NCBI GenBank assembly: GCA_021805775.1
Contig: JAJZED010000016.1
Coordinates: forward strand, 1-51,160
Source: a bacterium
GTDB lineage: Bacteria; Vulcanimicrobiota; Vulcanimicrobiia; Vulcanimicrobiales; Vulcanimicrobiaceae
DNA: 51,160 bases
Direction: 5' to 3'
Position numbers and translations under genes: made by a program. Of this stretch, positions 1 to 51,160 are shown one piece after another (the stretch's first letter is position 1; the number at the start of each line of letters is the position of its first letter). The notes beneath the pieces are model-generated. The model did not search any database. It was not told the origin of the DNA and was given only the letters and a program-made list of their open reading frames with translations.

Positions 1-173
1 CGCAGGAGCAGTAGATAGAGTTCGCGATCTTCGGGAACCCAGAAACCGCGAATGCCCTCGAAACATCCGGTGCCGTACTGTAAGCCGTGCGTTAAAAGAC
101 CCACCTTCGCATCGTTATAGTTGGAGAATGCCCCATCACGATAGACGGTGAGTTTGGAAAGATCGACCGACAC
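1..173 (-). CDS. ilvE: Branched-chain amino acid aminotransferase, N-terminal part (runs off the window)
   Basis: The complement of bases 173 to 1 reads as an open frame of 57 codons beginning VSVDLSKLTVYRDG and continuing THGLQYGTGCFEGIRGF. The block H-x-L-x-Y-G-x-x-x-F-E-G-I-R is the N-terminal signature of fold-type IV PLP aminotransferases of the IlvE family, which reversibly transaminate leucine, isoleucine and valine with 2-oxoglutarate. The start is a GTG at 173, preceded on the minus strand by GGGAG about 7 bases upstream. The PLP lysine and the rest of the protein lie outside the window. The gene diverges from the phosphoesterase gene at 304. D-amino-acid transaminase or aminodeoxychorismate lyase belong to the same fold, but the FEGIR context favours IlvE. 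Confidence 0.82.
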   Translation of the reverse strand, partial: MSVDLSKLTVYRDGAFSNYNDAKVGLLTHGLQYGTGCFEGIRGFWVPEDRELYLLLL

Positions 174-303
174 GTATACGCTCCCGATTTACAGTTTGTT
201 GCTTCTTACGCGCTCGCTTCGCGAACGCCGAACGCGCATCCCGTCTTGACGGGCGCACTCTGCGCGCGCAGGGATTCGGATTGAGAACGAAAAGGCTGGA
301 GGA
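174..303. promoter_or_regulatory. Divergent intergenic region between ilvE and the phosphoesterase gene
   Basis: This 130-bp stretch must hold the promoters for both divergent genes. On the plus strand a TTGACG at 246-251 could be a -35 box, but I see no convincing -10 at the right distance. A short hairpin (CCCGT/ACGGG) overlaps it. No coding sequence is apparent. Confidence 0.3.
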
Positions 304-2568
304 ATGTGGTACCGTACGATCCTCGCGGCGGCGTTCTTCGGGCTCGCATGCACCGCCGCGGCGCCTTCGGGCGGGCATCGACTGCCGAATTCTTGGCACC
401 TGCTCCCAGTCGGCGCAAGCGTCGGCGTGGGAACGATGCCGCAGGGCATCGCGCTCTCGCCCGGCGGCACGCGCATCGCGGTGCTCGACGCCGGCGCCGC
501 GCCGGCATCGTTGCACATCCTCAACGGCGCCTCGCTTCGCTCGCTTCGCGTCGTGCAACTTCCCGACGCTTTCGGTACCCCGATCTGGCTCGACCGCCGA
601 ACGGTCGCTATCGCCGGGGGCAAGAGCGACGCAATCCTCCGCATCGATCTTCGCAGCGGGAAGATCGCGACGCTCGGCTCGCTCGGTAGCGGTAGTTGGT
701 GCGCTGCGGTCGCGCTCTCGCCGCATCGGCGACGGCTCGCCGCTATCGGGGACCGAAGCGGTCGCGTCGTCGTCTTCGATATACACGGTAAAACGCTCTG
801 GAGCGCGCCCGTCGGCGCCCACCCCTCGGCACTCGCCTTCGCGCCCGACGGCAGCCTCGCCGTCCTTTCGCGCGCCTCTTCCACGATCGACTTTTTCGAT
901 CGCTCCGGGCATCGAACGATGCAGCGCGCAACCGGCGCGCACCCCGCTGCAATCGCCGTCGCTCCGAGCGGTAACACCTTCGCCGTTGCGGCGAGCGATG
1001 CCGGAGCTATCGATACCTATTCGACCCATGCGCCCTATCGTCGCATCGCCGAGATCTCGGTTGCGCCGCACTACGGCCTCGGCAATCACTTCGGGAGTTC
1101 GCCCGACGCGCTCGTTTTCGCGCCCGACGGTTCGATCGTCGTTGCGCTCGCCGGCGAGAACCAACTCGCGCTCGTGCGCGGCGGCCGTGTCGTCGCTCGC
1201 ATTCCGGTCGGTTGGTATCCCGATGCGGTTGCACTCGCAGGCAACGAACTCTACGTCGCCGACGGGAAAGGCAACGGCATGCACGCCAACCCAAATTTCC
1301 GCCCGCTCGAACGTGCAACGTACGCGCAATACGTCGCGATTCTCACCACCGGTGATCTACGCCGCATTTCCTTCGCGGATTTTCAACGCGCCGACGCACG
1401 AAGTTCTCGAGCGGTGCGCGCGTTAATACCGCCGCCGACGAAACGCTCTGCCGAAGCGATTCTTCGGGTCGGCGGGCCGATTCGCCACGTTATTTATATC
1501 ATTAAAGAAAATCGCACCTACGACCAAGTGCTCGGCGATATCAAGCGCGCGAACGGCGATGCGCGGTTGGCCTGGTTCGGAGAGCGCGTTACGCCCAATC
1601 AACATGCCATCGCGCGACGATTCGGGATCCTCGATAACGCATATACCGACGCACAGGTCAGCGCCGACGGGCATAATTGGACCGATGCCGCTTTCGCCAA
1701 CGACTATGTCGAACGTTTTTGGCCGCCGAATTACGGCGGGCGGCGATCGCTTTACGATTTTCAGAACGGAGCGAGCCCGGTGGTGCCGCAGGGCGGCTAT
1801 CTTTGGGACGATGCGCTGCGGAGCGGCGTAAGCTTTCGCGACTACGGCGAGGATACGGGCGTTCCGAAATCGACGAGCCCGACCTATCTCGCGGGAAACA
1901 TGGCTGGGTTACGCGGACATTTCGACCCTCGGTACGAGGGCTGGAACCTCAATTACAGCGATCTCCTGCGCGAGGCCGAGTGGGAGCGCGAGTTCCGTAG
2001 CTTTGTCGCCACGCATAGCCTGCCGCAGTTGGAGATCGTCTATCTTCCCAACGACCACACCGAGGCCGCGCGCGCCGGTGCGCTCACGCCGAAAGCATAC
2101 GTGGCGCAGAACGATCTCGCCGTGGGCCGGTTGATCGCTTCGCTCTCACATTCGCCCTATTGGCGCAGCACGGCGGTCTTTGTCGTCGAGGACGATGCGC
2201 AGAACGGTCCCGATCACGTTAGCGATCAACGCTCCACGTTCTACGTTGCAAGCCCTTACGCGCGCGGCGGCGTCGACGCGCAACGATACGACACCGCGAG
2301 TGTCCTGCGCTCGATCGAACTCATCCTCGGTATGAGGCCGCTCTCGATTTACGATGCATCCGCGCGGCCGCTCGATGCCGCTTTCACGCGCCGTGCGAAT
2401 TTCGCGCCCTTTAACGCCGTCGCTCCGCAAAGCAATATCGCGGCGCGCAATCCCCGCCGAGGAATAGGCGTGCGTCGTAGCGCCGCCATGAATTTCGCGA
2501 TTCCCGATGCCGTCAACCCGACCGTTGCAAACGATATTCTCTGGGATCTCTATGGAGGAAAGCGATGA
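304..2568 (+). CDS. Secreted beta-propeller / phosphoesterase (phospholipase C-AcpA superfamily) protein
   Basis: The 754-residue product starts with a lipoprotein-like signal, MWYRTILAAAFFGLAC, with a Cys at residue 16. Residues of about 40-350 form repeated blades of the YVTN/YncE type (repeated AFAPDGS and ALSPGG segments). The C-terminal half is a phosphoesterase domain (PF04185-like): it begins with IRHVIYIIKENRTYDQVLGD, followed by FGILDNAYTDAQVSADGHNW and later VFVVEDDAQNGPDHVSDQRS, the metal-binding Asp/His segments of the alkaline-phosphatase fold. The architecture matches bifunctional YncE/alkaline phosphatase family proteins, probably cell-surface phosphate-ester hydrolases; the substrate is not predictable. 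GGAGG lies almost touching the ATG at 304, so the precise start is a little uncertain. Its stop overlaps the next start (ATGA). Confidence 0.88.
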   Translation: MWYRTILAAAFFGLACTAAAPSGGHRLPNSWHLLPVGASVGVGTMPQGIALSPGGTRIAVLDAGAAPASLHILNGASLRSLRVVQLPDAFGTPIWLDRRTVAIAGGKSDAILRIDLRSGKIATLGSLGSGSWCAAVALSPHRRRLAAIGDRSGRVVVFDIHGKTLWSAPVGAHPSALAFAPDGSLAVLSRASSTIDFFDRSGHRTMQRATGAHPAAIAVAPSGNTFAVAASDAGAIDTYSTHAPYRRIAEISVAPHYGLGNHFGSSPDALVFAPDGSIVVALAGENQLALVRGGRVVARIPVGWYPDAVALAGNELYVADGKGNGMHANPNFRPLERATYAQYVAILTTGDLRRISFADFQRADARSSRAVRALIPPPTKRSAEAILRVGGPIRHVIYIIKENRTYDQVLGDIKRANGDARLAWFGERVTPNQHAIARRFGILDNAYTDAQVSADGHNWTDAAFANDYVERFWPPNYGGRRSLYDFQNGASPVVPQGGYLWDDALRSGVSFRDYGEDTGVPKSTSPTYLAGNMAGLRGHFDPRYEGWNLNYSDLLREAEWEREFRSFVATHSLPQLEIVYLPNDHTEAARAGALTPKAYVAQNDLAVGRLIASLSHSPYWRSTAVFVVEDDAQNGPDHVSDQRSTFYVASPYARGGVDAQRYDTASVLRSIELILGMRPLSIYDASARPLDAAFTRRANFAPFNAVAPQSNIAARNPRRGIGVRRSAAMNFAIPDAVNPTVANDILWDLYGGKR

Positions 2569-3281
2569 CCGGACCCGTTCTCGCCGGTACGACCTTCGCC
2601 GCCTCGGCGGTGGAATGCGTGGAGGCCGCAACGATCGTGCTCGCCGTCGCGCTAACGCGCGGTTTACGCGTTGCGTTGCTCGGAACGCTCGGCGCGTTGC
2701 TCGCGCTGGCGCTTTTCATCGCCGCGTTCGGCGCCCTGTTAGTTCGCGCGAGTGCGTTACACGGCATCGAAACGGTGGTTGGACTTTTTCTTCTTTATTT
2801 TGGCTGGAAGTGGCTCCGAAAAGCTATCTATCGCTACGCCGGGCGCATCCCCATGCGCGATGAGGCCGCAAATTTTCAACGCGATAACGAACGATTGCGC
2901 ACGACGCACGACGACCGCCTCGGCATGGCGATGGCTTTCCAAGGCGTTCTTCTGGAAGGTTTCGAGGTTGCGATCATCGTGGTCAGTTTTGCCGCCACCT
3001 CGCACGGCGCTCTCGATTGGTCGATCGGCGGCGCGGCGCTCGCCGCCGTTCTCGTAACGCTTGCCGCCGTGGTCGCGCACGGCCCGTTGACGAGCGTTCC
3101 GGAGAACGCGCTGAAATTTATCGTTGGAACGATGCTGGTATCGCTCGGCTTATTCTGGAGCGCAACCGGGCTCGGCTTCGTCTCTCCGCTCGGCGATGGA
3201 GGCATCGCCGTCTTGATCGGAGCGACGCTGCTGATTTCCTACGCGAGCATCGTTCGCCTTCGCGTCCCGAGCGGCCGCTAA
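2565..3281 (+). CDS. Polytopic membrane protein, COG4280-like (TMEM165/LysE-type fold)
   Basis: A 238-residue hydrophobic protein with six or so predicted membrane helices. Two internally related motifs, SAVECVEAATIVLAVAL near the N-terminus and LLEGFEVAIIVVSFA at about residue 130, each contain an acidic pair in a helix (E-x-x-E and E-G-F-E). Such E-x-x-D/E repeats are typical of cation/H+ exchangers of the TMEM165/GDT1 and related families and of the COG4280 predicted membrane proteins. The start ATG overlaps the phosphoesterase stop by 4 bases, implying translational coupling. A cation or small-molecule exporter is plausible; the substrate is unknown. Confidence 0.7.
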   Translation: MTGPVLAGTTFAASAVECVEAATIVLAVALTRGLRVALLGTLGALLALALFIAAFGALLVRASALHGIETVVGLFLLYFGWKWLRKAIYRYAGRIPMRDEAANFQRDNERLRTTHDDRLGMAMAFQGVLLEGFEVAIIVVSFAATSHGALDWSIGGAALAAVLVTLAAVVAHGPLTSVPENALKFIVGTMLVSLGLFWSATGLGFVSPLGDGGIAVLIGATLLISYASIVRLRVPSGR

Positions 3282-3391
3282 ACAAATCTAGCGATCTCTC
3301 TCCAGGCCCTTGCAACCGCGCCGCAGTAGCCCTGTTTGTAGTTTGCATGCGCCCATCTGCTGAGGCGCAACCGCACCTGAAGGAGAGAACT

Positions 3392-4699
3392 ATGGACGCA
3401 ACCGCTTCCGGTTCCAACCGCTGGGGGATCGCAATTGCAGGCATCCTCGTGATGATCTGCTTGGGAACCGTTTATTCGTGGAGTATCTTCACCAACGCGC
3501 TCATCGCCGGCTTTAATTGGTCGACGCAACAAGCGACGACACCGTTCGAAACCGCCATCTTCTTTCTCGGGCTCGGGGCCTTCATCGGAGGACGCTGGCA
3601 AGATCGCGTCGGGCCGCGCACGGTCACCATCGTCGGAGCGATCGTTTGGGGCGTCGGCGTGCTTCTCGCCGGTCTTGGAACGCAACACTTCGGCCATACG
3701 TGGATGTTGGTAACTTACGGCATTATCGGCGGTTTCGGCAACGGCATGGCGTACGTTACGCCCGTGGCGATGGTGACGAAATGGTTCCCCGATATGCGCG
3801 GACTGGGTAGCGGGCTCGTCGTGATGGGCTTCGGGCTCGGCGCGTTTTTCTACAATCAAGTGGTAACGCGCATGGCCGCTTACGCCGCGGTTGCAAAGCC
3901 GGCGCTCGCGTACGTGAAGGCACGCGATGCAGCCATTAAAGCCGGCGCTCCTTTCGACCCGACAAAATATCAGATATCGCACGATCTCATGCACGGCCTG
4001 ATGAGCATTCTTCTCGTCTCCGGAATAGTTTTTGTCGTGCTCGGCGGCATCGCGGCATTCGCGTTGAAAAATCCGCCCGAGGCGAAAACGACTGCATCCG
4101 CCGGCGGCGGCTTTACCATGGCACAGGCGTTTAAGACGCCGCAACTCTACGGCCTGTGGCTGCTGCTCTTCTTGAACGTCACTGCGGGCATCTTCGTCAT
4201 CTCCAATGCGGTGCCGATGATCAGTCAATTTGCTTCGGTCGGCATTCCGACCGCTGCGCTCTGGTATGGATTGATCGCCGTCTTCAACGGGCTCGGGCGC
4301 TTCTTTTGGGGATCGATCTCCGATCGTCTGGGTCGGAACCTCACCTACACCGTGATGTATCTCATTCAAGTCGTGATTTTCTTTACGGTGGGGCATGTCG
4401 CCGGTTTGGCCGGCGTGCTCGTCTGTTTTGCCATCGTGCTTCTCTGCTACGGCGGCGGCTTCGGCGTCATGCCGTCATTTAACGCCGATTACTTCGGCAC
4501 GGCGAATATGGGCGAAATTTACGGCTTCATTCTCACGGCCTGGGGGCTCGGCGGCGTCGTCGGCCCGGCGATCGCCGGCTTCGTACAGGATCGGACGGGG
4601 TCGTACGCCGGCGCACTCTCCGCGATTGCAATAATGCTCGTCGTCGCGGCAGCGATTCCATTCTTCATCAAAAAGCCGCAGATGTCGGCGAACGCATAA
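3392..4699 (+). CDS. MFS transporter, oxalate/formate antiporter (OFA) family
   Basis: A 435-residue, 12-helix major facilitator. The open frame extends upstream, but the ATG at 3392 has an AAGGAGAG ribosome site about 5 bases before it and gives the normal N-terminus, MDATASGSNRWGIAIAGILVM. Family signs are CLGTVYSWSIF in helix 1, GGRWQDRVGPRTV in loop 2-3, GGFGNGMAYVTPVAM in helix 4, KWFPDMRGLGSG before helix 5 and GSISDRLGR in loop 8-9. These match the OFA family, whose founder OxlT exchanges oxalate for formate. It lies 24 bases before the formate dehydrogenase gene and in the same direction, so formate (or oxalate/formate) is the likely substrate. Members with other carboxylates exist. 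Confidence 0.85.
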   Translation: MDATASGSNRWGIAIAGILVMICLGTVYSWSIFTNALIAGFNWSTQQATTPFETAIFFLGLGAFIGGRWQDRVGPRTVTIVGAIVWGVGVLLAGLGTQHFGHTWMLVTYGIIGGFGNGMAYVTPVAMVTKWFPDMRGLGSGLVVMGFGLGAFFYNQVVTRMAAYAAVAKPALAYVKARDAAIKAGAPFDPTKYQISHDLMHGLMSILLVSGIVFVVLGGIAAFALKNPPEAKTTASAGGGFTMAQAFKTPQLYGLWLLLFLNVTAGIFVISNAVPMISQFASVGIPTAALWYGLIAVFNGLGRFFWGSISDRLGRNLTYTVMYLIQVVIFFTVGHVAGLAGVLVCFAIVLLCYGGGFGVMPSFNADYFGTANMGEIYGFILTAWGLGGVVGPAIAGFVQDRTGSYAGALSAIAIMLVVAAAIPFFIKKPQMSANA

Positions 4700-4723
4700 A
4701 CAGAGAAACGCAAGGGGAAACGT

Positions 4724-7700
4724 ATGGCGAAAACGACGATCGATATTACCGGGCTTACGAACGTTCGCGGAACGCGTTCGTCACTCGAAGAACGTATCGG
4801 TGACTTGCCGAACGTCGCATCGCAGCGTACCCGAGAGTTGCGCGCTCGCATCGACGGCGCAAAGGCGGTCACCAGCGTGTGTCCGTACTGCGCCGTCGGT
4901 TGCAGCACGCTTGCCTACGTCGACGAATCCGGCAAATTACTCGACGTCGAAGGCAACCCCGATAGCCCGATCAATGCCGGTCACCTCTGCCCCAAGGGCT
5001 CGGCGATCTTCGGTATGACCGTCAACGATCGGCGTTGGACGACGGTTCACTATCGGGCGCCCTTTGCAACGGAATGGGAGGAGCGGCCGCTCTCCTGGGC
5101 GCTCGAGCGCATCGCCGCGCGCGTGAAGGAGACGCGCGACGCCACCTTCGTGAAAGAGCGCGACGGGAAACGCCTCAATCACACGCTGGGAATCGCCTCG
5201 CTCGGCGGCGCCACATTCGGAATCGAGGAAAATTATCTCCTCGGAAAACTCATGCACGGCCTCGGCGTCGTCGCGATTGAAAACCAAGCACGAATATGAC
5301 ACTCCTCGACGGTGCCCGGTCTGGGCACCTCGTTCGGTCGCGGCGGCGCAACGGTCTGGCTCCCCGATCTGGAGAATGCCGATTGCATTCTCATTCAAGG
5401 TTCGAATTTCGCCGAAGCGCACCCGGTGGCGTTCCGGTTTGTCATGAAGGCCAAGGAGCGCGGTGCGACAATCGTTCACGTCGACCCGCGTTTCACGAGA
5501 ACCTCGGCCGTTGCCGATCTCTACGCGCCGATTCGCAGCGGAACCGATATCGCTTTCCTAGGCGGCATCATTCGCTATATTCTTGAGAACGAACGTTATT
5601 TCAAAGAGTATGTCGCTGCGTATACTAACGCGAGTTCGATCGTCAGCGAGGGCTTTGTCGATACCGAAGAGCTCGACGGTATGTTCTCCGGCTGGAACGC
5701 CGAAACGAGCTCCTACGATACCTCGACCTGGAGTTTCGAACGAAACGACGATGGAACGCTCCGCCGCGATGAATCCTTTCAACACCCGCGTTGCGTTCTC
5801 AACGTTCTGCGTCGACATTTTTCGCGCTACACGCCGGAGATGGTCGAGCGCGTTTGTGGAACGCCGCAGAAACAATTCTTAAAAATCGCCGAGTTGCTGG
5901 CGAAGAACAGCGGCCGAGAACGCACCACGGCATTTGCCTATGCAGTCGGCTGGACGCAGCATACGACCGGCGTGCAATTCGTCAGAACCGCAGCAATTCT
6001 GCAACTCTTGCTCGGTAATATCGGTCGGCCCGGCGGCGGCATCATGGCCCTGCGCGGTCACGCCGATATTCAAGGCGCTACCGACGTGCCCACGCTCTAC
6101 GATCTCCTGCCCGGCTATCTTCCGATGCCGTCGGCGCTGCGCGACGAACAGACGCTGGAGCGATACTTGGCGCAAAATACGAAGCGGACCGGTTGGTGGG
6201 CGAACACACCGAATTATGTCGTGTCGTTACTCAAGGCATACTATGGCGATGCCGCGCGCGCGGAGAACGAGTTTTGTTACGCCTATCTACCGCAGCTCGT
6301 CGGCGACCATTCGGTGCTGCCGACGACCTTCGCAATGAAAGACGGGTCGGTCAAAGGCTACTTTGTGATCGGGCAAAACCCGGGAGCATCGGGGCAGAAC
6401 GCAGAGCTCGTCAGTTCGGCGATGGAGCGCTTGGATTGGCTGGTCAACATCGATTTCTTCGATAACGAGACGGTCTCGTTCTGGCGGCGCGAGGGCGCCG
6501 ACCCGACGAAGATCGGCACGGAGGTTTTCTTTCTTCCCGGAGCGACCGTCCTCGAGAAGGAAGGGACGATGACGCAAACCTCACGCGTGCTTCAGTGGCA
6601 CGACAAGGCGATCGAACCGCTCGGTGATTCGAAGAGCGATCTCTGGTATTTCTACGACCTTGGAAAACGGCTCAAAGCACTCTACAGCGCTTCGCCGGAT
6701 CCCAAGGACCGACCGATTCTCGACATGACCTGGGATTACGATCCCGACGACGAACGCGAACGCGCCTCCGGCGAACCGTCGGCGTTGCGCGTCCTCCGCG
6801 AGATCAATGGTTTTACCGTCGCCGACGGACGCCAGATTGCGGGTTTTGCCGACCTTGCCGATGACGGCAGCACGGCGAGCGGATGCTGGATCTACTCCGG
6901 CGTCTGCCCGGATGAAAAAACAAATCGCGCGCGCGGCCGAGTCGCCGATGGAATAAGTTCTCCGGGATGGGGATGGGCGTGGCCCGCGAATCGACGGACG
7001 CTCTACAATCGTGCCTCTGCGGACCCCGCCGGCGTTCCGTGGAGCGATCGCAAAAAATATATCTGGTGGGACGCACGGAAGCAGGAGTGGACCGGCGACG
7101 ATGTCCCCGATTTCCCGAAGGGGAAGAACCCCGCGACTCCCGCACGTGCCGGGGCAAGCGGCATCGAGGCGCACTCCGGTGCCGACCCGTTCATTATGAA
7201 CCTCGACGGGCGCGGGCAGCTCTTCGTTGCGGGTGCGCTCGTCGACGCTCCGCTCCCCGTCCATTACGAGCCGCTGCAATCGGTCATCGAGAACCCACTC
7301 TACCCGCAACAGAGTAATCCGTTGCTGCGCGAATGGAAACGCGACGATAACCGCTACAACCGCGCGGTCGATCCCGATTTCCCTTACGTGCTCACGACCT
7401 ATCGAATAACGGAGATGTCGGGAATCATGACGCGCTACATTCCGTGGCTCGCGGAGCTTCAGCCCGAGGCGTTCTGCGAGATCGATCCCGAACTCGCCGT
7501 CGAGAAGGGCATCGCCAACGGCAGTTACGTCACGATATCGACGGCGCTCGGCGAGATGGAGGCGCGCGCGTTGGTAAGCGGACGAATGCAACCGCTACGC
7601 ATCGGAAAGGGCCGGCGCATACACCAGATCGGCATTCCGTATAACTACGGACGCATGGTCGGGTTCGCGCGCGGCGATTCACCCGGAGGGCTCATCGCGC

Positions 7701-7876
7701 TTTCGATGGATCCAAACGTTTCCATCCACGAAGCAAAATCGCTCACCTGTTCTATCCGCCCCGGACGACGAGCGACGCATGCGGCGGGAACGATCGAGGC
7801 TCCGGTTCCCGACGTACAACGACGCGCCTTCGGGGCCGGAGCGGCACACGGAATTGACGCGGGAGAGACACGATAA
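4724..7876 (+). CDS. fdhA: Formate dehydrogenase catalytic subunit, selenocysteine-containing (read through UGA at 5297)
   Basis: The gene is continuous from the ATG at 4724 (AAGGGGAAA upstream) to 7876, 1,050 residues, if the in-frame TGA at 5297-5299 is decoded as Sec192. Both sides of that codon are typical of molybdenum/tungsten formate dehydrogenase: VAIENQARI before it and HSSTVPGLGTSFGRGG after it. Residues 53-90 carry the [4Fe-4S] ligands C-x2-C-x3-C and GHLCPKG. Further bis-MGD-binding segments follow (GNIGRPGGGIMALRGH, FVIGQNPGASGQN). The enzyme oxidises formate to CO2. It is of the FdnG/FdoG type, but the N-terminus (MAKTTIDITGLTNVRG) shows no twin-arginine signal, so it probably works in the cytoplasm. 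It heads an operon with fdhB, an NrfD anchor and fdhD. Any automated call that stops at 5299 or starts at 5312 splits it wrongly. Confidence 0.95.
5297..5329 (+). promoter_or_regulatory. Bacterial SECIS element directing selenocysteine insertion
   Basis: Directly after the UGA (5297-5299) the mRNA can form a 7-bp perfect stem, GGTGCCC (5311-5317) with GGGCACC (5323-5329), closing a GGTCT loop (5318-5322). The GGUCU apical loop is that of the Escherichia coli fdhF/fdnG SECIS, and as I recall the E. coli sequence the spacing from UGA to the loop (18 bases after the stop codon) is the same. Bacterial SelB binds this loop. No selA, selB, selC or selD gene is visible in the window, so these must lie elsewhere. 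Confidence 0.93.
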
Positions 7877-8739
7877 TGGCCACGGGGTTCTTTACCGACG
7901 CGACGCTTTGCATCGGTTGCAAAGCCTGCGAAGTCGCCTGTAAGCAGTGGAACGAATTGCCCTCCGACGGTTTTGAATTCACCGGCAATTCTTACGATAA
8001 TACCAGCCAACTTTCGGGGACGACCTGGCGGCACGTCGATTTTGTCGAACGCGAATCGATCGACGAGAACGGAATCACCGCGAGCTGGTCGATGTTAAGC
8101 GACGTTTGCAAGCATTGCACGAACGCCGGGTGTTTGGAGGCATGCCCGACCGGCGCAATCGTTCGCAACGAATTCGGCAGCGTCTTCGTACAGCCCGATA
8201 TCTGTAACGGCTGCGGCTATTGCGTGGTGTCGTGCCCATTCGGCGTTATCGATCTTATCGAAGCGGTCGGAAACGGCGACGACGCTGGGAAATACGCCCT
8301 CGCTACCCTGCACGAAGATCGCCTCAACGACCGGAAAACTGCGCTTCAAGCAACCGGTGGAGTTGCCGGCAAATGTACGCTCTGTTACGACCGTCAGCGC
8401 ATCGGTATGGTGCCGGCGTGCGCGAAAGCCTGCCCAACCGAGTCGATTCAATTCGGCGAAATCGAGGAACTTCGCGAGCGCGCGAAACGCCGCGTCGAAA
8501 CCTTACTCGAGCGCGGCGTCGATGCGCGCCTCTACGGCGCCGACGATGTCGGCGGCGGTATCGGTTCCCTCAACGCGTTCTTTCTGCTCGCCGATAGCCC
8601 CGAGGCATACAATCTGCCCGTCGAACCGGTGCTCCCTTCGACGCGACAAGCGATGGGATACGCGGCGGCGGCCGCGGCGGCGTTGGCGCTGGCGACGCTC
8701 GGCTGGGCGATCTTTCGCGGAGACGGTACCGACGCATGA
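7876..8739 (+). CDS. fdhB: Formate dehydrogenase iron-sulfur (beta) subunit
   Basis: 287 residues with four [4Fe-4S] cysteine groups: CIGCKACEVACKQWN (from residue 15), CKHCTNAGCLEACP, CNGCGYCVVSCP and CTLCYDRQ...CAKACP. The pattern is that of FdnH/FdoH, which pass electrons from the catalytic subunit to the membrane partner. A hydrophobic alanine/leucine-rich helix near residues 262-280 is a C-terminal membrane anchor, as in FdnH. The ATG shares its first base with the last base of the fdhA stop codon (TAATG), so translation is coupled. No separate promoter is evident. Confidence 0.93.
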   Translation: MATGFFTDATLCIGCKACEVACKQWNELPSDGFEFTGNSYDNTSQLSGTTWRHVDFVERESIDENGITASWSMLSDVCKHCTNAGCLEACPTGAIVRNEFGSVFVQPDICNGCGYCVVSCPFGVIDLIEAVGNGDDAGKYALATLHEDRLNDRKTALQATGGVAGKCTLCYDRQRIGMVPACAKACPTESIQFGEIEELRERAKRRVETLLERGVDARLYGADDVGGGIGSLNAFFLLADSPEAYNLPVEPVLPSTRQAMGYAAAAAAALALATLGWAIFRGDGTDA

Positions 8740-9656
8740 AAAGCTACTACGATCGTCCGCTGCTCAAAGGACCGCACTGGGGTTCGAACGTCGTGACCTA
8801 CCTCTTCCTCGGCGGAATCATGGGCGGCCTCGGCCTCATCTCTTTGCTCTCCGACGATCGGCCGGAGCCGGAGATGAAAAAGTTGCGCAAGGCGACTCGC
8901 TACACGGCGTTTGCGTTGGCGGCGATCAATCCGCCGATCCTCATCTCTCACCTCGGGCGCCCGGAACGATTCTTAAACATGCTGCGCATCGTCAAATTCA
9001 AATCGCCGATGTCGCTTGGGGTCTGGGGGCTCGTTCTTTACTCCGGCGCCGCCGGCGCGAATGCGCTGCGCGAGCTCGCCGATGACGGTGTCGTTCCGAG
9101 GATGCTGAAGTTTGTCGCCCCGAGCGCAACGGTGCCGATTCAGGCGCTCTTGGGAGCGTTCATGGCCGGATATACCGGCGTCCTCATCAGCGCGACGGCG
9201 ATTCCTCTCTGGGCTGCGGGGAAACGCCACATTCCGGCCTTCTCCGTCTGCTCCGGTGCCGCGAGTGCAAGCGCGCTCGCGACGCTGCTATCGACGCTTC
9301 AAGGAAATCACGACGTCATTCCGCGCCTCGAACGCCTCGAAATGGCCGCAGCGGCGCTGGAGATCGCGCTCGTCGCGGATTTTCGCAAGCGCGGCGGTGC
9401 CGTTACCGCCCCCTTGTTCGAAGGGCGCGTCGGCAAGCGCCTTCGCGACTTCACCATTATCGGAGGAATCGTCGTGCCGTTTGCCTTGAATGCAATCGGC
9501 GGAGCTTTCAAACTCCCGAAATCGATCGATGCGTTGCGCAGCATCGCTGCTGCAACTCTAACGCTCGTCGGCGGATACGTATTGCGCGAAAGCCTGATCG
9601 AGGCCGGCAAACTCTCCGCAAACGATCCGCACGTCGCGTTCAGACAGCCTTCGTGA
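8736..9656 (+). CDS. NrfD/PsrC-type membrane anchor subunit of the formate dehydrogenase
   Basis: 306 residues, strongly hydrophobic, with about eight or nine membrane helices. The start, MKSYYDRPLLKGPHWGSNVVTYLFLGGIMGG, and SHLGRPERFLNMLRIVKFKSPMS at about 70-95 are characteristic of NrfD/PsrC-family quinone-interacting subunits. This family replaces the cytochrome b subunit (FdnI) in many formate dehydrogenases and has no heme. It would accept electrons from FdhB and reduce menaquinone or ubiquinone. Its ATG overlaps the fdhB stop (ATGA), and its own stop overlaps fdhD (GTGA). Confidence 0.85.
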   Translation: MKSYYDRPLLKGPHWGSNVVTYLFLGGIMGGLGLISLLSDDRPEPEMKKLRKATRYTAFALAAINPPILISHLGRPERFLNMLRIVKFKSPMSLGVWGLVLYSGAAGANALRELADDGVVPRMLKFVAPSATVPIQALLGAFMAGYTGVLISATAIPLWAAGKRHIPAFSVCSGAASASALATLLSTLQGNHDVIPRLERLEMAAAALEIALVADFRKRGGAVTAPLFEGRVGKRLRDFTIIGGIVVPFALNAIGGAFKLPKSIDALRSIAAATLTLVGGYVLRESLIEAGKLSANDPHVAFRQPS

Positions 9657-10501
9657 CCGAATTTTCGACGCGTCCGGGGCGTAGCACCGACGTAACGACC
9701 GTAACCATCGACGAGGGACTTTCCAAGCAACACATCGACCGCGTCGCCGTCGAAGAACCGTTGGAGATACGACTGCTCGCAGGGACGGAGCGGCGTTCGC
9801 TCGTGCTGACGATGAGGACGCCGGGGCACGATTTCGAACTCGCAGCAGGCTTCCTGTTCAACGAAGGAATCGTTAAATCGTGCGACGAGATCCTCGGCAT
9901 CTCCTACTGTCTCGACGCCGATATCGAGCAAACGCAGCAATATAACATCGTCAACGTGCAGCTGCGCGCGCCGTCGCTCCCGGATTTGAGCGCATATACG
10001 CGCCTGTTTTCCGGATACGGTGCGTGCGGTATCTGCGGGCGCGAGAGCATCGACGCTTTGGAAGCGCGCGGGCTCGATATCATCGATGATTCGACGACGG
10101 TCGCTCCCGATATCCTCTACGAACTGCCAGAACGCATGCGCGCCGCGCAACCGATCTTCGAACGAACCGGCGGTTTGCACGCTACGGCGCTCTTCAACGC
10201 CTCGGGAGAACTCCTCGTTCTTCGCGAGGATATCGGCCGCCACAACGCTTTCGATAAAATCGTCGGCGAGGCGTTTCTTTCCGATAAATTGCCGTTGAAG
10301 GGACGCATCGCGCTGGTGAGCGGGCGCGCGAGTTTCGAACTGGTGCAAAAGGCTATCGCAGCGCAGATTCCCATCATTGCGTCGATCTCGGCCCCCAGCA
10401 GCCTCGCCGTCGATCTCGGCAGGCGTTTTGGAATAACGCTGGTCGGTTTTCTGCGCGGTCGCAGAGCAAACGTCTACGCCGCAGGGGAACGCGTGCGCTA
10501 A
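9653..10501 (+). CDS. fdhD: Sulfur carrier protein FdhD, required for formate dehydrogenase activity
   Basis: 282 residues. FdhD transfers sulfur from a cysteine desulfurase to the Mo/W-bis-MGD cofactor before it is inserted into formate dehydrogenase. Diagnostic blocks are VEEPLEIRL near residue 30, the T-P-G-H-D-F-E-L-A-A-G-F-L-F-x-E-G motif at about 55-75, the sulfur-carrying CxxC in YGACGICGRES, LHATALF, EDIGRHNAFDKIVG and SGRASFELVQKA. The GTG start at 9653 overlaps the previous stop by 4 bases. Its presence directly in the operon strongly supports the upstream gene being a working Mo/W-dependent formate dehydrogenase. Confidence 0.94.
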   Translation: MTEFSTRPGRSTDVTTVTIDEGLSKQHIDRVAVEEPLEIRLLAGTERRSLVLTMRTPGHDFELAAGFLFNEGIVKSCDEILGISYCLDADIEQTQQYNIVNVQLRAPSLPDLSAYTRLFSGYGACGICGRESIDALEARGLDIIDDSTTVAPDILYELPERMRAAQPIFERTGGLHATALFNASGELLVLREDIGRHNAFDKIVGEAFLSDKLPLKGRIALVSGRASFELVQKAIAAQIPIIASISAPSSLAVDLGRRFGITLVGFLRGRRANVYAAGERVR

Positions 10502-10506
10502 AGGAG

Positions 10507-10546
10507 CCCCTTCCCGTATGACACGGGCACGCGCTCGGCGAAGGGG
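10507..10546 (+). promoter_or_regulatory. Hairpin that covers the ribosome-binding site of the GGDEF gene
   Basis: CCCCTTC (10507-10513) can pair with GAAGGGG (10540-10546), enclosing a smaller helix CCCGT/ACGGG (10513-10527, sharing one base with the outer arm). The 3' arm contains AAGGGG, the only good Shine-Dalgarno sequence for the GTG at 10552. Folding would hide it, so the structure may tune translation, or uncouple it from fdhD. There is no following T-run, so a rho-independent terminator is unlikely. Confidence 0.4.
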
Positions 10547-10551
10547 TCGGC

Positions 10552-11505
10552 GTGGAGCGCAACCGGGAACCCTCGTTCTCCTCCTTCGACCGCGAGCGCC
10601 GCTCGCCCGACGTGCTTTCGCGCGCACTAGAGGAAGCGCGATTTCGCTCGTTCTTCACGCATAACGTCGACTCCATAGCATTTTTAGGGATCGAAGGAGA
10701 GGTTCTTCAGGCAAATTTGATGTTTGAGGAAATGCTCGAACTCGCTCCCAATGAAGCGACATCGATATCTTTTTTCGAATACTTGGAACCGATAGCAGAG
10801 CCCGAGGCTCGCGAGGCGTTTAGTCAAACGCTCATCGGAGAGACGCAGGAGTTCGACGGCCTTCTTCGAGCATCGGGCGAGATATCGTCGATACCCGTTC
10901 GCATTCGCTTTACTCCGCTCCGGATAGAAGACGAAATGATCGGCGTCTCGGCGATCGTGAAGAATATCGCCGCCGAACGCATCGCTCACCAACACCTGCA
11001 CAACCTTGCCTTTTACGATCCGCTCACGCGTTTGCCGAATCGAGCGCTCTTCGGAGATCGTCTCGCACAGACGATTGCGGGAGCGAAGCGTTATAACCGC
11101 CCCTTTGCCCTTTCATTTCTCGATTTAGACGGATTCAAAAACGTAAATGACGTGCACGGACACGCTGCGGGAGACGCCCTGCTGCGTGCCTTCGGCGAGC
11201 GTCTCGCTGTGATTTTGCGCGAAAGCGACACGTTCGCTCGTCTCGGCGGCGATGAATTTGCCGTACTCCAACAGGTGACAAGCATCCCCGAAGATGCCGC
11301 CGCGCTCGCGCAGAAACTCATCGAAGCTCTTCACGAACCATTTCTTATCGACGGAGCGGAACTAAAAGTGGGCCTAAGCATCGGCGTCGCGGTCTATCCG
11401 TGGCACGGTATCGGCGAATCTTCGCTGCTCGAAGCTGCGGATAAAGCTCTTTACGAAGCAAAATCTTCCGGGAAAAACACCTTCCGCTTCGCGGGACCGT
11501 TTTAG
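10552..11505 (+). CDS. PAS domain diguanylate cyclase (GGDEF)
   Basis: 317 residues starting at GTG 10552. Residues of about 25-145 form a PAS domain (FFTHNVDSIAFLGIEGEVLQ to ISAIVKN-like end). A GGDEF domain follows from about 155 (AFYDPLTRLPNRALFGDRL), with the intact catalytic motif LGGDEF at 232-236. An RESD inhibitory I-site sits five residues upstream, so it should make cyclic di-GMP and be product-inhibited. There is no membrane segment, so it is a cytoplasmic sensor whose PAS ligand is unknown. It follows fdhD at a 50-base gap in the same direction. Its stop overlaps the convergent histidine kinase stop. Confidence 0.9.
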   Translation: MERNREPSFSSFDRERRSPDVLSRALEEARFRSFFTHNVDSIAFLGIEGEVLQANLMFEEMLELAPNEATSISFFEYLEPIAEPEAREAFSQTLIGETQEFDGLLRASGEISSIPVRIRFTPLRIEDEMIGVSAIVKNIAAERIAHQHLHNLAFYDPLTRLPNRALFGDRLAQTIAGAKRYNRPFALSFLDLDGFKNVNDVHGHAAGDALLRAFGERLAVILRESDTFARLGGDEFAVLQQVTSIPEDAAALAQKLIEALHEPFLIDGAELKVGLSIGVAVYPWHGIGESSLLEAADKALYEAKSSGKNTFRFAGPF

Positions 11506-14228
11506 TTCGATTCGGGAGGGGTCCCTCCGAGCAGACCATCGAGAATTCTCACCAACTCATCGGCAGTCGGCGGCCCCTCGATGTGCGCCTGCGGTTGTAA
11601 ACCTTCGTCGTTCCCTTCACCGATAGCGATGAGCGGAATGCCTCGCTCGCGCAACATCGTTTGCAGCGCCGCTGCCGCTTCGGTGCCGTCACGGAGTTGC
11701 GTGGAGAGTACCACCGCCCCGACAGGCTCGCGTTCCAACAGCGTTTCGATTTCCTCGATTTGCTCCGACATGCGAACGCGATAACCGGCCTCGCGCAGTT
11801 CGTCGGCGAGCACCAGGTTTCGTTCCCCCGCTCCAAGGAGCGCGACGGCGTGCGGGCGCAGGCTCGGTGCCGGAGCGAGCGGCAGGCGCACCGTAACGGT
11901 CGTTCCGCGCCCTTCGTCGCTGCTAATTGAAATCGTCCCGCTATGCAACCGCACGAGCTGCCGAGTAAGGAAGAGGCCGAATCCCGTTCCGGGTATTTTT
12001 AATTTGCGTGCATTTGAAGCTCGCGTAAATCGCTCGAACAGCAATGGTATCTCGGCTTTTGGAATACCGATTCCGTTGTCATGGACGGCAACGACGACGC
12101 CGTCCGGCTCGCGCGCAATGTCGATTTGAATTGCCTTCTCGCCCGGTGAATATTTTATAGCGTTGTCGATGAGATTCGAAAATATCTGAACGAGCCGGTC
12201 GCCGTCGCCGGTTATACTCGATGCTCCGTCGGCCGTAATTTCAATTTTCCGCCGATCGACGTATCGCACGGCAAGGTCGCGCAAGAGCGATTCGATATCG
12301 ACCTCACCGAGCGAAAGAACCAACTCGTTGCGTTCTAAGCGCGAGAGCGCGAGCGTGTCGTTTGCGAGATTTGCAAGATCGAGCGCGGCTTGCTTCATCG
12401 CCTGGGTAAAAGAACGCTGCTCGTCGGTGAGGCTGCCGACTTCGCCAAGTAGGTCGGCGAACCCGACGATCGTGGTAAGCGGACTGCGAAAATCGTGGGC
12501 GAGCATAGCGATGAGGTCGCTCTTCGTTCGGCTTAGTTCGTAGATCGCGTTACGCCGACGCTCGACCTCGCTATAGAGCGCGGTATTTCGCACCGCCACC
12601 GATACGAATTGGGCAAACAAGTCGACCAAGAAGAGATCGCGCCGCTCGAAAGGGCGCATTTCGCGATGGAGACGCAGGATGAGGTCGGAGCGGTCGCTAC
12701 GCCCGATACCCACGGCAACGTCAAAGCGATCGTCGGAGATGACGAGCCCGCGTTCTTCTTGCAACCGACGCGCCAACTCGCAAAGAAAGGGCTCTTCCTC
12801 CGCGGAAAGCGGCTTACTGCTGTCTCGCACCTCGACGACGTTGCCGTTGCTCAGCTTGGCGAGAATGCGCCCCGTCGCTCCTAGTACCGCCTCGGCCCCG
12901 GAGCCGACGAATTCTACGAGTTTGCGACCGTCGAGCGCGGCAACGATCTCGCGCGACGAACGCGCGAGCGCTGCTAAACGTTCGTTCTGTTCTTCGAGGC
13001 GCGCGGTTTCTTCGACTTCTTCGCTGATATCGCGTTCGACGAAGACCCAATGCGTGATGCCTCCGCGAACGTCTCGGATTGGGGTGCAAGAACGGAGCGC
13101 CCAAAAACCACTTCCGTCACGACGATAGGCGACCACCTGTTCGCGTGCCGATAACCCGGCGGCGATTGCCTCTCGCAGGCGCCGCATGCCGTCGTCATCC
13201 GGCATTGCAAACCGAAAGTCATCGAGAGCGCGCCCTACAGCATCTGCGGCTCGCCAGCCGGTCGCGCGTTCGAAGGCATCATTCAGATACATCAGTCGGA
13301 GTTGCCCGGTTTTTTCATCGACTTCGAAAATTTGCAGCATCTCGCCGGTCTCGTTCATCGCTCGTGAAAGCAAATCGAGACGGCGCCGATATCCGACCTG
13401 TTCGCTGATATCGGCCGCGATAGCAAGAATTTTTTGCTCGCCTCCGAGGCCGCTGATATCGGCACGTAACTCTACCGGAAACGAAGAACCATCGCTGCGG
13501 CGAGCCTGCGTCTCGGCTACCCATGCATGGCCGCCGCGCATGGTTTCGATAGCCGCCGCCATGCGCGATTCCGAGAGATTATCGTAGAGTTCGGCGATAT
13601 ATTTTCCATTTAACTCACGGTGGTCGTAGCCGAGATGTTTTGCAGCACCAACCGACGCAAAATTTATTCTTAAGGTTGTCGCATCAAAAGTTAGCATGTC
13701 AAGTTGCGCGGATTCGAAGAGATTATAAAATTCGCGACGCGCGTCGAGTACCGCCATGACTGCCTGCGCGAGCGCCGTTAATGCATCGCGTTGCCCATCG
13801 GTTAAGGTGCGCGGTTTTCGGTCGATAACGCAGATCGTACCCAGGTGCACCCCACCTGGAGCGACGAGCGGAAAACCGGCGTAAAAACGAATTTCAGGAT
13901 CGCCGGTGACGAGCGGATTTGCACTGAATCGAGCGTCCGCACTCGCATCTTCGATCTCTAAGGTCGTAATGCGTTCGTCGAGTGCATACGCACAGAACGC
14001 TTGGTCGCGCGGCGTCTCTCGGACCGCTAAGCCGCGTCGCGCTTTAAACCATTGCCGTTTCTCGTCAACGAGGCTGACCAACGCGATCGGCGTGTCCGCG
14101 AGCTCCGCCGCGAGGTTCACGAATGCATCGAAAATCGCTTCGTCGCCGGTATCGAGCACTTGGTAGGATTCGAGGACGCTCAAGCGCTCGCGTTCTCGAT
14201 CCTCGCTTAACGGATACGGGCTGCTCAT
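11502..14228 (-). CDS. Large GAF-PAS-PAS sensor histidine kinase with a degenerate receiver-like tail
   Basis: 908 residues, cytoplasmic (no membrane helix seen). Order: GAF at about 20-165 (beginning RLSVLESYQVLDTGDEAIFD), PAS at about 165-285, PAS at about 285-415, a diverged GAF-like segment at about 420-570, HisKA with phospho-acceptor His578 in LAHDFRSPL, HATPase with N-box NLIDNAIKYS, G1 DNGIGI and G2 GTGFGL, and a C-terminal 100 residues that fold like a receiver (HAVALLGAGERNLVLADEL) but have Ser where the phospho-Asp would be (AVVLSTQL). No partner response regulator is adjacent. It is the last gene of the minus-strand operon; its ATG overlaps the hydrolase stop (ATGA) and its stop overlaps the GGDEF stop on the other strand. 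Confidence 0.88.
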   Translation of the reverse strand: MSSPYPLSEDRERERLSVLESYQVLDTGDEAIFDAFVNLAAELADTPIALVSLVDEKRQWFKARRGLAVRETPRDQAFCAYALDERITTLEIEDASADARFSANPLVTGDPEIRFYAGFPLVAPGGVHLGTICVIDRKPRTLTDGQRDALTALAQAVMAVLDARREFYNLFESAQLDMLTFDATTLRINFASVGAAKHLGYDHRELNGKYIAELYDNLSESRMAAAIETMRGGHAWVAETQARRSDGSSFPVELRADISGLGGEQKILAIAADISEQVGYRRRLDLLSRAMNETGEMLQIFEVDEKTGQLRLMYLNDAFERATGWRAADAVGRALDDFRFAMPDDDGMRRLREAIAAGLSAREQVVAYRRDGSGFWALRSCTPIRDVRGGITHWVFVERDISEEVEETARLEEQNERLAALARSSREIVAALDGRKLVEFVGSGAEAVLGATGRILAKLSNGNVVEVRDSSKPLSAEEEPFLCELARRLQEERGLVISDDRFDVAVGIGRSDRSDLILRLHREMRPFERRDLFLVDLFAQFVSVAVRNTALYSEVERRRNAIYELSRTKSDLIAMLAHDFRSPLTTIVGFADLLGEVGSLTDEQRSFTQAMKQAALDLANLANDTLALSRLERNELVLSLGEVDIESLLRDLAVRYVDRRKIEITADGASSITGDGDRLVQIFSNLIDNAIKYSPGEKAIQIDIAREPDGVVVAVHDNGIGIPKAEIPLLFERFTRASNARKLKIPGTGFGLFLTRQLVRLHSGTISISSDEGRGTTVTVRLPLAPAPSLRPHAVALLGAGERNLVLADELREAGYRVRMSEQIEEIETLLEREPVGAVVLSTQLRDGTEAAAALQTMLRERGIPLIAIGEGNDEGLQPQAHIEGPPTADELVRILDGLLGGTPPESN

Positions 14229-15034
14229 GGCGCGGCACTTTCTTCGAGAAATTCGCGTAAGTACCGGTTAAACGCATCGGGTGCGTCGGCATTTGCGACG
14301 TGCCCCGCACCGGAGAGTTCGACCAAACGCGCGTCGGGGATTCCCGCCGCGATCTCTTCGGAGAGCGCGCGCGGTGCGATGCCGTCGCGCTCTCCGACAA
14401 GGACGAGCGTCGGAACGCCGATCGTGCCGAGATCCCCGCGATAATCGCCGGTCCAGGTGGCATGAGTCGCCGCCTCGTAAGAGGCGCGGCTCTTGCACGC
14501 CATCTGGTCGATGGTTTCGCGCTCGCGTTCCGGCGGAAGCCCGAGTTGCGCCGTTCGAGCGCGAGCGAACGTACCCATATCCCCGGCTGCGTCGACGGCT
14601 GCGAGAATTCGCCGGACGTAGTTCTCCGCATCGGGGTACTTCGCAAAACTTCCTACCAGTACGAGGCCGGCAAGTCGCTCGGGAATCCGTCGCGCGAGTT
14701 CGAACGCGACGACGCCGCCGAGACTACAACCAACGACGATCGCTTTTTCCGCGGCGATCGCATCGAGCGCGGCGATCGCATCGAGCGCATAGCCCGCACG
14801 CGTGATTGCCGTCGGTGCGGGGTCGGGGACGGCACCGTTTCCGCGAAGTTCGAGCGCCGCGCACCGCGCACGCGACGAGAGCGCGAGCAGCTGCTTCTCC
14901 CAAATTGCCGCCGTCGAACCGACGCCGTGAATGAAGAGTATCGCCGGGCCAGAAGGCCCGACGACACGAAGCCCGCTCTCAACGCCGTCTTCGCCGCGAA
15001 GAGAGAGCACCCGAATCCGAGTATTCTCACCCAT
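14225..15034 (-). CDS. Alpha/beta-fold hydrolase
   Basis: 269 residues with a complete alpha/beta-hydrolase triad: nucleophile elbow GCSLGG (Ser near residue 105), Asp in GERDGIAP and His in SGAGHVANADAP. The oxyanion-hole segment is FIHGVGST. Closest in style to 3-oxoadipate enol-lactonase/PcaD-like and esterase members, but the substrate cannot be read from the sequence. Its stop overlaps the kinase start, and it lies 23 bases downstream of the DJ-1-like gene, so it belongs to the same operon. Confidence 0.85.
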   Translation of the reverse strand: MGENTRIRVLSLRGEDGVESGLRVVGPSGPAILFIHGVGSTAAIWEKQLLALSSRARCAALELRGNGAVPDPAPTAITRAGYALDAIAALDAIAAEKAIVVGCSLGGVVAFELARRIPERLAGLVLVGSFAKYPDAENYVRRILAAVDAAGDMGTFARARTAQLGLPPERERETIDQMACKSRASYEAATHATWTGDYRGDLGTIGVPTLVLVGERDGIAPRALSEEIAAGIPDARLVELSGAGHVANADAPDAFNRYLREFLEESAAP

Positions 15035-15057
15035 CGCGTTGCGGCTTCTTGCGGGGT

Positions 15058-15615
15058 TTAGACCGCTGCGGAAGAGAGCGCGAGTTTTTCCATCATCGCG
15101 CGGTTGAATTGCGGAAGATCCTCTCCCCCGCGCGTGCTAATGATGTTGCTGTCCTGAGCCGTCGGTTGGTCGCGATAGAGGCCGCCGGCATTGCGAATAT
15201 CGTCGGCGATCGAATGCGCGCCGGTCAGTTGACGACCGCGCAACAACTGCGCCGAGATCAGCACCTGTGCGCCGTGCCCGATCGAGAAGACCGGCTTCTT
15301 CGCCGCATCGAATTCGCGAACGAAACGCTGTACCTCGGCGTCGGCGCGAATGCGGTCGGGCGAGAGCCCGCCCGGGACGAGCAACGCATCGAAATCCTCT
15401 GCGGTGCAGTCGGCGACGAGTTCCTCGGCCTTCACCAGGATGCCGTCGTCGAGCCCCCGCTTCCCGCGGATGCGGGCACGCGCTCGCTCGTCGATGCCGA
15501 CGATCGTCACGATCGCACCGGCCTCTTCGAGCGCGCGGCGTGGCTCGGTTAAATCCATCTCTTCGAATCCATCGCCCACGAGCGCAGCGATACGTTTACC
15601 TTGAACTCCTTGCAT
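15058..15615 (-). CDS. DJ-1/PfpI superfamily protein lacking the nucleophilic cysteine
   Basis: 185 residues matching the PfpI/YhbO branch of the DJ-1 superfamily (protease or glyoxalase/deglycase-like enzymes): GDGFEEMDL at 14-22 with the conserved Glu, LLVPGGLSPDRIR in the middle and SIGHGAQVLI at the nucleophile elbow. In the family that elbow reads A-I-C-H-G. Here the Cys codon is GGG (Gly), read directly from the DNA near 15278. The usual chemistry is therefore unlikely; a scaffold, regulatory or redox-independent role may remain. The ATG at 15615 has no clear ribosome site before it, while an AAGGAG sits just inside the frame. Confidence 0.85.
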   Translation of the reverse strand: MQGVQGKRIAALVGDGFEEMDLTEPRRALEEAGAIVTIVGIDERARARIRGKRGLDDGILVKAEELVADCTAEDFDALLVPGGLSPDRIRADAEVQRFVREFDAAKKPVFSIGHGAQVLISAQLLRGRQLTGAHSIADDIRNAGGLYRDQPTAQDSNIISTRGGEDLPQFNRAMMEKLALSSAAV

Positions 15616-15624
15616 GGCAGGGGC

Positions 15625-15648
15625 GGTTCGCGCTGGAGGGTGCGAACC
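15625..15648 (-). other. Intercistronic hairpin upstream of the DJ-1-like gene
   Basis: GGTTCGC (15625-15631) pairs with GCGAACC (15642-15648), with further partial pairing of GCAG/CTGC outside. It sits in the only larger gap (47 bases) of this operon. No T-run follows on the minus strand, so it may be a processing or partial-termination site. Confidence 0.3.
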
Positions 15649-15662
15649 TCTGCTTTCCGGAG

Positions 15663-16169
15663 CTAAAGCGTCCCGCCGGTCGCCTGAGAGGCGATACGGA
15701 GCAGATAGGTGAGCTCGACTTCGATGCGGCCGAGGGCATCCAGCAGGGGGTCCTCTCCTAGCGCATGGAGGAGCGGGTTCCGTTTCGTCATGTCACCCTC
15801 GGGCACCGCATGGCGCGGATTGATCTCGCGCATGTAGATGCGGGCGTCGTATCGGAGTTGTCCCTCGGGGAGAAAGAAGAGCGGATCGAGCCCGAAGGCA
15901 TAGACGTCGAGCGAGAGGAGCGCGCTCTTCTGCATGAACTCGATCGGACGAAGCCTCAACGCGTGAGCGAGCCGTGCCAACACGCTCGGCCCGACCCTCC
16001 GTTTGCCTGCGTAGAGCTCCTCAAATTCTTCGCGAGTCACGCCGAGGGCATCGATGAGTTGGGCATCGTCGACTCCGCGCTCGCGTGCGAGCGCCTGCAG
16101 TGCGCCCCCGAACGTCGGCCCGCCGGCCGTCCCGAGGCGTGCGTCCCAAACCGGTATTTGCTGATTCAC
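15663..16169 (-). CDS. Helix-turn-helix (XRE-like) protein of unknown role
   Basis: 168 residues. Residues of about 20-80 (FGGALQALARERGVDDAQLIDALGVTREEFEELYAGKRRVGPSVLARLAHALRL) have the five-helix spacing of a Cro/C1-type HTH. The remainder contains EFMQKSALLS and an acidic/aromatic segment, without a known domain. The GTG start overlaps the Rieske gene stop (GTGA). It may be the regulator of this operon, but no operator was identified. Confidence 0.6.
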   Translation of the reverse strand: MNQQIPVWDARLGTAGGPTFGGALQALARERGVDDAQLIDALGVTREEFEELYAGKRRVGPSVLARLAHALRLRPIEFMQKSALLSLDVYAFGLDPLFFLPEGQLRYDARIYMREINPRHAVPEGDMTKRNPLLHALGEDPLLDALGRIEVELTYLLRIASQATGGTL

Positions 16170-16492
16170 TCTTCAATAGGTTCCTCGCCAACCCATATCC
16201 GACCCTCGTCGACGAAGATCGCAAAGCGTGCGACGCGAGCGAAATCGCCTAACGTCATGTAACCCGTTCGCACGTCGAATCGCCATGCGTGCCACGGGCA
16301 GGTGACGATTCCTCGCTCCACGCTTCCCTCGGCGAGCGGGCCGCCTTGATGCGGGCACGCATTCTCCAACGCGAAGAGCTCGTTATCGACATCGAAGATC
16401 GCCACTTCGTACGCACCCACGCTTCGAACGATTGCCGAATTGCGCGCGAGTGAGGAACGATCGGCGACGCCGATGAAGCCGTCGCGCATCAA
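16166..16492 (-). CDS. Rieske [2Fe-2S] ferredoxin
   Basis: 108 residues with both cluster-binding boxes, CPHQGG at about 46-51 and CPWHAWRFD at about 65-73 (C-x-H and C-x2-H). The size and lack of a membrane anchor match the soluble NirD/biphenyl-dioxygenase-ferredoxin type, which carries one electron between a reductase and an oxygenase or reductase. Four-base overlaps link it to the SDR gene before it and the HTH gene after it. Its partner could be the flavin reductase encoded two genes upstream; this is inference. Confidence 0.9.
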
Positions 16493-17253
16493 CCGAAAAG
16501 TGCGCGCGTAAGGCCGCCGTCGACCGAGATCGTCTGCCCGGTAATATACGAAGCCCGCTCGCTGCAGAGAAACGCGACGAGATCTGCGAGCTCGTCGGGC
16601 GATCCGACGCGTTGCATCGGCACCTCGTTGCGAGCGGCCGATTCCAGCGCTTCATCGCTTCCGTAAAGCGCGCGCAGGCGGTCGGTGAGAAAACGTCCGG
16701 TCGCAATACCGTTGATGGTAATTCCCGCCGAAGCGACATCGTTGCTCGCAGTTTTGAGCGCCGAAACGAGCGCCGTGCGAAAGACGTTGGAGAGCGCGAG
16801 ATTGCCGATCGGTTGTTTCACGCTCGTCGAGGTGAGCGCGACGATGCGCCCCCATCGGCGCTCTCGCATGAGGGGAATGACGGCATACGCAAGCGCGAGC
16901 ATCGGGCGCAACACCGTGCGATAGCCGAGATCCCAGTCATCGAGCGCTAATTGTTCGAAGCTGCCGGGTTTTGGTCCACCGCCGTTGGCGACGAGAATAT
17001 CGATACTGCCGAATGTCGAACCGACATCGTCGATCAACCGAGCGCGCTCGCCGTCGTCGTTCAAATCGCAAGGAAATGCGCGTGCGTCGAACGCGCCGGC
17101 GGCGCGAGCCCGTGCGGATATCGTTTCCAGGGCCTCGCGGCGACGCGCGGCGAGCGCCACGATATGCCCCTCGCGCGCGAGCGCGAGGGCACACGCGGCG
17201 CCGAGGCCGCCGCTCGCGCCGGTCACCAACGCGACGCGTCGTATCGAGCTCAT
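16489..17253 (-). CDS. Short-chain dehydrogenase/reductase-like protein without the Tyr-Lys catalytic pair
   Basis: 254 residues with the Rossmann glycine motif [10 protein letters not shown] at the N-terminus and NGGG at about 90. Where SDR enzymes have Y-x-x-x-K this protein reads [11 protein letters not shown] after [10 protein letters not shown], so both Tyr and Lys are missing. This matches my memory of a divergent SDR branch (PRK08339-like) that has the same IALSNV segment, so the loss is a subfamily trait and not a mutation here. The C-terminal [11 protein letters not shown] is typical of SDRs. It starts 9 bases after the flavin reductase stop. Function unknown. Confidence 0.8.
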
Positions 17254-17262
17254 CGGAGCGCG

Positions 17263-17844
17263 CTATTCATAGGGCACACCCTTCGCTCGGCGATCGCGCA
17301 AGGCTTCGAGATACCAGGTGAATTCTTCGAGAAACGAGCGCGTCGAGGTCCGTACGTATTCGGCGTGCGGTACTCCATTTTCGTCGAACGTTTCGGCAAC
17401 GTTGCCGAATGGGAGCAGCGACGGGATCGTGATCATACCTTGCTCGGGAAGGGTCGCGCGCAGTTGCATCGCCGCACGCACTCCCCCGAAGCGGCCGTTT
17501 GAATAGGTGACCAGCCCTGCGGGGCGCCAAAAAAACTCATTCATAAAATGGTCGAGCGTGTTTTTAAGTGCCGGCGGAATACCGTGATTGTACTCACCCG
17601 AGACGATGAGAAAGCCGTCAACGCTGCGGAAGATTTCGGCGAGTCGTTCCATGACCGCGGGCGCGCTGCCGCGTTCGTATTCTTTATACATGCGGTCGAG
17701 CAGCGGCAGGCGATATTCGAGCGGATCGACCAACACGCCGGTATCGCCGCGCTCTTTTAAGGCGTCGAGCAAGAAACGCGCGACGCGCAACCCTTGCCTT
17801 TCGCTGCGCACCGAGCCGTAGACGACGGCGACTGTATTTCCCAT
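17263..17844 (-). CDS. NAD(P)H-dependent FMN reductase
   Basis: 193 residues of flavodoxin-like fold. The signatures are VYGSVRSERQGLRVARFLLD at the N-terminus (the phosphate-binding S-x-R loop) and VSGEYNHGIPPALKNTLDHF at about 80-100, as in the NADPH-dependent FMN reductase family (PF03358). It reduces flavin or quinone-like substrates with NAD(P)H. It lies between pirin and the SDR in a tightly packed operon. Confidence 0.9.
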   Translation of the reverse strand: MGNTVAVVYGSVRSERQGLRVARFLLDALKERGDTGVLVDPLEYRLPLLDRMYKEYERGSAPAVMERLAEIFRSVDGFLIVSGEYNHGIPPALKNTLDHFMNEFFWRPAGLVTYSNGRFGGVRAAMQLRATLPEQGMITIPSLLPFGNVAETFDENGVPHAEYVRTSTRSFLEEFTWYLEALRDRRAKGVPYE

Positions 17845-17863
17845 TTCGCTGCAACCGCTTCGT

Positions 17864-18592
17864 TTATCGGTCCGACCGAGCCTGGTTCATCGAGGGCGTA
17901 TCCCAGAAAACGAGCTCGGCGCCCTGCGAGCGAATCGTCGCTTCGAACGGGCCTTGCAAGCGCAGCGCATCCCCGGCCTTCAAACTCTCGCCCGCGAGCT
18001 CGCTCTCGCCGCTTGCGACGAAGAGAAAACCGTAGCGACCGGCCCCGAGCGAAAGCGAGAGCGGAGCGCCTTCGACGCGCGCGACGTAGCACGTTGCGTC
18101 CTGCCATATTGCGATACGCGAATCGACGCCCGATTGCCCGGTCGCGATCGGCAACCAACGGTTCAGGCGATCGGCGCGCGTGTAATCGACCTGGCCGTAA
18201 CGCGGCGCGAGATTTTTTGCATGCGGCATCACCCACATCTGTACGAGATGCACCGGGCGATCTTTGGAGTGATTGAACTCCGAATGCGTAATGCCGGTTC
18301 CCGCGGAGAGATACTGTACGCCCCCCGGCGCAACCACGCCGCGGTTCCCCATCGAATCGCGATGTTCGAGTTCGCCGTCGAGCACGTAGGTGAGAATCTC
18401 CATGTCGCGATGCGGATGGGTGCCGAAGCCTTCCCCGGCTTCGATGACGTCGTCGTTAAAGACGCGCAATGCGCCCCAGTGGAGATTTTTGGGATCGTAA
18501 TAATCGGCGAAGCTGAACGAATGGTACGTCTTGAGCCAGCCGTGATCGAAGTAGGCGCGTGCGCCGCTGCGTTGTGTAATGATACTATCCAC
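17864..18592 (-). CDS. Pirin family protein (bicupin)
   Basis: 242 residues. YFDHGWLKTYHSFSFADYYDP near the N-terminus and GTHPHRDMEILTYVLDGELEHRDS with GVQYLSAGTGITHSEFN are the pirin N-terminal cupin, with its metal-binding His/Glu set. Family members include quercetin 2,3-dioxygenases such as E. coli YhhW and transcription cofactors. The start is the GTG at 18592, which gives the family's normal N-terminus. There is no Shine-Dalgarno, and only two bases separate it from the divergent thioesterase start, so its mRNA may be leaderless. First gene of the eight-gene minus-strand operon. Confidence 0.9.
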   Translation of the reverse strand: MDSIITQRSGARAYFDHGWLKTYHSFSFADYYDPKNLHWGALRVFNDDVIEAGEGFGTHPHRDMEILTYVLDGELEHRDSMGNRGVVAPGGVQYLSAGTGITHSEFNHSKDRPVHLVQMWVMPHAKNLAPRYGQVDYTRADRLNRWLPIATGQSGVDSRIAIWQDATCYVARVEGAPLSLSLGAGRYGFLFVASGESELAGESLKAGDALRLQGPFEATIRSQGAELVFWDTPSMNQARSDR

Positions 18593-18604
18593 CTATGATA
18601 GAAC
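18583..18604. promoter_or_regulatory. Back-to-back promoter for two apparently leaderless genes
   Basis: The start codons of pirin (18592, minus) and the thioesterase (18595, plus) are two bases apart. On the plus strand TACTAT (18583-18588) lies exactly six bases before the ATG, the -10 spacing of leaderless transcripts. On the minus strand TATCAT and TTCTAT lie just upstream of the GTG. Each promoter would sit inside the other gene's first codons. No Shine-Dalgarno is visible for either. Confidence 0.45.
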
Positions 18605-18969
18605 CCGAGCAAGTCATCGAGCGTCGCACCGAGATCGTCTTCCCCAACGATGCGAACCATCACGGAACGCTTTTCGGTGGTAAGGCGCTGGCAATGATGG
18701 ATATCGTTGCGGGTATCGCCGCGGCCCGGGCCTTCCGGCGCACCTTCGTGACCGCTTCGATGGATCGGATCGATTTTCGGGCCCCGATCAAGGTCGGCGA
18801 GTTCGCCGAGACGATCGCCCGCATAGCGCGGGTCGGCCGCACCTCGGTCACGCTGGAGGTCGAGCTCTGGGCCGAGAACCCCGCCGACGGGGAGCGACGG
18901 CTCGCGACGGTCGGCACCTTCGTTATGGTCGCGGTCGACGAGGCTGGGCACCCCACCCCGCTACGATAA
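18595..18969 (+). CDS. Acyl-CoA thioesterase (hotdog fold, YciA/BACH-like)
   Basis: 124 residues covering one hotdog domain. TEIVFPNDANHHGTLFGGKALAMMDIVAGIAA contains the catalytic N-x-x-G-x-x-x-G-G-x-x-x-x-x-D pattern of cytosolic acyl-CoA hydrolases, followed by DRIDFRAPIKVGEF. It hydrolyses acyl-CoA to the free acid and CoA; the chain-length preference is unknown. It is shorter than YciA at the N-terminus but complete as a domain. It is transcribed away from pirin. Confidence 0.9.
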   Translation: MIEPEQVIERRTEIVFPNDANHHGTLFGGKALAMMDIVAGIAAARAFRRTFVTASMDRIDFRAPIKVGEFAETIARIARVGRTSVTLEVELWAENPADGERRLATVGTFVMVAVDEAGHPTPLR

Positions 18970-19170
18970 CGGCGCACTTCTCCCGTCTCAGTTCGGCGTT
19001 GAGGTGCGCGTCTCCGGAATCGAGGGCGGAGCCTCGTACGGCACCTGCTCGCAATTTCGTCGCCGGCCTCGACGTGCGGGGAAAGAGCTATAGCACGTGG
19101 AGATCGCGCGCCGGTTCGAGGAGGAGCGGCGCGAGCGCGGATGAGGCGCAGCCCCTGAAGGCTCCCCTGC
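18970..19170. other. Intergenic region upstream of the rpsO promoter, no gene recognised
   Basis: About 200 bp of GC-rich DNA. A plus-strand open frame of 66 codons exists but is Arg/Ser/Ala-rich with no homologue I recognise. A small RNA cannot be excluded. Confidence 0.3.
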
Positions 19171-19200
19171 TTGGCATCGAGGCCGATTCTCTGGTATAGT
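19171..19200 (+). promoter_or_regulatory. Sigma-70-type promoter for rpsO
   Basis: TTGGCA (19171-19176) and TATAGT (19195-19200) are separated by 18 bases. Transcription would begin near 19207, leaving a leader of about 58 bases before the GTG start. Such leaders often bind S15 itself for autogenous control in other bacteria; whether this one does is not visible. Confidence 0.65.
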
Positions 19201-19264
19201 CCCTCAGTCGCCGGGGCGGAATCTCTGCACCCGAGCGAGCCTATCCTGTTGTAAGGAGCCCTTC

Positions 19265-19534
19265 GTGCCATTAACCAAAGAACAAAAGGCGGAGATCGCC
19301 GGCAAATACGGTCGTGGAACCAACGATACCGGTTCGGCCGAGGTCCAGGTCGCGATCCTGACGCACTCGATCAATCAGTTGACCGAGCACCTGAAGATTC
19401 ATAAGAAAGACCACCATAGCCGCCGCGGCCTGTTACTTCAGGTCGGGCAGCGCCGTCGTCTGCTCAGCTATTTGCAGCGCAAAGATATCGAGAAGTATCG
19501 GCAGTTAATCGCCGACCTCGGTCTGCGCCGCTAA
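19265..19534 (+). CDS. rpsO: 30S ribosomal protein S15
   Basis: 89 residues, the normal S15 length, with the family sequence [44 protein letters not shown] and a C-terminal [22 protein letters not shown]15 binds the central domain of 16S rRNA early in small-subunit assembly. The start is a GTG with AAGGAG seven bases upstream. In many bacteria rpsO is directly followed by pnp; here pnp is about 7.8 kb further on and the two are separated by other genes. Confidence 0.98.
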
Positions 19535-19535
19535 A

Positions 19536-19585
19536 GCCCAAACCGGGCGTCAGGCACTCATGGGGGCGACGCGAAGTCGCTCCCA
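19536..19585 (+). terminator. Two hairpins after rpsO, the second reaching into the next start codon
   Basis: GCCC/GGGC (19536-19548) forms a small stem just after the rpsO stop. A second, 10-bp stem pairs 19561-19570 with 19576-19585 around a GCGAA loop, with one G-U pair. Its last paired base is the A of the following ATG at 19585. There is no T-run, so it is a poor intrinsic terminator and may instead limit initiation at the downstream gene or stabilise the rpsO mRNA end. Confidence 0.45.
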
Positions 19586-19908
19586 TGAACTACCGCATAA
19601 AACAATTTGACGTTTTCAGCGTCGCCTCGATCGGCGCGCTGCTCTATGCCGGCGTTGCGCTGATTGTTGCGCTAGTCTTCTCTCTTTTTTCATCGATGAT
19701 CGCGACGGCAATGGGCCACCTAGCGATGCCGTTTCCGTATGCCTTCATGATGGGTCCGATGATGATCGCCATCCTTCCGGTTTTCTACGGCATCTCCGCG
19801 TTCATCGCCCTCGCCATCATCACGTCGCTCTACAATCTTTTCGCGGACTGGACCGGCGGAGTTCTCATTACGTTGGAGCAAGTTTCTACGAGCGTGCCGA
19901 ACCCCTAG
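19585..19908 (+). CDS. Small membrane protein, DUF3566-like
   Basis: 107 residues with two long hydrophobic segments. The N-terminal YRIKQFDVFSVASIGALLYAG and the C-terminal LYNLFADWTGGVLITLEQV match the pattern of DUF3566 transmembrane proteins (a two-helix module ending in L-Y-N-x-x-A-D-x-x-G-G-x-x-x-T-L-E). No function is established. No Shine-Dalgarno is seen, and its start codon borders a stable hairpin. It ends 4 bases into the convergent gene. Confidence 0.75.
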   Translation: MNYRIKQFDVFSVASIGALLYAGVALIVALVFSLFSSMIATAMGHLAMPFPYAFMMGPMMIAILPVFYGISAFIALAIITSLYNLFADWTGGVLITLEQVSTSVPNP

Positions 19909-20597
19909 GGTTTTGCGAACTCGCGACAACCGATGAAACCGCTCGGAAGCCGTGCGCTAAAATAGCCGGCGGCGACAAACCGATCTTGTACGCGTACGAA
20001 GTGCAGACCGCGATCGTACCGGATGCATGCGGGATCCCAGAGATGCGCGCGCCGTTGGTCGTCGCGGCGAATGCGGAGCCCCCAAACCGTTCCAACGGCA
20101 CGATCGTAGGGAGCTTTCACCTCGGCGCCGACCTGGAGATACGCCTTCGAACCTCGCGGCATATACCGTTCGCGTGTAAACGTGTAGAGCGTCTTCCCGT
20201 CGACTTGAAAACGAACCTCATTACCGAGCCCAACAAGTCGCAGACGATGCGGCCCCGAGTGGATTTTCCCGAGGTCGCGAAATACGAGCGCGCCTCCCGG
20301 CTTTCGAAACGCAACAAACGCGCTCAGAGCGTACCCGTCGCCGGACCACCGGATGAGCCCGCCCTGTAAAAAACCCAACGGCTCGACGCCGCGGTCGGAG
20401 ACCAACATCAACCATACGCTATACCACGATCGCTGAGAACGAACGCGCGGAAGCGCCATATTCGCTCCCGCCTCGTAGTGGTATGCGAACGGTCCTTTCG
20501 CATAGAGAATGGCGATGCCGTTCGGCGCGGTAGCCCCGAGAAAGGCCAACCAGGCGCACGCGAGAAACGCGCTCCTCCATTTTCCTAATCGCCGCAT
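19905..20597 (-). CDS. Predicted exported protein of unknown function
   Basis: The frame can be extended to 20642, but the ATG at 20597 is preceded by GAAGG and gives a clear signal sequence (MRRLGKWRSAFLACAWLAFLGATA), so I start it there (230 residues). The mature part contains FRDLGKIHSGPHRLRLVGLGNEVRFQVDGK and a second segment with VWGLRIRRDD, reminiscent of a concanavalin/LamG-like beta-sandwich that measures low-abundance ligands, but this is only a resemblance. It lies 13 bases after the DUF1648 gene and is probably co-transcribed with the transketolase genes. Confidence 0.6.
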   Translation of the reverse strand: MRRLGKWRSAFLACAWLAFLGATAPNGIAILYAKGPFAYHYEAGANMALPRVRSQRSWYSVWLMLVSDRGVEPLGFLQGGLIRWSGDGYALSAFVAFRKPGGALVFRDLGKIHSGPHRLRLVGLGNEVRFQVDGKTLYTFTRERYMPRGSKAYLQVGAEVKAPYDRAVGTVWGLRIRRDDQRRAHLWDPACIRYDRGLHFVRVQDRFVAAGYFSARLPSGFIGCREFAKP

Positions 20598-20610
20598 AAT
20601 CGAGCCCTTC

Positions 20611-20982
20611 TCAATGAAGCCCGGCGACACGAACGATCGCAATTTCGATGGCGAGAAAAACGACGCCGGTGAGTGCCGTCGCCGATTCGACGATCGCGGA
20701 TGTCAGCGCGCGAATGCGCGGTGCCTCTTCGGGTTTGTTCGGGTCGTACATGGAATTCCAGGTTATCGGCAGTCGCTTCGTCAAGGACAACCCGATACTC
20801 AGAGCAATTTGCACCAAGGGCAGCACGAGCAGCGTCCACTTCGGCCCATAATTGTCGGGCTTAAAATTGATATCGAAATGCGTTGGAATGTTTGATGGGA
20901 GCCGAGCGTAGGCGAATAATACCAGGGCGACCGAGGCGACGAGTGCCGCGATCCAGGTCGCCCGCCCGATCCGTTCGATCAA
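20611..20982 (-). CDS. DUF1648 membrane protein
   Basis: 123 residues with three hydrophobic helices. The segment YARLPSNIPTHFDINFKPDNYGPKWTLLVLPLVQI is the DUF1648 signature (L-P-x-x-I-P-x-H-F-x-x-x-G-like, followed by a helix), found in SdpI-like immunity proteins and in stand-alone membrane proteins. The start is a TTG at 20982, only 5 bases after the transketolase stop, implying co-transcription. Function unknown. Confidence 0.8.
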   Translation of the reverse strand: MIERIGRATWIAALVASVALVLFAYARLPSNIPTHFDINFKPDNYGPKWTLLVLPLVQIALSIGLSLTKRLPITWNSMYDPNKPEEAPRIRALTSAIVESATALTGVVFLAIEIAIVRVAGLH

Positions 20983-20987
20983 GCCCG

Positions 20988-22004
20988 TTACGTGCGCTTA
21001 CGTCCGTGTGCGCGGAGCGCTGCCGCTTCGATCGCAGCGCTGCCCATGCCGTAGTATTCGATCAGTTCGACCGGATCGCCGGATTGGCCGAAGCGGTCGT
21101 TGACGCCGATGAACTCGATCGGCGTCGGATGCTGCGCGGAGAGAATCTCCGCAACGCGCGAACCCATTCCACCCTGGACCTGATGCTCTTCGACCGTCAC
21201 CACCGCACCGCAGGTTTTCGCAGCGTCGATAATCGCCGCTTCATCCATCGGTTTGACCGTGTGGTTGTTGACGACGCGGCATTCGATGCCGCGTTCGCGC
21301 GAGAGTTTATCGGCGGCGATCAGCGCGTTATACACGAGAATACCGCAGGCGACGATGGCGACATCGGCGCCCTCGCGGAAAATCTGCGCTTTCCCGATCT
21401 CAAACGGCGTCGCTTCGCTGGTAACGATCGCGGATTTTTCGCGCGCGAACCGGAGATAGGTCGGGCCGAAGGTCTGCGAGAGCGCGAGCGTCGCTTTCTT
21501 CGTCTGCACGCTGTCGCAGGGCACGACGACGAACATGTGCGGAATCACCCGCATGATCGCGATATCTTCGATCGCCTGATGGGTCGCTCCGTCGGGGCCG
21601 ACCGAGACGCCGGCGTGCGCGCCCGCGATCTTCACGTTGGTTTGGTTGAGCGCCATGATGGTGCGGACTTGCTCCCACGAGCGCCCGGGGTTGAACATCG
21701 CATAGCTGGCGATCCACGGGATCTTGCCGACCGCGGCGAGCCCGCCCGCCATCGCCACGAGCATCTGTTCGGCGACGCCGATCTCTAAATATTGCTCGGG
21801 CAACGCATTCTTGAGCGCCTCGAAACGCGTCGATTCGGAGAGATCGGCGCAGATGCCGATGACGTTGCGGTTCGCCTGGGCCGCTTCGAGCAGCCCCTCG
21901 CCGAAGCCGTTGCGCGTCGGCAATTGTTTGAGGTTTGCGGTATCGCGATAATCGACGAGCGCCATGGCTTGCGCGGCGCGATCGAGCGTTTGCGTGTCAG
22001 ACAT
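20988..22004 (-). CDS. Transketolase, C-terminal subunit
   Basis: 338 residues beginning MSDTQTLDRAAQAM (the frame is open further upstream, but this ATG fits the overlap). It contains the pyrimidine-binding domain with the catalytic Glu in LEIGVAEQMLVAMAGGLA, GAHAGVSVGPDGATHQAIEDIA, and the C-terminal transketolase domain (VEEHQVQGGMGSRVAE). It pairs with the N-terminal subunit encoded just upstream to form a split, TPP-dependent enzyme of the transketolase/DXPS family that moves two-carbon ketol units in the pentose phosphate pathway. Split transketolases are common in archaea and several bacterial phyla. Confidence 0.93.
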   Translation of the reverse strand: MSDTQTLDRAAQAMALVDYRDTANLKQLPTRNGFGEGLLEAAQANRNVIGICADLSESTRFEALKNALPEQYLEIGVAEQMLVAMAGGLAAVGKIPWIASYAMFNPGRSWEQVRTIMALNQTNVKIAGAHAGVSVGPDGATHQAIEDIAIMRVIPHMFVVVPCDSVQTKKATLALSQTFGPTYLRFAREKSAIVTSEATPFEIGKAQIFREGADVAIVACGILVYNALIAADKLSRERGIECRVVNNHTVKPMDEAAIIDAAKTCGAVVTVEEHQVQGGMGSRVAEILSAQHPTPIEFIGVNDRFGQSGDPVELIEYYGMGSAAIEAAALRAHGRKRT

Positions 22005-22854
22005 GCGCGAGGATCCTCTCCCGCGTAGCCGCGAGCTCGGCGAGTGCGGTTTTGGCTTGCTCCGCGTTCGGCGGCTTTCCGTGCCAGGTGTAGTCACCTT
22101 CCATGTAGCTCACGCCCTTACCGGGGATCGTTTTCGCAATGATGACCTGCGGCTTGCCTTTGACGGCGTGCGCGCGTTCGACCGTCGCGACGAACGCCGC
22201 GATATCGTGGCCGTCGCATTCGAAAACCTCCCAGTTAAAGGCGCGGTATTTATCGGCGAGCGGTTCGAGCGGCATGATCTCTTCGGTGCTGCCGTCGATC
22301 TGGATGAAGTTGCGATCGATGATGCAGAGCAGATTATCGAGTTTGAATTTCGCCGCCGTCATCATCGCTTCCCAATGCAGGCCGCATTGATGTTCGGCAT
22401 CGGAGGTCACGACGTAGACGCGAAAATCGGCGCCGTCCATCTTGGCAGCCTGCGCCATGCCGACGCCCTGCGCGAGCCCTTCGCCCAGCGGCCCCGAGGT
22501 CGTTTCGACGCTCGGCAGCGACACGCGTTCGGGATGCCCCTGCAGCCGCGTTCCGAATTTGCGCAGCGTCAGCAATTCCTCGACCGGAAAGTAGCCGAAA
22601 TTTGCCATCGCCGCGTAGCGTACCGGCGCGATGTGCCCGCAGGAGAGCAGCAGGCGGTCGCGCTGCGGCCAGTTCGGCTCCTCGGGGCGGTGGCGCATTA
22701 CGTGGCCGTAGAGCGCGGTGAAGATGTCGGCCATATCGAGCGAGCCGGCGGAGTGCCCGGAGCCTGCGGCGAGCAACGCGCGAATAATACCTTCGCGCAC
22801 GTCGGTCGCCTTGAGGTCAAGCTCCCTCAAGCGTTGGGGGGTCAGCGTCTGCAT
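21997..22854 (-). CDS. Transketolase, N-terminal subunit
   Basis: 285 residues with the TPP-binding domain: GSGHSAGSLDMADIFTALYG, LLSCGHIAPVRYAAM, and a TPP/Mg motif that reads TSDAEHQCGLHWEAMMTAAKFKLDNLLCIIDRN. The usual G-D-G is S-D-A here; the metal-binding Asp and the distal Asn are retained. PGKGVSYMEG is also present. Its stop overlaps the C-terminal subunit by 8 bases, so the two halves are made together. The ATG follows a TATAAC box by six bases. Confidence 0.92.
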   Translation of the reverse strand: MQTLTPQRLRELDLKATDVREGIIRALLAAGSGHSAGSLDMADIFTALYGHVMRHRPEEPNWPQRDRLLLSCGHIAPVRYAAMANFGYFPVEELLTLRKFGTRLQGHPERVSLPSVETTSGPLGEGLAQGVGMAQAAKMDGADFRVYVVTSDAEHQCGLHWEAMMTAAKFKLDNLLCIIDRNFIQIDGSTEEIMPLEPLADKYRAFNWEVFECDGHDIAAFVATVERAHAVKGKPQVIIAKTIPGKGVSYMEGDYTWHGKPPNAEQAKTALAELAATRERILAHV

Positions 22855-22860
22855 CCTCGC

Positions 22861-22866
22861 GTTATA
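22861..22866 (-). promoter_or_regulatory. Extended -10 box directly before the transketolase start
   Basis: On the minus strand TGGTATAAC ends exactly six bases before the ATG at 22854. This is the geometry of a leaderless or near-leaderless transcript. GCGAGG lies between and could act as a weak ribosome site if transcription starts earlier. Confidence 0.45.
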
Positions 22867-22903
22867 CCAGGTGCCGCCCCTTGGGCCCTCGCGGGAAGGT
22901 CGC

Positions 22904-22950
22904 TTAGTAGCCGAGCGCGGCGCCGGCGGGGTGGCGACGCTCGGTACGAA
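22904..22950 (-). pseudogene. Remnant of a gamma-glutamyltransferase 3' end
   Basis: The minus strand reads ERRHPAGAALGY followed by TAA at 22906-22904, the same C-terminus as the ggt gene ending at 25465. Upstream of this the frame has no similarity to ggt. Within it, bases 22911-22939 are identical to 25472-25500. Confidence 0.6.
22911..22939. repeat. 29-bp direct repeat, left copy (identical to 25472-25500)
   Basis: Twenty-nine bases beginning CCGAGCGCGGCGCC are identical in the two places. The right copy is the coding end of ggt. Together they bracket the 2.5-kb scar region, resembling attachment-site duplications left by an integrated element or the end points of an ancient duplication. 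Confidence 0.75.
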
Positions 22951-23169
22951 AGAGGCGCGGCGCTGTTTTTCGCTGTCATTACGACCTCGGGCCCGGGCAT
23001 TTGTCGGCGTTTACGGCGTTAGCGTTCAGCACCGCCTCAGCCGACGCGCCACACGTTGCTGCTAAAACTCGGGCGATCGATTGACTCAGCGCGTCAGCGA
23101 ATTGTCCTCACCGCTGGGGTCCGCGGGAGTGAAGCTGGCCCGGTTTGGTGGACGGTTTGTAATTGGCGT
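22951..23169. other. Intergenic DNA at the left of the scar region, no gene recognised
   Basis: Nothing with coding character was found between the ggt remnant and the lipoprotein stop at 23170. No terminator with a T-run follows the lipoprotein gene. Confidence 0.3.
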
Positions 23170-23532
23170 TCAGGGGACAGAGGTCTGTATCGAACTTGTC
23201 CCTACCCAAATCGTACATGTCCCAGATGCAGCAGCCGTGATTTGAACCGTGGTGTTCAGCGTCCCTGCGCCCGCAGTCACGCAGCTTCCGGAGACCGTTA
23301 TTTGGTACGGCGGTTGCGTCGTGTTTGCCGATGATGTCGCTGATAACGCTGCGCTTTGCCCTATTGATTGGAACGTGATCGGCCCAGTTTGCGCTCCTGC
23401 CACCCAGTTGCCCGTCCAAGATAGAACCGGCCCGCCGGGAATCGAATGTACAGCGGGCTGATTCCCCCCACCACACGAGGCCAAGAACATCGCGGCTCCA
23501 AACACCAGCCGTGTCGTCATTGATCTCCACAT
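23170..23532 (-). CDS. Small predicted lipoprotein
   Basis: 120 residues from the ATG at 23532, which has GAGGG six to seven bases upstream (a second ATG at 23520 is also possible). A lipobox, MFLASC, lies about residues 15-20 and is followed by Gly-Gly-Gly. The mature part is rich in Ser/Thr/Gly and small residues with two cysteines (GSCVTAG, SGTCTIWVG), suggestive of a beta-sandwich. No family is recognised. Composition resembles the other Ser/Thr-rich lipoproteins in this window. Confidence 0.6.
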   Translation of the reverse strand: MWRSMTTRLVFGAAMFLASCGGGNQPAVHSIPGGPVLSWTGNWVAGAQTGPITFQSIGQSAALSATSSANTTQPPYQITVSGSCVTAGAGTLNTTVQITAAASGTCTIWVGTSSIQTSVP

Positions 23533-23620
23533 TTTTTCACCCTCATTCCACCGAACTAAGAGCCCAACCGTCGGGCGAACCGATTCCAGAAGCCCAATCA
23601 TAGCCTACACCAGCCTGAAA

Positions 23621-23706
23621 TGGCCTGGCCTCAGTTTCGTGGACACCATGATAGGCCTCAAGGGGAGGCCGGAAAGAATGGTGTCCACGAAACTGAGGCC
23701 AGGCCA
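23621..23706. mobile_element. 86-bp palindromic MITE-like element with IS3-type ends
   Basis: Bases 23621-23649 and 23678-23706 are perfect 29-bp inverted repeats around a 28-bp centre that itself holds a GGCCTC/GAGGCC hairpin. The ends run TG...CA and contain GTTTCGTGGACAC, which matches in pattern the end of the IS3-type element at 51040 (GTTTCCCGGACAC). There is no room for a transposase, so it would have to be moved in trans. I see no target-site duplication in the flanks. Confidence 0.7.
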
Positions 23707-23720
23707 ATCTTCAAGGTTTA

Positions 23721-23936
23721 TCAACAATGTTTCTTTCTCGTAGAAAAAAACACTACGCCTGCTCCGATTGAGGTGCCGATCCCGATGAGAAGGGCGCCCG
23801 TTACGGAACCGCGAGTGCCACCAAAAAAGAAATCCAGCAGCCCCGCTGCAAAGCCAGATGAAACCGAAAGAAGAAAAACGCCAAGAAACGATGTCGTGCG
23901 TGAGTTGCGTTTCGGGAATCTATTTATTCGCGTTAT
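23721..23936 (-). pseudogene. Membrane-protein-like frame without a standard start codon
   Basis: On the minus strand 71 codons ending in TGA at 23723-23721 encode two hydrophobic helices, FLGVFLLSVSSGFAAGLL and VTGALLIGIGTSIGAGVVFF, ending in RKKHC. The sequence looks like a genuine small membrane protein, but the frame has no ATG, GTG or TTG. GGAGG precedes an ATA codon at 23936, as if an ATG had mutated. Base composition is more A/T-rich than the neighbours, which suggests transferred DNA. Confidence 0.35.
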
Positions 23937-24277
23937 GCACCTCCAAACGACAACAAATCGAGAAGTTTACCCGCCTTCTTTACGCGATTCAAACAAAGCT
24001 GGCTACGACCTTCAACGGTGCCGTAGGGCCGCTGCCGCTGGCACGCGCTCCAAACGACGGTTTGTGGCGGTTGAAAAGCGAGCAAGTACGCGAAAAACCC
24101 CGCCGCAGCGTTGCGCGTGAAAAAACGCACCGGCGATCCATTCGGCGCAGCGACCGAGCGAGCGCCGATGTGTTCGGTGCGCGGTTTTTTAGGGTTTCTC
24201 GCGAGCGATCATATCGCTCAAAAACGGCCCGACCCGCTGCGTAGCACCGAAGCGCTGCCAGCCACCCTTGCGCCCGT
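23937..24277. other. Non-coding debris, no gene recognised
   Basis: Several overlapping frames are open on both strands, but none shows a family signature or a ribosome site. The region lies between the membrane-protein remnant and the proC fragment and is most simply read as decayed accessory DNA. Confidence 0.3.
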
Positions 24278-24400
24278 TCATGCGCGCTTCGCGGGTCTTC
24301 GCAACACTTCGAGCTTCGCCGGCACGCGTAGCACGACACCGGTTGCAAAGCGAATCTCGATGGCGCCGTTTACATACACAGCGCCGACCGCGATCGAGCG
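24278..24400 (-). pseudogene. Possible IS66-type accessory protein (TnpA) C-terminal remnant
   Basis: The minus-strand frame ends GAIEIRFATGVVLRVPAKLEVLRRP before a stop at 24278. The pattern G-x-I-E-I-x-x-x-x-G-x-x-x-R-V followed by a short helix resembles the C-terminus of IS66 accessory proteins. Only about 30 codons support this and nothing of the IS ends is visible. Confidence 0.2.
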
Positions 24401-24714
24401 AGAGCGCTGCGGAGGATATCGAGCGAAGCGAGGCAATCTTCGGCGCGATGGGGCGAACGGTGCGAATCGAAGAGCGGCTGATGGATGCGGCAACGGCGAT
24501 GAACGGATGCGGCCCCGCTTATGTCTATCGCATGGTTGAAGCATGGATCGACGCCGGGATAAAAGTGCGATTTTCCTATGAAGTCGCGCGCACGCTCGGA
24601 GCCGCAGCACCGGTCTTAGCGAGCGAGGAGCACCCGGCCGCGCTGAAAACTGCGGCCACGGCCCCTGCGGGTTGCACGATCGTGCGCGCGGTGCTCGCAG
24701 CGGCGGGCGCATAG
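24400..24714 (+). pseudogene. proC: C-terminal fragment of pyrroline-5-carboxylate reductase
   Basis: The plus-strand frame from about 24403 reads SAAEDIERSEAIFGAMGRTV, then MDAATAMNGCGPAYVYRMVEAWIDAG and EEHPAALKTAATAPAGCTI to a TAG at 24712-24714. These are the dimerisation-domain blocks of ProC (A-x-x-G-x-G-P-A-Y-V and H-P-x-x-L-K-x-x-V-x-x-P-G-G-x-T). The NADPH-binding N-terminal two-thirds is missing, and P-G-G has become P-A-G. The fragment joins unrelated DNA at about 24400, so it is a broken copy, probably left by recombination. Confidence 0.8.
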
Positions 24715-24716
24715 CG

Positions 24717-25331
24717 GTGCGCACTCGCCTCAACATCCTCCGTACCTCCGCCGCACTCGCGGTGGTGACGGCGATCTTCGTGCAGATCGGCGCCGAAACA
24801 CTCAAACATGCGTTTAAGCCGGGGCACTTCTTTAGTTTCTTTACCATCGAGAGTAATATTTTTGGAGCCGCGATCCTATTGCTTGCGTGGACGTACGAAC
24901 GAGGGGGCGCGACGCCGCGCTGGTATGCCCTCGTGCGCGGCGCGACCACGAGTTTCCTCGCGGTTACCGGGATTATCTACTGGACGGTTCTTGCAAGCGG
25001 CCCACAGATATTGATTCCGTGGGTCAATATTGTTGTACATGCCATCCTACCGATCGTCGTCGTCGCGGATTGGATCGTCGCGCCATCACCGCTGGAAGCG
25101 AGTTTCTGGAAGAACCTCCGCTGGTGGCTCGCTTTTCCGTTGCTCTATTGCGCGTACAGTCTCATCCGCGGTCCGATCGTCTCTTGGTACCCCTACGGTT
25201 TTCTCGATCCTCGAACATTTGGTTATCCGGCCGTTCTCGTCTTCTGCTTCGGAATCGCCCTCGGCTTCACGGCAATCGACGCGGGGATCTACACGATCGC
25301 TCGGAGCCGATTCGCGAGCATTCCGTCGTAA
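24717..25331 (+). CDS. Pr6Pr family membrane protein
   Basis: 204 residues from the GTG at 24717 (two bases after the proC-fragment stop), with about six helices. Typical of the Pr6Pr (FAR-17a/AIG1-like) family are HFFSFFTIESNIFGAAILLLAW in helix 2, VTGIIYWTVLAS, WVNIVVHAILPIVVVADWIV, and LRWWLAFPLLYCAYSLIRGPIVSWYPYGFLDP. No function is established for bacterial members. It looks intact and is the only clearly complete membrane gene inside the repeat-bounded scar region. Confidence 0.8.
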   Translation: MRTRLNILRTSAALAVVTAIFVQIGAETLKHAFKPGHFFSFFTIESNIFGAAILLLAWTYERGGATPRWYALVRGATTSFLAVTGIIYWTVLASGPQILIPWVNIVVHAILPIVVVADWIVAPSPLEASFWKNLRWWLAFPLLYCAYSLIRGPIVSWYPYGFLDPRTFGYPAVLVFCFGIALGFTAIDAGIYTIARSRFASIPS

Positions 25332-25464
25332 GAACGACGCAGAAGCGGGCGGCGACGCTCATCGTGCGGTCGAATGCCTCCGCGCCGGGATCGAACAGCG
25401 AATACACTCCGCGAAAGCGGGCCAGCTTCAGTAGCCTGACGGCTCGGTTTCGTAGCTGCCTCGG

Positions 25465-27207
25465 CTAATACCCGAGCGCGGCGCCGGCGGGGTGGCGACG
25501 GTCGCTTCCCCCTTCGAGCACGCCGGTTTTCGGATCGACGATAATCGCCTGCGCCGAACCCCACGTCGGAATTTGCTTCAGGCGGTAGCCCTCTTTTTCG
25601 AGCGCGAGAATGACGGTCGGCGCGAACGCACCCGGCTCGTACTGAATTTCGTCGGGGAGCCACTGCATGTGGATCCGCGGCGCATCGACGGCCTGCATCG
25701 CGTTCATTCCGAAATCGACGGCGTTGAGAATCGTTTCCAGCGTAATCGTGATGATCCGCGAACCGCCGGGGCTTCCCGTCACCATAAAGAGTTTGCCGTC
25801 GTGCAGAACGATCGTCGGCGACATCGAGGAGAGCGGATGTTTGAACGGCTCGATCTCATCGACTTTCCCTTGCACCAAGCCGTACATATTCGGGACGCCG
25901 GGTTTCGAAGTAAAATCATCCATCTCGTCGTTGAGAAAGAATCCGGTCGTGCCGGCCATCACTCCCGAACCGAACCAATCGTTGAGCGTGTAGGTAACGC
26001 CGACGGCATTTCCCCAACGATCGACGATGGAGAAGTGCGTGGTGTCGCGATGTTCGTGCCAGTGCACGCCGAGCCCGGGATGCACTTGACTGGAAGGGGT
26101 CGCGCGATCCGGTAGAATCTGCGAGCGTAATTTCGCCGCGTACGATTGCGAGAGCAACTGTGCGATCGGTTCGGCGCCGAAGGCAGGGTCGCCGAGATAG
26201 GCGTTGCGATCGGCGTACGCGCGCCGCTCCGCCTCGACGAGATAGTGCGTCTCCTTAATGGAATGCCAGCCCCACTGCGCGAACGGATAGGGTGCGACGA
26301 CATGCAATATCTCGCAGATCGTCACGCCGCCCGAACTCGGCGGCGGCGAAGAAATAATTTTGTAGCCGTGATAATCGCAGACGGTCGGCGTGCTGACGAC
26401 GGTGTGGTAATCGGCGAAATCGCGCATCGAGAGAATGCCGCCGTGGGCGTTGCTCGCGGCGACGATCGCGCGCGCGATCGGGCCGCGATAGAACGCCGCC
26501 GCACCGTCGCGCGAAATCATTTCCAACGTGCGCGCGAGTTCGGGTTGCTTTACTACTTGCCCGGGAACCGGCAGATGCCCGTTCGGCATCCAGATCGCGC
26601 GAAGGTTCGGCTGCTTGGCGAACGTGTAGGCGCCGCTATAGCCTTCGGCGAGCGACCCGCGAAACGGAATGAGATCGCCGCCGGTAATGGTGAATCCGTT
26701 CTTCGCCAGCGCGATCGCCGGCGCCATCAACGTAGCGCGCGACATCGTGCCGAAGCGTTTGCGCGCCGTCTCCATGCCGGCGACCGTGCCGGGAACGCCG
26801 ATCGAGAGCCAGCCTTTCGTCGAGCGCCCGGGAACGACGTTGCCCTGCTTGTCGAGATACATCGAGGGCGTCGCGCGCGCCGGTGCGACTTCGCGAAAAT
26901 CGATGAAGGCGCTGCGCCCGTCGTGCATGCGCACCAACATGAAACCGCCGCCGCCGATATTGCCGCAGCACGGATCGACGACCGCGAGCGCGTAGGCGAC
27001 CGCGACCGCCGCATCGACGGCGTTGCCGCCGCGTTTGAGGACCTCGAGCCCCGCCTCCGAGGCGTAGCGCTGCTCGGTCACCACCATGCCGTGGCGGCCG
27101 ATCCCCATCGGCGGCGAGATCGGCATCTTCGGGCGCGGCCAGGGGCCGACGGCGAGAAGTGCGAGCGCCGAGAGCGCGGCGAGCAGCGGACGAGCGAGAC
27201 TCTTCAT
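25465..27207 (-). CDS. ggt: Gamma-glutamyltransferase
   Basis: 580 residues from the ATG at 27207, which begins a signal peptide (MKSLARPLLAALSALALLAVG), so the enzyme is exported. It transfers the gamma-glutamyl group of glutathione to water or amino acids. It is made as a proenzyme that cleaves itself before Thr389 in HRDTTHFSIVD, the first residue of the small subunit. Other family blocks are KRGNAVDAAVAVAYALAVVDP, DFREVAPA, NDEMDDF and VTGSPGGSRIITI. The last codons (RRHPAGAALGY) are repeated at 22904. It diverges from pnp. Confidence 0.94.
   Translation of the reverse strand: MKSLARPLLAALSALALLAVGPWPRPKMPISPPMGIGRHGMVVTEQRYASEAGLEVLKRGGNAVDAAVAVAYALAVVDPCCGNIGGGGFMLVRMHDGRSAFIDFREVAPARATPSMYLDKQGNVVPGRSTKGWLSIGVPGTVAGMETARKRFGTMSRATLMAPAIALAKNGFTITGGDLIPFRGSLAEGYSGAYTFAKQPNLRAIWMPNGHLPVPGQVVKQPELARTLEMISRDGAAAFYRGPIARAIVAASNAHGGILSMRDFADYHTVVSTPTVCDYHGYKIISSPPPSSGGVTICEILHVVAPYPFAQWGWHSIKETHYLVEAERRAYADRNAYLGDPAFGAEPIAQLLSQSYAAKLRSQILPDRATPSSQVHPGLGVHWHEHRDTTHFSIVDRWGNAVGVTYTLNDWFGSGVMAGTTGFFLNDEMDDFTSKPGVPNMYGLVQGKVDEIEPFKHPLSSMSPTIVLHDGKLFMVTGSPGGSRIITITLETILNAVDFGMNAMQAVDAPRIHMQWLPDEIQYEPGAFAPTVILALEKEGYRLKQIPTWGSAQAIIVDPKTGVLEGGSDRRHPAGAALGY
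25472..25500. repeat. 29-bp direct repeat, right copy (identical to 22911-22939)
   Basis: This copy is part of the coding 3' end of ggt. See the left copy for the comparison. Confidence 0.75.
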
Positions 27208-27378
27208 GGCCCTTGCTTCGCGGATGCGGCGCGCGACTCTTGGGGATCGCCTGAGTGCCCTCGAAGCAAAACCAGGAGACACCTTTGGATGCGGTTCCAT
27301 AGGGCTCGGCCCTCCCGTTCCCGAAGAAAGCGCGGTTCAAAAAAGAATAAACACAACACCCCTATGTAAGGAGTCCCC

Positions 27379-29730
27379 GTGCCCGAAAGCATCTCGATTG
27401 AGATCGGCGGGCGCACGATGGTCATCGAAACCGGCGAACTTGCCAAGCAGGCAAACGGTTCGGCCGTGGTTCGTTATGGCGACCAAAACGTCGTGCTCTG
27501 CGCCGTCACCGCCTCCGCCAAACCGCGAGAAGGCATCGACTTTTTCCCCCTGACCTGCGACTTCGAAGAGAAGATGTACGCGGCAGGCAAAATCCCCGGC
27601 GGTTACATCAAACGCGAAGGGCGCCCGCCCGAGCACGCCGTGCTCAGCTCGCGTCAAATCGATCGTCCGATTCGCCCGCTCTTCCCCGACGGCTTCCGAA
27701 ACGACGTACAGATCGTCGCAACCGTGCTCTCGGTCGATCCCGAACTCGATGCCGATGTCATCGGCGTCTGCGCCGCCGGTGCGGCACTCGCGTTCTCCGA
27801 TATTCCGTTCGATAAAACCGTCGCCGCCGTGCGCGTCGGCCGCGATGAGAACGGTGAATATCTTTGCAATCCCACGCTTCCGCAGTATGTTACCGGCGGC
27901 ATGGATATCGTTATCGCCGGCACTGCCGATGCGGTGATGATGGTCGAAGGCGGCGGCGATGAAATCTCCGAAGACGATTTCCTCGGTGCGGTTGAATTCG
28001 CCCACAAAGAGATCAAGAAGATCGTGAAAGCGATCGATACGCTCGCCAAAAAAGTCGGCAAGAAAAAACGCGCCTTCCCGGTGCAGACGCCGAATGCCGA
28101 CCTCGAAAAGTGGATGCGCAAAGCGTTCGCCAAAGATGTCGCCAAAGCGATGCGCGTCATCGAAAAAGGCGAGCGCGAAGCCGCGTTCGCGACGCTGAGC
28201 GTTGACAGTGCGATCGAACGTTGCACCAAGAAAGACGAAGCGGTTAAGGCGTTGCTCGAAACGTCGGCCGGCGCAAAAGAGTTCGGCAAGATCATCAAGC
28301 TGATGGAAGAGGACGAACTCCGCACGATGGTCGTCGACGAGAAGATTCGTCCCGACGGCCGCAAGCCCGACGAGATTCGTCCGATCTGGTCGAAGGTGCA
28401 TTACGTGCCCCGCGTCCACGGTTCGGGCGTTTTCACGCGCGGCCAGACGCAGGTCTTCACCGCGGCAACGCTCGGTTCGACGAGCGACGCGCAGCGGCTC
28501 GACGGCATCGTCGCGCTCGAAGACAAGCGCTACATGCATTTCTACAACTTCCCACCGTTCTCGGTCGGTGAAACCCGCCCGATGCGCGGCCCCGGCCGTC
28601 GCGAGATCGGCCACGGAGCGCTCGCCGAACGTGCGCTGTTGCCGGTGCTTCCGCCGAAGGAAGAGTTTCCGTACACGATGCGTTTGATGAGCGAAGTGCT
28701 CGAATCGAACGGTTCCTCATCGATGGCCTCGGTCTGCGGATCGACGCTCGCGCTGATGGATGCCGGCGTGCCGATCAAAGCGCACGTTGCCGGCGTCGCG
28801 ATGGGGCTTATCCTCAAGGGCAAGGATTACGCGGTGCTCACCGATATCCAAGGCCTCGAAGATGCGCTCGGCGAGATGGATTTCAAAGTTGCGGGAACAA
28901 AAAAAGGCATCACCGCAATTCAGATGGACATCAAGGTGCAGGGCATCACCATCGCCATCATGCGCGAAGCGATGAAGGCCGCGAAGAAATCGCGCAACTT
29001 CATCATCGACAAACTCATCGAAACGATCGCCGCGCCGCGCACCGAACTTTCGTCGTTCGCGCCGCGAATGATCACCGTGAAGATCGACCCCTCGAAGATC
29101 AAAGACGTCATCGGACCTGGAGGCAAGGTGATCAACAAGATCATCGCCGATACCGGTGTCGAAAAAATCGACATTCAGGACGACGGCAACGTCTTCATCA
29201 CCTCGCTCGACGGTGAATCCGGCGAGAAGGCGCGCGAAATCGTCGAGGCGATCGTGAAGGTCGCGAAGGTCGGCGAAGTCTACACCGGCACCGTCACGCG
29301 CATCATCCCCATCGGCGCGTTCGTGCAGATTCTCCCCGGTAAAGAGGGGCTGGTGCATATCAGCAAACTCGATACCAAACGCGTCGAGAACGTCGAAGAC
29401 GTCGTGAGCGTCGGCGACCAGATCGAAGTGAAGATCGTCGAGATCGACGCGCAAGGGCGCATCAATCTCTCGCGCAAAGCGCTGCTTCCCGGCGGCGAAG
29501 AGGGCGGCGGCGACGACCGCGGCCACCGTGGCGGCGGCGGCCCGCGCGGCGGCGGCGGCGGCTTCCGCGAGCGTTCGCATGGCGGGCCTCCGCGCTCGCA
29601 CGATGCACCGCGCGCAAGCGAAGCACCACCACGTGCGAGCGAAGCGCCACCACGCGCGAACGAAGCGCCGAGCGCCGACGAGGGCGGCTTGCCGCAGCGT
29701 CCGCGGCGTCGACGCCCCGGCCGCGAGTAG
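27379..29730 (+). CDS. pnp: Polyribonucleotide nucleotidyltransferase (PNPase)
   Basis: 783 residues from a GTG at 27379 with AAGGAG eight bases before it. Order: RNase PH domain 1 (GGYIKREGRPPEHAVLSSRQ, DRPIRPLFP), helical domain, RNase PH domain 2 (TLGSTSDAQRLDG, catalytic MRLMSEVLESNGSSSMASVCG and LTDIQGLEDALGEMDFKVAGT), KH (KIKDVIGPGGKVINKI) and S1 (GEVYTGTVTRIIPIGAFVQILPGKEGLVHISKL). It degrades RNA 3' to 5' with phosphate. After the S1 domain comes an unusual tail of about 75 residues rich in Arg and Gly, then three ASEAPPR-like repeats. Confidence 0.98.
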   Translation: MPESISIEIGGRTMVIETGELAKQANGSAVVRYGDQNVVLCAVTASAKPREGIDFFPLTCDFEEKMYAAGKIPGGYIKREGRPPEHAVLSSRQIDRPIRPLFPDGFRNDVQIVATVLSVDPELDADVIGVCAAGAALAFSDIPFDKTVAAVRVGRDENGEYLCNPTLPQYVTGGMDIVIAGTADAVMMVEGGGDEISEDDFLGAVEFAHKEIKKIVKAIDTLAKKVGKKKRAFPVQTPNADLEKWMRKAFAKDVAKAMRVIEKGEREAAFATLSVDSAIERCTKKDEAVKALLETSAGAKEFGKIIKLMEEDELRTMVVDEKIRPDGRKPDEIRPIWSKVHYVPRVHGSGVFTRGQTQVFTAATLGSTSDAQRLDGIVALEDKRYMHFYNFPPFSVGETRPMRGPGRREIGHGALAERALLPVLPPKEEFPYTMRLMSEVLESNGSSSMASVCGSTLALMDAGVPIKAHVAGVAMGLILKGKDYAVLTDIQGLEDALGEMDFKVAGTKKGITAIQMDIKVQGITIAIMREAMKAAKKSRNFIIDKLIETIAAPRTELSSFAPRMITVKIDPSKIKDVIGPGGKVINKIIADTGVEKIDIQDDGNVFITSLDGESGEKAREIVEAIVKVAKVGEVYTGTVTRIIPIGAFVQILPGKEGLVHISKLDTKRVENVEDVVSVGDQIEVKIVEIDAQGRINLSRKALLPGGEEGGGDDRGHRGGGGPRGGGGGFRERSHGGPPRSHDAPRASEAPPRASEAPPRANEAPSADEGGLPQRPRRRRPGRE

Positions 29731-29780
29731 CTCGCACCGAGACTTCGACGTCGCTTGAATCGAGCGGCGTAGAGGAAAAT

Positions 29781-29808
29781 GGGAGGACTCCTGTCAAGGA
29801 GCCCTCCC
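29781..29808 (+). promoter_or_regulatory. Stable hairpin enclosing the ribosome site of the DUF1761 gene
   Basis: GGGAGGACTCC (29781-29791) pairs with GGAGCCCTCCC (29798-29808) around a six-base loop, with a single mismatch. The 3' arm carries AAGGAG, the Shine-Dalgarno of the ATG that begins at 29809. In the folded state the site is hidden. It also lies about 50 bases after the pnp stop and could act in 3'-end protection or as a weak terminator. Confidence 0.5.
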
Positions 29809-30207
29809 ATGCGTGTAAATTGGCCCGCGATCTTGGTCGCAACCGTCATCTTTTTCCTCTTCGGAGGCCTCTGGTACAACGTTCTCGGCCCAGCTTGGCG
29901 CAACGCCTTGGGGGCACAAGCACCGCAAACCTCGACGAGCGCGTACGCCTATATCGTCGCGGTCGTCATGTCGTTTTTTCTCGCCTACGCCGTCGCACGC
30001 GTGCTCGCATGGCGCGGTGATTATAATGCCGGACGCGGCGCCTTCATCGGGCTCTCGCTCGGGCTCTTGATTTTCGGATCGATGACGTGGATGACGTACG
30101 CATTTGAAATGCGCGGCGCCACATTAGGTTGGATCAACGTCGGGTTCGTCGCGATCGGCATGGCCGTTCAGGGCGCGGTCCTCGGCGCTTGGAAACCGAA
30201 GTCGTAA
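29809..30207 (+). CDS. DUF1761 membrane protein
   Basis: 132 residues with four hydrophobic helices. MRVNWPAILVATVIFFLFGGLWYNVLGPAWRNALG and the later GAFIGLSLGLLIFGSMTWMTYAFEMR fit DUF1761, a small membrane family of unknown function. The ATG at 29809 has AAGGAG seven bases upstream. An in-frame ATG at 29779 would add ten residues read through the hairpin and has GAGG before it, so the start is ambiguous. Confidence 0.82.
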   Translation: MRVNWPAILVATVIFFLFGGLWYNVLGPAWRNALGAQAPQTSTSAYAYIVAVVMSFFLAYAVARVLAWRGDYNAGRGAFIGLSLGLLIFGSMTWMTYAFEMRGATLGWINVGFVAIGMAVQGAVLGAWKPKS

Positions 30208-31049
30208 ACGAGTCGACGCGCGGCGCGATTCTTCTCACCGGTGCATCGAGCGGCATCGGCCACGCGCTCGCGCTCCGTCTCGCCGCCGAAGGCTACCTCG
30301 TCTTCGCCGGCGTGCGTAAGGAGAGCGACCGCGAACGGCTCGCCGACGAACACCCGAATCTACGCCCGATCTCTCTCGATGTCACCATCGCCGCCGATCG
30401 CGTGCGTGCGGCGCAGAGCCTCGCTCAGAGCGGGTTACCGCTGCGCGCCGTCATCAACAACGCCGGCATTGCCGTCGGCGGACCGCTCGAGTATCTCCCG
30501 GTCGACCGGCTCGTCGAACAGTTTGAAATCAACACCTTCGCGCCGATTGCGGTGACGCAACTCGTGCTGTCGCAATTGCGCGCTAGCCGCGGCCGCGCAT
30601 TTTTTATCGGTTCGATCGCCGGACGCATGGGCGTTCCGCTCGTCGGTCCGTACGGAGCTTCGAAAGCGGCGCTCGCGGTGCTCGTCGACGCGTTACGTCA
30701 GGAGCTGCACCCGCACGGAGTCGCCGTCTCGCTCTTTGAATTCGCCGCCGTCAAAACGCCGATCTGGGCGAAAGGACGCGCCGGCGCCGAGCAGGCGATC
30801 GAGCAACTTCCCGCCGAGGCCCTCGCACAGTATGGGAAAGAGATCCAAGCGATGCTCGCGCAGACCAAATCCGAGGAACGACACGCCCTGCATCCATCGG
30901 TCATCGCCGACGCCGTCATCGCCGCGTTGCACGCCGCGCAGCCCCGCGAACGTTACGTCATCGGCCGACAGGCGCGCATTCAATCGATCGTCGCCCTCTT
31001 GCCGATGCGACTGCGCGATCGCTTGATCGCCGCCGCGCTGAAACACTAA
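30189..31049 (+). CDS. Short-chain dehydrogenase/reductase
   Basis: About 286 residues with the classical SDR elements: LLTGASSGIGHALALRLA, NNAGIAVGG at about 95, GSIAGRMG and the catalytic YGASKAAL. The NAD(P) preference is unclear. It is of the type seen in 17-beta-HSD/retinol-dehydrogenase-like bacterial SDRs (long C-terminus with VIADAVIAALHA). I place the start at the TTG at 30189, overlapping the DUF1761 stop by 19 bases, because no ATG or GTG in frame precedes the Rossmann motif. Converges with the radical SAM gene ten bases on, with no terminator between. Confidence 0.82.
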   Translation: METEVVNESTRGAILLTGASSGIGHALALRLAAEGYLVFAGVRKESDRERLADEHPNLRPISLDVTIAADRVRAAQSLAQSGLPLRAVINNAGIAVGGPLEYLPVDRLVEQFEINTFAPIAVTQLVLSQLRASRGRAFFIGSIAGRMGVPLVGPYGASKAALAVLVDALRQELHPHGVAVSLFEFAAVKTPIWAKGRAGAEQAIEQLPAEALAQYGKEIQAMLAQTKSEERHALHPSVIADAVIAALHAAQPRERYVIGRQARIQSIVALLPMRLRDRLIAAALKH

Positions 31050-31059
31050 CCGAGGCGCC

Positions 31060-32142
31060 TTAGACCGCTTCGGCGATTGCGATTGGTTTGTGCAAGCAAC
31101 TCGGCTCGGCGGCGAACGCATCGCCGGTCATCGTATAGGCGCGCGAACGCGAGCCTCCGCAGAGTTCGCGAAATTCGCAGACGCCGCATTTTCCGCCGAA
31201 GGTCTCCGGGCGCCGAAGGCGTTGCATCACCGGGTGATTGCGGTAGACGTCGAGGAGATCGGCGTCGCGCACGTTGCCGCAGACGTACGGTAGAAATCCG
31301 CTCGGCGAGATTTCACCGATGTGCGAGATGAAAACGAAGCCTTTACCATCGCCGACGGCGGGGACGCGCTGCCAGGGCGGTTCGATCGTCGCGGGGCGCT
31401 CGCGCGGCGGCATCGAGGCGATCCGCTGCGAGCGATAGCGGCGATAATGCGGCGCCTCGGTGGTTTTAATTCCGAACGGAAGCCGCGATTCGAGGCGATA
31501 GAGTTTGCGAAAGACCTCCTCGGTCTCGGCGGCATCGAGTACCTCCGAGAGCTCCGCGCGCCCCGTCGGAACGAGAAAGAAGACGCTCCACAACGCGATA
31601 TCGAGTTCGGCGAGCATCTCGGCGATCCGTTCGACGTCGAGATGGTTGAAGCGGGCGATCGTCGTGTTGATCTGCACCGAGATGCCGTGTTCGCGCGCGT
31701 GGCGATAGCCCGCGAGCGTCCGTTCGAAGGATCCCTTGACGCCGCGGAAGTTGTCGTGAATCTCGGCATCGGCGGCGTCGAGGCTTAAACTGATGCGTTC
31801 GCAACCGGCGCGCGCGAGCTCGAGCAGGGAGCTATCGCGAAGGCGCCCGGTCGCACTCGGCGAGACGGCGATGCGCAAGCCGCGTTCGGTGGCGTGTTCG
31901 ATAATCTTATAGATATCGTCGCGCATGAGCGGATCGCCGCCGGTGAAGACGACGATAGGGTTGCCGCAGCGTGCGATGGAATCGACCAGCGCGAACGCCT
32001 CGGTCGTGCTGAGCTCCTCGGGATTTCGGTGCGGGATCGCCTCGGCGCGACAGTGACGGCAGGCGAGCGCGCAGGCGCGCGTCATCTCCCAAATGATTAC
32101 ACGAGGGGCGTCATCGTAGAGGTGTGCGGCCGCTGCTTCCAT
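31060..32142 (-). CDS. Radical SAM/SPASM domain protein
   Basis: 360 residues. The radical SAM cluster motif CALACRHC (C-x3-C-x2-C) is at about 24-31, followed by VVFTGGDPLMRDDI (the GGE-like loop) and SLSLDAADAEIHDNFRGVKGSF. A C-terminal SPASM-type cysteine set reads VCGNVRDADLL, CGVCEFRELCGG and PSC, for one or two auxiliary [4Fe-4S] clusters. It resembles the AhbD/NirJ/TIGR04053 group that act in heme modification or in unknown pathways. No peptide substrate gene is visible beside it. It diverges from fabG with a 146-bp gap. Confidence 0.87.
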   Translation of the reverse strand: MEAAAAHLYDDAPRVIIWEMTRACALACRHCRAEAIPHRNPEELSTTEAFALVDSIARCGNPIVVFTGGDPLMRDDIYKIIEHATERGLRIAVSPSATGRLRDSSLLELARAGCERISLSLDAADAEIHDNFRGVKGSFERTLAGYRHAREHGISVQINTTIARFNHLDVERIAEMLAELDIALWSVFFLVPTGRAELSEVLDAAETEEVFRKLYRLESRLPFGIKTTEAPHYRRYRSQRIASMPPRERPATIEPPWQRVPAVGDGKGFVFISHIGEISPSGFLPYVCGNVRDADLLDVYRNHPVMQRLRRPETFGGKCGVCEFRELCGGSRSRAYTMTGDAFAAEPSCLHKPIAIAEAV

Positions 32143-32288
32143 GCCGCGATGGTACCGCTGCTGCGTGCATCCCCTGAGAAGAAGTTGTGAAGAGTATCCC
32201 CCAACTCCTCGCTTGGTTCGCCGCGCATGATTCGTCGGGGAGGCGGCTAACCTGCAGGCACAAACTTCTTCGCTTCGGAGGTAGATCG

Positions 32289-33029
32289 GTGTCGAATCCT
32301 CGTGTTGCTTTAGTTACCGGCGGTGCGCGTGGTATCGGCGCGGCGATAACGCGCAGGCTGGCGCGCAACGGCATCACCGTTGCTGCGGGCTTCAGCAAGG
32401 GGCGCGAAACCGCCGAGCGCTTGCAGAACGAGCTCGTCTCCGACGGCGCGAGCGTCGTCGTCGTGCAAGGGCGCGTCGACGACCCTGCCGACTGCGCGCG
32501 CGTCTTCGAGGAAGTGTTCGCCAAGTACGGGCACATCGATTATCTCATCAATAACGCCGGCATCACGGTCGATAAAACGATGCGCAAAATGACGCACGAA
32601 GACTGGCAGGCGGTGCTCAACGTCAACCTCTACGGTGCGTTCTGCATGACGAAGGCGGTGCTCGAACATATGATCGAACGCGGCTTCGGGCGAATCGTGA
32701 ATATCAGTTCGGTGATCGGCGAGACCGGCAACGTCGGGCAGGCGAATTACGCGGCTTCGAAAGCCGGGCTTTTCGGCTTTAGCAAAAGCCTCGCACTGGA
32801 GATGTCGCAGCGCGGCATCACCGTGAATTGCGTCGCGCCGGGGTTCATCGAAACCGAGATGGTCGCGGCGATCCCGGAGGCAGCGCTCTCAAAAGTGATC
32901 GAGAAGATTCCGCAGCGCCGGCTCGGGCAACCCGATGAAGTCGCGCGCGTCGTCGAATTTTTACTCGCCGACGAATCGAGTTATATCACCGGTGCCGTCT
33001 ATAGCGTCAACGGCGGTTTAGATATGTAG
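32289..33029 (+). CDS. fabG: 3-oxoacyl-[acyl-carrier-protein] reductase
   Basis: 246 residues, the usual FabG length, from a GTG at 32289 with GGAGG six bases before it (the frame is open further upstream, but that part is not conserved). VALVTGGARGIGAAITRRLA, LINNAGITVDKTMRKMTHEDWQAV, NISSVIGETGNVGQANYAASKAGL and SSYITGAVYSVNGGLDM are standard FabG blocks, with the Ser-Tyr-Lys triad intact. It reduces 3-oxoacyl-ACP with NADPH in fatty acid synthesis; a PhaB-like acetoacetyl-CoA reductase role is the alternative. No other fab genes are adjacent. Confidence 0.92.
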   Translation: MSNPRVALVTGGARGIGAAITRRLARNGITVAAGFSKGRETAERLQNELVSDGASVVVVQGRVDDPADCARVFEEVFAKYGHIDYLINNAGITVDKTMRKMTHEDWQAVLNVNLYGAFCMTKAVLEHMIERGFGRIVNISSVIGETGNVGQANYAASKAGLFGFSKSLALEMSQRGITVNCVAPGFIETEMVAAIPEAALSKVIEKIPQRRLGQPDEVARVVEFLLADESSYITGAVYSVNGGLDM

Positions 33030-33065
33030 GGCACCCACCGAAGCTACGCGAATGACGGCGCTCTC

Positions 33066-33866
33066 ATGGCTCGCATTATTTTTGTATCGCTCCTCCTCGC
33101 TGCCTTCGGCGTCGCCTGCGGCGGAGCGCCTTCGACTTCGGGGACTCCATCGGCGCCGCTGGCGATTACCGTCAACGGCCGCTCGGCGCAAAATGTCATC
33201 TTGCTTCCCCCAACTTTTCTCACGTTCGGCAGCAATATCGCCACCCTCGGTACGACCGGCGGAGCCGGGCTGCCGGTGCAATGGAGCGTTTCTTCGGGGA
33301 GCGCTGCGGTACTCGGCAACACGAATCCGAGTTTCCTATCGGGTTCGCCGACGCCGCCGCCAAACGGAACCTTCGTGATGATCGCGCCGCCGGTCGCGCA
33401 GGTGATGGGCACCGGGGCGATCGCGGTCGTCGCGCGCTCGGGTAACGAGAGCGCGACGATTCCCGTCTATGTGTACGGCGAACTCGACCTCGGCTGCGGT
33501 CTGCGCTACCAACCGTACTACTCGTTCGAATCGGGAACGGTCACGCAACCGACGACGAGCGATCTCTACGTTACCGAACCACCGAGCAACGGCGATCCGT
33601 TCGATCCGTGCGCCGCACTCGGCCTCGCAACCGACACGACGACGACAATCCATTTCCCGTACGGCGGCGTGCTGATCGCCGGCACGACCGGCACCTTTCC
33701 GCAGGTCGCGGCGTCGCAGTGGCGCAACGCACAGACGCAAGTCGCCGAGAGCGCTGCAACAAACGAAATTCTCTTGTTCAAAACAAAAGGTGGAGCGATC
33801 GTGAAAGCGATGCTCCCGATCGGCCCGGTCGAACTCTCGGGAGCGACCGGCGCGTTTCCATATTAG
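33066..33866 (+). CDS. Predicted lipoprotein of unknown function
   Basis: 266 residues. MARIIFVSLLLAAFGVACGG provides a signal peptide with a lipobox (FGVAC), Cys at residue 18. The mature part is Ser/Thr/Gly/Pro-rich, with two cysteines in LGCGLRYQPYYSF and DPCAALGLA, and no family is recognised. It lies 36 bases after fabG and may be co-transcribed. A bidirectional terminator follows. Confidence 0.7.
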   Translation: MARIIFVSLLLAAFGVACGGAPSTSGTPSAPLAITVNGRSAQNVILLPPTFLTFGSNIATLGTTGGAGLPVQWSVSSGSAAVLGNTNPSFLSGSPTPPPNGTFVMIAPPVAQVMGTGAIAVVARSGNESATIPVYVYGELDLGCGLRYQPYYSFESGTVTQPTTSDLYVTEPPSNGDPFDPCAALGLATDTTTTIHFPYGGVLIAGTTGTFPQVAASQWRNAQTQVAESAATNEILLFKTKGGAIVKAMLPIGPVELSGATGAFPY

Positions 33867-33882
33867 CGGAGTACGCAAAAAA

Positions 33883-33922
33883 GCTGCGAGGGGCCCCACG
33901 TTTTCGCAGGGTCCCTCGCAGC
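33883..33922. terminator. Bidirectional rho-independent terminator
   Basis: A 14-bp stem (33883-33896 with 33909-33922, one G-U pair) has a 12-base loop. TTTT follows on the plus strand and a run of six A precedes it, which is a T-run for the minus strand. It stands between two convergent lipoprotein genes. Confidence 0.85.
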
Positions 33923-33949
33923 CGGTTTTACGAACGATTTAGCGTGCGT

Positions 33950-36061
33950 TTAGCGGTGTCGTAGAGCGAGCCGACGCTGAAGCATTTGCTCGGCAACGCG
34001 TGCCCGAGCTTGCGCACGCGCCCTCTCCATATCTACCGCCGAACCAAGATAGAGAACGTGCGATGCCGCCGGTAGTGCATCGGCGAAGCTCTTCGTCGCA
34101 AGCATCGCCGCCGTCAACGACGAGGCGGTAACGTAGTCCGCCCAAGTATCGACGCTCTTCGTGGTATTGAAATACGAAGCACCATATTCCGCATCAGAGA
34201 CATCGAAATTGCTGAAGTATGTGTACGTACCGACGTCGCACACATCGCCAAGCCCATCCACAATGAACGACCGTTCGAGAGACGTATCGTATCCGTTCGT
34301 CGGGTCGAGGTCGGTCGATGCAATATCGACCTCCGTAACCGTCGGCGAGGTTCCGAGAACGCTCGCCGGAACCGCACATTGCGTCGGCAACGAGGCCGTT
34401 CCTATCGTCGAGATCGTTTGCGACAGAAGCGGGCTTGGGACCGCGCCGCTCGGTAGACCGGCATCGTTATACCAGTTCGGTTCGCTGGTCGCCACGGGTG
34501 CGGGAGTCGACGAGGCGCCCGGGCTCGGAAGCGCACCCGTAAAGGCCTGCACCTCCAATGGAATCGATGCAGATCCGGGAGCGGGCGTTCCGACCGCCAC
34601 GATCGAGGATCCAGAGGTCGCATTGTTTACCGTTAGCAATGCCGTTCCATCGGAACGAACGAGCGAGGTATCCGTTTCACCCGTCGGAAACTGCGCGCTC
34701 ACGGGATACGTCGTTGTATTCGAATAGGAACCGTCGGCATTCTCTACCTCGGATTCTGAATAAGGGACCGCGTATGGCGAAATCGCGCTCCAGGTGTACG
34801 TGCACGGGCCGGTACCCGCTAAGGGGGGACTCCAAGTTTGCGGAATCGGGACGATCCAGTTCGCAATATACGGTGCGCTGCAGGTAGTCGTAGAGAACTG
34901 ATCTCCGCTGTCGACCGACGTGCCGCCGATATAATCGTAAGCCCACGAACCCGCTGCGACTCCCGGCGCCCACTGGTAATAATCGTCGGATACCAATGGA
35001 GACGCGCTCGGGCTGGGAGAGGTCACCACCTGCGTGGTCGCCACTTGAACGAGGCCGGAAATGCCGTTATAGGTTGCCCCGGTGGAATACGTTATTGACA
35101 TTGTCGACGTCTCTACCGATGGGGTCGGAGTGGGGCCCGGGCTCGCGATCGTTTTGAAAACCACCGTTCCACTCCCCGCTTCCGTAACCGTCGCTCCGTT
35201 GACCGTTGGAGCGCTACTCTGCGGGAGGAACGAAGCAGCGGTAATCGAGGTAGCCGGAACGCCGCTCGCCGAAGCGGAGATCGATACCGGCGCGCTCATC
35301 GGCGATCCGTTGTACGCTAACGCCACCGCACCGGCGGTCGTCAAGGACTTCACCGATAACGATGTTGCACCGGAGGTATCGGAATCAACGAGTGCGATCG
35401 GATTGTTGTAGGTTCCGATAATCGTGTTGCCGCTGCTATCTTTCGCCACGACATCGAGCGGAAGCGAGGTCGCCACACCTTCCGGAACGCTTCCCACGAC
35501 GGCAACGGAGATGCTCGCGACCGTGCCGGTCAAGGTAGCGGGAGCTTGAACGCTCTGTCCTGCCGTCACATTAACATTCATCGAACCGCCGCCAAGCGTA
35601 CCTCCGGCCTGATTCTGCTGCGAGTAGGTCAAAACCGAAAAACCGTCGCTGCCGGCGGGTTCCTGCGCTGAGAACAGGCAAGTTAGGGTCGTGCTCGAGG
35701 CCGTACATCCCGGCGAACCCGAACCGAGGTTTTCGTTCAAGACCGACGGGCTCGGCGGCGGCGAACCGTTGACCTGGGTAAGAACGATCGAAACGGATTG
35801 GGTCGAGCCCGGAACCGCGAACTGCGGCGAGCGACTCGACGATGCAATAGGCGGAGCTGAAGATATAGGCTGCGTCACGGTGAACTGCACCGTCCCCATT
35901 GGGAGCGTCGCCGGCGGCCCTCCGCCCGAGGAACTGCCTCCGCCCGAGCCAGCGGAGCCACCGGAGCCACCGCCGCCACCGCACGCGACGACCAAACTTA
36001 TAAGAGCGAGCGAGCCAAATAAAAAAGGCCGCCGAAGCATATCCTTGCGTCTCTCGAACAC
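33950..36061 (-). CDS. Large Ser/Thr/Pro-rich surface lipoprotein
   Basis: 703 residues from a GTG at 36061 with GGAGG six bases before it (an internal ATG at 36040 is the alternative). FGSLALISLVVAC is the lipobox, followed by a poly-Gly/Ser linker. The body contains repeated immunoglobulin-like or big-domain-like segments (VAKDSSGNTIIGTYNNPIALVD and PLEVQAF) and many ASPSPS stretches. The frame ends in an Arg/Ala-rich helix (ERARAQARARVAEQ). No enzyme motifs are seen. It is likely a cell-surface structural or adhesive protein. Confidence 0.72.
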   Translation of the reverse strand: MFERRKDMLRRPFLFGSLALISLVVACGGGGGSGGSAGSGGGSSSGGGPPATLPMGTVQFTVTQPISSAPPIASSSRSPQFAVPGSTQSVSIVLTQVNGSPPPSPSVLNENLGSGSPGCTASSTTLTCLFSAQEPAGSDGFSVLTYSQQNQAGGTLGGGSMNVNVTAGQSVQAPATLTGTVASISVAVVGSVPEGVATSLPLDVVAKDSSGNTIIGTYNNPIALVDSDTSGATSLSVKSLTTAGAVALAYNGSPMSAPVSISASASGVPATSITAASFLPQSSAPTVNGATVTEAGSGTVVFKTIASPGPTPTPSVETSTMSITYSTGATYNGISGLVQVATTQVVTSPSPSASPLVSDDYYQWAPGVAAGSWAYDYIGGTSVDSGDQFSTTTCSAPYIANWIVPIPQTWSPPLAGTGPCTYTWSAISPYAVPYSESEVENADGSYSNTTTYPVSAQFPTGETDTSLVRSDGTALLTVNNATSGSSIVAVGTPAPGSASIPLEVQAFTGALPSPGASSTPAPVATSEPNWYNDAGLPSGAVPSPLLSQTISTIGTASLPTQCAVPASVLGTSPTVTEVDIASTDLDPTNGYDTSLERSFIVDGLGDVCDVGTYTYFSNFDVSDAEYGASYFNTTKSVDTWADYVTASSLTAAMLATKSFADALPAASHVLYLGSAVDMERARAQARARVAEQMLQRRLALRHR

Positions 36062-36306
36062 CCGAAGCCTCCATATCATCAATAGAAGGAGCTAAGCAAG
36101 ATGCTTAGACGCAGAGCGCTTCATCGTATTGAATAGTAGACCTGCCGATCTACGGCGAGCGAACGCTCAAAAATTTCTGCATTTGTCTTTTTTGCGAGCG
36201 CCTGCTTGGTTATATAGATCGAACTCCGCTAGCGACGGTGGCGAATCGAAGCGTGCTCCGCCGAGAAGGCACCTAGCCCTCTACGGTTTTTAAACGGTTT
36301 TTAAGG
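36062..36306. other. Intergenic region upstream of the large lipoprotein gene
   Basis: About 245 bp without a gene. It is A/T-rich compared with its surroundings and has two copies of ACGGTTTTTAA near 36284-36304. It must contain the promoter of the minus-strand gene starting at 36061, but I cannot assign boxes confidently. Confidence 0.35.
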
Positions 36307-37182
36307 CTAAGGCTGCGGGCTCGGCGCGAGCGTCACTGCAGGAACGTTCGGAAACGAGAAGTGGTGCAGCGTCATATCGATCGAGCCGCCGCCGTGCAGG
36401 AAAAGAAAATGCCCGCTGCCCTCGACGTAAATGTTTTTTACAAGCCAGTACGCGCCGACGCGTCCGAACGTAAAGCGCCCGAAACCCCCACCCCCTTCGA
36501 AAAATCCACGTTGGCCACCGCCGAGAACGACCGCGCGCACGAGGTGTGTTGCGGTGTCGACGTACATATCGGTTATGGGATGTTTCGATTCATTACCGTC
36601 TCGAGCGGTAAACTGCAGATGGTACGATGGATGCCCGGAAAATACGACGATGCCCTCGTTCGCGATGCGATAGGAGCGGCTGTAAAAGGCACGCACCGTC
36701 ACGATCGCTTTCATTAAATCGAGTGGACCCGCTGGAGCAACCGAGGCTGACGGAGCTGCCGTTGTGGGGGCAAAATGGACGAAGGCGTGCATTACCGGCC
36801 CGAGCGGATACGGCGTGCAGTTGAACGTAAACGGCTTCTTCGACTCGAGCGTTGCATGTCCGAATCCGCTAGACGTGACAAATTTCACGTTCCACATACG
36901 CGGGGGCCGAGCGCCGGCACCGGTTGTTTCGATGATGCCCGATTCAAATTGGTAGGGCGGTTTCGCCGCGCACGACAGCGTCATTTGCATCCCGCTATTG
37001 GAAACGCTGAGTTGGTAGTCGATCCGCGGCGGGAGCGCTTGTGCGCGCATCGCATTGAGCGCCGCGGAGTACACCGCCGATCCGGATGGGAGCGTTGCCG
37101 CACCGGCCGGAGCGAGCAACATCGAGGCGATCGTGAGAGCGGGTAGGCACACGCGAACGAACGATTGGATCCGTATCTTCAT
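36307..37182 (-). CDS. Predicted exported protein of unknown function
   Basis: 291 residues from the ATG at 37182, preceded by AAGG nine bases upstream. The N-terminus MKIRIQSFVRVCLPALTIASMLLAPAGAA is a signal peptide. The mature part (PPRIDYQLSVSNSGMQMTLSCAAKPP, ITDMYVDTATHLVRAVVLGG) has the feel of an outer-surface beta-rich protein, such as an MucB/LolA-like lipid-handling fold, but similarity is weak. It follows the ABC transporter operon with an 86-bp gap that may hold its own promoter. Confidence 0.65.
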   Translation of the reverse strand: MKIRIQSFVRVCLPALTIASMLLAPAGAATLPSGSAVYSAALNAMRAQALPPRIDYQLSVSNSGMQMTLSCAAKPPYQFESGIIETTGAGARPPRMWNVKFVTSSGFGHATLESKKPFTFNCTPYPLGPVMHAFVHFAPTTAAPSASVAPAGPLDLMKAIVTVRAFYSRSYRIANEGIVVFSGHPSYHLQFTARDGNESKHPITDMYVDTATHLVRAVVLGGGQRGFFEGGGGFGRFTFGRVGAYWLVKNIYVEGSGHFLFLHGGGSIDMTLHHFSFPNVPAVTLAPSPQP

Positions 37183-37268
37183 TTCTTTTACCTTTATGAG
37201 CGAGCGTTTTTCTCTTTGCAACATCCGACGGACTTGACCTGAGCACAACTGTTCTAGCGGGCCGTCGC

Positions 37269-37361
37269 TCACTCGTCGTCGCCGACCTCTTCGAAGCCGA
37301 GGACAAAGCGGAGCCGCAGGCCTCCGAGCAAAACGCTGAGATTGATACCGAAGATCTGCAT
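37269..37361 (-). CDS. 30-residue small protein translated after the ABC permease
   Basis: A frame starting MQIFGINLSVLLGG and ending in the acidic FEEVGDDE. Its ATG at 37361 lies two bases after the permease stop and has a strong ribosome site, GGAGG with seven bases spacing, located in the last permease codons. The first half is hydrophobic, the middle basic (LRLRF), the end acidic. The good ribosome site argues for real translation. It could be a small subunit or regulator of the transporter; no homologue is known to me. Confidence 0.55.
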   Translation of the reverse strand: MQIFGINLSVLLGGLRLRFVLGFEEVGDDE

Positions 37362-37363
37362 CG

Positions 37364-38392
37364 TTACGCCTCCATGCGGCGCCATTGCAGCACCGCGATG
37401 ACGAAGTAGAGTAATGCCAGCACCGAGAGCCCGGCGAGCGCCGGTTGAAGGGCGTTTCCGAGGGTCACTCCGAGTGCGACCGTCTTCGGCGTAAGCGAGA
37501 AATTCTTCATGTACCAGAGCGGATCGAGCCGGACGAGCGGAATGAGAAGCGCGTGCACGGCCTTCCAAATGGGAAGCACGTTTCCGGCCGTGCCGGTAAA
37601 GGCTCCCGGAACGATGAAGGCGAGCGGCCACGCCAAACCGACCACGAGGGCGCGCCCCCCGCGCAGGCTCGCGGTCGCAGCCAAAAGCATTGCGTACCAC
37701 GCAATCGGCGCGAGCAGGTTCAGCAAGATGATGGCGAGCGTCCAACCCGAGATCGTCGGGCGAACCTCGACATACACGGCGATCATCGCGATTACACACA
37801 CGACCGTCGCAAGTTCGGCGATAAAGATCGTGAGTATATCGGTGGCGATTACTCCAATCGCCAAGCGCTCGCGCGAGCGCGGCCGCATAAAACTCATCTC
37901 GAGATGGCCGTCGTTCTCGGAGGAAAAGGCTCCGGAGAGAACGGTCGCAATGATGAATCCGACGACGAGGGCGGCGTACCAAAAATAGCCGAAATCGGTA
38001 GCTCCGCCGAAGCGTGTATTTTGAGTAACCGTCTTTCCATCGACTGTTGTTTGCTCGGTGATGAGCGGCCCCGAGCTACTACCGGCTTTTTGCGGTTTGC
38101 CCGTTACGGTGCTCGTCGCGTGGAGGACGATGCCGCGATAGCCGCGGTCGATAATCACGATGCGGCGCCCGACCGATTTATTGACGATGCTGGTCTCCTT
38201 CGTTCCATTGGGGAGCACCGCGTGCGTCGTCACCGATCCCTTCATCTGAGAGAGGTGCGGGAACGTCGGCTCCATATTTAACGTCGGACCCAACGAGAGC
38301 CGGAAGATTGCGTTGACGGCGAATATTGCCGCCAAGACAATCCCGGTAACGACGAGCGCCTTGCGCCCGCGAAGCCCTGCGACGTAATCCAC
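37364..38392 (-). CDS. ABC transporter permease (ABC-2 type)
   Basis: 342 residues from a GTG at 38392, two bases after the ATPase stop. There are six predicted helices, with a large extracytoplasmic loop of about 110 residues between helices 1 and 2 (about 30-140). The pattern (one helix, large loop, then five helices with GHLEMSFMRPRSRERL between helices 2 and 3) matches ABC-2/NatB-like permeases paired with YtrA-regulated ATPases. The cargo is unknown. Confidence 0.82.
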   Translation of the reverse strand: MDYVAGLRGRKALVVTGIVLAAIFAVNAIFRLSLGPTLNMEPTFPHLSQMKGSVTTHAVLPNGTKETSIVNKSVGRRIVIIDRGYRGIVLHATSTVTGKPQKAGSSSGPLITEQTTVDGKTVTQNTRFGGATDFGYFWYAALVVGFIIATVLSGAFSSENDGHLEMSFMRPRSRERLAIGVIATDILTIFIAELATVVCVIAMIAVYVEVRPTISGWTLAIILLNLLAPIAWYAMLLAATASLRGGRALVVGLAWPLAFIVPGAFTGTAGNVLPIWKAVHALLIPLVRLDPLWYMKNFSLTPKTVALGVTLGNALQPALAGLSVLALLYFVIAVLQWRRMEA

Positions 38393-38394
38393 GA

Positions 38395-39303
38395 TTAAGC
38401 TTCCTCCACAACCGAGGCCGTCGTCACCTTTGGGGCAACGGCATCTAAGAAAATATCTTCCAAACTCAGATCGACGACGCGCAGCCCTTGTGCACCGAGC
38501 GCGCTCATGCGCGCGGCGACATCGTCGGATTGTTCGGTGACGAAGGCCCGCAGAATGCGGCCGTTCCGTTCGAGCCGTCCGATGCGCACATCGTTCGCGA
38601 GGCCGTTAACGGAGAAATCGTCGCTCGGCAAAATTCCTTCGACGATTTTGCGCCCCGCTTTGAGATCGTCAACGATGCCCTCGAGCACGATGCGCCCGCG
38701 TTGCATCACCGCAATGCGGTCGGCGGCGCGCTCGACCTGCCCGATTTGATGGGACGAAAAGACGACCGTGGTGCCCTGCGCCGCTTCGTTGATAATGAGA
38801 TTGAGCACCGAACGCTGATTGACCGGGTCGAGCCCGCTCGTCGGTTCGTCGAGCAGCAGCAGATCGACGCGCCGCGCGAAGGCCAGCGCGACGGCGACCG
38901 CGGTGCGCATGCCCTTCGAGAGCGCGCGTACCCTTTTGCTCTCGTCACCGATGCCGAACTGCGCGAGTAGTTTGCGCGCGCGCTCCGGATCGAAGCCGGT
39001 AAAACTATTTTTCATATACCCGATGTGCTCGCGTACGCTCATCCAGTCGTAAAGCACGCTACGTTCGGGAACGTAAGCGATGCGTTCGAGTGCGGCCGGC
39101 GAGAACGGCGCACCGGCAAAGAGCACGCGGCCGGCGCTCGCGCGGATCAAACCGAGCACGCACTTAAAGGTCGTGCTCTTCCCCGCGCCGTTGGGGCCGA
39201 GCAGCCCGAAGACGCAGCCTTTGGGAATCTCGAGGTCGATGCCGTCGACAGCGGCGACGCTGCCGTAGCTTTTACGAAGTCCGGCGATAGTAAGAGCGGT
39301 CAT
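38395..39303 (-). CDS. ABC transporter ATP-binding protein
   Basis: 302 residues with Walker A GPNGAGKST, Q-loop region, signature LSKGM, Walker B LLLLDEPTSGLDPVNQR and the switch His in VVFSSHQIGQ. It belongs to the CcmA/YhaQ-like export ATPases. Its ATG overlaps the GntR stop (ATGA) and the permease begins two bases after its own stop, so the three are one operon. Confidence 0.95.
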   Translation of the reverse strand: MTALTIAGLRKSYGSVAAVDGIDLEIPKGCVFGLLGPNGAGKSTTFKCVLGLIRASAGRVLFAGAPFSPAALERIAYVPERSVLYDWMSVREHIGYMKNSFTGFDPERARKLLAQFGIGDESKRVRALSKGMRTAVAVALAFARRVDLLLLDEPTSGLDPVNQRSVLNLIINEAAQGTTVVFSSHQIGQVERAADRIAVMQRGRIVLEGIVDDLKAGRKIVEGILPSDDFSVNGLANDVRIGRLERNGRILRAFVTEQSDDVAARMSALGAQGLRVVDLSLEDIFLDAVAPKVTTASVVEEA

Positions 39304-39701
39304 GCTTCCTCCGGGAGCCAGCGATCGAGAGATTTTTGAAACAGCTCGGTGACGGCGTCGCGCCCGAGCCCCAGCGATTTTGCGGTACGCACGGCGCTCT
39401 CGATCTCGCCGCGCGCGACATCGCGCCCGGCGGCGATACTCGCCGCGTCGGCGCTACCGTTCGCGCGAACGAACGAACCGCGCCCCGATGCGGTCTCGAT
39501 CACGGACTCGCGTTCGAGATCGCGATAGGCGCGCGCCACGGTATTGGGATTGACGGTGAGGTCGAGGGCGAGTTGCTTCACGGTCGGCAATTGCTCGCCG
39601 GGCGCGAGAAGCCCGAGCGCGACCGAACGCTTCACCTGCTCGACGATCTGCAGATAGATCGGGATGCCGCCACGGGGATCGACGGTAAAGATGACCGGCA
39701 T
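39300..39701 (-). CDS. GntR-family repressor, YtrA subfamily
   Basis: 133 residues with an N-terminal winged helix (PIYLQIVEQVKRSVALGLLAPGEQLPTVKQLALDLTVNPNTVARAYRDLERESVIETASGRGSFV) and a short C-terminal dimerisation tail with FQKSLDRWL. This size and tail are those of the YtrA subfamily, which usually represses an adjacent ABC transporter operon. A near-perfect palindrome lies between this gene and its promoter, fitting autoregulation. The ribosome site AAGGA precedes the ATG. Confidence 0.93.
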   Translation of the reverse strand: MPVIFTVDPRGGIPIYLQIVEQVKRSVALGLLAPGEQLPTVKQLALDLTVNPNTVARAYRDLERESVIETASGRGSFVRANGSADAASIAAGRDVARGEIESAVRTAKSLGLGRDAVTELFQKSLDRWLPEEA

Positions 39702-39724
39702 CGCGTCCTTTCCAGCGCCTCTGC

Positions 39725-39766
39725 GCTTGTGCTATCGTACTAGTTCACTAGTACGATAGCACAAGC
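39725..39766. promoter_or_regulatory. 42-bp perfect palindrome, probable GntR operator
   Basis: Arms of 19 bases (39725-39743 and 39748-39766) are perfect inverted repeats around a 4-base centre TTCA, with the core TACTAG/CTAGTA. It overlaps the predicted -10 of the GntR-ABC operon. YtrA-type repressors bind long palindromes of this kind just upstream of their own gene. Confidence 0.8.
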
Positions 39767-39782
39767 CTCAAGGGTCGGTCAA
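39753..39782 (-). promoter_or_regulatory. Promoter of the GntR/ABC operon
   Basis: On the minus strand TTGACC (39782-39777) and TATCGT (39758-39753) are 18 bases apart. The -10 lies within the palindrome, so a bound repressor would block RNA polymerase. Confidence 0.6.
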
Positions 39783-39898
39783 GCTTTTCTCGCTGCCTCG
39801 TGGGGGCTGGCTAAGCATGAGGGCTCTGCCGCCGCGCCGTGGAGCGAGAACGGCCGACGGAGCAGGCAGGGAATCCCAACAATCGGCCGGCCTTGCGC
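39783..39898. other. Intergenic region between the ABC operon and the defence island
   Basis: About 115 bp without a gene. CGGCCGA and TCGGCCG (about 39852-39890) can pair around a GGGATTCCC element, possibly ending the minus-strand helicase transcript; there is no T-run. No attachment-site or tRNA end was recognised. Confidence 0.3.
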
Positions 39899-42800
39899 CT
39901 AGATCGACTCCTCCAGAGCATTGAGGATCTCGCCTACGCACCCGTCGGGATCGCCGGCTATGCGGCTTCCGGTAAAAGCGAGTATCTTATAGCCGAGCTC
40001 GCGCATACGATTACGAATTCTATTATCGTTTTCAATTTGCGAAGGAGTCGTGTGATATGCATGCCCGTCAGCGTATATCGCAACACGTTGCGCTGGGAAC
40101 AGCATATCGGGCCTCGAGACGAGCTTCCCGTCTTCGGCGAAAACTTCGCCCTGTCTCTCAAATGGCGGGAGATGCCTTCGCATCGCTGCATCCAGAAGCA
40201 GCTCAATAGGCGATTCTGCTCGACGACCAGAGCCATCATCCGGCTTACTGCCCTGATGAAGTTCTCCTGGCGCCGATCTTTCAAGGGACAACTCGCGCAA
40301 CAGCGTCTCGACGAGGCGTTTATCGATCTTATCGTGGTCGCGCTGATTATAATAGTGAAGCAAGCAGGTATAACATGCGCGTACGCACGGCGGGTCATGT
40401 TGAATTATTGCGAGCGCTCGCTTCGCTATGCGCGGTAAATCACTTGCAGCGCGTCTCAAATATCCGGCTCCGCCGTTTACCGTTTCAAAAAGCGCTACGG
40501 TCGTGGGACGGTGTTCGTTCGCAAGCAGGTCGAAACCGCCAAGTTCGCCCTCATCCGCCTGAAACTCGATGCGAATTGCCGCTAAGAGCGCATGTCGGAG
40601 CGTCGTTACCTCCTCCGAACCATACGACGGCACTTCAAGAAGCAACACGTCGCTCTCAAATGCATGAGTGAGATTCGCCCGGAACTCTTTCGGTGCGTGT
40701 TTTCGCAACTTAAGATGCTTTGATTTCCAGTCATCGTGAACTTCAGGCTTCGCATCCCCGCACTCGAGGCAAAAGAGAAACGGCCGCGTGCCCCCCACTT
40801 CGCGGAGCCCGCGATTCACGGCTAGCAATGGTTGATTGCGACAATACCTCACCGTAGCGGCGTCAAATCGAAAAGTTGTTTCGGAATCCGTTTTGCCCAA
40901 GAGCGCGACATCTAGGTCGAACTGCGTTCGTCGGCGTTGTTCCTCGCTCGCGGTAATTTGGGCGTCCACCGCGCCACGGAAAGCGGTCACCTCTAAGCGC
41001 GGCTCCTCAAGTTGAGCGTCCGCGCTCCCGCACTCGGGGCAATCGCCGATCCAGGCCACCGGCGCGTGGTATCCACAAGACGAGCAACGTACATATTTCG
41101 AATCTGAGCCGGCAATAAAATCTTCCGACGATCCGCCGAGCGTGCGAACGAGATTTAGGCCGGTGCAGCGGATCTTTTTTCCATCGACGTAGACCAGCGC
41201 GCCGGGGGCAAATTCGCCGAGTGCGAGGAGCGGGTCGCGCTGAACCTCTCCATCGTCGAGGTCGCGCGAAAACAATGTCGAAGGCGTTCCAGGAAACGCA
41301 TAGCTGGGAAGAAAGCCATGGTTTGCTAGGTAACCAAGCGTATAGGCATCGTTGCCTCCGCCACGCCTCTCCCCAAAGGACGGCATCGTAAGCCCAACCA
41401 GCGTTCGTTGCATCTGCGCGCGTCGGCGATGTTCCTCGCCGGTCGGTGTTGCTAGGGCGTTGATTCGAGCGATATCGGTAGCAATTTCAACGATCTCGGC
41501 ATGCCATCCGCGCAAAACGCCAAAAAGGTCGTGTTCGAACTCATCAATTGTTTTTCCGATCGCCTCAGACGACAAACAAGCAAAGCCACGCTCCTCGCGG
41601 AAAGCGGTGACGACAGCTTCCATAATCGCAGACCGCTTCACGCGCAACTCTGCGACGGCCTCTAAATCGTTTCGCAACTTCGAGTTAATATAGTCTTCGG
41701 GGCTCGGTTTTTCGTTCCGACTGGGAATGTCGAGGAAATCGCGCATAAAACGCGGTAGCGGGCGCTCGATCTTCTCTAACGCGAGCGAGCGAATGTGTCG
41801 CCGCACAATAGTTGCGTTGTCGAGTTCGAAATGCGGAGCCGGAATGCTTCCTGCAATCATCTCCTCCGGATGGGCGACAAAATACGCGTCGTGCGGCGAG
41901 GTTTGCGCGTACGAGGAAACGATCGCAATGCGTTCGCGCCGACCCGCACGCCCGGCGCGCTGAGCGTAATTTGCCGGTGATGGCGGAAGGCCGCGGAGGA
42001 GGACGGTCGTGAGCGCACCGATATCCACGCCCAGCTCGAGGGTAGGCGATGCGACCATCACGTTAATCTTACCATCGCGAAACGCATGTTCGTATTCTTC
42101 GCGTTTAGCCCCGGAAAGCTGCCCGCTATGCTCGCGCACGTGCAACGCGATCGGCTCGGCATCGCGATACATATGCACGTAAAAGTTTTCACGATCCGGT
42201 TCCGCGGCCGAAATTAGCGTCACCCCGTCACACGTGCCGCGATAACAGCGCCCTCGGACATAACGCCAATTGATCGTTCCGCAGTTCGTGCATTGCCAAA
42301 GTTTCTCGCCCACTCGGAGCGCCATCATGCCGACGTTTGCAACGAAAACGTCGCGAAGTTTTTGATTCTGTAACGTTCCTCCAATGCTCGTCGTTTTTAT
42401 GTAGTCTTTCGCCTCAAGGATATCGACCACCATAGCGAGGGCCGATATCGCGTCGGGAATGTCGAGCCGCCGATAGAACGACTGAATAGCCGTCGCTCGC
42501 CCCTTTGAAGCGACGAATGGCCGCGCATTGGCGTAACTCGAACGAACCGGGCCCGCATTGATGCGGCGGAAACCAACCGGCCGGCGATTGTATGCATCCA
42601 CGCCGCGGACATCGTCGAGATCGTCCCAATACTGCGTCGTAAAATCATCCGACATCGCGCCTGCATGCCGAATGAAATCAAGCGTAGTTGCAAGCAACTC
42701 GAGTACGTCCTCAGCGCTTAGCCCCGGGCAAAGTGCACGCAATGCTCCAAATTTAGCATAGTCTTGCAACTCACCAAGAAAACGGTACTCTACTCCGACA

Positions 42801-44998
42801 AGTCCAAGATTCTCAAGGCTCGCGCGCCGCGTTCCTTCACGGCTAAACTCTTGGAGCGCAAACCAGCGCAGGTTGCGCTTTTGCTTAGATGCGTTCTCGC
42901 TTGAAAAAAGCTCGTAGTTCTTTCGCCCCCCATTAAAAAGAACATTCCAGAAGCCATCGAGATCGGGAGTGTCATCGCCGGCCGCTCCAACCAGACGATA
43001 GGTTAATTGCCGCCAGCTATATTCCGATGTGACATCTTGAAGATATCCGGCTTGATACGCCGTGTCTTGTCGGCTGTCGGCGAAAATCAACAGCTTGCGC
43101 TGTTCGGGACTTAAATTGCCAAGCGTGAGCCACGTCAATATCGAGACGCCGATTGCAGTCGACGAGGAAAGCCCGGTAATCGGTTCCCGATTGACACCGT
43201 ATCGCGATCGGCAGGCGGCACATTCGCGCATAGGGCCGACCTGAACCGCGATTAATTGTACGGTCGCCTCGTCGGCACAACGCACGCATGGCCCGGATTC
43301 TGCGTAAAGCGAGACATGCCCGCAATCCGGGCGTACGCATACACGGGCCGGAACTTGGCCCGGCTCGGATTGCTCGGCCTCGGTGTCGTCGTCGTCATCA
43401 GCCTCTGCGCCGTCAACGAGAGGCTTTACGATGCGCCGAACGAGTCGCACGACCCCCGGGGCCGCGCGCCGAAGATCGTCGCGCGTTTCGCGTCGCACTT
43501 CGAAATCCCGGAGGGAGTGCAAATTGGGCTCACCGTCGACGCTCTCAGGGGCGGCGGCAAGGCGGAGGTAATCTTGCCCGCATTGGCGACAAATTTCAAG
43601 AGGCACCGCGCGCGCACCGCATTCCGGGCACTCGGCCGCTCCGCCTTCGACCAATGCCGCGCACTGTAGACATTGTGCTGCGTCGGCGATGCCGCGATGG
43701 ATGACGTGCAATCGCGGTCGCAGGAGCGCTCCCTCCGCGTTGTAGGCCATCGTACCGCGCAACAGGAAGTACGCAATCTGCCGCTGCGCGGCTTCACGAG
43801 CCTCCGCGTCGCCGCTTTCGCGCCCGAGCGCTCTGGTAAGATCGCCGATTAAATCGTCGAGCGATCGCGGCTCGGAAAGTTTTTCACGAAGCCAAACGAT
43901 CGTTGGGTGCGCATCCAACTCGTCGAACAATTGTTGAGCTCGATCGGGAGGCAGCTTTTCGATAGTCGAGGCGGCGAGATCGTTGACCTCCTGCTGCGAG
44001 ATATCCACGCTCTCGAGTGCGCCGACCGCTCCGATCGGATTGGCATACGACTCTTGAACGAGGGCATCGGTTTCGAATTCGACCGCAAAGAGGCGGCTTG
44101 CGAAGTCCAGCGCAGCCGCTTGCTGGTCGTCCCCAACTGTTGCCGAAGCACCGACACAGGTAAGCGCATCTCCGTAGCGATCGATGTGCCCTCGAAGTCG
44201 ACGTACGAGACATGCGACTTCGGCACCGAGCGCCCCGGCGTAGGTATGCACCTCATCGAGAACGAGATAGGCGAGTTGCGACGCAGCGCCATCGGGCCGA
44301 AAAATTGCCTGATCCTCGCGGCGCACCAATAAATATTCGAGCATTCTATACCCGGTGATGAGGATATTCGGGCGTCGGCGACGGATCGCGTCGCGCGAAA
44401 AACATTCCTCCGCGGGGATCGGCCCGTTGGCGCGATAGCGCTCCCCGGGCGCAAGGATACCGGGGTGCGCATCGCCGTCGGTGCTCGGCGTATCGCCCGT
44501 GTAGCGCCCGAATGTAATGCCGGTGCCGTTCAGATAGCCGCGCAACCGCTCGAGTTGATCGTTCGCAAGCGCATTCATCGGATAAACGAGCAACGCCTTG
44601 ACGCCGTCACCGGGGTGCCGCGCGCAATAGTCAAGGATCGGCAGCAAGAAGCCCTCCGTCTTGCCCGACCCGGTTCCAGTCGCGATCAGCGTGCTACGCC
44701 GACCGCCGCGTTCGGAGAGACGCCGCAACGCCGCCGCTTGGTGCGCGTGAAGCTGAAAGTTTTCGAATATGCGTGCGGCGTCTACATGAATTTCGCCCGC
44801 CGCATGTAAGGCGGCGACGCTCGGCCCCGGCATAAATGGGCGTTGCAATGCAACGATGGGGCCGGTGCCAAGCAGATGTTCGCGTTCGATTTTGTGACGA
44901 AGACGCGCAGCGAGATCTGGATCGGCGAAGGGGAACGCCGTCCGAATGTATTCTCCGTAGCGGCGTTCGATGTCATTCGCGACGAGAAAAGGTTGCAT
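39899..44998 (-). CDS. DEAD-box/DUF1998 superfamily 2 helicase fused to a C-terminal Vsr/DUF559-like nuclease
   Basis: 1,699 residues from an ATG with GGAG five bases upstream. Walker A ATGTGSGKT has Lys113, the Walker B is LVLDEVHTY near 250, and motif III is GASAT. The helicase C lobe follows with SPTLELGVDIGAL and QRAGRAGRRE. Four zinc-ribbon-like cysteine groups are spread through it (CLQCAAL...CPECG, CVRPDCG, CTNCG, CSSCGYHAP...CPEC). DUF1998 follows at about 1450-1580 (ETVNGGAGYLRRA, CVRACYTCLLHYYNQRDHDKID). The last 105 residues (PIELLLDAAMRRH, RPDMLF, ADGHAYH, IRNRMRELGYKILAF) match Vsr/DUF559 nuclease folds. MrfA-like and DISARM DrmA/DrmB proteins share the helicase and DUF1998 parts, but the nuclease fusion is unusual. 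Probably a defence or DNA-repair enzyme. Confidence 0.88.
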   Translation of the reverse strand: MQPFLVANDIERRYGEYIRTAFPFADPDLAARLRHKIEREHLLGTGPIVALQRPFMPGPSVAALHAAGEIHVDAARIFENFQLHAHQAAALRRLSERGGRRSTLIATGTGSGKTEGFLLPILDYCARHPGDGVKALLVYPMNALANDQLERLRGYLNGTGITFGRYTGDTPSTDGDAHPGILAPGERYRANGPIPAEECFSRDAIRRRRPNILITGYRMLEYLLVRREDQAIFRPDGAASQLAYLVLDEVHTYAGALGAEVACLVRRLRGHIDRYGDALTCVGASATVGDDQQAAALDFASRLFAVEFETDALVQESYANPIGAVGALESVDISQQEVNDLAASTIEKLPPDRAQQLFDELDAHPTIVWLREKLSEPRSLDDLIGDLTRALGRESGDAEAREAAQRQIAYFLLRGTMAYNAEGALLRPRLHVIHRGIADAAQCLQCAALVEGGAAECPECGARAVPLEICRQCGQDYLRLAAAPESVDGEPNLHSLRDFEVRRETRDDLRRAAPGVVRLVRRIVKPLVDGAEADDDDDTEAEQSEPGQVPARVCVRPDCGHVSLYAESGPCVRCADEATVQLIAVQVGPMRECAACRSRYGVNREPITGLSSSTAIGVSILTWLTLGNLSPEQRKLLIFADSRQDTAYQAGYLQDVTSEYSWRQLTYRLVGAAGDDTPDLDGFWNVLFNGGRKNYELFSSENASKQKRNLRWFALQEFSREGTRRASLENLGLVGVEYRFLGELQDYAKFGALRALCPGLSAEDVLELLATTLDFIRHAGAMSDDFTTQYWDDLDDVRGVDAYNRRPVGFRRINAGPVRSSYANARPFVASKGRATAIQSFYRRLDIPDAISALAMVVDILEAKDYIKTTSIGGTLQNQKLRDVFVANVGMMALRVGEKLWQCTNCGTINWRYVRGRCYRGTCDGVTLISAAEPDRENFYVHMYRDAEPIALHVREHSGQLSGAKREEYEHAFRDGKINVMVASPTLELGVDIGALTTVLLRGLPPSPANYAQRAGRAGRRERIAIVSSYAQTSPHDAYFVAHPEEMIAGSIPAPHFELDNATIVRRHIRSLALEKIERPLPRFMRDFLDIPSRNEKPSPEDYINSKLRNDLEAVAELRVKRSAIMEAVVTAFREERGFACLSSEAIGKTIDEFEHDLFGVLRGWHAEIVEIATDIARINALATPTGEEHRRRAQMQRTLVGLTMPSFGERRGGGNDAYTLGYLANHGFLPSYAFPGTPSTLFSRDLDDGEVQRDPLLALGEFAPGALVYVDGKKIRCTGLNLVRTLGGSSEDFIAGSDSKYVRCSSCGYHAPVAWIGDCPECGSADAQLEEPRLEVTAFRGAVDAQITASEEQRRRTQFDLDVALLGKTDSETTFRFDAATVRYCRNQPLLAVNRGLREVGGTRPFLFCLECGDAKPEVHDDWKSKHLKLRKHAPKEFRANLTHAFESDVLLLEVPSYGSEEVTTLRHALLAAIRIEFQADEGELGGFDLLANEHRPTTVALFETVNGGAGYLRRAASDLPRIAKRALAIIQHDPPCVRACYTCLLHYYNQRDHDKIDKRLVETLLRELSLERSAPGELHQGSKPDDGSGRRAESPIELLLDAAMRRHLPPFERQGEVFAEDGKLVSRPDMLFPAQRVAIYADGHAYHTTPSQIENDNRIRNRMRELGYKILAFTGSRIAGDPDGCVGEILNALEESI

Positions 44999-45022
44999 GC
45001 CCGCTCCTTAATGATTTGAAAT

Positions 45023-45548
45023 TTAGAATAGCGTCGGTTGGTCGGTCGATGGGGCGGCCTCCGTCATGGCGCGGTACGTCGCTTTGACCTTTTTCACACG
45101 ACCTTCGTGAACGAGCCGCTTCAGCCACTCGTCGGCCTGCGATCTTGTAAGTCCTGCGCCGACGGCAAACTGTTTTGCGCTTATAGGGACGAGCAGCAGG
45201 CGTACCAACAGGGGCGCAACTGAGGAATATACATCGCGATCTCCCGGTATCGGCGAGAGCCGAATCGACGTATTCGATGATGGCCGTGAAGACAGAGGCA
45301 CTGGCATAGCGGATCTCCAGGGTTCCGGAAGATCGACGGGTGCCGGCATTGCGCCGTGTGCAACGAGTGCCTCGTTGCCGGGGCGTGCGGTGTTCCGAGT
45401 TCGCACGAAGACAGCTTTGCCATGTTTGAGCGTTTCGATCACACCCGGCCCAGGTGCCGCCGCGACTCTCTCTGCAGGCAAAAACAAGCGCACGATCTAC
45501 GGACTTTATCAAAATCAATACTGGCAACAGCGCTTTTCTCGTTACCAT
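45023..45548 (-). pseudogene. DprA/SMF-like protein, truncated and frameshifted
   Basis: Two minus-strand frames together give DRALVFACRESRGGTWAG and then VIETLKHGKAVFVRT, NTARPGNEALVAHGAMP. The GGTWAG motif followed by an E-x-L-K helix and V-x-V-R strand is the C-terminal part of the Rossmann fold of DprA-family proteins common in defence contexts. The join lies near 45452, where removing one T from GCCGGGTGTGATC would restore one frame. The rest of the gene continues in frame to 45023 as a winged-helix-like tail (AKQFAVGAGLTRSQADEWLKRLV). The N-terminal half is missing: only about 40 bases lie before the subtilase stop. Confidence 0.6.
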
Positions 45549-45585
45549 GGATCAGGCTTCCCTTACGTAACTCGTGCGCTGCGCT

Positions 45586-47937
45586 CTACGGTTTCACGCG
45601 AGCGCGAAGTGGCAAGCTTAGAAGCGACCTAATTTTCGCATAAAGGTTTACTTGCGGGTTGGCGCGATCAGTGATCCTGACCGCGATAGAATAGTCCTCT
45701 CGCGTTTTCGATAATTTCTCGCCCCACCCAAGGTCGTGGCGATTCACAACGAGCACGAAATTCGGGATATCATTCCTCCCCACGGTAAAGGTCCAGCGAC
45801 TCATTTGTAGCGTCCCCCGGGACCGATCTTTGTGGCTGATGTCGCGACCATTTGTATACTCGCTCATTCCTTCAACGTCGTCTCGCACGACAGCGGCGTT
45901 AAACGAACGCAATGCGGCATCGAGGCTTCCCTTCACAAAATGGAAAGATATTTTCGTAGCGGCGTAGTCAAGCCTCGTCGACCTCGTCACTGGGAAGTAC
46001 GACAGAGCAACCGTTATCTGTCGCTTGCGTTTTATACCTGGAATAAAAAATTCGTCGGGAACGGGAATTTCGTAAAAATGCACTTTATTATTTTCAATTG
46101 TATCCGTGGCCCACAATGTCACGTCATTATCGAGAGACGCTGCGACGGCAGAATCGTCGATTTGTCCATACCCGCAAAGGCGCAAGTTCTTCTCGCTGCC
46201 AAGGCGCAAATCCTCAAGCTCCGCCGGTGCATGAGCATGGCACGCGAGCACCGCCCGCAAGAGGGTAGCGCTCGCCCCTGGGAGCGATGTAAGGATGCGA
46301 GCGGCCAGGTTGGCAACAAATGGAGCGGCAAAGCTCGTCCCATAGACTTCTCCCAGTGGGCCGGTGAACGAGTTGCCCGTGAGCGCCGTAGTTACCTCAC
46401 CGAGGCCACGTGCGGTGACCGGTCCGCCGGTCGAATCCACGGTCCAGTTCCCAGAATACCCAACAAAATCCGGCTTGATCGCGCCGCCTGCACTCGGTCC
46501 GACGCGCGTCATGGGTGCGGGCTGATTATGCCGCGCTATCGGCTGGTCGGTGATGAAGTCTGGATAGCGCATACTGTCCCTGCTCTGGTCGTACCGCGCG
46601 ATGCCCCCAACGGTAACCGCATTCAAGGCAGGCGCCGGATCAAGAAGCCTTCCACCACCGGATAACAAGCCCTCTGGGTAGGCCGCGGGTGGGTCGGCAA
46701 TGTCGCGGTTTCCTGTGCATACTACAAACAAGACGTCGCGATCCCGGGCGAGCGCATCGAGTTTCGTCGCGAGGCCCTCGAGTCGCCTGCCACCAAATGG
46801 CCTACGCGGATCACCGAACGAGAGGTTGAATATCTTACATTGATAGTGGTCTTGAAAATACTCTACCGCCTTCGCGACATCATTCTCGATTAACGACGTT
46901 TTTGAAAGACAATGTGCAGTCGGCGAATAATACTCTCCGCGCGAATCCAAGACGCGCCCGCTCAATATCCAAATCGTTGGCACGAATACCTTTGCGTCGG
47001 CGCACCGAGCGACGTCTCCGTATAGTGCGACGCCTGCAACCTGTGTCCCGTGCCCGTGGTCATCTTCCGCTAGGAGACCAGGTGGGCTACTACAAAAGAC
47101 TTGAGCGTCGGCCACTGCCGAGCGGAGAAGCGGATGCCCGCTTTCGATCCCCGTGTCAAGCACTGCCACCGCTACAGCGTCCTTCGGCGGGGCTGGTATG
47201 GGTGGAACGTCTTGGATATCTAACGTGAGAACCCCCGATGGCAAGGAATAGGCGGGGGGTAGATCAACCTTCCGAACGTCACGATAGTTAAGTATAACCT
47301 CAAGCTTTTCGGAGTCTACGCCAACCCTATACAGGACGAGATTCGGATCGACGCACCTGTCAATAACTTCAACATCGATGCTTTTGCAAAATGACTCAAA
47401 ATTCTCAACTATCCTATTGCGCGAGGTCTCGGCGTCGCTCGGAAACAATTCAATGTCCACCGCAAACATTTCAGCGGGATCACCGGGAACAAATTGCTTT
47501 AATGACCACCCTGTCCTGTCTACCGCTGTCCAGTTCGAGATTTCATCAAGAGCGAACACGACGTTCGGGTATGTAACCTTATCGCCAGCTATGATACTAC
47601 TTAATTTTTTCTCGAATTCGTCGAGCGCGGCAGCCGTAGCAAATGCCAGGATAACGCCTCTTTGCTCGTGACTAATAATTTCTATCTGATCGCTGATATG
47701 CGCAAGTTGGCTAGGGGCGAATCCATCTTCAGTCTCAATCTTCAGTAGGTATCGATCATCGATGCCTTCTGACTCGCGGGCAGAGCGCTCGACCGCCAAG
47801 CGAAGGGAGCTCTGCAAATTCCTCGCAAACTCCGGTGGGTCGGCTGGAATTCGTGCAGAACCGAATCCTTGTCTGGGCCGACGATCATTGACTGGCTCGG
47901 TCCGAGTAATGTTTAAGTGCTGATAGCTTTCAGCCAA
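45586..47937 (-). CDS. ietS: Cytoplasmic subtilisin-like serine protease, IetS-like
   Basis: 783 residues without a signal peptide. The S8 triad is complete: Asp261 in VLDTGIESGHPLL, His296 in HGHGTQVAGV and Ser535 in GTSFAAPF. The first 240 residues (FGSARIPADPPEFARNL at about 25-41) have no catalytic motif and are probably a regulatory/recognition region. It is encoded 21 bases after an AAA ATPase. A subtilase plus AAA ATPase pair is the composition of IetAS, first described on an Agrobacterium Ti plasmid as blocking another plasmid and later shown to protect against phage. The gene name is by analogy. C-terminal about 200 residues form a beta-rich domain typical of this group. Confidence 0.82.
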   Translation of the reverse strand: MAESYQHLNITRTEPVNDRRPRQGFGSARIPADPPEFARNLQSSLRLAVERSARESEGIDDRYLLKIETEDGFAPSQLAHISDQIEIISHEQRGVILAFATAAALDEFEKKLSSIIAGDKVTYPNVVFALDEISNWTAVDRTGWSLKQFVPGDPAEMFAVDIELFPSDAETSRNRIVENFESFCKSIDVEVIDRCVDPNLVLYRVGVDSEKLEVILNYRDVRKVDLPPAYSLPSGVLTLDIQDVPPIPAPPKDAVAVAVLDTGIESGHPLLRSAVADAQVFCSSPPGLLAEDDHGHGTQVAGVALYGDVARCADAKVFVPTIWILSGRVLDSRGEYYSPTAHCLSKTSLIENDVAKAVEYFQDHYQCKIFNLSFGDPRRPFGGRRLEGLATKLDALARDRDVLFVVCTGNRDIADPPAAYPEGLLSGGGRLLDPAPALNAVTVGGIARYDQSRDSMRYPDFITDQPIARHNQPAPMTRVGPSAGGAIKPDFVGYSGNWTVDSTGGPVTARGLGEVTTALTGNSFTGPLGEVYGTSFAAPFVANLAARILTSLPGASATLLRAVLACHAHAPAELEDLRLGSEKNLRLCGYGQIDDSAVAASLDNDVTLWATDTIENNKVHFYEIPVPDEFFIPGIKRKRQITVALSYFPVTRSTRLDYAATKISFHFVKGSLDAALRSFNAAVVRDDVEGMSEYTNGRDISHKDRSRGTLQMSRWTFTVGRNDIPNFVLVVNRHDLGWGEKLSKTREDYSIAVRITDRANPQVNLYAKIRSLLSLPLRARVKP

Positions 47938-47958
47938 TGTTATTCTCTCTCATTCGGC

Positions 47959-48942
47959 CTATTTATATGATCGGAATCTGTCCCTCTGTTGCGCAACTTC
48001 CAGGTCATCCACGCGTAGAAACTCGCGGCCGCCGAGGACCATGGCCTTGACGGCTTGTCTTACAACGCGCTCTATACCAGCGAAGGAATAGCCCGCGAAC
48101 CTCTTTGCGATCTGGATTTCATCTATGTCAAATTCGCGCCTCACCGCCCTCAGCTTCAAATGCATAAACTCCGCTACTTGGTCAACCGTTGGTGGGTCGA
48201 ATTCAAGAACGTCTTCAAAGCGCCGCCAAATCGCCGAATCAAGCATAACCTCGTGGTTCGTGGCAGCAACAATCAGACTACGCCCTCGATATTCGTCAAG
48301 CATTTGAAGGACTGCGTTCACAACGCGCTTCAACTCTCCGTGCTCGTCACCCAGGCCTCTTTCCTTGCCAATTGCGTCGAACTCATCGAAGAGCGCGACG
48401 AGTGGCTGGCCGGCGATGAAGTCAAATACCTTTCGCAAATTAGCCGCAGTCTCCCCAAGGTACGATGAGACGACAGAATCAAGCCGGACGACCGCGAGAT
48501 GGCGGTTCAATTCAGAAGCTATTACTTCGGCCGCGAGCGTCTTCCCGCAGCCCGGAGGGCCTATGAGCAAAAGACGGTCAATAGGTTTCAGCCCAAATGA
48601 CCGGAGCACCCCCCCCCGCCGGTGCTCTAGCAGCAGCGACTCCACTGCCTCGCGATCTGGGCCGCTAAGGACTATGTGCTCTAACGTTCGCGTGGGCTGC
48701 CTCACGGCGACCAGTTGCACGCCGCGTTCCTTGTCGGTAGGGATAAGACTGCGAAGCTGGCGGGTTCCCTCGTCTGCTGGTGCGCTGGTTCCGTAGAGAA
48801 TTTGTTCGAGATCGCTCGCAAGAAGATGGTGCTGCTTCTCGCGCTCCTCGCGGATGACTTCCTCCGAGAGTAACTTAAAAGTCCGCGCGTCGCCCTCGAC
48901 GCCGCTTTTTATCAACTGCCGTAGCAGCCGTCCACTAGCCAT
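47959..48942 (-). CDS. ietA: AAA ATPase, IetA-like partner of the subtilase
   Basis: 327 residues. Walker A GPPGCGKT has Lys134, Walker B is LVALFDEFDAIG, sensor 1 is AATN and an arginine finger is in IWRRFEDV; these are features of classical AAA+ ATPases of the FtsH/Vps4 clade. The N-terminal 100 residues (REEREKQHHLLASDLEQIL) are helical and include PTRTLEHIVL before the AAA module. GAAGGGTG lies upstream of the ATG. The gene heads the minus-strand run IetA, IetS, DprA remnant, helicase. In IetAS the ATPase is needed with the protease for protection; how they sense the invader is unknown. Confidence 0.85.
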   Translation of the reverse strand: MASGRLLRQLIKSGVEGDARTFKLLSEEVIREEREKQHHLLASDLEQILYGTSAPADEGTRQLRSLIPTDKERGVQLVAVRQPTRTLEHIVLSGPDREAVESLLLEHRRGGVLRSFGLKPIDRLLLIGPPGCGKTLAAEVIASELNRHLAVVRLDSVVSSYLGETAANLRKVFDFIAGQPLVALFDEFDAIGKERGLGDEHGELKRVVNAVLQMLDEYRGRSLIVAATNHEVMLDSAIWRRFEDVLEFDPPTVDQVAEFMHLKLRAVRREFDIDEIQIAKRFAGYSFAGIERVVRQAVKAMVLGGREFLRVDDLEVAQQRDRFRSYK

Positions 48943-48997
48943 CGATTTTCACCCTTCCCGTAGCATTCACTGAAATGTTCCATAGCCCTGTTGCCGA
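48943..48997. other. Short leader region before ietA
   Basis: This 55-bp gap must hold the promoter or leader of ietA unless transcription enters from further upstream. No clear -10/-35 pair is visible. Confidence 0.25.
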
Positions 48998-49236
48998 CTA
49001 GGCGGTGCGCTGTCGTGCCAAATACTCAAGAAAGGCGAGTTGCCGAGAAACAGCTGCTCCGGAACGGAAGCCAGGATCGCGTTGCGCCGCCTCGTGCAGC
49101 TCGCGACATTCGGCCAAGCTATCGGCGCCAAGGTGTAAACGCCGTCTCGCTTAAGGGACTCGAATGGTGAGAAGCGTCTTAAATTGGTCCAGTAACGAAA
49201 GTCCCCGTCGGGACCTCGTCGTAGCAAATATCTCGT
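48998..49236 (-). pseudogene. Unrecognised frameshifted gene fragment upstream of ietA
   Basis: The minus strand ending at 48998 reads SLAECRELHEAAQRDPGF and SRQLAFLEYLARQRTA to a TAG, a helical, codon-like sequence of 50 codons with no start. Adding one base near 49130 would join it to the frame upstream (DGDFRYWTNLRRFSPFESLK, RDGVYTL). I do not recognise the family. It overlaps the plus-strand frame at 49268 only outside the conserved-looking parts. Confidence 0.25.
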
Positions 49237-49267
49237 TCTTCTACAACGGGTCACGGAACGACCCAAC

Positions 49268-49558
49268 GTGGGCAGTCGCCTTGACGCAGTCGAACCTCGC
49301 GCCCATTCGCTCCGGCTCAGCATGTTCGACGATCGTATCGAAGTCGTTCTCCATATTCACATCACGACGATATCGCGGCTCTCAAACCTGCGCACAAAAT
49401 ATGCCCTCGCCGCAGAGATGTTCGAAGGGTGCGGCATCGACAGCGTTATGGCCTTCGACCAATTGGACAGTCCCTGGAAGGAGGCGGTGAATCAACCTGA
49501 GTGGCTCCTCGAAAGGATGAGGGGAATACGCAACGAGTGCCACCTCTGGGCAAGATAG
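49268..49558 (+). CDS. Hypothetical protein, possibly 5'-truncated
   Basis: A plus-strand frame of 96 codons (GTG at 49268; an ATG at 49322 is the other choice) with balanced, soluble composition: MFDDRIEVVLHIHITTISRL, LRTKYALAAEMFEGCGIDS and EWLLERMRGIRNECHLWAR. The frame stays open and protein-like for about 80 bases upstream without any start codon, so the true N-terminus may be lost. No ribosome site is seen. It is the only plus-strand gene candidate in the island before the IS, and no family is recognised. Confidence 0.35.
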   Translation: MGSRLDAVEPRAHSLRLSMFDDRIEVVLHIHITTISRLSNLRTKYALAAEMFEGCGIDSVMAFDQLDSPWKEAVNQPEWLLERMRGIRNECHLWAR

Positions 49559-49631
49559 CGAGTGCGTCATCACTACTTCCTTCCCTCGCTTTCCGACACT
49601 AAACGGCGACGCTTGTGCGCGCATAGCGCAC

Positions 49632-50549
49632 TCACGTTGGCAATATTGCAACCAAATTTTCGAAGCGCACTCCATCTCGCCATACGGCGTCGCGCGCCAC
49701 ACGAAAACGCGCCTTGTCTGATTCCCACGATCCCAAGAGCGAGTAGATCACTTCTTCGCTGTTGGAATTGACAGAATACACGCTTTCCGCCCTTGCAACC
49801 GTTAATACGTTGATTAGATCGCAAACACGCTTATCGTCGGTGTCTGTGAATGCGCGCGCTGCGTGCTGGTCTTTAAATCCAAGAAAGCAAGCTCTGGGTG
49901 ACAGGGGGAATACAAAGACGGTGCTGGGATGATCGAAGTCTGGCATCGCCGCGAACGAAAAATCGGACGTCATTAGTGATAATCTATCGGGGAACATTCA
50001 TGCGCACCACGGCACGTTAAAGTAATCGCGGTAAGCAAAGTCCGACTTTGCGATTCCGACTGCAAGGAAACGACCCAACTCATTATAACCGTCCGTAATC
50101 TCCGACGGATTCGGCCGATTGAGAATCGAGGGGCCAAGCCAAGCTTCTAGCTGTTCGATGGTTTCCTGCTCCAGCGCGGGTGATTCATTCATGAGCCCTT
50201 GAATGACGCGTGGGTTGCGAACCTGAAGTGTATACATGAATCTGTAGAGTGCGCCCCACCGATTTTCGCTCGAGATATTCTTCGTTGCCAAGAGCTCTTC
50301 GAGGGCAGGTGCCGCAGCGGTATCGATTTCTTGACAAACCTCGCCTTCGGCAAGAAAGACATCCCCTGGTTCCCGGCCCCTTACGGTATATAGATGCCCC
50401 TCATAAAGAATAGCCGCATAGTGTTTTTGCTTAGGCTTTGCGTTGCGACCTTTCGCCCGCTGGAAGCGCCAGAGCAGGCCATCGTCGCTTCCCCACCGCT
50501 TTAGAAAGAACTGCGGGACAAAATGATGCTTTCTCTTGACGTCAGCCAA
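49632..50549 (-). pseudogene. DUF4238 protein gene interrupted by one in-frame UGA
   Basis: From a TTG at 50549 the frame begins LADVKRKHHFVPQFFLKRWG, the DUF4238 signature, and runs 183 codons to TGA at 50000-49998. The next codon is ATG and the same frame continues 121 codons (LMTSDFSFAAMPDF, FVFPLSPRACFLGF) to 49632. The second part is the family's C-terminal region (T-S-D near the conserved block, then F-P-L-S-P). Together 305 codons match the family's normal length of about 300. Either a nonsense mutation, or restart at TGAATG, makes two chains. DUF4238 is often found in defence islands and its function is unproven. Confidence 0.75.
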
Positions 50550-50585
50550 GATTGCTTCGCCTTAGACCTTCCGCCATGTGTTTCA

Positions 50586-51065
50586 TCACCCGCCTTCTTG
50601 TCCGGAATACAGCCTGTGCGGATCCCGATCAATCGAAGCGTGGCGGGCTTTATTCCGAAGCCAATCCGTGAGCGGTACGTTAGATTCAAATACGTGGACC
50701 AACTCTTCAACGGTGGCAAGGACGAAAACGCTACGATGCAATTCAGCTTTCACGGATTCGATCGCCGCAGCGCTAAAGCCCGGATGCACAACGAACAACC
50801 CACGGACCCCGCTGCGGCGGCTAACGCGAACCATGTGTTGCGCAACCTCGCCGACCCCGAGATTGGCAGAGTAGAACTTTGCTTCGACGAGGTAAAGATT
50901 ACGATCCAACTCAACCACCCCATCTATCTGTTCGACGATACCTACGCCCTCATCTCCATTTAACGTGAATGACTCACGCACCAGCAACCCATCAAGCGCG
51001 AATACTTGATTTAACACTCGTTCAAACGAATCGCCACGTTGAGGCTGTCCCGGTTTCCCGGACAC
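50586..51065 (-). CDS. Mrr-like restriction endonuclease, 5' end replaced by an IS
   Basis: 159 residues. GDSFERVLNQVFALDGL begins the PD-(D/E)xK fold, with Asp in EQIDGVVEL and E-A-K in LYLVEAKFY, followed by VRGLFVVHPGFSAAAIES. This is the Mrr_cat-type domain of type IV-like and stand-alone restriction enzymes, which cut modified DNA. The open frame starts at a GTG (51065) that lies inside the terminal sequence of the IS, so the first eight codons come from the element and the natural N-terminal domain is probably missing. DUF4238 follows 36 bases on. Confidence 0.75.
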   Translation of the reverse strand: MSGKPGQPQRGDSFERVLNQVFALDGLLVRESFTLNGDEGVGIVEQIDGVVELDRNLYLVEAKFYSANLGVGEVAQHMVRVSRRSGVRGLFVVHPGFSAAAIESVKAELHRSVFVLATVEELVHVFESNVPLTDWLRNKARHASIDRDPHRLYSGQEGG

Positions 51066-51160
51066 TTGGATAGAGCCGGCGAATATCCGGCCAATGAGGT
51101 GTCATGGAAACGCAGAATCGGACCTATAGCGAAGAATTCAAGAAAGACGCGGTTCGCCGC
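51040..51160 (+). mobile_element. Left end of an IS3-type insertion sequence (continues beyond the window)
   Basis: The probable end begins TGAGGCTGTCCCGG near 51040 and contains GTTTCCCGGACACTT. The pattern agrees with the ends of the 86-bp element at 23621. A transposase frame starts at 51104. The right end is outside the window, so the exact border is inferred. Confidence 0.6.
51104..51160 (+). CDS. Transposase OrfA of IS3/IS911 type, N-terminus only
   Basis: ATG at 51104 with GAGG close upstream begins METQNRTYSEEFKKDAVRR and reaches the window end. S-x-E-F-K-x-x-A-V is the start of the helix-turn-helix region in IS3-family OrfA (InsE/IS911 OrfA). Only 19 codons are present. Confidence 0.75.
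   Translation, partial: METQNRTYSEEFKKDAVRR

Follow-up and report, generated by a model that had tools for sequence, protein, structure and literature searches.

The mechanism by which UGA is recoded as selenocysteine (Sec) has been known since the work on fdhF of E. coli. The closest described relatives of the protein reported here are FdnG and FdhF of E. coli, the FdhA proteins of Desulfovibrio, and the Sec-containing formate dehydrogenases (FDHs) of Actinobacterial, Ktedonobacterial and Acidobacterial origin. The Desulfovibrio FdhA enzymes are periplasmic and consist of two subunits, without an NrfD subunit. No bacterial selenoprotein family is more widely distributed than the FDH alpha subunit (PMC13188914), and the protein reported here is thus of the commonest kind of bacterial selenoprotein, found in a little-studied soil phylum.

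The window, i.e. the whole stretch of DNA that was analysed (51,160 nucleotides), belongs to a draft genome of Candidatus Eremiobacterota (2.59 Mb in 28 contigs, 95.9% complete). A first-pass annotation had proposed that it encodes a Sec-containing FDH with an in-frame UGA at position 5297, and the sequence bears this out in its reading frame, in the alignment of the Sec column, in a hairpin that is conserved and covaries, in a genome that encodes the complete Sec machinery, and in the gene order. We consider it highly probable (approximately 0.97) that the gene encodes the catalytic subunit of a Sec- and molybdopterin-dependent (Mo or W) FDH, in which a hairpin read by SelB directs the insertion of Sec192.

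Reading frame and family assignment

When UGA is translated, positions 4724–7873 of the forward strand encode 1050 residues, the only other stop being the TAA at 7874–7876. The in-frame UGA (5297–5299, +) corresponds to residue 192, the predicted Sec192, and a ribosome-binding-like AGGGG can be read 5′ of the start (4713–4717, +). Under the standard code, mechanical ORF calling returns frames of 191 (4724–5299) and 854 (5312–7876) residues, the same two proteins that standard gene callers had been expected to report; a gene catalogue that is blind to recoding therefore lists a key enzyme as two fragments.

FDH sequence is found on both flanks of the UGA, as the first-pass annotation had also stated. 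The 1050-residue protein (gene 4724–7876, +) is assigned as an FDH alpha subunit of the FdhA/FdnG type by NCBIfam, Pfam and solved FDHs. It scores above the cut-offs of NF041513 (1430.7 bits, cut-off 1400) and TIGR01553 (1012.9 bits, cut-off 814.2, residues 32–1010), and the matches to PF04879 (Molybdop_Fe4S4), PF00384 (Molybdopterin) and PF01568 (Molydop_binding) all exceed their gathering scores, so that the N-terminal 4Fe-4S motif, the molybdopterin domain and the dinucleotide-binding domain are all present. The nearest solved structures are the Sec-containing FDHs of Desulfovibrio and E. coli (E-values of 1e-242 to 1e-234). Residue 192 aligns with the Sec of 1H0H (given as X in the structure sequence) and of D. 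vulgaris FdhA, and the UGA falls in the same column as codon 196 of E. coli FdnG (Sec196) and codon 140 of FdhF (Sec140), which is the alignment that had been suggested as a check. By every sequence test the alpha gene is a predicted FdhA selenoprotein of the textbook type. No twin-arginine motif was seen when the first residues of the N-terminus were read by eye, and the enzyme may therefore face the cytoplasm.

Conservation of the UGA codon

TGA is present at the Sec column in every relative in which this column is readable, in loci from Eremiobacterota, Chloroflexota, Actinomycetota, Acidobacteriota, Bacillota, Planctomycetota and others; relatives at 90–94% identity include Candidatus Eremiobacterota MAGs. 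Class homologues that cover the region of residue 192 have one TGA there and no other stop. In comparison with locus L026, codon differences are predominantly silent on both sides of the UGA, with 52 synonymous versus 10 non-synonymous differences 5′ of it and 301 versus 53 on its 3′ side, indicating purifying selection on both parts.

These observations bear on three other explanations of the codon. Taken at face value, the two frames returned by ORF calling would agree with a genuine stop, in which case the gene would be a pseudogene or would yield two distinct products (191 and 854 residues). However, both parts are under purifying selection across the whole class, the TGA coincides with the metal-ligand residue of the catalytic domain, no second stop occurs in the matched frame of the class homologues, and the genome encodes the full Sec machinery (see below); a genuine stop is thus very improbable, and this reading was rejected on the grounds of conservation. 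A sequencing or assembly error in place of a Cys codon (TGC or TGT) might be thought of, given a draft in 28 contigs and the occurrence of Cys-containing FDH homologues in other families, but the relatives with TGA were assembled independently, and a conserved SECIS behind a mistaken TGA would be purposeless. An error of this kind, which the first-pass annotation had named as a possible refutation, is excluded by the TGA of the relatives to the point where we assign it a negligible probability. Lastly, Cys rather than Sec could be inserted at the UGA in nature, since some organisms starved of selenium are known to misload the Sec tRNA with Cys. In that case nothing would keep a Cys codon from taking the place of TGA, but no relative shows such a replacement, and we regard Cys insertion as very unlikely. 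Sec192 remains the preferred reading of the codon.

A SECIS hairpin follows the UGA

Immediately downstream of the UGA lies a SECIS hairpin (5311–5329, +; whole modelled element 5297–5341), identified by folding, a covariance model and covariation. Its stem consists of seven continuous pairs (5311–5317 with 5323–5329) capped by an apical GGUCU loop (5318–5322). Numbering from the U of UGA as nucleotide 1, the stem joins nucleotides 15–21 with 27–33, and the loop occupies nucleotides 22–26. The first-pass annotation had likened the distance of the GGUCU loop to that in fdhF and fdnG of E. coli, and the placing is indeed identical in K-12 fdhF, while fdnG has AGUCU at the same nucleotides. Bacterial SECIS elements are described as having a loop of 3–9 nt with a G in its first two positions, a stem of 4–16 bp, a distance of 16–37 nt from the UGA and a minimum free energy (MFE) of −7.5 or lower (PMC13188914). 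The window hairpin lies within all of these bounds, having a 5-nt loop with G as its first base, a 7-bp stem, 18 nt between the UGA codon and the loop, and an MFE of −20.3. The full Rfam model SECIS_3 (RF01989, positions 1–59) matches with 34 bits (E-value 3.1e-6), which is below its gathering score of 63, and no Rfam family matches at the gathering threshold anywhere in the window.

The SECIS found here departs from the E. coli element in one detail, in that U17 is not bulged. The unpaired U17 below the apical stem that marks the E. coli type is not found in the window hairpin, where U17 can pair with A31; of the 40 rows in the alignment, 29 have U-A at this pair and six have U-G, while five leave U17 unpaired. 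The bulged U is used by E. coli SelB, and recognition by SelB may therefore be slightly different in a hairpin that is without it.

Folding of the single sequence is uninformative (a dinucleotide shuffle gives an unstriking z of −0.78), and synonymous recoding and covariation were therefore used instead. Of synonymous recodings, 5.5% form a stem of the same register and 1.1% combine it with the GGUCU loop; 2.4% reach a folding energy equal to or below that observed. The register joins third codon positions with third codon positions (15–33, 18–30 and 21–27), and 45 distinct sequences from Eremiobacterota, Chloroflexota, Actinomycetota, Acidobacteriota, Planctomycetota and others were compared at these sites. 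Pair 21–27 is a standard pair in all 45 (C-G, G-C or U-A), against 64% expected from the make-up of the columns, as is pair 18–30 (G-C, U-A, C-G, G-U or U-G; 45 of 45 against 54% expected). In a 40-row alignment to which fdnG was added, the covariation score is 0.381, compared with 0.105 for shuffled alignments (none of 500 shuffles reached the observed score) and at most 0.088 for structures slid along the sequence. As these substitutions leave the amino acids unaltered, the conserved pairing can be explained by an RNA structure but not by the protein. U24 of the loop is a free third position of a Gly or Ser codon, yet it is U in 45 of 45 sequences, although in these genes GGU accounts for only 15% of the codons for Gly and AGU for 20% of AGY codons. 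In the codon alignment of the Eremiobacterota genes, codon diversity falls to its minimum at codons 195–207 (amino acid-matched resampling, p = 1e-4).

The decisive evidence for the hairpin is comparative, namely covariation at synonymous sites combined with conservation of the UGA. With stem pairs that lie on synonymous positions in both arms and that covary across phyla, this SECIS family lends itself unusually well to teaching. A covariance model built on this SECIS (R1) has a single match at E ≤ 1 in its own genome, which is the FDH hairpin itself (71.7 bits), and it also detects E. coli fdhF, a sequence outside the model, at 24.8 bits. It misses the selD hairpin of the same genome (see below), which is too different, and so R1 is no general SECIS finder.

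Selenocysteine machinery of the genome

The first-pass annotation had held that a Sec FDH implies selABCD elsewhere in the lineage, and selA, selB, selD and tRNA-Sec (selC) are all found within the same genome. On contig 3, selA (471 bits) adjoins selB (304.8 bits, including the SelB winged-helix domain). The tRNA-Sec on contig 5 scores 65.8 bits, is 94 nt in length, and has a UCA anticodon; selD, on contig 7, scores 366.5 bits. The selD gene (L018:1327–2445, −; near 250066–250989 of contig 7 of G000) itself carries an in-frame TGA at the active-site position (...SSCAGUASKL...), with the hairpin GCGCAGGUUCUGCGC on its 3′ side. SelD is therefore likely to be a second selenoprotein of this genome.

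Readthrough in selD as well as in the FDH gene is what a genome-wide reassignment of UGA to Cys or Trp would also produce. However, TGA ends four other genes of the window (304–2568, 7876–8739, 8736–9656 and 14225–15034), most of which overlap the start of the next gene, so that UGA is recoded by context and not reassigned. Moreover, the tRNA with a UCA anticodon is the 94-nt tRNA-Sec, and both genes with an in-frame UGA belong to classic Sec families. A change of code was rejected on the basis of the TGA-ended genes and the tRNA-Sec, and we consider its chances vanishingly small next to those of Sec recoding.

Gene order and predicted function

The FDH gene stands second in a row of genes on the forward strand, in the order transporter, alpha, beta, NrfD, FdhD. 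The first gene (3392–4699, +) encodes an MFS transporter of the lactate or oxalate-formate antiporter group (NF049980, 329.4 bits, cut-off 320; TIGR00890, 210 bits, below cut-off); its frame is open from 3017, and the ATG at 3392 is the likely start. Behind the alpha gene follow a 287-residue FDH beta subunit, 4Fe-4S ferredoxin-like (7876–8739, +; TIGR01582, 164 bits, below the cut-off of 334.7), and a 306-residue NrfD-like membrane subunit (8736–9656, +; PF03916, 69.9 bits), both being putative assignments from general families. The row ends with the 282-residue FDH accessory sulfurtransferase FdhD (9653–10501, +; NF001943, 282 bits, cut-off 269; PF02634, 217 bits).

The families of these proteins and of the Sec machinery suggest how Sec insertion, catalysis, the electron route and the direction of the reaction would proceed. 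SelD would supply selenophosphate, with which SelA would make Sec-tRNA-Sec. Once the ribosome arrives at the UGA at 5297, SelB with GTP and Sec-tRNA-Sec would bind the GGUCU-capped hairpin just downstream of this codon, and this complex would place Sec at residue 192. The transporter may take up formate or a related acid. As a ligand of the metal (Mo or W), Sec192 would share in the oxidation of formate to CO2, and the electrons would travel through the Fe-S subunit, reach the membrane subunit of NrfD type and from there probably enter the quinone pool. As far as sequence can settle it, a soil lineage decodes UGA as Sec and would need selenium for formate oxidation.

Several other genes of the window can be described. 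Just 5′ of the FDH row, a 238-residue protein (2565–3281, +) has a weak match (31 bits) to the OFeT_1 iron/lead permease family, and ahead of it lies a 754-residue member of a phosphoesterase family with beta-propeller-like repeats (304–2568, +). Directly behind the row (10552–14228) are a PAS-GGDEF diguanylate cyclase and a convergent GAF-PAS-histidine kinase. On the reverse strand, 39899–44998 encodes a 1699-residue DEAD-box helicase with the MrfA Zn-binding domain (MZB), which is longer than expected for MrfA.

Distribution in the class and phylum

An FDH homologue is found in 72 of the 117 genomes of the class. At strict thresholds, 71 of these 72 genomes have selB or tRNA-Sec, the exception (G107) being 83% complete and carrying a selD with TGA. 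Both selB and tRNA-Sec are absent from 16 of the 45 genomes that do not encode the FDH, and Fisher's test on the association between FDH and Sec machinery gives p = 4e-7 (on raw genome counts that ignore kinship). These 16 include all eight genomes of genus g41 (G096–G103), which are thus without FDH, selB and tRNA-Sec, and this suggests joint loss of the FDH and the Sec trait. In the phylogenetic tree, the FDH rows of the Eremiobacterota form one group with support of 92/93 (just under the starred level), and deeper forks are weakly supported; as the Eremiobacterota FDHs are a single group, nothing indicates that the gene was imported recently.

Nine genomes of the class (G023, G035, G036, G037, G038, G041, G049, G056 and G094) have selB and tRNA-Sec, no FDH match, and a SelD without TGA. 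Unless their assemblies miss the FDH, these organisms should hold other selenoproteins. No selenoprotein report was found in literature on Eremiobacterota or WPS-2 combined with selenocysteine or selenium, which, from mostly non-subscription literature, is weak evidence that Eremiobacterota have not earlier been reported as Sec-decoding. The broader proposal, to which we give somewhat less than even odds, is that Eremiobacterota are a broadly Sec-decoding phylum that is undescribed as such, and that its FDH-less members (those with selB and tRNA-Sec and with a SelD that has no UGA) hold further, possibly unknown, selenoproteins.

Comparison with known systems

The protein is of the same family (TIGR01553 above cut-off) and length class as FdnG of E. 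coli FDH-N (1KQF, Sec196), with Sec in the common motif NQAR[VI]UH and an apical loop equally far from the UGA. The two differ in that fdnG is followed by FdnH and then FdnI, a cytochrome b, in whose place an NrfD-type subunit is found here, and in the SECIS stem, which here is a continuous 7 bp without the bulged U17. FdhF (Sec140) has the identical UGACAC start as well as a GGUCU loop at nucleotides 22–26, but it is shorter (715 residues), and its SECIS has an unpaired U17. The best matches among solved structures are the Desulfovibrio FdhA proteins, i.e. the W-FDH 1H0H and D. vulgaris FdhAB (E-values of 1e-242 and 1e-240), in which Sec occupies the aligned column. The Actinobacterial, Ktedonobacterial and Acidobacterial Sec-FDHs (NF041513) are 49–56% identical to the protein over most of its length and have TGA at the same codon followed by the same hairpin, while forming separate branches of the tree.
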